Shown here piece by piece: positions 1 to 33,115 of a stretch of DNA of 33,115 nucleotides. This stretch comes from a virus: IMG/VR virus record IMGVR_UViG_3300010430_000301, positions 1-33,115 of that record, one strand, 5' to 3'. Each line of letters begins with the position of its first letter. Positions within the stretch are counted from its first letter, which is position 1. Made by a program: the position numbers and the translations under genes. The notes beneath the pieces are model-generated. The model worked only from the letters and a program-made list of their open reading frames with translations, did not search any database and had not been told where the DNA came from.

Positions 1-1
1 A

Positions 2-352
2 AACAGCGGCGGCGACCGCTACGACCAGGCGCGCGAGTTGGCCGGCAGAGCTTGCAGGATCACGTTGGATACGGCGATGGAGAACGGCATGCCCGTGCTG
101 GCCGTGGGCGTGGTGGTCACGCTGGGCGAGGCGCTCGGGGCGCGTGATGACGGGCTCCATGACGTGTACGTGGATGGCGACTTCGTAGCGACCGGGGCGA
201 GGGCTCACGGGTTGGCCGATTCGCTGGGGCGGACGCTGAGCGCGGCGACGTCGGACGGGGCTTACCTGAGGAGCGTGACCTACAAGCGCGAAGATCCGAA
301 GCCGGGGCTGCTGGCATGGCTGTCCGAGCGGCTGAAGGCGGTGCTGCGATGA
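2..352 (+). CDS. C-terminal part of an unidentified phage protein (cut by window edge)
   Basis: The frame is open to the left edge, so only the last 116 residues are visible; internal TTG and ATG codons exist but need not be the start. The visible part has a hydrophobic strand (VLAVGVVVTLGEAL), a beta-like stretch around DVYVDGDFVATG, and a basic amphipathic C-terminal helix (LLAWLSERLKAVLR). It ends by an ATGA overlap with the MuB-like gene, so the two are translationally coupled. In Mu-type phages the gene directly before B is the transposase A, so this could be the end of A or of a small gene between A and B. I do not recognise a transposase motif in the visible part, so the identity stays open. 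Confidence 0.55.
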   Translation, partial: NSGGDRYDQARELAGRACRITLDTAMENGMPVLAVGVVVTLGEALGARDDGLHDVYVDGDFVATGARAHGLADSLGRTLSAATSDGAYLRSVTYKREDPKPGLLAWLSERLKAVLR

Positions 353-1500
353 CGCTGAAAGAGGCGGTGGGGCAGAGCTCGCTGTCATACAGGCAGATCG
401 CTACTCTGTGCGGTTTTTCGAAAACGGCGGCGACGCGCGGGGTGAACGGATTGGGGTGGCCGCGCGGGCGGTCCGAAACGGTCCGGTCCGTGCTGGAGGA
501 GAAGCTCGCCGAGAGCGGCATCGAGATCGGCCTAGTCGACTGGGACGCCGCGATGTACGACCACGAGGGCGCGGGGCCGGCGGTGGGCTCGACGCAGAAG
601 ACGACGGGTTACGAAGGGACGCTGGAGGTTGAGCTGATGCAGATGGATCGAGAGATCTTGCGGCTGTTTGGGTTGCGCCGAAACCCGTTCTCGAACGACA
701 TCGAGGACGACGCCGACGTGTGGAAGTTCCACGGCTGGCAGCGCGTGGAGGACGGCATTCGCGACGCGGTGGAGGAACGCGGGTTCCTGGCCGTGATCGC
801 CCACTCGGGCGCGGGGAAGACGACGATCATGGAGGGCGTGGAGGCCGAGATGGTCTCGCGCGACGACGTGGTCTGGTCAAAACCGCACCTGATGGAGCGG
901 GACTGCATGCGCGCGGACCACCTGACGCACGCGCTGATCGCCGATATCGCCGGCGACGCCGAGGTGGTGCGGGCGAGCATGGAGCGGCGCTCGCGCCAGC
1001 TCGGGCGGCTGCTGGCGCAGGCGTACCAGGAGGACCGCAAGGTCTGCCTGTATATCGACGACGCACACTTTTGCTCGGCGAACGTGCTGCGCCAGCTCAA
1101 GCGCTACTACGAGGAGAAGGTGGGCCGTTTCCGGCTGCTGGCGATCGTGCTGGTGGGCTTGCCGCAGCTCAAGCGCAAGCTGAGCGCGTTCGAGGAGATC
1201 GGCAACCGCATTCGGGTGCTGGAGGTCCCGCCGTGCCCGGTGGATGAGTACCTGGAGTTCAAGCTCGGGCGGGTGGGATCGTCGCCGTCGAAGCTGTTTG
1301 ACGAGCAGGGCTGGGCGGCGTTCTTGGGCCGGTTCCGGGCGCGGTCGCGGGCGAAGGCGACGGCGCGGCCGCTGGTGATCAACGCGACGTGCGTGAAGGC
1401 GATGGCGGCGCTGCACCGCAGCGGGGCTACCGAGGGAGAGCGGATCGGGCGGGAGATCGTGGACGGGCTGCCGGGTGCGGCGGCGCGGAGGCTGGCGTGA
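349..1500 (+). CDS. MuB-like AAA+ ATPase, transposition target activator
   Basis: 383 residues from the ATG overlapping the previous stop. The N-terminus (about residues 10-40, SYRQIATLCGFSKTAATRG) looks like a helix-turn-helix, as in MuB. Then comes a typical entry motif FGLRRNPF, a Walker A (AHSGAGKTT, about 151-159), and a Walker B (VCLYIDDAH, about 232-240). This is the ExeA/TniB/MuB branch of AAA+ ATPases. MuB proteins bind target DNA as ATP-dependent filaments, recruit and stimulate the MuA transposase, and give target immunity. MuB itself is about 312 residues; this protein is longer, mainly through a linker between the HTH and ATPase domains and a basic C-terminus. The position just before Gam and GemA-like genes fits a transposable phage. 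The family call is firm; partnership with an A transposase is inferred, since A is not in the window. Confidence 0.93.
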   Translation: MTLKEAVGQSSLSYRQIATLCGFSKTAATRGVNGLGWPRGRSETVRSVLEEKLAESGIEIGLVDWDAAMYDHEGAGPAVGSTQKTTGYEGTLEVELMQMDREILRLFGLRRNPFSNDIEDDADVWKFHGWQRVEDGIRDAVEERGFLAVIAHSGAGKTTIMEGVEAEMVSRDDVVWSKPHLMERDCMRADHLTHALIADIAGDAEVVRASMERRSRQLGRLLAQAYQEDRKVCLYIDDAHFCSANVLRQLKRYYEEKVGRFRLLAIVLVGLPQLKRKLSAFEEIGNRIRVLEVPPCPVDEYLEFKLGRVGSSPSKLFDEQGWAAFLGRFRARSRAKATARPLVINATCVKAMAALHRSGATEGERIGREIVDGLPGAAARRLA

Positions 1501-1730
1501 CGGCGTTCGATCCGGCGGCGGCGACTACGGTCTGCGAGATCTGCGGCGAGCAGGACGAGGCCGGCTGCCAGACCGGCTGCCGCTGGTGCGGCAAGATGTT
1601 TCACGCCTGCTGCGACAGCGTGGAGGACGACGTCTGTGCGGTCTGCATCGAGATCCACGGACCGTCGGAGGAGTGGCTGGCCGATGGCGAAGTAGCGACT
1701 CGGGAGGCGGAAGATGCACGAATGCCCTGA
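1497..1730 (+). CDS. Small PHD/RING-like zinc-finger protein
   Basis: 77 residues from a GTG that overlaps the stop of the MuB-like gene (GTGA). The core carries eight or more cysteines plus a histidine in the order CEIC...C...C..C...FHACC...CAVC (residues about 13-50), the ligand spacing of a PHD/treble-clef finger that binds two zinc ions. The C-terminal 25 residues are acidic and lack cysteines. PHD fingers are best known from eukaryotic chromatin proteins, but small phage proteins with this ligand pattern occur; the function here is unknown. It may bind DNA, RNA or a protein partner near the transposition ATPase. The reading frame and zinc-binding pattern are clear; the exact fold is inferred. 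Confidence 0.75.
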   Translation: MTAFDPAAATTVCEICGEQDEAGCQTGCRWCGKMFHACCDSVEDDVCAVCIEIHGPSEEWLADGEVATREAEDARMP

Positions 1731-1884
1731 ATGCGGGATGGTCTGCGCCTGCGACGGCGAGGACACCTGGCATGAGTGGCCGTACAGCGGCACCTGCGTT
1801 CACGGCTGCCTCCGGTACGAGGAGGAGGAGTTGGATGACGACGACGGGGATTGGGGCCACGAGACGGACCATGGCGGCGAGTAG
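1714..1884 (+). CDS. Very small Cys-rich acidic protein
   Basis: 56 residues, beginning MHECPECGMVCACDGE and ending in an acidic tail (EEEELDDDDGDWGHE). A good ribosome-binding site, GGGAGGCGGA, lies just upstream of the ATG. The gene overlaps the previous one by 17 nt and the next by 14 nt. Cysteines at C-x2-C, C-x-C and C-x4-C spacing suggest a single zinc knuckle. Not recognised as a named family. It belongs to the run of small Cys-rich early proteins that follow the MuB-like gene. Confidence 0.6.
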   Translation: MHECPECGMVCACDGEDTWHEWPYSGTCVHGCLRYEEEELDDDDGDWGHETDHGGE

Positions 1885-2074
1885 CGAGCGGCGGGGACAG
1901 CCAAGTGTGGCAGTCCCCTGTGACGAGCCCTGCGAGGGGTGCGGCGGCCCGTCGGAGGATGGGGTTTGCCCGTCCTGCGACCGGCCGGATGCGGCGTACG
2001 AGCTGGAGCGTGAGGATGCGATCGCGCCCGAGCCGAGCGCCGAGGAGCTTTGGGAGATGTGGAGGCGGCGATGA
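1871..2074 (+). CDS. Small CxxC zinc-ribbon-like protein with hairpin repeat in its 5' end
   Basis: 67 residues. The centre has a CEGCGG...GVCPSC pair typical of a rubredoxin-like zinc ribbon; the C-terminus is acidic then basic (EELWEMWRRR). The N-terminal residues GQPSVAVP are encoded by a 26-nt hairpin repeat (1893-1918) that recurs at 6014-6039 in another frame, so part of the N-terminus is probably acquired sequence. Stop and next start overlap (ATGA at 2071). An ATG start overlapping the previous gene is assumed; no other start in frame would keep the tight spacing. Function unknown. Confidence 0.6.
   Translation: MAASSERRGQPSVAVPCDEPCEGCGGPSEDGVCPSCDRPDAAYELEREDAIAPEPSAEELWEMWRRR
1893..1918 (+). 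repeat. 26-nt hairpin repeat, copy 1
   Basis: Imperfect palindrome with 11-nt arms (GGGGACAGCCA / TGGCAGTCCCC) and a 4-nt loop AGTG; the arms pair except for one central A-A mismatch. The second copy at 6014-6039 differs at one loop base only. It sits 22 nt downstream of the start codon of its host gene. The size and form resemble REP-type (palindromic, dispersed) elements. Confidence 0.8.
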
Positions 2075-2322
2075 AGCGGGAGATCGAGTTGCGGGCCGAC
2101 ATCGGCGACCGCGTGATGGTGCGGAACTACAGGAAGCGGAGCGGCCAGTGGGAGCCCGGCTTGGTGATGCGCGTGACCAGCTACTGGGGGCGGGGCGGCA
2201 GCGTGACGCACAGCTACGACTGCCGCCTGGATCGCATGAGCACGGCGGGCAACCCGGTGCAGCTTGCGGTGGGCGGCGACGATGTGCGGCCCGAGCGAGA
2301 GGAAGAAGGGAGGCGGGGATGA
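2071..2322 (+). CDS. Small basic protein, possible SH3/KOW-like beta barrel
   Basis: 83 residues from an ATG overlapping the previous stop. The central part reads GDRVMVRNYRKRSGQWEPG, then VMRVTSYWG and YDCRLDR, which resembles the strand pattern of small SH3/KOW/Tudor-like barrels (a GD-V-V start, then a charged turn, then a YDCRLDR strand). This is a weak fold impression, not a family match. The C-terminus is acidic-basic (PEREEEGRRG). Coupled on both sides by ATGA overlaps in the early operon. Function unknown. Confidence 0.6.
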   Translation: MKREIELRADIGDRVMVRNYRKRSGQWEPGLVMRVTSYWGRGGSVTHSYDCRLDRMSTAGNPVQLAVGGDDVRPEREEEGRRG

Positions 2323-2705
2323 ACGAGATGACTCGACGAGACGTTTTGGCGCTGGCCGGCGCGGCGCTGCTGGGCGGTCGCCCGCGGCAAGGCGCGGCGG
2401 GCGAGGAGCTGCGGCTGTGGCGGGATCTTTGGGCGGCGGATTGGCGGCGGGGGTTCTCGCTGGAGTTCGTGGGCCGGAATGGCGAGCGGCGGAAGCTGTT
2501 CTGGCATCGGAATGCGACTTCGCACGGCGGGTTTCTGATGACTGACGAGCGTAGCGCCGACGCCGACGACTTCTGGCCTGTTTTCACGGAGTTCGTCTAT
2601 GCCGGCGACGGCACCTGGCTCGACGCGATGGTGGAGCTGGGCTATCGGTACTTCCGGGCGGACTGGTGGACGGATGCGGAGCCGGCGACGTTGACCCCGG
2701 ACTGA
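2319..2705 (+). CDS. Hypothetical protein with Tat-like signal peptide
   Basis: 128 residues. The N-terminus, MNEMTRRDVLALAGAALLGG, has a twin arginine followed by a hydrophobic stretch, close to the Tat consensus (S/T-R-R-x-F-L-K), although the phenylalanine is replaced by valine. The rest is rich in aromatic residues (WRDLWAADWRR, DFWPVF, YRYFRADWW) and matches nothing I know. The start overlaps the previous stop by ATGA with AGGCGGGG upstream. If exported it would act outside the cytoplasm, which is odd for a gene in the middle of a transposition operon; superinfection exclusion is one possibility but is speculation. An 86-nt gap with a GGAGGCTGAGG ribosome-binding site follows. Confidence 0.6.
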   Translation: MNEMTRRDVLALAGAALLGGRPRQGAAGEELRLWRDLWAADWRRGFSLEFVGRNGERRKLFWHRNATSHGGFLMTDERSADADDFWPVFTEFVYAGDGTWLDAMVELGYRYFRADWWTDAEPATLTPD

Positions 2706-2791
2706 CGTCCGGGGCTCGGTTTCTCGGGTTGGATGGGCGGTGCGGTTGGCGGAGTGTTTGAGGCCGAAAGCGAAGGGGCTGGAGGCTGAGG

Positions 2792-3289
2792 ATGGTTACG
2801 AATTGGGAAGAATGCAATCAAGCGTTGCGGGACATGGCGGAGATCGACGCCAAGGTGCAGCAGAGCAGCCTGGATCGCGATACGGCCAAGCGGGCGCTGC
2901 AAGAGGCGTACGACGCCGAGACGAGCGAAGACCTCGAGCTGCGCGCCGAGCTCGGCGCCGCGGTGGAGAAGTTCGCCAAGCGCAAGCGCAAGGAGATCTG
3001 CGCGGGCGGCAAGAAGTCGCGAGAGCTGAACTTCGGGCTGATCTCGTTCGCATCGGGGCGCCCGGCGCTGGCGTTCCTGAAGGGCTTCGACGAGGAGAAG
3101 ACCTTGGAGGCGATCAAGGCCAACCTGAAGGGCGCGGCGCGCAAGAACCTGTTGCGCGAGAAGGTGTCGTTGGACAAAGCCGCGGCCAAGAAGCTCGACG
3201 CTGGGACGCTCGAGAGCATCGGCCTGGAAGTGAAGGAAGGGCCGGAAACGGTGACCGTGAAGACCTTCCCGGAGAGGTTGACGTCCTGA
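2792..3289 (+). CDS. gam: Gam-type host-nuclease inhibitor
   Basis: 165 residues, close to the Mu Gam length (174). The first third is a charged helical hairpin (about residues 5-68), followed by KKSRELNFGLISFASGRPAL (about 75-95), which matches the Gam signature in which a basic loop leads into a small beta region. Mu Gam is a Ku-like dimer that binds double-stranded DNA ends and shields them from exonucleases such as RecBCD. The gene follows an 86-nt gap with a GGAGG site 6-10 nt before the ATG and is coupled to the next gene by TGATG. Its place after the MuB-like gene fits Mu-type order. Confidence 0.9.
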   Translation: MVTNWEECNQALRDMAEIDAKVQQSSLDRDTAKRALQEAYDAETSEDLELRAELGAAVEKFAKRKRKEICAGGKKSRELNFGLISFASGRPALAFLKGFDEEKTLEAIKANLKGAARKNLLREKVSLDKAAAKKLDAGTLESIGLEVKEGPETVTVKTFPERLTS

Positions 3290-3816
3290 TGCGGCCGGTG
3301 ACCGAGGAGAGGCAGGCGCGCAGCGCCGGCCCGTTGTTCGAGGGGCTGGCGACGGCCCCTCTCTCCCTTCCCGCGGAGCCGCTGCCTGCGCACTCGAAGA
3401 TGGACCTGGAGCGGCTGCTGGAGCCGGCGAGCGCGGAGGCGCGGACGGTGGCGTTCGCGGTGCTGGCCCGGCCGGGCTGGCGCAAGGCGATCTCGATCAG
3501 CGAGCTGGTGGAGATTTCCGGCAAGCTCAACGAGCGGTCAGTGAAGGCGGCGGTGGAAGAGCTGCGCACGGTGTTTCGGCTGCCGATTGGGAGCCGGCGC
3601 GAGAAGCCCGCCGGGTACTTTTGGATCTGCTCGCCCGAAGATCAGGACGAGGGGACGAAGGCGTACCGGCGGCAGTTGATCACCACGGCGCGGACGCTGC
3701 GGATCTTGGATTCGCCGGAGCGGCTGCGGGAGCTGTTGGGGCAGTTGCAGGTGGAGTTGGGGGTGGATGGGGAGGCGCAAGGCGATGAAGAAACACGAGA
3801 TCCCGAGCAGTCTTGA
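3289..3816 (+). CDS. Winged-helix-like DNA-binding protein
   Basis: 175 residues; the ATG overlaps the Gam stop (TGATG). The N-terminal 45 residues are probably flexible (Pro/Ala-rich). Residues about 60-110 read AISISELVEISGKLNERSVKAAVEELRTVFRLPIGSRR in pieces, which fits a winged helix: a helix, a recognition helix (NERSVKAAVEEL), and a wing (PIGSRREKPAGYFW). Similar small phage proteins choose or block promoters or act in replication. The C-terminal part is helical (RLRELLGQLQVEL). Which promoter it might act on cannot be told. The next gene overlaps its 3' end by 32 nt. Confidence 0.7.
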   Translation: MRPVTEERQARSAGPLFEGLATAPLSLPAEPLPAHSKMDLERLLEPASAEARTVAFAVLARPGWRKAISISELVEISGKLNERSVKAAVEELRTVFRLPIGSRREKPAGYFWICSPEDQDEGTKAYRRQLITTARTLRILDSPERLRELLGQLQVELGVDGEAQGDEETRDPEQS

Positions 3817-4309
3817 TAACTATTGCTGCGATTTTTGCGGCTACGAGTTCGACTGTGAGCCATGGGAGGTTGAGATCTGCCCGGAATGTCTTTCCGCTCC
3901 GCGCAAGTCTGATGAGTTTGGCCCTTTCGATGACCCTGCACCGGTTGTCTGCTGCGAGTCCTATTCCATGAGCCGGATAGCGCCAGTCGAGCCGAAGGGC
4001 CAGTATGGCGTCCCGAACGCGCCGGAGCGGATTTACCTCGACCAGTGGAGGCGAGAGAATCATCGGGGCCGCGTCAACGGCGGAACCCCTCTACTCTGGC
4101 TCCTGCGCGGCCCGGACAGTAGGGAGTTGAGAATGCTCAACAGGGGGCGCATGCGCCGCTGGTGGACCTATCAGGAGACGAATATCGACGAGGAGCGCAT
4201 TGCCGCATCGGTGATTCAGTGGCTGGGCACCGCCTGCGGTCGCGGTTTTATACGCATGTGCGAACAGCGGATCGAGGGGCTGAGAGAGGCGGGGCGCAGG
4301 TCCGCATGA
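3785..4309 (+). CDS. Zinc-ribbon hypothetical protein, possibly acquired
   Basis: 174 residues. The N-terminus has a two-CxxC zinc ribbon (CCDFCGYEFD...EICPEC). The rest has no motif I know: RIYLDQWRRE, WWTYQETNIDEER, then a C-terminal helix. The ATG at 3785 is preferred to an in-frame ATG at 3767 because GGAGG at 3770-3774 sits about 10 nt before it. By eye the base composition is less GC-rich than neighbours (TTTTTGC, TCTGATGAG, TCCTATTCC) and codon third positions are more mixed, which suggests a more recent insert. It overlaps the previous gene by 32 nt and the next by ATGA. Function unknown. Confidence 0.7.
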   Translation: MKKHEIPSSLDNYCCDFCGYEFDCEPWEVEICPECLSAPRKSDEFGPFDDPAPVVCCESYSMSRIAPVEPKGQYGVPNAPERIYLDQWRRENHRGRVNGGTPLLWLLRGPDSRELRMLNRGRMRRWWTYQETNIDEERIAASVIQWLGTACGRGFIRMCEQRIEGLREAGRRSA

Positions 4310-4767
4310 GAAACACGGCCAGTTACTTTCCGGCGATCTTTGCGCGGGCTCGGGAGCGCGGCGTGGATGAGGAGACGCTGCGGGACCGCGTGGAGGCGAT
4401 CAGCGGGCAGCGCTCGCTGCGGAAGCTGAAGCCGGGCCAGGCCAAGGAGCTGCTGGAGGCGCTGGGGCCTTCGAAGGTGCAGGCGAAGCGGCGGCGGCTG
4501 GCGCAGGGCAATGATGGGCGCAGGGATGTGAAGCCCGACGGCTATGTGGAGCTGGCCGGGCCGGGCGATTGGCGGCTGCTGCTGGCCGTGGGCGAAGCGC
4601 GGGGCTGGGACGAGGGCGCGGTGCGGCGCTGGTGCGAGCGGCAGATCAAGCGTCCGGAGCCGCGCACGATGGCCGAGCACAACAAGTGCCTGTGGGGGCT
4701 GAAGGCGATGAACCGGCGCGACGGGCTGGGCGAGGGGAATGAACGCAATGGGGCGATTGCAAGGTAG
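4306..4767 (+). CDS. gemA: GemA-like (DUF1018) regulatory protein
   Basis: 153 residues. The N-terminal part (FARARERGVDEETLRDRV, then ISGQRSLRKLKPGQAKELLEAL) matches the layout of Mu GemA/gp16-like DUF1018 proteins: a short helix, a GVDEETLR segment, and an S-L-x-x-L-x-x-x-Q-A-x-x-L helix. The C-terminal half (GPGDWRLLLAVGEARGW, WCERQIKRP, then LKAMNRR) matches the basic helical second half. GemA of Mu is reported to alter host gene expression and gyrase-dependent processes; its exact role is unclear. ATGA-coupled to the previous gene. Confidence 0.7.
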   Translation: MRNTASYFPAIFARARERGVDEETLRDRVEAISGQRSLRKLKPGQAKELLEALGPSKVQAKRRRLAQGNDGRRDVKPDGYVELAGPGDWRLLLAVGEARGWDEGAVRRWCERQIKRPEPRTMAEHNKCLWGLKAMNRRDGLGEGNERNGAIAR

Positions 4768-4984
4768 GACGATCTCGACCTCGGTAGCCGCCACGATGGC
4801 GGGCGTGACGCCGGACACGTTTCGCGCGTGGGCGCACCAGGGCCTGATCCCCGACGGCATCGTCTACCGCTTGACCCCGCGCGGCAACCTGCGTGTGAAC
4901 CGCGAGAAGCTGCTGGAGTGGCTGGACGCGGCCCAAAAAAAGCCGATCTGGGACGGCGACCAGGCGCGGCTGTTTCACCGCTGA
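4748..4984 (+). CDS. MerR/excisionase-type helix-turn-helix protein
   Basis: 78 residues from ATG 4748. An ATG nine bases earlier (4739) is in frame, but GAGGGG at 4732-4737 would be only one base from it and is 10 bases from 4748, so 4748 is preferred. The core, SVAATMAGVTPDTFRAWAHQ, is the helix-turn-helix of the MerR/excisionase (HTH_17) type, followed by a wing (YRLTPRGNLRVNREKLLEWLD). The protein is at the end of the early operon, immediately before the only long non-coding stretch, so it may control late transcription in the role played by Mor/C in Mu. This role is inference from position. Confidence 0.8.
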   Translation: MGRLQGRTISTSVAATMAGVTPDTFRAWAHQGLIPDGIVYRLTPRGNLRVNREKLLEWLDAAQKKPIWDGDQARLFHR

Positions 4985-5175
4985 TCTTTCTTCGTAAATG
5001 TGCCCGGTTAAAGCGGAAAATCCGTTGGCGGGCGATCCTACTTTTTCTCGACACTGAAGCTGCACCAACCGCCTGAGGAGGCGGCCGGCCGCGGCGGAAG
5101 GTACTACCCCAACTCCCCTTCGCGCCTTGCGCCAAAGGCTAGTCGCCTCCTCTTTTCAAACGGGGTGCGGCGCGC
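4985..5175 (+). promoter_or_regulatory. Early/late intergenic region, candidate late promoter region
   Basis: This is the largest gap (191 nt) in the window and divides the early operon from the head genes. It is more AT-rich at its left end (TCTTTCTTCGTAAATG, GGAAAATCC, CTACTTTTTCTC). A perfect hairpin CCGCCT-GAGG-AGGCGG lies at 5069-5084, next to the palindromic CCGGCCGCGG stretch. I cannot name a -35/-10 pair. A phage late promoter with an activator site would be expected here, but this is inference. Confidence 0.35.
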
Positions 5176-5460
5176 ATGGCCGTAGAAACCACGCTACTGG
5201 AGAAATACCTCGGGACGGTCGTCACGTTGGTGGTGACTGCGCTGACCGCCGTGGTGGGCTGGGCCGCTCGATTGGGCGGCCGCCTGACGAAGGCGGAGGA
5301 GCGGCTGGCCGTGGCGGAAGCCGAGGCGCGCCACGCCCGCGCCGACCAGGCGGAGCTGAAGACCCTGGTGAATTCCCGCCATGACGAGCAGGCCCGCCAG
5401 ATCGAGAAGCTGGGCGAGCGCTTCGACAAGCGCTTCGACGAGCTAAGGAGTTGGCGATGA
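5176..5460 (+). CDS. DUF2730-like membrane protein with coiled coil
   Basis: 94 residues. One transmembrane segment near the N-terminus (YLGTVVTLVVTALTAVVGWA, about residues 11-30) is followed by a long charged coiled coil (AEERLAVAEAEARHARADQ, LGERFDKRFDELR). This topology and the place directly before the terminase genes match the DUF2730 family of Mu-type phages, whose function is unknown; a role in lysis has been suggested by position. A holin-like or spanin-like role is possible, but neither is shown. First gene of the late block; the site upstream is weak. ATGA overlap with the next gene. Confidence 0.7.
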   Translation: MAVETTLLEKYLGTVVTLVVTALTAVVGWAARLGGRLTKAEERLAVAEAEARHARADQAELKTLVNSRHDEQARQIEKLGERFDKRFDELRSWR

Positions 5461-5990
5461 GCAGGGCGCGGTACGACGACACGGCGCGGGAGTTCGCCTT
5501 CGGGTTCTACCTGCGCGGCTGGGATCGCGATAAGGCAGTCGTCGAAATCCAGAAAGTGTATCCGGGCTTCGCGCCGAAGACCTGGGAGGCTTGGCGCGCC
5601 AAGTATGACTGGGCGCAGCGGCGCGCGATGGCCGATGCGAAGGCTCGCGACTTCGACCGCTATGCCGGCGAGGCTTGGCGCGAGCTGCTGTTCGATCTGC
5701 GCGAAGTGCACCAGCGCATGATGGAGACGTTTCGCGCGAGCGCGGAGGCCGACCCGCAGATCGTGTATGCGCTGAATGCGACCGCCAAGCAGATCGGCGA
5801 GATCATCACCCGGCACGGCAAGGCGCAGGACCCGCAGCGGGTGGCGATGGAAGTGTTGCAGCTTGCCATGGAGAGCCTGCTGACGGAGATGCGTCTGGTG
5901 AAAGGCCTGGGCGCGCCGCTGAAGCGCAACGCCGAGGATATTGGCGGGCTGGTGCAGAAGATCGCGGAGAAGTTTGGGAGGTCGGCGTGA
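5457..5990 (+). CDS. Probable terminase small subunit
   Basis: 177 residues from the ATG that overlaps the previous stop; a TTG at 5451 is an alternative. The N-terminal third looks like an HTH used in phage small terminases: REFAFGFYLRGWDRDKAVVE, then a WEAWRAKYDW motif. The rest is helical, suitable for oligomerisation. Small terminases recognise the packaging site and present DNA to the large subunit. It lies directly upstream of a large terminase gene with one 80-residue gene between. In Mu-type phages the corresponding gene is also just before the large subunit. Family assigned by pattern and position. Confidence 0.7.
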   Translation: MSRARYDDTAREFAFGFYLRGWDRDKAVVEIQKVYPGFAPKTWEAWRAKYDWAQRRAMADAKARDFDRYAGEAWRELLFDLREVHQRMMETFRASAEADPQIVYALNATAKQIGEIITRHGKAQDPQRVAMEVLQLAMESLLTEMRLVKGLGAPLKRNAEDIGGLVQKIAEKFGRSA

Positions 5991-6229
5991 GCGGAGAGCG
6001 TCAGGGCCGGGCCGGGGACAGCCAAGGGTGGCAGTCCCCTACGGTCGAGCAGGGCGAAGACGTCACGGTGGCGGCGGAGCTGTTCTCTCTGGTGCTGACG
6101 CGGGAGGATGTCGACGATTTGCAGCTTGCGATCTCTCGTGCGCGGAGCGATGAGGATGTGGACGGTACGCCGCAAGAGCTGAGGCTGATCGAGCTGGACG
6201 CCCGGCTGGAGGATCTGCTTGGCTCGTAA
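5987..6229 (+). CDS. Small hypothetical protein with hairpin repeat in its 5' end
   Basis: 80 residues from a GTG overlapping the previous stop (GTGA). The N-terminal residues GDSQGWQSPT are encoded by the hairpin repeat at 6014-6039. The remainder is acidic and helical (AAELFSLVLTREDVDDLQLA, LRLIELDARLEDLLG). The stop overlaps the TTG start of the large terminase by 11 nt. Not recognised. It may be a small terminase accessory protein, by position only. Confidence 0.6.
   Translation: MSGERQGRAGDSQGWQSPTVEQGEDVTVAAELFSLVLTREDVDDLQLAISRARSDEDVDGTPQELRLIELDARLEDLLGS
6014..6039 (+). repeat. 26-nt hairpin repeat, copy 2
   Basis: Same 11-nt arms as copy 1 at 1893-1918, with loop AGGG instead of AGTG. 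It begins 27 nt after the start codon of its host gene and is read in a different codon phase from copy 1, so the shared sequence is not conserved protein but conserved DNA (or RNA) structure. Confidence 0.8.
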
Positions 6230-7709
6230 GCCTCAGCGCGGCGAGCGCCGGGTGACCGCCGAGGAAGTCGGCGAGCGCGCGGCGGAGCTGTTGGGCGGCG
6301 CCAGGCGCGGCGACAAGCTGACGAAGGCGCAGCGGGTGGAGCGCGGCCGGCGGGACATCCTGTGGTTCTGCCGCTACTACCTGGCCGAGAAATTCCCCAT
6401 CGAGCCGCCGGAGTTTCATCGCGAGGCGGTCGAGCTGGCGGCGGTGGAGCCGCGCTGTGCGTTTGCCGCTCCGCGCGAGCACGCGAAGTCGACCCTGATG
6501 AGCTTCGGGTTCGTGCTGCACCGGATCTGCTACGGGTTCAAGCGCCACATCGGCCTGCTGTGGGATACCGACTCGAACGCCAAGATCGCGGTGGACGACA
6601 TTCGGCAGGAGCTCGAGGAGAACGAGAAGCTCCGCGCGGACTTCGGCGACCTGATCGGCGACCGGAAGTGGACCGAGGCGGAGTTTGTGACCGCGACGGG
6701 CGCGAAGGTCTTTGGGCGCGGGCGCGGGAGCAAGCTGCGCGGCCTGAAGCATCGCGGCCTGCGTCCTGACCTGCTGGTCTGCGACGACCTGGAAGACGAG
6801 GACAGCGTGGACAGCCGCGATCAGCGCGACAAGACGAAGCGCTGGTTCGCGCGCACGGTGATCAACTCGATCGACAAGGACGACGGCCAGATCGTGGTGG
6901 TCGGGACGATCCTGCATCACGATGCACTGCTGCCGTGGCTGCTGAAGAAGCTCGGCTGGACGGCGCGGCTGTGGCGGGCGATCGAGGCGAGCGGCAAAGC
7001 GCTGTGGCCCGCGAAATGGTCGCTGGACGACCTCGAAAAGCGCAAGGCGGAGATCGGGACGCGGGCGTTCGCCCAGGAGTTCCTCAACGAGACGGCTGAC
7101 CAGGATGACCTGCTGTTCTCGCTCAACTGGTGGAAGACTTTCCAGGACGCGGATCTGAACGGGGTGCGGCTGGCGATAGCGGCGGCGGTGGATCCGGCGA
7201 TCGGGCAGAAGGCGAAGAACGACGAGACGGCCGTGGCCGTGGTGGGCGAGTCGGACGGGCGCTACTACGTGCTGAGTATCCGCATGGCGCGGCTGCGCTT
7301 TACCCGGCAGATTGAGCGCGTGCTGGATACGGCGATGGAGTGGCCGACGCTGGTGAAGTTCGGCGTGGAGTCGCAGGCGTACCAGGAAGCGCTGCGGGAG
7401 TCAGTGGTGGACGCTTCGGACAAACGGAACCTCCAGATCCCGTTTACCGAGATCACGCACCACTCGGACAAGATTCGCCGCATAGCGCGGCTGGCTCCGC
7501 TGGCGGAGAACGGCAAGATCCTGTGGCCGGGGGCTGGCTCGAAGTGCTGGTCGAAGGATGTGCCGCGGGCGCAAGAGCAGTTCGAGCAGTTGGGCCAGTC
7601 GTCGAGCCAGCATGACGACGGCGCGGACGCGATCGAGATGGCGATCGGGCTGCTGCGCGGCGTGGGCCACAGGCGCGGGCGGGTGCGGTTACTGCGGAGG
7701 GCGGCGTGA
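6219..7709 (+). CDS. Terminase large subunit
   Basis: 496 residues, the usual size. ATPase half: a Walker A-like loop APREHAKST at 84-92, and Walker B LLVCDD at 185-190 followed by LED. Nuclease half (RNase H fold): VDPA with D325, then GVESQA with E384, then HDDGADA with D466/D467/D470, which are the expected metal-binding acids. The enzyme drives DNA into the prohead and cuts the packaged DNA. In Mu-type phages packaging is headful and starts near the left phage end, leaving variable host DNA at the right. The TTG start sits within the previous gene; no ATG alternative keeps the basic N-terminus. GTGA-type overlap with the portal gene. Confidence 0.95.
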   Translation: MARKPQRGERRVTAEEVGERAAELLGGARRGDKLTKAQRVERGRRDILWFCRYYLAEKFPIEPPEFHREAVELAAVEPRCAFAAPREHAKSTLMSFGFVLHRICYGFKRHIGLLWDTDSNAKIAVDDIRQELEENEKLRADFGDLIGDRKWTEAEFVTATGAKVFGRGRGSKLRGLKHRGLRPDLLVCDDLEDEDSVDSRDQRDKTKRWFARTVINSIDKDDGQIVVVGTILHHDALLPWLLKKLGWTARLWRAIEASGKALWPAKWSLDDLEKRKAEIGTRAFAQEFLNETADQDDLLFSLNWWKTFQDADLNGVRLAIAAAVDPAIGQKAKNDETAVAVVGESDGRYYVLSIRMARLRFTRQIERVLDTAMEWPTLVKFGVESQAYQEALRESVVDASDKRNLQIPFTEITHHSDKIRRIARLAPLAENGKILWPGAGSKCWSKDVPRAQEQFEQLGQSSSQHDDGADAIEMAIGLLRGVGHRRGRVRLLRRAA

Positions 7710-9142
7710 GCAAGACGAAACGAGGAACGGGAAAGATGCTGACCACGGGGCTGGTGCGCAAGTCGCTCAACTCCGGGCCGCTGCTCGTGGGAGCTGCGCA
7801 GCTCTCGGAGCTGGCGCAGGTGCTGAAGGCCGCCGAGACGGGCGAGGCCGCGGGCTCCGACAAGCTGGTGGAACAGTTCGGCGAGCAGGTCGACGGCGTG
7901 GACTGCGCGCGGCGGCCGTTCGATATGGCGCTGTTTGCGTTCGCCCTGACCGCGAACACCTGGAACGCGCGGGCGGTGGAAGTGAAGGCCGGCGATGTGG
8001 CCGGGCGCTCGTGGGTGGTGGGCGGACCGGAGGGAACGAGCGAGAAACAGAAAGAGGATGTCGCGCAGCAGCTCCGGCGGTCGTTCGGGCGGCAGAGCTT
8101 TGGCGACGGGTTGCAGTGCATCTGGCAGGACTACGCGGGCTTGGGGAACGGCTACCTGGAGCTGATCCCGAGCAAGAAGGGCGACAAGACGGCGGCGCTG
8201 GCGCATCTGCCGGCGGCGCAGATGTACGTGCGCCTGGACGGCCTCGGGTTCGTGCAGCGCTTGGGGGTGCGGACGGCGCACTTCCGCAACGCTTGGGCCG
8301 ACCCGAAGGCCTTCGATGCGCTCGAAGCCGGCGATCCGCTGCGCGAAGCGACCAACCAGGCTATGCACTTCCCGCGCTATTCGCCGCTGAGCCCGTTCTA
8401 CGGCGTGCCCGCCGTGCTGCCGGCGTTCCCGGCGATCGCGCTGAGCGCGTTGGTGAGCGAGTTCAACCAGTCGTTCTTCAGCAACTCCGCGATCCCCGAC
8501 TACGCCGTGCTGCTGGAGGGCGATTGGGCGGAGGAGACGCAGGAGCTGATCGAGGTCTTCTTCCGAGAGCACCTGAAAGGCCAGGCGCACAAGACGCTGG
8601 TGATGGAGCAACCGACCGGCGGGAAGGTCGAGTTCAAGCGGCTGACCAGCGACGAGACGAAGGAAGGCGGGTTCCGTGAGCTGCGCAAGGACACCCGCGA
8701 CGAGATTCTGCAAGCGCACGGCGTGCCTCCGGTGCGCGTGGGCGTGGTGGAGACCGGGGCGCTGGGCGGCAACGTCGGCTCCGAGCAGCTCAAGACCTAC
8801 GTGGAGTCGATCGTACTGCCCGGCCGGGAGACGCTGGAGACGGCGCTGACCGAAGTGCTCACCCGCATGGGCCACGAGGGTCTGTGGTTCGAGTTCGAGC
8901 CGTTCGACATCGAGGACGAGCTGGCGAACGCCAAGGTGGACGCGATCTACGAAAAGATCGGCGTGAAGAGCGCGGAAGAGATCCGCGTGGAGCGCTTCCC
9001 GGAGCTGGGCGTGCTGGGCGAAGAGGGCGAGCCGGACGATGAGCCGCCGGCGGCGGAAGAGGACGGCGACCTGGGGAAGCTGGAGAAGAGCGTGGCCGGG
9101 TTGCAGACGGTGATGCAGAAGCTGCTGGAGCGTGAGCCGTGA
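7706..9142 (+). CDS. Portal protein (PBSX/HK97-like)
   Basis: 478 residues from a GTG overlapping the terminase stop. Typical portal landmarks: a YSPLSPFYGVPAVLPAF motif (about 225-240), SEFNQSFFSNSAIPDYAVLL, GQAHKTLVMEQP (about 292), and a helix-rich C-terminus ending in an acidic stretch (about 435-455) and a coiled coil (about 458-476). The dodecameric portal sits at one head vertex, is the DNA channel and the terminase docking site. The Y-G-V-P motif points to the PBSX-type branch, matching the XkdF-like protease downstream. GTGA overlap with the F-like gene. Confidence 0.92.
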   Translation: MSKTKRGTGKMLTTGLVRKSLNSGPLLVGAAQLSELAQVLKAAETGEAAGSDKLVEQFGEQVDGVDCARRPFDMALFAFALTANTWNARAVEVKAGDVAGRSWVVGGPEGTSEKQKEDVAQQLRRSFGRQSFGDGLQCIWQDYAGLGNGYLELIPSKKGDKTAALAHLPAAQMYVRLDGLGFVQRLGVRTAHFRNAWADPKAFDALEAGDPLREATNQAMHFPRYSPLSPFYGVPAVLPAFPAIALSALVSEFNQSFFSNSAIPDYAVLLEGDWAEETQELIEVFFREHLKGQAHKTLVMEQPTGGKVEFKRLTSDETKEGGFRELRKDTRDEILQAHGVPPVRVGVVETGALGGNVGSEQLKTYVESIVLPGRETLETALTEVLTRMGHEGLWFEFEPFDIEDELANAKVDAIYEKIGVKSAEEIRVERFPELGVLGEEGEPDDEPPAAEEDGDLGKLEKSVAGLQTVMQKLLEREP

Positions 9143-10143
9143 GCGCGCCCGCCGTCAACGACCAAGTGGCCGCCGCGGCCCGTCAAGTCTTCCACGAGAC
9201 GGCCGCCGTGCTGCGCAAGGCGCGCGCCGATCGCCGCTTCGACCGCGAGGCCGCCTCGGTCCCGATGGCGACCGACGTGACGAACGCCTGGCTGGAAGGC
9301 AACCGCGCGCTGGCGTTGCACCTGGAGCAACAGAACGGCTTCGAGCGCATCGCCGAGCTGGCAGCCGCCGAGAGCGGCGCGGTGGAGAAAGCCTACGGTG
9401 AAGTTGCTGCTGTGTTTTACATTCGCGCCGGGCATTTGGTCGTCGAGAAGCCGGTCGAGAAGAGCCTCGGCGACGCCGCGCAGGAGCTGATCCGGGCGCT
9501 GCTGGAAGGTTTCGACTGGTTTGGCGAGCTGCCGGCGAAGGCCAAGACGATCGTCTCGACGCACTTGCCGCAGACCTTTGACGACGCGGGCTCGTTCACC
9601 CTGGGGCAGCTCGGCTTCGCCGACGTGAGCTTCGAGCTGCGCGACCCGGTTCTGCGGCAAGCGCTGCTGGACCGCGCCGAGGCCGTGGTCTTTAGCGGGC
9701 GCGGCTACATCGAGCGGGTGATGGGGACGATCACGCGGCGCTTCTTCGATCGCGGCGAGGTTCCGTTGAACACGGAGTTCCTGGAGGAGATCGCCGAGCA
9801 GATGGACGACGCCGCGCTGCACGAAGCCCGGCGCCTGGCTCTGACGGAGACCGGCATCGCCAGCCAACGCGCCCAGCGCGAGACGATGCGGCGCAACGGC
9901 GTCCCGCGCAAGAGCTGGCAGACGTTCGAGGACGAGCAGGTGCGCGACAGCCATGAAGTGCTGCACGGGCGCACGATCGGCATCGACGAGAAGTTCGACG
10001 TGAACGGCTCGCCGGGCGACGGACCGCTGGACGAGACGCTGCCGGCGGAGGAGATTATCCACTGCCGCTGCTGGCTGACGGCGGCGTTTGACGACGACTT
10101 CGAGATTCAGCCTGAGCTGGCCTGGCGAGGTGAGGAACGATGA
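9139..10143 (+). CDS. Mu F-like minor head protein (head morphogenesis)
   Basis: 334 residues from a GTG overlapping the portal stop. The C-terminal 80 residues carry the Mu F/SPP1 gp7 domain: a motif with EDEQVRDSHEVLHGRTI (about 262-280), an acidic/glycine loop, then EEIIHCRCWLTA (about 303-314). Upstream is a helical N-terminal region of unknown fold. F-type proteins are few per virion, bind the portal, and help DNA entry or head assembly. The gene precedes the unexpected signal-peptide genes; it ends in an ATGA overlap with the first of them. Confidence 0.9.
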   Translation: MSAPAVNDQVAAAARQVFHETAAVLRKARADRRFDREAASVPMATDVTNAWLEGNRALALHLEQQNGFERIAELAAAESGAVEKAYGEVAAVFYIRAGHLVVEKPVEKSLGDAAQELIRALLEGFDWFGELPAKAKTIVSTHLPQTFDDAGSFTLGQLGFADVSFELRDPVLRQALLDRAEAVVFSGRGYIERVMGTITRRFFDRGEVPLNTEFLEEIAEQMDDAALHEARRLALTETGIASQRAQRETMRRNGVPRKSWQTFEDEQVRDSHEVLHGRTIGIDEKFDVNGSPGDGPLDETLPAEEIIHCRCWLTAAFDDDFEIQPELAWRGEER

Positions 10144-12830
10144 GAACCCCTTGTTTTGCGGACCGGACCGCCTTGGACCGCTGTATTCGCGTCCTGTGCC
10201 TACTTCTGGCGGCTGCGTCGGCGCAGGCCACGACGGTGACGGGCGATATTGCCGATGCGTTCGGGGCTCCGGTGTCGGGCGACCTGATCGTGAGCTGGCA
10301 GACGTTCGTGGCGCCGACGGGGCAGTTGGTGGCGCGCGGGACGAAGACGGTGCGGCTGGCGAGCGGCGCTTTCGCGATTGAGCTATACCCCAACGAGGGC
10401 GCCACGCCGAGCGGAACGTTCTACACGGTGCGGATCTCGGCCGGGCAGATCAACGCCGTGGAGACGTGGGTGGTGCCGGATTCGGTGACGCCGGTGGATG
10501 TGGCGACGGTGCGGGTGGTGATTCCGCCGACGCCCTCGGCGCTGATCAACCTGAGCCAGGTGCCCGCGCTGCCGGCCAGCCAGATCACGAGCGGCGTGCT
10601 GGCGGCGGCGCGGCTGGGCTCGGGCGCGGCGGACGCGACGACGTTTCTGCGGGGAGATCAGGTGTGGGCGGTTCCGCCGGGCGGCGCCTGGGGCGACCTG
10701 ACGGGCGTGCCGACGGAGTTCCCCCCGGAAGCGCATGCGGCCTCGCACCAGGACGGCGGCGCGGATGAGCTGGCGATCGCCTGGGCGCAGCTCACCGGCG
10801 TCCCGGCGGCCTTCACGCCGAGCGCGCATGCGGCCTCGCATGGCGCGGGGCAGGCTGACGCGGTGACGATCGAGGAGTCGCAGATCTCGGACCTGAACCA
10901 CTTTGACGGGGCTTACGGCTCGCTGAGCGGCGTACCGTCGACTTTCCCGCCGTCGGCGCATAGCCCCGCGGCGCATGCGGCCTCGCATCAGGATGGCGGC
11001 GCGGATGAGCTGGCGATCGCCTGGGCGCAGCTCACCGGGGTTCCGGCTGCGTTCGCTCCGAGCGCGCATGCGGCCTCGCATGGCGCGGGGCAGGCTGACG
11101 CGGTGACGATCGAGGAGTCGCAGATCTCGGACTTGGCGCACTTTGACGGGGCTTACGGCTCGCTGTCGGGCGTCCCGGCGACCTTCCCGCCGGCGGCGCA
11201 TAGCCCCGCGGCGCACGCGGCCTCGCATCAGGACGGCGGCGCGGACGAGCTGGCGCTGGACGCCTCGCAGGTGACCACCGGGCAGCTCGCCATGGCAAGG
11301 CTCGCCAGCGGAACGCCCGACGGCACGAAGTTCGTGAGGGACGACGGCACGCTCGCCGTTCCGGCCGGCGGCGGCGGTGCGAGCGAGCTGTCTGATTTGA
11401 GCGATGTGGACCCGGCCGGAGCGAGCGACGGCGACATCTTGCGCAAGAGCGGCGCGGAGTGGGTGGCCGAGGCGTTGCTGGCGGCGATTGGCGCGGACCT
11501 GACGGACGGGCGGGTGCCCTACACGGCGGGCGGCTTGCTGGCCGACAGCGCCGGCTTTGCCTTTGACGGCTCCTATGTGACTGTTCCCGCGCTCCAGATT
11601 GGGTCCAGCGCGGTGCGGTGCACGGCGAGCGCCGGCGTGTTGACCTGCACCGACCCGACGCCAACAAGTGGAGATTTCGGGCTGATCCTCAGAAGCGGCG
11701 ATGCCGAGACCGTCGACTTGTTGAGCTTGGAGGACAGCAGCGGGACGCAGCGATTTCGGGTCGACGTGGGGAACAATGAATCGACCGTCTACGCGAACAC
11801 GTATCGGAACTCCCCTGGCAACTTCTACCTGGGAGCCTATCGCGGGTTTGTGCTGGGCGACAGCTATGAGTTGACCTGGAGCACCGCATCCAACAACGCC
11901 CACTATGGCGCTACGGATATTGGGCTTGGGCGGTTGTCCGCAGGAGTGTTGCAGTGCAACGACGGCGACCGGACTTCGCCCAGCTACTGCACTGCGTTCG
12001 ACGCCGGCGGCTACCGAGTCAGTGGCGCCGCGCTGAACTTCTCGCACCTGGCCGGCAACATTGCGAACGGACAGACGCCCGAATCGGCGGTGACGCAATA
12101 CGAGGGAGCGTTGGCGATCGCCTGGGCGCAGCTCACGGGCGTGCCGTCCACCTTCCCCCCGGATGCGCACAGCCCCGCGGCCCACGCAGCCTCGCACCAG
12201 GACGGCGGATCGGATGAAGCGGCCCTTGACGCCTCGCAAATCACCACCGGGCAGCTCGCCATGGCAAGGCTCGCCAGCGGAACGCCCGACGGCAGCAAGT
12301 TCATCCGGGACGACGGCACGCTCGCCGTCCCGGCCGGCGGCGCGGTCGACTCCGTCTTCAGCCGCACGGGCGCGGTGGTCGCCGCCGCCGGCGACTACGA
12401 CGCCGACCAGGTCGATTTCACCCCGGCCGGCTCGATCTCCGCGACCGACCTCCAGGCCGCGATCGAGGAGCTCGACGCCGAGAAAGGCCCGGCGCTCGTC
12501 GCCAAGGACGTGCTCTCCGGCCCGGTGGTCTCCGGGGAGTTGGCCGCCTACGCCGACCAGCTCGTGGAGGGCTCGGCCGGGACGATCACATCCATCCGCT
12601 GTCAGACGGCCACGGGAACCTTCAAGCTCGACGTCTATGTCTCCGACGACCTGGAGGGCACGACGCAGGCCGCCGCGCACACGCAGATCACCTGCGACGA
12701 CGACGGCGAGGTCGTCACTTCCCTTAGCGGAGACGACAGCGTGGCTTCCGGCGAGTGGGTGCGCATCGTGCCCTCGGACGAGGCGGGCGGCTTTGATACG
12801 GGCTCGTTCCAGGTGGTGGCGGCGCTGTGA
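10140..12830 (+). CDS. Secreted-type tandem-repeat fibre protein
   Basis: 896 residues; the ATG overlaps the previous stop (ATGA), which supports this start. N-terminal signal peptide: basic residues, then RVLCLLLAAASAQA with an A-x-A site near residue 30. Next is a beta domain (about 31-125). Residues about 198-380 are exact-period 80-residue repeats with HAASHQDGGADEL, AIAWAQLTGVP and ISDL-HFDGAYGSLSGVP motifs, as seen in phage tail fibres. A middle region (about 410-655) is different and less repetitive, and the AHAASHQDGG / MARLASGTPDG module then returns. A typical fibre motif, VFSRTGAVVAAAGDYDADQV, is at about 738-757. After the signal there are six cysteines, compatible with disulfides. 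Virion fibres do not normally have signal peptides, so whether this is a virion part or an exported cell protein is open. Confidence 0.8.
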   Translation: MRTPCFADRTALDRCIRVLCLLLAAASAQATTVTGDIADAFGAPVSGDLIVSWQTFVAPTGQLVARGTKTVRLASGAFAIELYPNEGATPSGTFYTVRISAGQINAVETWVVPDSVTPVDVATVRVVIPPTPSALINLSQVPALPASQITSGVLAAARLGSGAADATTFLRGDQVWAVPPGGAWGDLTGVPTEFPPEAHAASHQDGGADELAIAWAQLTGVPAAFTPSAHAASHGAGQADAVTIEESQISDLNHFDGAYGSLSGVPSTFPPSAHSPAAHAASHQDGGADELAIAWAQLTGVPAAFAPSAHAASHGAGQADAVTIEESQISDLAHFDGAYGSLSGVPATFPPAAHSPAAHAASHQDGGADELALDASQVTTGQLAMARLASGTPDGTKFVRDDGTLAVPAGGGGASELSDLSDVDPAGASDGDILRKSGAEWVAEALLAAIGADLTDGRVPYTAGGLLADSAGFAFDGSYVTVPALQIGSSAVRCTASAGVLTCTDPTPTSGDFGLILRSGDAETVDLLSLEDSSGTQRFRVDVGNNESTVYANTYRNSPGNFYLGAYRGFVLGDSYELTWSTASNNAHYGATDIGLGRLSAGVLQCNDGDRTSPSYCTAFDAGGYRVSGAALNFSHLAGNIANGQTPESAVTQYEGALAIAWAQLTGVPSTFPPDAHSPAAHAASHQDGGSDEAALDASQITTGQLAMARLASGTPDGSKFIRDDGTLAVPAGGAVDSVFSRTGAVVAAAGDYDADQVDFTPAGSISATDLQAAIEELDAEKGPALVAKDVLSGPVVSGELAAYADQLVEGSAGTITSIRCQTATGTFKLDVYVSDDLEGTTQAAAHTQITCDDDGEVVTSLSGDDSVASGEWVRIVPSDEAGGFDTGSFQVVAAL
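10731..11210 (+). repeat. Two 240-nt tandem repeats in the fibre gene
   Basis: Units at 10731-10970 and 10971-11210, with a partial third from 11211. Period is exactly 240 nt (80 codons) and units begin GCGCATGCGGCCTCGCA. DNA identity is very high, even at silent positions, over stretches such as 10841-10896 against 11081-11136, so duplication is recent or kept alike by gene conversion. Confidence 0.9.
11196..11371 (+). repeat. Direct repeat A of a 176-nt module
   Basis: Matches 12165-12340 at equal length. Shared protein motifs are PAAHAASHQDGG and GQLAMARLASGTPDG. The two copies flank an unrelated segment of about 790 nt (11372-12164), as would be left by a module swap or insertion between repeats. 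Confidence 0.85.
12165..12340 (+). repeat. Direct repeat B of a 176-nt module
   Basis: Second copy of the module at 11196-11371. It is preceded by another copy of the AIAWAQLTGVP motif (around 12115-12145), so the matched block on this side is larger than 176 nt in protein terms. Confidence 0.85.
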
Positions 12831-14131
12831 TCTTGCGCCTCGCCATTCTGGCTCTGCTGGCGGCGACGGCTTCCGCCCAGCTCGCCGACTGCCCGGCGGT
12901 CGCTTCCGTCAGCGGCTTCGAGCAGGGCTTCTCGCTCGACGTGCCGGCGTCGCTGGTCGACGCCGACGTCTCCGCCGCGCAGGTCGTCCTCACCACGCGC
13001 ACGGGAACCAGCCGCGCCGCGATCGTCACAGCCCTCGACGCCCTCGCCTCCGACGCCAACCCGGAGCGGCGCGTCAAGCTGCTCGACACTGCCGGATCGG
13101 CGATCGCGTTCTGCCGCAGCTCGATCACGGTGAACAGCTCGAGCGAGTTGACGATGGGCTTCAAGCTCGACCTGGACGCAGACGACGGAGGCCGCGCCTG
13201 CCTCTACATCGACACTGATCAGAGCGAGTCGAGCGACCTGAGCGACTGCTCGACGTCCGGCGGCTACAGCGGCTGGGCCTTCTTCCACCTGGGCGGCAAC
13301 CTCACCGACCTTTCCGGCAACTCGCGCACGCTGACCGCCCCGTCCGATACGCCGTCGACAGGGACCGACGGCCCGCTCGGGCATTCGGCAGTGATCGACT
13401 CGGCCGGGTCGGAGGCCTACTACGAGGTTTCGAGCTCGGGCGGCAGCGGCGTGCTCGACTCGGCGCAGTTCACGGTGTTCTTTGCAGGCGCCGGCGACAA
13501 CGGCACGGCCAACGCCGGCAACAACAACCTGATTTGGCGCGACCCGGCCGACCAGAACACCACGCTCTCGCTGCGCTGGAACGGCGGCTCGTCGGTCTGG
13601 GGCCATATGGTGCAGCCGCGGCAGGGCGTATCGTCCGGCTGGACGGAGTTCGGGCCGATCGACGCCGCAACGGACTTCGCCGTGGTCTGCGTGCGCGAGA
13701 GCAATGTCGAGATGCGCTGCTTTCGCGCGGGCGCGGGCTTGGTGGAGACCAAGCCGCTGGTATCGACCACAGTCACTGCGTCGACGAGCAACTTCTTCAT
13801 CGGCTCCGACAACGCGGGCAACACCTGGGACGGTGAATTCCACGCCGTCGGCTTCACCACGGCGGCGGCATGGACGGCGGCTCGGGCGAAGGTGTTGAGC
13901 GAGATCGCGATCGACCAGGACGACTGGACGGTGACGGCGCTGTCGACCGCATCTCCCACTCGCCGCTTCGCGCGCCGCCGGGTAGTGTATCTGCCGGCTT
14001 GGGTGGCGGTGGCGGCGGCCTCTTGCGGGCCCGGTGAGATCCAGAGCGGCATCGCCTGCATCCCCGACGCCGGCGGCGAAGAGTCGAGCGTGGGCGCGAT
14101 GGACATCTTGACCGGAGGCCTTTTCCAGTGA
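12827..14131 (+). CDS. Secreted-type protein with lectin/LamG-like fold
   Basis: 434 residues from a GTG overlapping the previous stop. A classical signal peptide, MILRLAILALLAATASAQ, has its cleavage site after A-S-A. The middle (about 140-365) has the strand and motif pattern of a concanavalin/LamG-like jelly roll: GWAFFHLGGNLTDLSGN, then LDSAQFTVFFAGAGDN, then TSNFFIGSDNAGNTWDGEFH. Such domains bind glycans or proteins. The C-terminus has RRFARRRVVYLPAWVAVAAA, which may be a membrane segment or a strand, then CGPGEIQSGIACIP. The call is from the fold pattern only. GTGA overlap with the next gene. It may decorate the virion or act as an exported adhesin. Confidence 0.72.
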   Translation: MILRLAILALLAATASAQLADCPAVASVSGFEQGFSLDVPASLVDADVSAAQVVLTTRTGTSRAAIVTALDALASDANPERRVKLLDTAGSAIAFCRSSITVNSSSELTMGFKLDLDADDGGRACLYIDTDQSESSDLSDCSTSGGYSGWAFFHLGGNLTDLSGNSRTLTAPSDTPSTGTDGPLGHSAVIDSAGSEAYYEVSSSGGSGVLDSAQFTVFFAGAGDNGTANAGNNNLIWRDPADQNTTLSLRWNGGSSVWGHMVQPRQGVSSGWTEFGPIDAATDFAVVCVRESNVEMRCFRAGAGLVETKPLVSTTVTASTSNFFIGSDNAGNTWDGEFHAVGFTTAAAWTAARAKVLSEIAIDQDDWTVTALSTASPTRRFARRRVVYLPAWVAVAAASCGPGEIQSGIACIPDAGGEESSVGAMDILTGGLFQ

Positions 14132-17100
14132 CGTTGCGGCTGATCGTCATGCTCGGGCTGTCCGCGCTCAGCGCCGCGGCGCAGTACTGCGCGCCTGCGA
14201 TGGAGTTGGTGGAGATCTTTGGCAAGGGGCTCACGGTGTGCGGCCCGGTGACCGCCGTCCCGAGCCAAGAGCGCGAGCTGCTGTACACCATCGCGGACGG
14301 CTCGCCGGAGTTCTCGCCGATGGATCAGGCGTGCGGTACGCGGACGGTCAACGCAGCGTCGGGCTGCATCCCGTGCGGACAGCTCGAGCCCAACACCACC
14401 TACTACATCCACCCGAGCTTCGACGGTTCGACGCACGACGGCTGCCAGACGGCGACCGCGGCTTTCAGTTGCGGCGCGGTGGGCGGGTTCCCCGGCACGG
14501 CGGGCGAAGCGGCCTGCGAGGTCGAGACCGACGCGGACGGCACGAACGAGGTGATCAAGATCCGCACGCCCGACGACGGCGCCGCGCCGGAAGCGCCCGA
14601 TCCGCCTGTCTTCACACGCGCCTGGGACGCCGGTTATACCGAGTCGCCCACGTCGTCGGCGACCGTCGCAACCTCGACCGTGGACAGCGAGTCCGTTGCA
14701 ACGGACTTCCTCGCCAAGGTGGCGGCCGCCGTCGATCTGCTCAAGGCGAACCCCTCGAACACCTACCGGGTCTTTATCCCTGCGTCGACGAAGGTCCGGC
14801 CGGAGAACGACGGGACGACAGCGGCCCCCAAGAAGAACTTCGACATCCCGGCCTGCAACGGCGGCGAGACCGGCTACATCATCATCGAGAGCGAGACGCC
14901 CGACCCGGATGCAATGCCGCCCTATGGCGCGACTCCCACGCGCAACGAGGACTGGGCGGCGATCGAGTTCAACCGCAACGGCCCGCTCATGGAAGCAGAT
15001 GAGCCGCTGCTTGATTTCGCGTCGCCGGCATGCCCGGTCATCCTGCACGGCGTGACGGTCGAGCCGGCTCCGCACGCCCTCAAGGAACGCTGGCAGGAAA
15101 CCGGGACGGCCACCGTGACGCCTGGCGGCACTCACACCAGCGATAGCGTCCTGCTGACGTTTGACAGCGGCGAGCTCACCGACGTCTTCACAACCACCTA
15201 CATGAGCACGGGGATCACGGTGGCGGGCTTGAAGGGCGACCTTTGGCACAACGGCACCAACGAGAACGACGACTATACGGGCTCGACCGCTTGGACTCGC
15301 ACCGGCGACACGATCACGATTCCGAACAATGCGGCGATCGGCACCGCGGGCGCGGCCGTCATCCACAACATCATCTCGCTGCCGTTTACGTCCGCCGCCG
15401 GGGCGCTGCTGGCCACGCCGACCCATCCCTATCTCGACAGCCCGCAGACGGCGATCACCGACATCGCCTCGGGCACGGTGACCACGGCGGCGGTCCACGG
15501 CATCTCGGGCAGCGGGCGCGGCAACCCGGTGTGGGTGCAAGGGACCGAAGAGTGCGCCGGCGGCAGTCTCGACGGCTTCTACCGCAACGCCTCGACCGTC
15601 GACGAAGCGAACGACCGCGGGCGGGACACTTCGACGCTCGACCTGATCGACAACGCCAACGCCGCCATCGGCGATTGCACGCCGGTGGGCGGTACGGTGC
15701 AGATCATCGGCGTGGCGCTCGTGGTCTCCGACAGCTACCCGCACGGCATCTCATGCTTCGTCAGCTTCCCGTCGTCGACGTCGGTGCGGATCGAGCAGTG
15801 CACGGCTGATTCCGGGCTGAGCCGCTTCGTCCCGGACTTGACCGGCGAGACGGGCTTCATCAGCTACGACCCGCCGGTGATTCCGCCGCTGATCCGGCAC
15901 CGCGGCGGCCCGCTGTCGCTAGTCAACGTGAACATCGGCGCACCCCGGCCATGGCGAACCGAGGAGATCATCTTGAGCGAGGGCGCCGGGCTGTATCTGA
16001 CCGGCGTCAATGTCAAAGCTGAGATGTGGCTCCCCGTCGCGCCCAACCCGTATGCCGGCGGCGCGGTCGCCATGACGCGCAACTCCAGCTACAAGCTCAC
16101 CCACCTGGTGCGTTGCGCCGGCTGCAGCGAGCTCATCGTCGGGCCCGGCCGCTTCGAGAGCGGCGGCTGGGCGATCTTCGGCAAGGAGCAAGAAGACTGG
16201 GACGCGCCGCATGACATCCTCAAGCGGCAGCTCGTGCACGTCTTCCCCGATCACTCGATGGGCGGTCTCTCCGGCGTGCTCGAGCACATCCGGCAGCCGG
16301 GCGACGAGTACAAGAGCGGCGTGAACAGGCTGCACTGGATCGGCAACACCTTCATCGGGGCCGGCGAGCACAACGTGCCGGCGGCGGCCACGCTCTATTG
16401 CAAGGTCAACGGCGTGGGCTACGGCTACGCGACCGAGCGGTATTTCTCCTGTCGCAACATCCTGATCGAGAAGAACTTCTTCAGCGCGCCGCGGGGCTTC
16501 TCACTGGCCGATTACGAGCTGGGCAACAACCCCGCGGACGAGTACCGCTGGCTGGTGCACCGCAAGATCGCGATCAACGACAACATCTTTCGGATGCGGG
16601 CCCGCAAGTCGCCCATCGACAACGACTTCATGACCGGCGCTCTGTACACGTCGAGCGGGTTCCATACCACCATGCTCGCCTTGCGCGAGATGGTCGACGT
16701 GGACGTCTCCGGCAACCTCTTCTTACCGACCCTGGGCGATGCGAACGGCAACAACGGCGCGGCGCTGAACAGGTACCTCGAGCTGGGCGACGGCCTCGGC
16801 GGCGGCTTCCGGTTCGAGCACAACCTGGTGATCGACCCGATCATCAACAACGGCAGCTACAACCGCTTCTCGGGATCGTGGGCGGCGTCAGTGGAAGCGA
16901 AGCTGCTGTCCAACGGCGGGGCTTCGGGGCTGGTCGACATCGCGAACAACGCGGTCGCCTACTGCCAGCTCGGCACCGCGGACCCGGACTATACCGAGAC
17001 CGAGGCCGACGCCTGCACACAGGGCGCGACCTACTGGAACGAGACGGGCTACGCCACGGCGTTCTCGCGAGCCACCTGCAACGCCGTGGAGAGCTGCAAG

Positions 17101-17475
17101 ACGCGCGCCGAGATCCTGATCAACACGGGAACCCTGGAGTCGCAGGCCGCCTACAGCGCCTACGGGCCGCGCCCCAGCATCGCCGGGGTGCTCGACGCCA
17201 TGGGCGTGATCCGCGACGTGACAGCGGAGCGCAGCCTGGACGGGACCGCAGCCACGATCGCCTACCACGCACCGGATGCGGCGATGGCCTGCAAGACGAT
17301 CTACGCCTTGACCAGCGTCGACATGGACCGCGACTCCTCGGGCGTGGAGGCGGCGTGGGATTCGACCGGCACACAGGCGCGCGAAGTCGAGATCGAGGGC
17401 CTGACGCCGGGCGAGAGCTACCAGATCCGCATTCGTTGCAGATACCAGGACGGACTGGCGCGCGGGGTGATCTAA
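14128..17475 (+). CDS. Large secreted-type right-handed beta-helix protein
   Basis: 1115 residues from a GTG overlapping the previous stop. Signal peptide MTLRLIVMLGLSALSAAAQ. The first 150 residues are Cys-rich (CAPAM, TVCGP, QACG, GCIPCG, DGCQT, FSCG) with an FnIII-like strand (LEPNTTYYIHPSFDG). From about residue 620 to 945 there are repeated helix coils of the pectate-lyase/tailspike type: LTGVNVKAEM, LHWIGNTFIG, CRNILIEKNFF, IAINDNIFRM, VDVSGNLFLP, FEHNLVIDP, VDIANNAVAY. The last 90 residues look like an FnIII domain (LTPGESYQIRIRC). Such beta helices in phages often degrade or bind polysaccharides. No catalytic residues can be named. High cysteine content with a signal peptide suggests folding outside the cytoplasm. 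Confidence 0.78.
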   Translation: MTLRLIVMLGLSALSAAAQYCAPAMELVEIFGKGLTVCGPVTAVPSQERELLYTIADGSPEFSPMDQACGTRTVNAASGCIPCGQLEPNTTYYIHPSFDGSTHDGCQTATAAFSCGAVGGFPGTAGEAACEVETDADGTNEVIKIRTPDDGAAPEAPDPPVFTRAWDAGYTESPTSSATVATSTVDSESVATDFLAKVAAAVDLLKANPSNTYRVFIPASTKVRPENDGTTAAPKKNFDIPACNGGETGYIIIESETPDPDAMPPYGATPTRNEDWAAIEFNRNGPLMEADEPLLDFASPACPVILHGVTVEPAPHALKERWQETGTATVTPGGTHTSDSVLLTFDSGELTDVFTTTYMSTGITVAGLKGDLWHNGTNENDDYTGSTAWTRTGDTITIPNNAAIGTAGAAVIHNIISLPFTSAAGALLATPTHPYLDSPQTAITDIASGTVTTAAVHGISGSGRGNPVWVQGTEECAGGSLDGFYRNASTVDEANDRGRDTSTLDLIDNANAAIGDCTPVGGTVQIIGVALVVSDSYPHGISCFVSFPSSTSVRIEQCTADSGLSRFVPDLTGETGFISYDPPVIPPLIRHRGGPLSLVNVNIGAPRPWRTEEIILSEGAGLYLTGVNVKAEMWLPVAPNPYAGGAVAMTRNSSYKLTHLVRCAGCSELIVGPGRFESGGWAIFGKEQEDWDAPHDILKRQLVHVFPDHSMGGLSGVLEHIRQPGDEYKSGVNRLHWIGNTFIGAGEHNVPAAATLYCKVNGVGYGYATERYFSCRNILIEKNFFSAPRGFSLADYELGNNPADEYRWLVHRKIAINDNIFRMRARKSPIDNDFMTGALYTSSGFHTTMLALREMVDVDVSGNLFLPTLGDANGNNGAALNRYLELGDGLGGGFRFEHNLVIDPIINNGSYNRFSGSWAASVEAKLLSNGGASGLVDIANNAVAYCQLGTADPDYTETEADACTQGATYWNETGYATAFSRATCNAVESCKTRAEILINTGTLESQAAYSAYGPRPSIAGVLDAMGVIRDVTAERSLDGTAATIAYHAPDAAMACKTIYALTSVDMDRDSSGVEAAWDSTGTQAREVEIEGLTPGESYQIRIRCRYQDGLARGVI

Positions 17476-17479
17476 AGCC

Positions 17480-17830
17480 ATGAGCAAGAAGCTGATCCAT
17501 CTAGAAAAATCCGACGCCGAGCTCGGCATCATTTGGGGCTGGGTCTCCGCCGCCGACGTGGTCGACCTCGACGACGAGATCGTCCCGCAGGCTGAGCTGG
17601 TGCGGGCCTGGTACCGCTTCATGGAGGACTACTACGACGGCGCGGCCGACATCCGCGACAACCACGGCGAGCCCGCCGCGGCCGTCATCATCGAGTCCAC
17701 CCTGGAGTGGCGCGCCGGCTCGCTGCGCGCCTGGGTCGGCGTCAGGCTGCGCAGCGACGAGCTGCGCGAAGCCGCCCGCAACGGCGATATCAGCGGCTTC
17801 TCCATCGGCGGCAGCGCCACCCCGGAATAA
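17480..17830 (+). CDS. XkdF-like prohead protease
   Basis: 116 residues, shorter than full XkdF. It carries the core of the XkdF-type (Peptidase_S78_2) serine protease: GIIWGWVSAADVVDLDDEIV, a DNH with H62, a VIIES strand, and the hallmark GFSIGG with S108. The enzyme cleaves the capsid N-terminus and scaffold during prohead maturation. In PBSX-type phages the protease is a longer protein whose C-terminal part is missing here; the expected next motif appears instead at the N-terminus of the capsid protein. The ATG lies 5 nt after the previous stop. The gene is separated from the capsid gene by a secreted-type protein. Confidence 0.8.
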   Translation: MSKKLIHLEKSDAELGIIWGWVSAADVVDLDDEIVPQAELVRAWYRFMEDYYDGAADIRDNHGEPAAAVIIESTLEWRAGSLRAWVGVRLRSDELREAARNGDISGFSIGGSATPE

Positions 17831-17875
17831 AGCCCGCTAATCTGCAAAATCTGCCCGAAAATCCCCGCATATCAA

Positions 17876-17895
17876 GGGGCGCGGAACTTCGCCCC
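17876..17895 (+). terminator. GGGGCG/CGCCCC hairpin after protease gene
   Basis: Six perfect G-C pairs with an 8-nt loop (CGGAACTT), in the 149-nt gap after the protease gene. No T-run follows, so it is a weak candidate for a terminator or attenuator; it may instead be an mRNA-processing or stability hairpin. Confidence 0.3.
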
Positions 17896-17979
17896 CTGGC
17901 AACATCAGAGTCGTAACCACGGCGCGTCCCGACGGGCGCTCCACGGATTTTCAGTCAAAGCGAAGGGGCGGAGACTGAT

Positions 17980-18564
17980 GTGCGATTCAAAGGTTTGCTC
18001 GGCGCGCTGGCGCTGATTGTGTGTATGGCGGCCGCGCCGCTGGCGGCCGAGACCGTTCAGTGCGGCGACCGTGAGGTCTTCCTCACGCCGTTCAACTCGG
18101 CCAACCCGTGCGGCGACGCGGTGGTGACCACGGACGAGACGCCGCTCGAGTTCCTGCTGGTGTTCGGCCCGCCGCCCGAGAACCAGAGCGGCAAGGATTC
18201 CAGCCTGCGCAACCGGCTGGCGCGCCTCGAGTACTCCCAACGCCTGGCAACCTTCGGCGGATTGATCGATCCGCCCGCCGGGTGGGAGGCCAAGGCCGCC
18301 GCGCTGGCGAGCTGGGGCCTGGGCGAGCCGATCTTCTACGCGGTCCGCTCCGGCAAGTTCGTCGCCGAGTACGTCCGCTTCCCCAACGCCCTGTTCTTGC
18401 CCGTGCAAGCCGCGGTGAGCGCCTTCGAGCGCGCTCCGCAACTCGTCCTGCTGCAACACCAGGTGAAGGTGATCCAGGCCGGCTACTGCCTGCCCGCCAC
18501 CGCGCCGGGGCTGCCCGGTTGGATGGAGCTGCGGAACAGCCGCAACTGCGGCCAAGGGGAATAG
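17980..18564 (+). CDS. Secreted-type small protein between protease and capsid genes
   Basis: 194 residues. GTG start with AAGGGGCGGAG about 8-15 nt upstream. Signal peptide: MRFKGLLGALALIVCMAAAPLAA, cleavage near A-A-E. The mature part has four cysteines (near residues 28, 43 and two close to the C-terminus) which could form two disulfides. The rest is helical (LRNRLARLEYSQRLATFGG, ALASWGLGEPIFYAV). I do not recognise the family. It is the fourth signal-peptide gene in the late operon and splits protease from capsid. A role on the host surface, such as superinfection exclusion, is a guess; a head-surface role is another. Confidence 0.65.
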   Translation: MRFKGLLGALALIVCMAAAPLAAETVQCGDREVFLTPFNSANPCGDAVVTTDETPLEFLLVFGPPPENQSGKDSSLRNRLARLEYSQRLATFGGLIDPPAGWEAKAAALASWGLGEPIFYAVRSGKFVAEYVRFPNALFLPVQAAVSAFERAPQLVLLQHQVKVIQAGYCLPATAPGLPGWMELRNSRNCGQGE

Positions 18565-18572
18565 GCGCACCC

Positions 18573-20165
18573 ATGGCGAAAACGCTGCGCGATCTGGAAA
18601 TCAACGAGTTCTCCATCGTTCGGGGGAGCGGCGCGCAGCCCGCCAACCCCCAAGCGGTGGCGTTCGTTTACAAGACGGCCGACGGCCAAGGAGATGAGGA
18701 CGACATGCAGAAGAGCCAGGAAAAGCCCTCGGCCGACCCGGTCGAGAAGAAAGGCATCGTCGACACGGTCAAGCAAGTGCTGAAGGACTATACCTTCCGC
18801 ACGGAGATCGTCGAGACTTTCGAGGACGGCTCGGCGAGCACGGCCAAGGCCGCCGACTCCGCCCCCAAGCCGGCGGAGAAATCCGAGCCCGCCGAGCCCG
18901 CCGAGCCCACGCAGAAGGCCAAGACCGCCGACATCGGCGAGGCCGTGCAGAAGGCCGTCTCCGGCGCTGTCGGCCCGCTGGTCGAGGCCGTGGGCGCGAT
19001 CGCCAAGGGCGTGGAAGAGATGGGCGGCCGGGTCGCCGCGCTCGAAGCACAGCCCGCCGGCTCGCAGGGCGTGCACAAGTCCTCCAGCCACATCGTGGTC
19101 AAGTCCAACGCACAGTTCCCCGGCTTCACCAAGCAGCTCATGGAGTCCGCCGGCCTCACGCCGGGTCAGAAGCTGTCGAAAGCGGTGATCTCCGGCCAGG
19201 TGGCCGGCTGGACCGCCGGCATGGCGCACGATGAGGCCGACCGCTTCATCGATTACGTCGTCAACGAGAGCGTGCTGCTCAACCGCATCCGGCGCGAGCC
19301 GATGAACACCCGCACCAAGGACGTCGACAAGATCGGCCTCGGCGCGGACGTCTTCCGCCTGGGCACGCCGGGCGTGGACCCCGGCGACACCGTCTCGGTT
19401 TCCGCCCCCACGGCCGTTACGCTCACCACGCAGGAGATCGTCTCCATCGTCTCCATCGGCGACGACACGCTGGAAGACAACATCGAAGGCGACGCCTTCG
19501 TGCAGCACCTGCTGCGGATGATCGCCGACGCGGGCGCCAACGAGCTCGAGTACGCGCTCTTCTTCGGCGACACCGCCGGCTCGGCGGGCGCCCACATCAA
19601 AACGCGCTGGGACGGCGTGGACAAGCAGGCTCGCGCGGCCGGCGCACACATCGTGGACGCCACCGGCGACTCCGACCGCTACTTCCCCGATGCGCTCGCC
19701 GTGAAGGCCACCAAGCTGGTGAAGGCGCTGCCGACGAAGTACCGCCGCAACGCCGACCGCATGGCGATGATCATGCACCCGGACCTGAAGCTGGACGTCA
19801 GCGACAAGCTGGCGGCCCTGGACAGCGCGCAGGCCTACGCCAACATCGTCGGCTCCGGCGAGATGCGGCTGAAGAACCAGCCCATCGTCGAGATGCCGCT
19901 GATGCGCCGCGACGTGCTCTACACGTTCGACCCCGGCGGCGGCGACGTCAACTACCAGAACGGCACGATGGTCTACTACCTCGACCCGCGCAACGTCATC
20001 TGGGGCGTGCAGCGCGACATCCGCATCGAGCCCATGCGGCAACCCCGCAAGCGGGCCACGGACTTCGTGATCACCATGCGGGCCGACGTGAAGATCGAGA
20101 ACGCCGACGCGATCGCGATCTACGATCACCTGCTCATCAACGGCGACGTCTCGGTGGTTCCGTAG
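18573..20165 (+). CDS. Major capsid protein with XkdF-like N-terminal extension
   Basis: 530 residues. ATG with AAGGGGA about 12 nt upstream. Residues 1-40 (LEINEFSIVRGSGAQPANPQ) match the motif that follows the protease core in XkdF-type proteins. Residues about 45-170 are charged, Ala/Pro/Glu-rich and partly helical, like a scaffold (delta) domain: KQVLKDYTFRTEIVE, AVSGAVGPLVEAVGAIAKG, MGGRVAALEAQ. From about 175 the HK97-fold capsid begins (FPGFTKQLMESAGLTPGQKL), with EIVSIVSIGDDTLEDNIEGD and MIMHPDLKLDVSDKLA. The extension is probably removed by the protease at 17480. The combination of extension, scaffold and capsid in one chain is read from the sequence; the cleavage is inferred. Confidence 0.88.
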   Translation: MAKTLRDLEINEFSIVRGSGAQPANPQAVAFVYKTADGQGDEDDMQKSQEKPSADPVEKKGIVDTVKQVLKDYTFRTEIVETFEDGSASTAKAADSAPKPAEKSEPAEPAEPTQKAKTADIGEAVQKAVSGAVGPLVEAVGAIAKGVEEMGGRVAALEAQPAGSQGVHKSSSHIVVKSNAQFPGFTKQLMESAGLTPGQKLSKAVISGQVAGWTAGMAHDEADRFIDYVVNESVLLNRIRREPMNTRTKDVDKIGLGADVFRLGTPGVDPGDTVSVSAPTAVTLTTQEIVSIVSIGDDTLEDNIEGDAFVQHLLRMIADAGANELEYALFFGDTAGSAGAHIKTRWDGVDKQARAAGAHIVDATGDSDRYFPDALAVKATKLVKALPTKYRRNADRMAMIMHPDLKLDVSDKLAALDSAQAYANIVGSGEMRLKNQPIVEMPLMRRDVLYTFDPGGGDVNYQNGTMVYYLDPRNVIWGVQRDIRIEPMRQPRKRATDFVITMRADVKIENADAIAIYDHLLINGDVSVVP

Positions 20166-20197
20166 AAGCCGCCCGCCGACTAGCTTGCAACCGAACC

Positions 20198-20220
20198 GGG
20201 CGGGCCACAGCGGCCCGCCC
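20198..20220 (+). terminator. GC hairpin after capsid gene
   Basis: Perfect 9-bp stem GGGCGGGCC / GGCCCGCCC with the 5-nt loop ACAGC, 32 nt after the capsid stop. No T-run follows. Such a hairpin could stabilise the abundant capsid mRNA or partly stop transcription beyond it. Confidence 0.4.
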
Positions 20221-20261
20221 CCACTCGCAACCAAACGAAACAGGAGAGGGGTTGAAAAATC

Positions 20262-20606
20262 ATGCCGACCAAGAAGAAGACCGAGGAGCCCGAAAACACC
20301 GCCGCCGCCGCCGCCGAAGCGGCCGCAACCGAGAAGCCCGCCGAGAAGCCCGCCGCGAAGGCCAAGCCCGCCGCGGAAGCGCCGCCGCGCTACGTGGTCT
20401 ACCAGAAGCGCACCGGCAGCTACGGCATCGCCGGCATCACCTTCCCGCCGTTCAAGCCGATCGCCGCGCCGGCCGCCCTGTGCGACCGCATCGAAGGCGC
20501 CATCGGCCCGGACGTGCTGCGCGTCTTCGCCGACGAAGACAAGGCCAAATCCAACGTGCAGCAGCTCCGCGACAAGCTGATGCCCAAGATCGGCGCGGAC
20601 GACTAG
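20262..20606 (+). CDS. Small Ala/Lys/Pro-rich protein after capsid
   Basis: 114 residues with AGGAGAGGGG upstream of the ATG. The N-terminal 40 residues are a low-complexity Ala/Lys/Glu/Pro tail; the C-terminal 70 (RYVVYQKRTGSYGIAGITF, then DVLRVFADEDKAKSNVQQL) look folded. Small proteins at this place between capsid and head-tail connector include decoration or head-fibre base proteins, but I see no match. Position-based only. Confidence 0.55.
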   Translation: MPTKKKTEEPENTAAAAAEAAATEKPAEKPAAKAKPAAEAPPRYVVYQKRTGSYGIAGITFPPFKPIAAPAALCDRIEGAIGPDVLRVFADEDKAKSNVQQLRDKLMPKIGADD

Positions 20607-20630
20607 GGAGCCTTACTCGAGTAACTCACC

Positions 20631-21506
20631 ATGGCGGCGGCGACCACAGTTGACATCAGCCCGCTCGCGGGCGACCCCGGCGATACGGTGACCCTCACCG
20701 GCGCCGGGATCGTCAACGGCGCCGCCGTCCAGTTCCGCGGGGCCAACCGCACCCTCAACGCTCCCGGCGGCTTCGTCAGCTCCGGCGAGATCACCGCCGT
20801 CGTCCCCATCTTCGAAGGCTCGGCGGAAGTGCTCGAGGTCTCCGTCGTCAACCCCGGCGAGGTCGCGAGCAATGAGCAGAGCTTCGCGCTGGCCGCCTGG
20901 CCGCCGGTGGAGGTTCGCCGCCCGCTGTGCAGCCTCGCCCAGGTCAAGGAGCGCATGCAGCTCGACGCCTCCGACCACGGGGCTGACGACGCGCTGCTCA
21001 GCCTCATCAGCACCGCCTCGGCGCAGATCGAGGCCTACTGCAAGCGCAGCTTCGGCAAAGTCCTCTCGATCGCCGACGAGCTCCACAGCGGCAACGGCAC
21101 GGCCGTGCTGCAAACCAAGGAAACGCCCATCGTCGCCGTCAGCTCGCTCTCTATCGACGCCGTGCTGATCGACCCGGCCGACTACGCGGTCACGCCCGAG
21201 GCGATCCAGCTCCGGCAGACCGAAGAGTACTCGGCGCGATTGCGCGGCGTGCAACGGCTCTTCGGGCAGGGCTTGCAGAACGTGGCCGTCAGCTACACCG
21301 CCGGCTATGCGTTCGTGCCCAAGCTGATCTCCGACGCGGCTGTGATGCAGGTGCAGTACCTGCGCAACGTCGGCTCGCACGTCGGCATCCGCTCGGAGTC
21401 GAGCAACGCCGCCGACTTCTCCACGCAGTTCCACCACACCGGCCTCGCCACGCAGGTCCAGGTCGTCGCCAACCGCTTCCGGCGCTCGGCGCTGAGGCTG
21501 ATATGA
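20631..21506 (+). CDS. Head-tail connector with N-terminal IPT/TIG-like domain
   Basis: 291 residues. The first 90 residues look like an IPT/TIG Ig-like fold: PLAGDPGDTVTLTGAGIVNG, AAVQFRGANRTLN, GEITAVVP, VSVVNPGEVASNEQSF. From about 100 the sequence is the gp6-like connector: LCSLAQVKERMQLDASDHGA, DDALLSLISTASAQIEAYCK, a beta block, then VSYTAGYAF. Connectors of this type form the ring between portal and tail. The N-terminal Ig domain is an extra piece and may point outward as a decoration. The combination is seen directly; the fold of the first domain is inferred. ATGA overlap with the next gene. Confidence 0.8.
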   Translation: MAAATTVDISPLAGDPGDTVTLTGAGIVNGAAVQFRGANRTLNAPGGFVSSGEITAVVPIFEGSAEVLEVSVVNPGEVASNEQSFALAAWPPVEVRRPLCSLAQVKERMQLDASDHGADDALLSLISTASAQIEAYCKRSFGKVLSIADELHSGNGTAVLQTKETPIVAVSSLSIDAVLIDPADYAVTPEAIQLRQTEEYSARLRGVQRLFGQGLQNVAVSYTAGYAFVPKLISDAAVMQVQYLRNVGSHVGIRSESSNAADFSTQFHHTGLATQVQVVANRFRRSALRLI

Positions 21507-22030
21507 GCTGGGACTTCCGCATCGATTTCGAGAACGCCGACGCCGTCACGGCCGAGGTGCTGCGCCGGCTGCGTGAGCGCCGCGAATCGCTCGCCCGCAT
21601 CCCCGCGGCGGCGGTGCGGCGCGGCGTGTTCGAGCTGCAAGCGCTGGTGCAGAAGAACATCGCGGGCCTGCGCCGCACGCCCGGCGCGGGCTCCACCACG
21701 CCCACCATGATCCGCTCGGTCACCGTGCGCGTGGGCGAAGAAGACGGCCGCACCGTGGGCGAGGTCGGCACGCACCTGCTGCTGCTGCTGTGGCTGGAGC
21801 GCGGCACCGGCCTGCACGGGCCCAAGAAGCGCAAGTACGAGATCCGGCCCAAGAACAAGGCCGGGCTCTTCTGGGGCGCCTATACGCCCGACGGCCGCCC
21901 CGTCATCCGCAAGAAGGTGCTGCACCCCGGCATCAAGCCGCGCCGCCCCTTCGCCCGCGCCGCCGCGGCCTATCTGCCGCGCTTCGTCAGCGTCGTCGAG
22001 CAAGAAGTCGCCAAGGAGGCCCGCAACTGA
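21503..22030 (+). CDS. HK97 gp10-like tail completion/head-tail joining protein
   Basis: 175 residues from an ATG overlapping the connector stop. Matches the gp10-like pattern: an N-terminal helix (VTAEVLRRLRERRESLARIP), a long beta part with WLERGTG, KKRKYEIRPK and a C-terminal HPGIKPRRPFARAAAAYL, with the late Pro-x-Pro-Phe motif seen in this family. It joins the head connector to the tail end. ATGA overlap with the next small gene. Confidence 0.75.
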   Translation: MSWDFRIDFENADAVTAEVLRRLRERRESLARIPAAAVRRGVFELQALVQKNIAGLRRTPGAGSTTPTMIRSVTVRVGEEDGRTVGEVGTHLLLLLWLERGTGLHGPKKRKYEIRPKNKAGLFWGAYTPDGRPVIRKKVLHPGIKPRRPFARAAAAYLPRFVSVVEQEVAKEARN

Positions 22031-22227
22031 TGGCCGCCTTCAACCCGATCGCATGCCCGTTCTGCGGCGAGGATGATTTCGACAAGGTCGGCCTCAAGAA
22101 CCACCTGCTGCGCTACTGCGGCGAGTTCAGCGACGTGCAGTCGGTCGAGGAGGAGCGCGCAGCGCACCAAGAACTGCTCACAGCTCACCGCTCACCGCTC
22201 ACCACCGGAGCCCCCGATGGCCGCTGA
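22030..22227 (+). CDS. Small C2HC zinc-finger protein
   Basis: 65 residues. One clear finger, CPFCGEDDFDKVGLKNHLL with a following RYC: C-x2-C-x12-H-x4-C, close to a C2H2 finger. The C-terminal end (ELLTAHRSPLTT) is encoded by the GCTCACC heptamer repeat, which means the stop may have been pushed downstream by repeat insertion. ATG overlaps the previous stop. Finger pattern is clear; function unknown. It could bind nucleic acid or assist tail assembly. Confidence 0.65.
   Translation: MAAFNPIACPFCGEDDFDKVGLKNHLLRYCGEFSDVQSVEEERAAHQELLTAHRSPLTTGAPDGR
22176..22203 (+). repeat. GCTCACC heptamer array, copy 1
   Basis: Four tandem 7-nt units (GCTCACA then three GCTCACC), starting inside the zinc-finger gene's 3' end and finishing 13 nt before the ATG of the tail protein at 22217, just before its CGGAG ribosome-binding site. 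A second array is at 26633-26667. Confidence 0.85.
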
Positions 22228-22708
22228 CTTCTACACCGCCATTGACGCCGCCCTGGCCGCCCACCTGCGCCAGCTCCCCGCGCTGGCCGACGTGCGCACC
22301 ATCGAGGCCAACGTGCGCGACAAGATCTTCGCCGAGTCGGCCGCGCTGGGCGTGCAGGCGTTTCGGCTCGACGAGCTGCCCGCCGTCAACATCTCCACGC
22401 AGGTCTCCCCGGCGGCCAGCCGCCCGCGCACGGCGGACCGCCTGACCTACGAGATCCCCGTCTTCGCGGCGATCGTCACGCGCGGCGGATCCGCCGCCGA
22501 CGTGCGCGAGCAGGCGCGGGCAATCCAACGCGAGATCGAGGCCGCGCTGCACACCCTGCGCGGGGCTAATACGGTGCTCGGCGTCAACTGCAACATCACC
22601 GGCGATCTGGTCAGCTCGCCGCCGATCCTCACGCAAACCGAGGCCGCCTTCGTTGCGATCGCAACGGTCGAGGGGACGGTCTTCAAGTCCGTGGACAAAG
22701 GAGCCTAG
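22217..22708 (+). CDS. Probable tail terminator / minor tail protein
   Basis: 163 residues. ATG with CGGAG 6-9 nt upstream. Position after the gp10-like gene and before the tail tube is the place of the tail terminator (gpU-like). It has an alpha/beta pattern: FYTAIDAALAAHLRQL, IEANVRDKIFAES, LPAVNISTQVSPAASR, YEIPVFAAIVTRGG, DVREQARAIQREIEAAL, then TEAAFVAIATVEGTVF. No decisive motif is seen. The call rests on gene order and the alpha/beta pattern common to this group. Confidence 0.65.
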   Translation: MAADFYTAIDAALAAHLRQLPALADVRTIEANVRDKIFAESAALGVQAFRLDELPAVNISTQVSPAASRPRTADRLTYEIPVFAAIVTRGGSAADVREQARAIQREIEAALHTLRGANTVLGVNCNITGDLVSSPPILTQTEAAFVAIATVEGTVFKSVDKGA

Positions 22709-22711
22709 ACG

Positions 22712-23710
22712 ATGGGTCAGCAAAACTCTTGGAGAGCGTTCTCCGCACTCGCGCAGGTCGACCGCGACACCGCCCAGACGGCCAACGTCCTGGTGGACTT
22801 CGCCGGCGATCCGGCCAAGCCCGAGATCGAGCGCAGCACCAACGCCGAGCGCAACACCGGCACCGCCTTCCCCACCCGGCACCGCGAGCTCAAGCGCATG
22901 ATGAGTTTTTCGCACGAGGAGCCCGCCACGCCTTCGGTGGTGGCCCTGTGCGCCTCGCAGGTGCTGGGGTATGACGCGGCTTCGGCCATCGGCGGCACCG
23001 GCGTCACGCGCCACCGCACCACGCCCAACGTCGCGCGCAAGCTCATCCCGCTGCGCACCATGGTGGAGAACGACGGCCTGGCGCAATGGCTGTTCAAGGG
23101 CGTCGCCTGCACCGGCTTCAAGCTTTCGGGCGAGCGCGGCGGCAACGTCGAGCTCTCCGCGGACTTCCTCGCCTCGGGCCTCAAGGAGACCAACGCCGCC
23201 TCCAAGCCCGCGCTCAGCGCCGAGAGCTGGCTCACCTACTGCGACGTCAACGCCGTGAAGGGCGGGACCTTCAACGGGACCACCGTCAGCGGCGGAACCA
23301 GCTACTCCGCCACGCTGGCCTCGTTCTCCGTCGACGTGCGCGCCAACGGCCAAGGCCGCCACCACTTCGGCGACATGACCAAGGCCTTCGGCTCGATCAT
23401 CGCGGGCCGCTTCTCAGCCGCCATCGAGATGGACCTCGAGATCGAAGACCAGGCGCACCGCGACGACCTCGAATCGGGCGCGGAGTTCAGCCTCCACATC
23501 CCCATGGTGGGCGGCATCGCCGCCGGCGGCGAGCCCTACGCCGTCCACGTCATCGCGCCGCGCTGCGTCTACGGCACGCTGCCGCAAAGTTTCCAGGACG
23601 GTCAGCTCCAAGAGAAGGCCGGCTTCATCGTGCTCGACGACGGGACCTATGACGGCCTCGTCATCGACATCCACAACCTCAACGCCACCAGCTATCTGGC
23701 GACGAGCTAA
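22712..23710 (+). CDS. Major tail tube protein
   Basis: 332 residues from an ATG with AAAGGAG upstream. Strand-rich with glycine turns; KLIPLRTMVENDGLAQWLFK and GVACTGFKLSGERGGNVELS are typical for phage tail tube proteins, as is the position between the tail terminator and assembly chaperones. The protein forms hexameric rings stacked to the length set by the tape measure. No sheath gene follows, supporting a non-contractile tail. Confidence 0.82.
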   Translation: MGQQNSWRAFSALAQVDRDTAQTANVLVDFAGDPAKPEIERSTNAERNTGTAFPTRHRELKRMMSFSHEEPATPSVVALCASQVLGYDAASAIGGTGVTRHRTTPNVARKLIPLRTMVENDGLAQWLFKGVACTGFKLSGERGGNVELSADFLASGLKETNAASKPALSAESWLTYCDVNAVKGGTFNGTTVSGGTSYSATLASFSVDVRANGQGRHHFGDMTKAFGSIIAGRFSAAIEMDLEIEDQAHRDDLESGAEFSLHIPMVGGIAAGGEPYAVHVIAPRCVYGTLPQSFQDGQLQEKAGFIVLDDGTYDGLVIDIHNLNATSYLATS

Positions 23711-23746
23711 CCCACAACCCACAAGCGAAAAGGGAGTACTTTCACC

Positions 23747-24148
23747 ATGGCGCGCATCTCGCGAAACATCACCATCAGCCTGCCCGTCGACTCGGGCGCA
23801 CCCGTCGAGTTCATCGTCCGCCGCCCCAGCGCCGACGAGCACCAGAAGTTCCTCAAGAGCCGGCTCAAAGAGCGCCGCAACAAGATCACCACCGACGTGA
23901 TCGCGCCGCGCCTGGCGCTGATGCACAAGATCCTGCTGGACTGCCGCAACGTCACCATCGACGACGAGCACGGCAACGAGATCGAGCTCAACGCGCAGAC
24001 GCAGCTCACCGAAGGGATTCGCGAGCACTACGGCCTGGACGCCCTCGACACCTGGCGCGACCTCATCCCCGCCAACTGGCTCTCCAGCGCCGCCACCTAC
24101 TTCGAAGAGACCGCCGTCGACGAGGAGGGCTCGGAAAAAAACTCCTAG
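23747..24148 (+). CDS. Tail assembly chaperone (gpG-like)
   Basis: 133 residues. ATG with AAGGGAG about 9-15 nt upstream. The place between tail tube and tape measure is that of the tail chaperone (lambda gpG-like). N-terminal beta (SRNITISLPVDSGAPVEFIV), then helices (DEHQKFLKSRLKERR, HKILLDCRNVTI) and C-terminal helix (WLSSAATYFEE). It ends in a run of seven A that contains a slippery heptamer four codons before the stop, through which a C-terminally longer G-T fusion is probably made. Chaperones of this kind coat and fold the tape measure before tail tube assembly. Confidence 0.8.
   Translation: MARISRNITISLPVDSGAPVEFIVRRPSADEHQKFLKSRLKERRNKITTDVIAPRLALMHKILLDCRNVTIDDEHGNEIELNAQTQLTEGIREHYGLDALDTWRDLIPANWLSSAATYFEETAVDEEGSEKNS
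24136..24142 (+). promoter_or_regulatory. A AAA AAC slippery heptamer for -1 frameshifting
   Basis: The zero-frame codons GAA AAA AAC make the heptamer A AAA AAC in the correct register. Slipping one base back moves the ribosome into a frame open for 101 codons. A Shine-Dalgarno-like AGGAGGG lies at 24123-24129, six bases before it, of the kind that stimulates frameshifting in dnaX. A weak possible downstream stem is CTCCTC 24151-24156 with GAGGAG 24178-24183. This mirrors the G/GT programmed frameshift of tailed phages. Confidence 0.8.
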
Positions 24149-24447
24149 ACCTCCTCGGCGAATGGCTCGATGAAGCGGAGGAGTTTGAAAAACGGCGGAA
24201 GCAATGCACGACCAAATGCCCATCCAAGCAGCTCGAGGACGACGGCTACTGCGCGGCCTGCACCTTCAAGAGGCTCGACGACAAGCACCCGGCCGAGCTG
24301 CGCGCCTGGGCTGCCGAGCTGGGGCGCATCGAGCGCTGGGCGGACCTCGGCATCCCGCCCGACCCCGCCGAGCTGACGCTGGTGGAGCTGGAAGCCGTCT
24401 GCCGCATCAGGGGGTGGCGCGTTGAGAAGCAATGGTCGACCGACTGA
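24142..24447 (+). CDS. Frameshift-only extension of the tail chaperone (T-like)
   Basis: 101 codons in the -1 frame with no ATG and no early GTG or TTG, so the frame cannot be translated on its own in normal ways. After the shift it reads LLDLLGEWLDEAEEFEKRRK then QCTTKCPSKQ and a CAAC pair, which together give a possible zinc site, and then helices (ELRAWAAELGRIERW). The fusion would be about 233 residues (132 plus 101). In lambda the GT protein joins tape measure to tail tube; gpT parts are small and often differ between phages. The reading frame is seen directly; expression by frameshift is inferred. Confidence 0.8.
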   Translation, partial: LLDLLGEWLDEAEEFEKRRKQCTTKCPSKQLEDDGYCAACTFKRLDDKHPAELRAWAAELGRIERWADLGIPPDPAELTLVELEAVCRIRGWRVEKQWSTD

Positions 24448-24658
24448 GGCGGCGAGCTGCGCCGAGCGCGCCTGCCCCTTCCCGCCCAACGCCGGCAGCG
24501 CCAAGGGCTACTGCGGCCAGCATTCGCTGATGTTCGAAGGCGGCTGGCCCATCCGGCAGCACAACGAGCGCAACGTGACCGCCGCCCAGCGCCACGGCAT
24601 CGCGCTCGACCGCCCCGGCAATCTCTCCCGCCACGCGAGGAAGCCCGCCCATGCCTGA
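24422..24658 (+). CDS. Small Cys-x4-Cys zinc-binding protein
   Basis: 78 residues from a TTG that overlaps the end of the chaperone fusion by 26 nt; it ends inside the start of the tape measure gene. The motif SCAERACPFPPN, then GYCGQH, fits the C-x4-C ... C-x2-H zinc site common in small phage proteins (pattern C-x4-C-x12-C-x2-H). The C-terminal half (NERNVTAAQRHGI) is polar and unknown. The TTG start has GGGGTGG upstream. Moderate confidence because overlaps are long and start is weak. Confidence 0.5.
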   Translation: MRSNGRPTEAASCAERACPFPPNAGSAKGYCGQHSLMFEGGWPIRQHNERNVTAAQRHGIALDRPGNLSRHARKPAHA

Positions 24659-26435
24659 AAACGTCGTCAGCGTGAAGCTCGTCTCCGAGCTCATTGACCG
24701 CTCCGAGCGGGCGCTCAAGCGCATGGAGCGCAACGTCAACCAGCTCTTCCAGTCGATGCGCAACGCCGCCGGCGGCGCGCGGCAAGCCATCAACGGCGCG
24801 GGCCTGGCTCTGGGCGGCGCCCTGGCCGGCGGCGCGGTGGGCGCCACGCTGGCGATGCGGGCCGTCGCCGAGAAGGCCTTTGATGTGGCGAAGGAGCTGG
24901 CCGACCAGTCCTCGAAAGCCGTGGAGCTGCGCGGCAATCTCGCCAGCCTCAACAGCATCTACAAAGACGTCAAGACGGCCCTCACCGGCTACGGCGTGGA
25001 GCTCTTCGTGGCGATCCAACGCGGCGGCGTGTTTCAAGATCTGGCGCGCTTCATCAAGGAAGAGCTGATCGGTCTGAAGCGCTCGCAGGAAGACCTCAAC
25101 GAGGCCACCCTGCGCTGGAACCAGCGGCTCGTCGCCACCGTGGAAACGCTGTCCTTGTTCGCGCAGGGCGGCGAGCTGGCGGCGCTCATCGTCCGCCGCT
25201 CCTGGCTGGCCTTGAGCACGGTCATCAACGGCGCGCTCGCCGGCATCGCCAAAGCCGCCGGCGAGCTGGTCGGCATCTTCGGCGACGGCGTGCTGGCCGA
25301 CACCCTCAAGAACTTCGCCGACGAGAGCTTGAAGGCCTACGTGAAAGACTTCCAGGCCCTCACCGGCGCGCTCGAGGAGCTGGGCGCGGTCTCGGACCCG
25401 CTGCGCGCTCTGGCCGAGCGCCTCAAAGCCTTCACCGGCGAGATCCGCGGGGCCGACGCCCCGGTCAAGAAGACCGCCGCCCAGCTCAAGGAGCTCAACC
25501 AGCAGCTCGCCGCCGCCGCGCGCCTGCGCCAGCAGCTCGAAACCCGCGGCGCGATCGGCGCGGAAGAGAAGCTCGCCGTCGAGCTGCAGCAGCGAATCCA
25601 GGAAATCAACCTGCTCACGCTGATCGACGAGCAGCAGCGCAACGAGCTGCTCACCCAGGCCCGCACCAACTACAACCGCCGCATGCACGAGCTGGCGCAA
25701 AAGCGCCTGGCCGAAGAAGCCAAGGCCGCCGCCGACCTGCAAGAGCTGAACCGCAAGATCCTGGCCGGGCTCCAGGTCGATATCGCCGACTTGCCTGACA
25801 AGCTGCGCCCCGAAGTCAACCTGGTGGTCGACGAGCTGGACCGCATCAACACGGAGTTCGACTTCTCCGTGCTGGCCGAGAAGTTCGAGCGTTTTAGAAC
25901 CAACATCCTCGGCGAGTTCACCCAGGGCACGTTGCAGGTGTGGAGCAACTTCTGGGCGGACATGATCACCGGGCAGGAAGGCGCGGGCAAAAAGCTCATC
26001 GCCGGCATGCTCGAGCTGATCGCCAAAGAGGCCGAGGCGCAGGCGCAACGGCTGGCGCTGTTCGCCATCGTCAACGCCGCCCTGGGCAATTTTGGGCAGG
26101 CCGCCAAGCAGGCCGCCGCGGCCGCCGCGCTGGGCCTGGCCGCCGGGGTGCTGCGCGGCGCGGCCGCCAACCTGGCCGGCACCACCGGAGGCCGTACGGA
26201 CGGCACCTTCCAGGACGTCGACGCGCCCACCACGCCCGGCCGCAGCCGCACGTCGGGCGAATCCACGGGCGCATCCGGCGGCCCGCAATCCGCCGGCGAA
26301 GCCTACCGCCAGCGCCGCCCGCCCACCGAGCTCGTCATCAAGCTCGAGCGCGGCCTCGTGGCCGACGAGTTCGTGCGCGCCGTCGACGGCAACGACAGCC
26401 GCGTGCGCCTGGCCGTAGTGAGGGCCGGAGCATGA
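24651..26435 (+). CDS. Tape measure protein
   Basis: 594 residues, short for the family; at about 1.5 angstrom per residue this would give a tail of roughly 90 nm. Coil-rich: VNQLFQSMRNAAGGARQAIN, hydrophobic Gly/Ala segment GLALGGALAGGAVGATLAMR (about 48-67), long helices such as ELNQQLAAAARLRQQLETR and RIQEINLLTLIDEQQRNELL, and a second Ala-rich segment (about 480-520). The C-terminal 60 residues are flexible (GGRTDGTFQDVD, GRSRTSGESTGASGG). The protein sets tail length and helps DNA entry. It follows the chaperones, as expected. Confidence 0.87.
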   Translation: MPENVVSVKLVSELIDRSERALKRMERNVNQLFQSMRNAAGGARQAINGAGLALGGALAGGAVGATLAMRAVAEKAFDVAKELADQSSKAVELRGNLASLNSIYKDVKTALTGYGVELFVAIQRGGVFQDLARFIKEELIGLKRSQEDLNEATLRWNQRLVATVETLSLFAQGGELAALIVRRSWLALSTVINGALAGIAKAAGELVGIFGDGVLADTLKNFADESLKAYVKDFQALTGALEELGAVSDPLRALAERLKAFTGEIRGADAPVKKTAAQLKELNQQLAAAARLRQQLETRGAIGAEEKLAVELQQRIQEINLLTLIDEQQRNELLTQARTNYNRRMHELAQKRLAEEAKAAADLQELNRKILAGLQVDIADLPDKLRPEVNLVVDELDRINTEFDFSVLAEKFERFRTNILGEFTQGTLQVWSNFWADMITGQEGAGKKLIAGMLELIAKEAEAQAQRLALFAIVNAALGNFGQAAKQAAAAAALGLAAGVLRGAAANLAGTTGGRTDGTFQDVDAPTTPGRSRTSGESTGASGGPQSAGEAYRQRRPPTELVIKLERGLVADEFVRAVDGNDSRVRLAVVRAGA

Positions 26436-26566
26436 CGCTGAGCGAAGCCATCGGGGCGTTCGCGTTGGGTGTGATCCAGGGCTTCGCCGCGGCCGCCGGG
26501 GTCATCCTCCTGCTGTGCCTGCTCGGCGCGGTCATCACCTTCGTGCGGAGGTGCATCGATGTCTGA
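26432..26566 (+). CDS. Small single-pass membrane protein
   Basis: 44 residues, MTLSEAIGAFALGVIQGF followed by AAAAGVILLLCLLGAVIT and a basic end FVRRCIDV: one clear transmembrane helix (about 16-36) with positive residues after it. Overlaps the tape measure stop by ATGA. Could be a tiny holin-like or membrane-anchoring protein. The neighbouring M15 peptidase gene at 27926 might need a holin; this is inference. Confidence 0.6.
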   Translation: MTLSEAIGAFALGVIQGFAAAAGVILLLCLLGAVITFVRRCIDV

Positions 26567-26693
26567 GGCCCGCCGCTTCTACCTCGACGCCGCCCGCGCC
26601 GAGATCCGCTGGTACGTGCAGCGCATGACGCGGCTCACCGCTCACCGCCCACCGCTCACCGCTCACGGGAGGCGCAGCCGACCCCATGGCTAA
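26559..26693 (+). CDS. Small protein with heptamer-repeat C-terminus
   Basis: 44 residues. An excellent GGAGG site sits 7 nt before the ATG, which overlaps the previous stop. Helical N-terminus (SEARRFYLDAARAEIRWYVQ), then RLTAHRPPLTAHG encoded by the second GCTCACC array. As at 22030, the array forms the gene's 3' end. It stops 8 nt inside the next gene. Function unknown. Confidence 0.5.
   Translation: MSEARRFYLDAARAEIRWYVQRMTRLTAHRPPLTAHGRRSRPHG
26633..26667 (+). repeat. GCTCACC heptamer array, copy 2
   Basis: Five tandem 7-nt units: GCTCACC twice, GCCCACC, GCTCACC, GCTCACG. Ends at the GGGAGG ribosome-binding site of the tail gene at 26686, as copy 1 does for the gene at 22217. Confidence 0.85.
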
Positions 26694-27039
26694 CTTCCCC
26701 ACCACCCCGCTGCCCGATACGCCGCTGAACGAAGAAGCGGCGCAGACCGCCGACGTGCTCATCTCCGCGCACCGCGACGGCAGCGAGCAGCGCCGCAAGG
26801 TCGGCGACGGGCGCGGCCGCCGCTTCAGCCTGGTATGGACGTACGAGATCAGCCGCGCCGAGCGCGACTCGATCATCGCCCACTACAACGGCCAAAACGG
26901 CATGCTCACCGCCTTCGTGTGGACGCATCCCGAGACGGGGGAAAACATCACCGTGCGCTACGACGGCATCCCGCAGGACCAACAGGTCGCCTACGACGCG
27001 TACACCATGCAAGTCCAGTTCCAGGAGGTGGCGGCATGA
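26686..27039 (+). CDS. Minor/distal tail protein
   Basis: 117 residues from an ATG with GGGAGG 15-20 nt upstream. Reads RRFSLVWTYEISRAERDSII, then HYNGQNGMLTAFVWTHP and TVRYDGI, ending in TMQVQFQEV. The W-x-Y ... E ... F-x-W ... Y ... V-x-F-x-E-V pattern matches small minor tail proteins (gpM/distal-tail-like) that follow the tape measure in siphoviruses. Exact family not certain. ATGA overlap with the next gene. Confidence 0.7.
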   Translation: MANFPTTPLPDTPLNEEAAQTADVLISAHRDGSEQRRKVGDGRGRRFSLVWTYEISRAERDSIIAHYNGQNGMLTAFVWTHPETGENITVRYDGIPQDQQVAYDAYTMQVQFQEVAA

Positions 27040-27269
27040 GGGCTGACGCCCGCGTTGTAAAGTGCGCCCGCCGCCCGCTGCCGGTGACCGCGGTCCAGGT
27101 GACCGAAGGGCTCAAGAAGGCCGTGGCGGCCGCGGAAGAAGGGGATTGGCTGATCGCCTTTGACGGCGACCAATTCCAGGAGATTGCCGATACGGCCCAC
27201 GTCGTCCCGCAGTCCGTTTTCGGCGCGCTTTACACCACCGGGAAGGGCGGCGGTGAGAGTCAGAGTTAA
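27036..27269 (+). CDS. Small conserved-type phage hypothetical protein
   Basis: 77 residues with AGGAGG 7 nt before the ATG, a very good site. KCARRPLPVTAVQVTEGL, then GDWLIAFDGDQFQEI and FGALYTTG resemble a small phage family with a P-V-x-A-V-Q start and a GDWL...G loop ending with F-x-x-x-Y, of unknown role. The ATG overlaps the previous stop. Confidence 0.6.
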   Translation: MRADARVVKCARRPLPVTAVQVTEGLKKAVAAAEEGDWLIAFDGDQFQEIADTAHVVPQSVFGALYTTGKGGGESQS

Positions 27270-27297
27270 GCCCACGGGGCTGCCCAGGAGGATCGTG

Positions 27298-27660
27298 ATG
27301 AAGTGGCTAGCGCTCGCAAAGTTCGTGAAGGATCTGGTGGACAAGCACCCCGCCGCCCAGCAGGTGGCTGAAGGCTTGTTGGGCAAGCTGCTGGGCAAGG
27401 GCGACCTGAAAGACCAGGCGGCCAAGCAGCTCCTGCAACGCGCCCGCCGCCGCCGCGATCGCATCGAGGCGTTCCAGCAGCTCATGCAGCAGGCCGCCCA
27501 AGACGAGGGCGCGCCGCTGGCCGACCCCACCCTGGCCGGCTCGCTCGCCATGCTGCTGCAAGAGGCCGCCGCCGACGTCCGCGAAGACGTGGAGCTGGCC
27601 GCCGAATTGGCCGGCGAAAAGCTGCCCGTCGCCGAGCTGGCCGGAGGTCGAATCAGTTGA
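27298..27660 (+). CDS. Helical hypothetical tail-region protein
   Basis: 120 residues. AGGAGG at 27286-27291 lies 6 nt before this ATG, so it is preferred over an in-frame GTG at 27253. All-helical: FVKDLVDKHPAAQQVAEGLL, a basic stretch (RARRRRDRIEAF), QLMQQAAQDEG and an acidic helix (EDVELAAELAGE). No family recognised. Coupled to the next gene by a TTGA overlap. Confidence 0.6.
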   Translation: MKWLALAKFVKDLVDKHPAAQQVAEGLLGKLLGKGDLKDQAAKQLLQRARRRRDRIEAFQQLMQQAAQDEGAPLADPTLAGSLAMLLQEAAADVREDVELAAELAGEKLPVAELAGGRIS

Positions 27661-27926
27661 CCGAACGCCGCACCATCACACTCGAAAACGCCGCCGGGGT
27701 CCTAGCATTCGTGCAGATCCCGGCGCTCGTCACGCTGCCGTCGGTCATCCTGTGGCGCGGCCGCGCGTTCTACTTCGTCGAAGACGAGCTGTATACCGAG
27801 GCCGACTGCTACGACGCCAGCGCCGACCCCGTCACCACCACCGCCCCCAACGGCGAGCGCGCCGACGCTCCCACCCTGCTGGCCTTCGAGCCCACGGGCG
27901 GCGGAGACGCCGAGGAGCACTACTGA
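27657..27926 (+). CDS. Small hypothetical protein in the tail block
   Basis: 89 residues from a TTG overlapping the previous stop, with GGAGG upstream. Beta-like N-terminus: RRTITLENAAGVLAFVQIP, then LWRGRAFYFVED; the rest is acidic and polar. No family recognised. TGATG link to the peptidase gene. Confidence 0.55.
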   Translation: MTERRTITLENAAGVLAFVQIPALVTLPSVILWRGRAFYFVEDELYTEADCYDASADPVTTTAPNGERADAPTLLAFEPTGGGDAEEHY

Positions 27927-28399
27927 TGAGCCTGAAAGACCGCTACGACCTCACCGAATCCGCGCCCTTCTACCAGCCCGGCGCGCCCGAGCAGGTCCAC
28001 CGCGACGGCCGGCACTTCAAGCTCGTGGAGTTCGCCTGCCCGCTCACCAAGGCCATCGTCGTCTCGGCCGAGCTGCTCGAAAAGCTCGACGAGCTGCGCG
28101 AGCGCATCGGCCGCCCGCTCACCATCTCCAGCGGCTACCGCAGCCCCGAATACAACCGCCGCGTGGGCGGAGCGGAGCGCTCGCAGCACCTGCTGGGCCG
28201 CGCCGCCGACATCCCCTTCCTCGACTCCGCCGACGCGCACAAGCTGCTCGCCCTGGCCGAGGAGATCAGCTTCCGCGGCATCGGCCTCTACCCCACCAAG
28301 ATGTTCATCCACCTCGACGTGCGGCCCGGCCCCGTCGTCCGCTGGGCGCGGCTCGGCGGCAAGGCCGTCAGCTTCGACGACGCCGTGCTGGCGCTGTAA
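27926..28399 (+). CDS. Peptidase M15 (D-Ala-D-Ala carboxypeptidase-like) endolysin
   Basis: 157 residues. M15A pattern is clear: SSGYRSPEYN at 68-77, then SQH with H88, AADIP with D95, and IHLD with H129 and D131, which form the zinc site and catalytic acid. Such enzymes cut peptidoglycan cross-links and serve as endolysins or tail lysins. No signal peptide or membrane helix is seen, so export would need a holin or the virion. The position inside the tail genes suggests a tail-associated or lysis role. Confidence 0.85.
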   Translation: MSLKDRYDLTESAPFYQPGAPEQVHRDGRHFKLVEFACPLTKAIVVSAELLEKLDELRERIGRPLTISSGYRSPEYNRRVGGAERSQHLLGRAADIPFLDSADAHKLLALAEEISFRGIGLYPTKMFIHLDVRPGPVVRWARLGGKAVSFDDAVLAL

Positions 28400-28402
28400 C
28401 CC

Positions 28403-31400
28403 ATGCTCTCCGTCACCCCAGCCCTGGAAGCCGCGCTCAACGCCACGAGCAACTCCCCGCTCGACCTCTACGAGCTCCAGCTCGACTCCGGGACCAAGCG
28501 CTGGTCGACCGAAGCGTTCACCTTCGGCGGCCAAGACTACGAGCCGATGATCCTGGCGCGCTCCGCCATCAAGCGCACCATGACGCGGCAGTTTGACACC
28601 GTTCGCCTCGAGATCAACACCGTCGACACGTCCGCCGCGCAGCTCCTGCTGGGCGAGGAGATCCAGGGCCGCCGCCTCGTCATCCGCAAGGTCGACCGCA
28701 CCGTCGCCGGCGACTCCGTCGTCATCTTCCACGGCGTGCTGCAACGCCTGGTCTCCATCAACCGCCACCGCGCCGTCGTTGAGGCCGTGGAGCTGCTCGG
28801 CTCCATTGACGACCTCAACGGCCGCCCCATGGTGCAGCAGTGCACCATCAGCGAGTTCAAGGGGCCGATCTGCCGCTACGCCGGCATCGAAACCGAGTGC
28901 GACCGCAGCATCAGCCGCTGCGCCGAGCTGAGCAACACCAACAACTTCTTCGGCATCCGCTTTCTCGAGCACCAGGGCACCTACCAGTACTCCGAAACGC
29001 AGATCAAGAGCTTCCTGTTCTTCTTCCGGCGCAAGAAGCGCGTGCAGCGCTCGGCCACCTTCACCTCGATCGACGAGACGCCCCGCGGCGCGGCGGTCCC
29101 CACCGTCTACGGCCGTCTAGTGACGCCCGGCATCACGCTCTACCACTACGACGAGGGCGGCGTGACCAAGACCCTCGCCCTCTTCTCCACCGGCCCCATC
29201 CATGAGGTCGGCTACCTGCGCGCCAATGACAAGCTGGTGATCGAGTGGACCGGCCACCAGGGCGCCCTGGGCGGCGACGGCAACCAGCTCGTCGACCCGC
29301 GCATCCCCATCCTCGACTACCCGCTCAGCGGCCTCGCCTACGTAACGCTCGACATGCCCAGCGCGCTCGACGAGGTCGACGCCTCGCCCATCGTCTCCGG
29401 CCTGGTGAGCGGACGGCAGGTGCGCCAGTATGACGCCGCCGGCAACTTCACCGGCTTCGGCTGGGACGACAACGCCGCGCTGTGCTCGGCCGACTACCTC
29501 ACGCTCGCGCTGGACCACGGCGGCATGGGCCTGGCTCTCGGCGACCTGAACCTGCCCTCCGTCGGCGCCAGCGCCGCCTATTGCGCCCAATCCATCAGCG
29601 ACACCACCGGCGGCACCCGCATCTTCCGCCCCGAGAACCTGCCCGACGGCATCACCGTCGGCGTGGAATACCGCCGCTACCAGCCCTCGGGCGTCATCGG
29701 CAAAACGCCCACTGACGACGGCCCCTACCTCACCTACGTGGCCGGGGTGGACGACGACCTGGACCGCACGCCGCCCGCCGTCAACGTCAAGCGCTTCACC
29801 TGCAACGCCGTCATCGGCGACCGCCGCTCCAAGATCGACGTGCTCGATCAGCTCCTCACCGCCTGGCGCGGCTTCCACCGCTATGACAAGGACGGCAAGA
29901 TCGAGCTGCTGTGCGAGCAGGCCAACCCGAACCAGCTCCTCAACGCGCCCGCCGGCATCGGCGCGAGCGCGCTGAGCGTGGGCGATTCGTCGGTCTTCGC
30001 CGCCGGCGACACCCTCATCGTGGGCGCGCTCACCGCCGCCGCCGAGATCGCGACGGTCGACTCCGTCGGCGCGGGCGTGGTCAACCTCGCCGCGCCGCTG
30101 GCCGAGGCCCACAGCTCCGGCGACGAGGTGCTGCAAGTCGCCATGGCGCTCGACGATTCGGTGCTGATCGGCGACATCGAGTATCCGCTGAGCAGCCGCC
30201 AGCCCGGCTACAACCAGGTGGTGGTCACCTACGTCGACGCCCCGGCCGGCTTTGAAGAGACGCCGCTCCAGGTCAACGACTTCGCCGACCAGGTCATCCG
30301 CCGCAAGATCGAGCCGCTCGACGTGGACGGCGCCGCGATCGACAACTACTTCCAGGCGTGGCGCATCGGCCAGACCCAGCTCGCCAAGTCCCGCGCCTTC
30401 GCCAAGTGGTTCAGCGGCCTGATGGACATGAAGGGAGCGCCGCTCCAGGTGGGCGACGTGGTCGCGCTCAGCTCCGGCGAACACGGTCTGAAAAACGTCC
30501 CCTTCCGCATCGAAGAGAAGGCGGACCTGGAGAATCACGAGGTGAGCCTGCTGGGGCGCGCCTACGCCTCGGGCATGTACGACGATACGGCCCCGCGCAC
30601 CACGCTCTCCATCCCGGCCGTCTTCAACCCGATCCTGCCCGGCGACGCCGGCAACACGCCGCCCGGCCCCGTCGATACGCTCGCGCTGGTGAGCCTGACG
30701 CAGGACGTGGAAGACCCCAACCTCGCCCGCGTGGAGATCAGCTACAACCCGCCCGACACGCTCAACGGGTTTGACGGCGTGGAGGTGCAGCTCGAGCTGC
30801 CCGAGGCCGACGAAGTGGACCCCAGCGGCTACGCCCAGGGCGTGCTGCTGCCCCAGGGCTGGCACCAGTCCGACGGCTCCGACGGCAGCCGCATCATCCT
30901 GCGCGTGCCCTACCCGGCCCGCGCCGAGCGCTGGCACGTCTACCCCTTGAGCCGCAACCCCAACGCGACGGCGGCGCTGGTGCACCGCGGCGAGGCGAGC
31001 CCCAGCCCGAGCCTGGCCGTCGACGTGCCCAAGAACCCCGGCGCCCCGGCCGCCCCCAACGTCACCGGCGTGACGGTCAGCGTGGAGCGCCAGCTCCTCA
31101 TCACCCGCGCCCGAACGCAGTCCAAGGGCACGGTGCTGCGCGTCGATTGGACCATGCCAACCGGCGACCCGAACTTTGAAAAGCTCTTCGATTTGAGCTT
31201 GAAATTCGTGAAGGTCTCCACCGGCGAGGAAGAGGATATCGCCACGCTGCCGGTGTTCACGGCGTCGGGTCTGCCGAACCATCTCTTCAGCGGCGACTTC
31301 CCCAACCCCGACACGCCGACCGACTACAAGGTCCGCATCTACGCCCGCAACTTCGAGGGCCGCATCACCGCCTCGCCCGCGGAAAGCAACACCATCACCC

Positions 31401-32851
31401 TCGGCCCCGTGGCGACCGCTCCGGCGGTGACCGGCGTCAGCGTCGCCGTGGAGTACAAGCAGCTCGGCAACATCCCGCACTACCGCCTTTTGTTTGGCTG
31501 GACGCTGCCGACCGGCGACCCGGATTACGACGACTTCAGCCGCGTGGACATCCTGGGCAAGCCCGTCGGCGAGACCAACTGGACGACCTTCGCCAAGGAG
31601 GGCGAGGAGTCCGTCGACGTCGCCACGGACTACTGGCGGCGGCCCGACGCGAGCGTGAATTGGGAGTTCCGATTCGTCAGCGTCAACGCCGCCGGCACCC
31701 GCGGCGCGGAGGCGACTTTCGGGCCGGTCACCGTGCTGGCGCAGGGCGCGGCCTCGGCCGTCACCGGCTGGAGCGTGGCGCGCACGACGGGCTTGAATGA
31801 GGCGGGCGTGGAGCTGTGGGGCATGGCGGGCAGCTGGACCAACCCCTCCGACCCCGCCTTCGACGGCGTGGAGATCGTGGGCGTCTACGTCGGCGAGACG
31901 CGCGAGCGCATCTACGCCCGCGAGCGAGAGGGCCGCGTGGAGTTCGTCACCGACCAGTGGCCGGTGCCGCAGTCGTCCTTCCAGATCGATATGACGGCGA
32001 TCTCGATCAACCGCGACGGCCTGCGCGGCAGCAGCTCGGCCACGATCCGGCTGACCGTCACGCCCGGCTCCGGCGGCCTGCGCCTGGACCGCGCCGACCC
32101 GGCCACGATCGGCCTGGGGCTCGAGCTCGCCGGCGGCGAGCTGAAGCTGCCCGCCGAGCTCGACGGCATCGATTTCCGGCGGTATCAGGAAGCGGGCGCC
32201 CAGGTCACGATCATCGACGCCACCAACGGCCTCATCCAATACGACGACGGCTCGCACCACCAGGTGAAGCTGCTGGACGGGCAGATCCGCGTGGGCAGCA
32301 CTGACAACCCCCAGGGCGTGACGATCTCGGCCGACCCGGAGATTGCGCTCACCAACAGCGCCGGCGCGGACAAGGTCAACATCTCACCCGGCAGCTTGAC
32401 GGGCTCGGAGCGCATCAACGTCGAGGGCGACCGCGTGCAGCTCTACAACTTCTCCGGCTTCCTGGTGGCGGAGCTGATCTCCGACCCGGCCGGGATTCAC
32501 CAGGCCCGCTCGGGCGCGCTGATCCTGGACGATTCTTCGGGCAACGAGCGCGTAGCCGCCGGCACGTACGCCACCGGCGTCGGCTTCCTGCGCCTCGACG
32601 GCGCTTGGTACGCCGTGACCTCGGCCACGGGCGGGATGAAGCAGAAGGCGGGGCAGGTGCTGCTGAGCACCGGCTCGTCGTCGGTGGCCCACGGCATGAC
32701 CACGGTGACGGCTGTGCTGCTGACCGAGGCGCAGCGGACCTCACCGAGCGGCGACCTGTACACCTGGGCGCTGAACGGCAGCAACGTGGACATCCACTCC
32801 GACAACATCTTTTCGTCGGAGTGGGTGAGCTACCTGATCATCGGCACGTAG
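28403..32851 (+). CDS. Giant tail-tip protein (L-like plus J-like, FnIII domains)
   Basis: 1482 residues. N-terminal 190 residues resemble the lambda gpL/DUF2163 type: LYELQLDSGTKRWSTEAFTF, RLVIRKVDRT and GVLQRLVSINRH, then four cysteines at 147, 157, 166 and 173, the pattern that holds an iron-sulfur cluster in gpL. The middle (about 470-735) is hub-like: DVLDQLLTAWRGFHRYDKDG, YNQVVVTYVDAP, NVPFRIEEKADLENHEVSLL. Residues about 755-1220 are four FnIII-like blocks, the C-terminal part (about 1250-1482) is fibre-like, with GAWYAVTSATGGM. It would form the tail tip and contact the host. L-J fusion is read from the sequence; cluster binding is inferred. Confidence 0.85.
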   Translation: MLSVTPALEAALNATSNSPLDLYELQLDSGTKRWSTEAFTFGGQDYEPMILARSAIKRTMTRQFDTVRLEINTVDTSAAQLLLGEEIQGRRLVIRKVDRTVAGDSVVIFHGVLQRLVSINRHRAVVEAVELLGSIDDLNGRPMVQQCTISEFKGPICRYAGIETECDRSISRCAELSNTNNFFGIRFLEHQGTYQYSETQIKSFLFFFRRKKRVQRSATFTSIDETPRGAAVPTVYGRLVTPGITLYHYDEGGVTKTLALFSTGPIHEVGYLRANDKLVIEWTGHQGALGGDGNQLVDPRIPILDYPLSGLAYVTLDMPSALDEVDASPIVSGLVSGRQVRQYDAAGNFTGFGWDDNAALCSADYLTLALDHGGMGLALGDLNLPSVGASAAYCAQSISDTTGGTRIFRPENLPDGITVGVEYRRYQPSGVIGKTPTDDGPYLTYVAGVDDDLDRTPPAVNVKRFTCNAVIGDRRSKIDVLDQLLTAWRGFHRYDKDGKIELLCEQANPNQLLNAPAGIGASALSVGDSSVFAAGDTLIVGALTAAAEIATVDSVGAGVVNLAAPLAEAHSSGDEVLQVAMALDDSVLIGDIEYPLSSRQPGYNQVVVTYVDAPAGFEETPLQVNDFADQVIRRKIEPLDVDGAAIDNYFQAWRIGQTQLAKSRAFAKWFSGLMDMKGAPLQVGDVVALSSGEHGLKNVPFRIEEKADLENHEVSLLGRAYASGMYDDTAPRTTLSIPAVFNPILPGDAGNTPPGPVDTLALVSLTQDVEDPNLARVEISYNPPDTLNGFDGVEVQLELPEADEVDPSGYAQGVLLPQGWHQSDGSDGSRIILRVPYPARAERWHVYPLSRNPNATAALVHRGEASPSPSLAVDVPKNPGAPAAPNVTGVTVSVERQLLITRARTQSKGTVLRVDWTMPTGDPNFEKLFDLSLKFVKVSTGEEEDIATLPVFTASGLPNHLFSGDFPNPDTPTDYKVRIYARNFEGRITASPAESNTITLGPVATAPAVTGVSVAVEYKQLGNIPHYRLLFGWTLPTGDPDYDDFSRVDILGKPVGETNWTTFAKEGEESVDVATDYWRRPDASVNWEFRFVSVNAAGTRGAEATFGPVTVLAQGAASAVTGWSVARTTGLNEAGVELWGMAGSWTNPSDPAFDGVEIVGVYVGETRERIYAREREGRVEFVTDQWPVPQSSFQIDMTAISINRDGLRGSSSATIRLTVTPGSGGLRLDRADPATIGLGLELAGGELKLPAELDGIDFRRYQEAGAQVTIIDATNGLIQYDDGSHHQVKLLDGQIRVGSTDNPQGVTISADPEIALTNSAGADKVNISPGSLTGSERINVEGDRVQLYNFSGFLVAELISDPAGIHQARSGALILDDSSGNERVAAGTYATGVGFLRLDGAWYAVTSATGGMKQKAGQVLLSTGSSSVAHGMTTVTAVLLTEAQRTSPSGDLYTWALNGSNVDIHSDNIFSSEWVSYLIIGT

Positions 32852-32878
32852 TAGGAGAGAGGAAGGGGAGAGACCGCT

Positions 32879-33028
32879 ATGACTTTCTGGACCGTCTGGA
32901 TTCTGACCATGCTGGGCGTCTTCAACTGGGACGACTGCCGCATCACCGGCTCAACCGACATCGGAGGCCACCAGGTGAAGACGTGGGCCTGCGGAACCCC
33001 ATCGCAGCCACTCCGCGCCCGCCGCTAA
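32879..33028 (+). CDS. Small last-gene protein at the right end
   Basis: 49 residues with a strong GAGGAAGGGGAGAG upstream of the ATG. Hydrophobic start (MTFWTVWILTMLGVFN), then WDDCRITGSTDIGGH and two cysteines in total. The N-terminus could be a signal anchor. In Mu-type phages the right end often carries small non-essential genes such as com/mom; no relation is seen here. Function unknown. Confidence 0.6.
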   Translation: MTFWTVWILTMLGVFNWDDCRITGSTDIGGHQVKTWACGTPSQPLRARR

Positions 33029-33115
33029 GCCGCGCAAATCATTGCACCCTGTGCAATAGACCTGACACCCTACGATATTGCAGACAACCGCCAGCAATTA
33101 TTGCAGCGCGCAACA
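33029..33115 (+). other. Probable right transposition end of the phage
   Basis: The final 75 bases have the motif TGCAAT on the bottom strand at 33105-33100, 33082-33077 and 33046-33041, with a fourth inverted copy at 33052-33057. Bottom-strand flanks are alike: GCTGCAATAAT, TCTGCAATATC and GGTGCAATGAT. The window finishes in CAACA, so the bottom strand begins 5'-TGTTG, the usual TG/CA ends of Mu-type transposons. This suggests spaced transposase-binding sites (R1 to R3 by analogy). That the window ends exactly at the phage end is inference. Confidence 0.75.
33041..33057 (+). repeat. Perfect palindrome ATTGCAC-CCT-GTGCAAT
   Basis: Two 7-nt arms with a 3-nt spacer, overlapping the innermost two TGCAAT motifs. 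No T-run follows, so it is more likely a protein-binding site than a terminator. Confidence 0.8.

Follow-up and report, generated by a model that had tools for sequence, protein, structure and literature searches.

The late operon of the virus analysed here encodes, between its head morphogenesis gene and its prohead protease gene, three large proteins with predicted Sec signal peptides (E1, E2 and E3), and a fourth, smaller one (E4) lies between the protease and the capsid genes. By a slight balance of probability, we regard E1–E3, and probably E4 with them, as a mobile cassette of Sec-exported surface or EPS proteins, which occupies a permissive slot of the late operon and modifies the surface of the host. 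The predicted export, the variability of the slot and the coupling of E1–E3 to the MuF head gene can all be read from the nucleotide sequence. The structural genes of tailed phages are commonly assumed to encode cytoplasmic proteins, and the late operon described here carries large export-tagged proteins that are kin to surface proteins common throughout one bacterial family and also found in its polysaccharide loci. If these proteins act on the cell surface, they would represent a coupled programme to build virions and remodel the envelope, as well as a route for phage–host trade in surface proteins; if they reach virions, the view of tailed-phage assembly would change.

The virus and its relatives

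The window, that is, the whole stretch of DNA under study, is a 33,115-bp IMG/VR virus record with a GC content of 68%. Its gene content points to a transposable siphophage, with a DNA transposition protein, a terminase, a portal, a MuF protein and an XkdF-type protease, and also an HK97-type capsid, a head-tail adaptor, tail genes and a J-like tail-tip protein. The features relevant to this work are the following.

7706..9142, + strand: portal protein (Pfam Phage_portal, 8e-23; PHROG 12)
9139..10143, + strand: MuF/F-like head morphogenesis gene, left border of the slot (Pfam Phage_Mu_F, 3.9e-11)
10140..12830, + strand: E1, predicted exported fibre-type protein of 896 aa; signal peptide at residues 1–28, MRTPCFADRTALDRCIRVLCLLLAAASA followed by Q
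12827..14131, + strand: E2, predicted exported protein of 434 aa, no family; signal peptide MILRLAILALLAATASA followed by Q, 8 mature Cys
14128..17475, + strand: E3, predicted exported protein of 1115 aa, no family; signal peptide MTLRLIVMLGLSALSAAA followed by Q, 24 mature Cys
17480..17830, + strand: XkdF-type prohead protease, right border of the E1–E3 slot (Pfam Peptidase_S78_2, 3.2e-11)
17980..18564, + strand: E4, predicted exported protein of 194 aa; signal peptide MRFKGLLGALALIVCMAAAPLAA followed by E, 4 mature Cys
18573..20165, + strand: major capsid protein (PHROG 1623, 7e-58)

A nucleotide search of GenBank phages with the window gave no match, and relatives came from protein comparisons. 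In the terminase alignment, the TerL of a contig binned in a MAG of the Bryobacteraceae, phylum Acidobacteriota (L012), was 54% identical to that of the window, and 14 genes of this contig matched the window in the same order. A portal search across 237 genomes of the family yielded a second Bryobacteraceae relative, the prophage G146, placed inside a 4.86-Mb contig, and the window portal is 47–49% identical to the portals of these two. Scanning IMG/VR with an alignment of three portals provided seven further contigs (L283–L289) besides L002, which is described below. The members have in common the order TnpB-TerL-portal-MuF-(slot)-protease-capsid-adaptor-tail-J, to which the window conforms, and core genes that are about 40–54% identical. 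This order and similarity place the window virus in a clade of transposable siphophages of Bryobacteraceae, comprising two genomes and seven other IMG/VR contigs; draws of genomes at the levels of phylum and class gave no clade member beyond the two Bryobacteraceae genomes. In a concatenated tree the window, L289 and L288 fall together and L012 elsewhere, an arrangement compatible with either one gain or two for the cassettes of the window and of L289. The D3112/JBD-type phages, which display the transposable siphophage genome plan, have a related TerL, about 29–30% identical to that of the window.

A further IMG/VR contig of the same virus, L002, is identical to the window from position 3515 to 10986, where it ends in an internal repeat of E1. 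Because this identity extends across the MuF–E1 junction, the junction is no assembly artefact and, together with the start-stop overlaps of E1–E3 described below, it ruled out a chimeric assembly. The repeat in question is a tandem one of about 256 bp (92% identical), located at 10710–11226 of the window, and since L002 ends at it, the number of copies assembled may not be reliable.

Four predicted exported proteins

The initial annotation of this DNA had assigned signal peptides to genes starting at 10140, 12827, 14128 and 17980. Open reading frames exist at the four positions, and a home-made score that considers the basic n-region, the hydrophobic core and the −3/−1 rule (small residues) placed their predicted Sec signal peptides at ranks 1–4 when all 146 ORFs of 80 aa or longer on either strand were scored, with E4 the best in the window and E1 the third. 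As a baseline, 3 of the 369 ORFs of at least 190 aa found downstream of TerL in 81 other TerL-anchored loci, by a crude ORF picker that misses some genes, scored as high. The first three starts had been considered fixed by ATGA or GTGA overlaps, and this is what was seen. The ATG of E1 overlaps the MuF stop (ATGA) and lies behind GAGGTGAGGAACG, with a Shine-Dalgarno, and for these reasons a wrong start was rejected for E1; E2 and E3 begin in GTGA overlaps with the preceding gene, so that start-stop coupling links E1–E3 to one another and to the MuF gene. E4 is uncoupled, separated by 150 nt from the protease gene upstream and by 9 nt from the capsid gene downstream.

The paired cysteines noted at the outset are also present, inasmuch as mature E1, E2, E3 and E4 contain 6, 8, 24 and 4 of them, always an even number. 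Over the four proteins, cysteine accounts for 46 of 2639 residues (1.74%), versus 29 of 5289 (0.55%) in the other virion-operon proteins that were checked (odds ratio 3.2, p = 8e-7). The frames are open over up to 1115 codons, with a GC3 typical of the operon. For positions 9000–19000, a scan limited to sigma-70-type sites found nothing promoter-like on the coding strand, and terminator-like sites were not clearly above shuffles (6 vs 4.2 ± 2.3); by these two measures, the cassette lacks the own promoter and terminator that characterize a classical moron.

E1 is made of the signal peptide, an exported N-terminal domain of about 100 aa (N-domain) and phage-fibre repeats, the latter with weak matches to PHROG 31472, 5231, 14 and 9574 and to Fn3-II_PB4. 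It consequently has the repeats of a tail fibre, but neither the absence of an export signal nor the position beside tail-tip genes that would be expected of one, as its signal peptide is strong and its gene lies between MuF and the protease. When used as a query, E1 matched 194 of the 237 Bryobacteraceae genomes, mostly through residues 14–140, which correspond to the signal peptide and the N-domain. This domain, for which Pfam, NCBIfam and PDB gave no match, defines an uncharacterised exported domain family: residues 1–130 of E1 can be aligned with nine diverse members, with G47, G76, L82, P84, Y95, E108, W110, V112 and S115 invariant. In a single-sequence scan with the N-domain, matches in L010 and L011 were discarded as low-complexity repeats, the sole other match being L002.

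The export postulated by the initial annotation found support in the persistence of the signal peptide across E1 homologues. A strict automatic test recognized one before the N-domain in 29 of 38 unique homologues, compared with 65 of 760 random windows, and the other nine appear signal peptide-like by eye, with proline, glutamine or a charge inside the core. The arrangement of a Sec signal peptide directly before the conserved domain is found in E1 and in the first slot gene of the sister phage L289, and it is conserved, with A-x-A sites, in homologues outside phages too. N-domain homologues occur in unrelated prophage tail modules (L207, L208, L219 and L216) and in the IMG/VR phage L221, as well as in the form of stand-alone chromosomal genes (L209–L215, L217, L218 and L220); the prophage protein at L216:7899–9728 combines the signal peptide, the E1 N-domain and Pfam phage tail repeats. 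The search for relatives devoid of a signal peptide, which would speak against export, had an outcome largely favourable to export. Proteins with the N-domain carry one, as just described, whereas fibres of G146, G888 and L281, with similar repeats and a different N-terminus, do not.

As for the other three proteins, searches of Pfam, PHROGs, NCBIfam and PDB returned nothing for E2 and, for E3, a sub-threshold Fn3 match at residues 1029–1109. Single-protein scans of viral contigs gave no relative of E2 or E3, nor did genome contigs for E3, and tblastn against phages produced no match for E2, E3 or E4. Across the 237 genomes, E4 obtained marginal matches only (E 3e-5 over 79 aa), and the weak matches of a concatenated E2+E3 query were rejected as artefacts at the junction, caused by the artificial glycine linker. 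AlphaFold, run on single sequences without an alignment, reached a pLDDT of 33 for E2 and 36 for E4, values too low for the models to be of any use. Consequently, of the fibre-repeat protein, lectin fold and beta helix originally proposed, the repeats of E1 bear out the first, and the other two could not be confirmed.

A variable slot and related loci on host chromosomes

The region between MuF and the protease varies among sister phages. It is empty, with the protease soon after MuF, in G146, L283, L284 (near-identical to L283), L285, L286 and L287; L288 has there one 161-aa gene without a signal peptide, and L012 a single exported gene, with the signal peptide MKTLLLLISLSAALAAQ followed by TT and a dockerin-like C-terminus. 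The product of the latter, at L012:13745–14350 in the head operon, matches Pfam Dockerin_1 just above the cut-off. The slot of L289 contains three exported genes. Gene 1 encodes a short E1 N-domain protein (34% identity, E = 7e-8), gene 2 a protein that is fibre-like and weakly matches a phage tail repeat, and gene 3 a large protein. In gene 3 the frame breaks around 4300–4490, between ORFs 3265–4491 and 4302–5741, reflecting a contig error or a damaged gene. The suggestion that the module is shared by phages of one host group agrees with the presence of this three-gene exported cassette at that position in a sister phage, and with the E1 N-domain found in several unrelated Bryobacteraceae phages.

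E4 was found in the window only. None of the checked relatives has it, and their capsid and protease genes touch or overlap, which makes E4 an insertion separate from that of the E1–E3 slot. Both the slot content and E4 thus share one trait with morons, being absent from close relatives and inserted between conserved phage genes. A separate observation concerns positions 17480–18600, where the XkdF-type protease, at 116 aa, is short and the start of the capsid ORF, EFSIVRGSGAQPANPQAVAFVYK, resembles the XkdF C-terminal motif. The two genes abut or overlap in all clade members, as would result from the splitting of a protease and the fusion of its tail to the capsid or scaffold, and in the window E4 is located within this split.

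The position directly behind J is the usual place of a tail fibre. In L012/L176 and L262, fibres with a signal peptide and with PHROG tail-fibre similarity stand directly downstream of J, and in G146 and G888 the fibre downstream of J has no signal peptide. L176 (reverse complement, 14518–14811) encodes behind J a 97-aa protein that begins much like the signal-peptide-free fibre of G146 (30192–31241); the signal-peptide fibres follow at once, suggesting that the fibre region has been rearranged there.

The genomes were also searched with the repeat region of E1 only, thereby avoiding selection for the N-terminus. Among the ORFs recovered whose start can be read, a signal peptide is present in nearly all (L281 is an exception, the signal peptide of L277 was recognized by eye, and L280 is cut). 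Whereas L262, L264 and L281 are clearly phage, many others adjoin polysaccharide genes, namely Wzx, Wzy/O-antigen ligase, GT2, UDP-glucose dehydrogenase and acyltransferase genes. Among representative neighbours, Pfam identified Polysacc_synt flippases (L259, L260), a Wzy_C O-antigen ligase (L266), an acyltransferase (L259), UDP-glucose dehydrogenases (L274, L277) and GT2 enzymes (L265, L268); other neighbours gave no PHROG structural match. In the host loci, the fibre protein is typically followed by more signal-peptide proteins, the row often ending in one of 700–1700 aa, as illustrated by L274 (578, 339 and 1027 aa).

The cassette of L289 is related to these loci. Its gene 2 is 78% identical to the host fibre of L267 over 49 aa. 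Its gene 3 shares 43% identity over 169 aa (E = 2e-30) with the gene that immediately follows this fibre, and also matches L268 and L265. Homology to the partner genes of host operons was consequently found for L289 gene 3, but not for E2 and E3, for which phmmer, BLAST and the family-wide genome search gave nothing convincing; since no sequence homology was detected, the likeness of E2 and E3 to the host partners is one of position, export signal and size only. Because related exported cassettes are also part of the normal chromosomal gene complement of the host family, several of them in polysaccharide loci, the module is not phage-specific. The ancestry that the E1 N-domain and L289 genes 2 and 3 share with non-prophage host proteins indicates that cassette proteins are common to the Bryobacteraceae and their phages.

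Host surface, virion or lysogen

The occurrence of related cassettes both in the slot of a sister phage and in surface-polysaccharide loci of the host implies that the phage probably remodels the exterior of its host while building virions. We infer late expression, periplasmic folding with disulfides and an action on the host surface or polysaccharide. Briefly, the cassette proteins would be made alongside the virion proteins from the late transcript, would undergo Sec export and then fold in the periplasm with formation of disulfides, and would be released to the surface or matrix. There, the fibre, large and accessory proteins would bind or rearrange the extracellular polysaccharide of the host, as their homologues in host loci presumably do. 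A possible benefit would be that progeny do not adsorb again to the dying cell or to cell debris; the exclusion of competitors and the loosening of the matrix at lysis are other candidates. Three aspects speak against this action on the host surface: E2 and E3 have no sequence homology to the host partners, the coupling to a head gene is odd for a pure host-surface factor, and repeats of the fibre type are usually a mark of tail fibres in virions, with the signal-peptide fibres of L262 and L176 placed right after J.

An alternative is that E1–E3 are receptor-binding or decoration proteins of the virion itself, exported, furnished with disulfides in the periplasm and attached when lysis mixes the compartments, which we consider doubtful, although a real possibility. 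The phage-fibre repeats of E1, the translational coupling to the MuF gene and the prophage protein of L216 in which signal peptide, N-domain and tail repeats are joined are all in line with it, and the signal-peptide fibres of L012/L176 and L262, because they stand behind J and resemble PHROG tail fibres, make incorporation into virions possible. However, the slot is empty in six sister phages, indicating that its content is non-essential for virion assembly, related exported proteins are found in host loci otherwise free of phage genes, and the fibre behind J in G146 and G888 has no signal peptide. An extracytoplasmic branch of assembly, in which fibre-type proteins would be Sec-exported, matured by disulfide formation outside the cytoplasm and mounted after lysis on virions (or would form a coat shared by virions and host matrix), and which would be built from parts shared with the polysaccharide-locus proteins of the hosts, seems to us unlikely.

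The genes might also serve mainly the lysogen, in adhesion, biofilm or EPS, with the late-operon slot merely tolerating inserts. The proteins are of the same kind as those encoded by host surface genes, and there is a precedent in lambda lom and bor, moron or lysogenic-conversion genes that are expressed in lysogens (PMC7067206). This explanation is nonetheless decidedly unlikely in our estimation, given that the sigma-70-type scan revealed no promoter-like site of their own for these genes and that E1–E3, being coupled to MuF, should follow the expression of the lytic operon. Finally, the signal peptides are predicted, and by a home-made score, so that the proteins could be ordinary cytoplasmic tail or head fibres with an uncleaved hydrophobic N-terminus, or else decayed cargo devoid of function. 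We judge this very unlikely, in view of the conserved pairing of signal peptide and N-domain outside phages, with A-x-A sites, the presence of four such proteins in one operon, and frames that stay open for up to 1115 codons with operon-typical GC3.

With respect to known systems, the nearest functional parallel to the host-surface cassette that we favour is that of PblA and PblB, also fibre-type phage proteins from a structural operon that end on the host surface. These two are not known to have Sec signal peptides, unlike the window proteins, each with its own predicted one and with related cassettes in non-phage host loci. In the Streptococcus mitis phage SM1, PblA and PblB are tail structural components and also host-surface adhesins, released by means of the phage holin and lysin (PMC7600539). 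Lambda Lom and Bor are similar in being phage-encoded envelope proteins, but they are small, single outer-membrane proteins, whereas the window has three large, coupled proteins for which no promoter of their own is visible. Lom is encoded among the late tail genes. A third comparison is offered by the target proteins of phage DGRs, equally phage fibre or lectin-type binding proteins, whose lack of signal peptides has been taken as support for a phage origin as opposed to surface-displayed bacterial ones (PMC6199706); the window proteins break that rule. Literature searches among open-access papers gave nothing relevant on acidobacterial phages with exported fibres. Phage-encoded surface factors are in themselves a known kind, although the cassette may be something less familiar.

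The operons of host polysaccharide loci (L259, L260, L265–L269, L274, L277 and L279) resemble the cassette in consisting of a row of signal-peptide proteins, the fibre-repeat protein first and large exported proteins next. They differ in being chromosomal, linked to polysaccharide loci and uncharacterised, and in having no detectable E2 or E3 homologues. In four of these polysaccharide loci (L266, L274, L277 and L279), where the phage-fibre-like protein leads rows of large exported proteins, the largest proteins tested gave no Pfam families, and these loci would constitute an uncharacterised host surface system in their own right.
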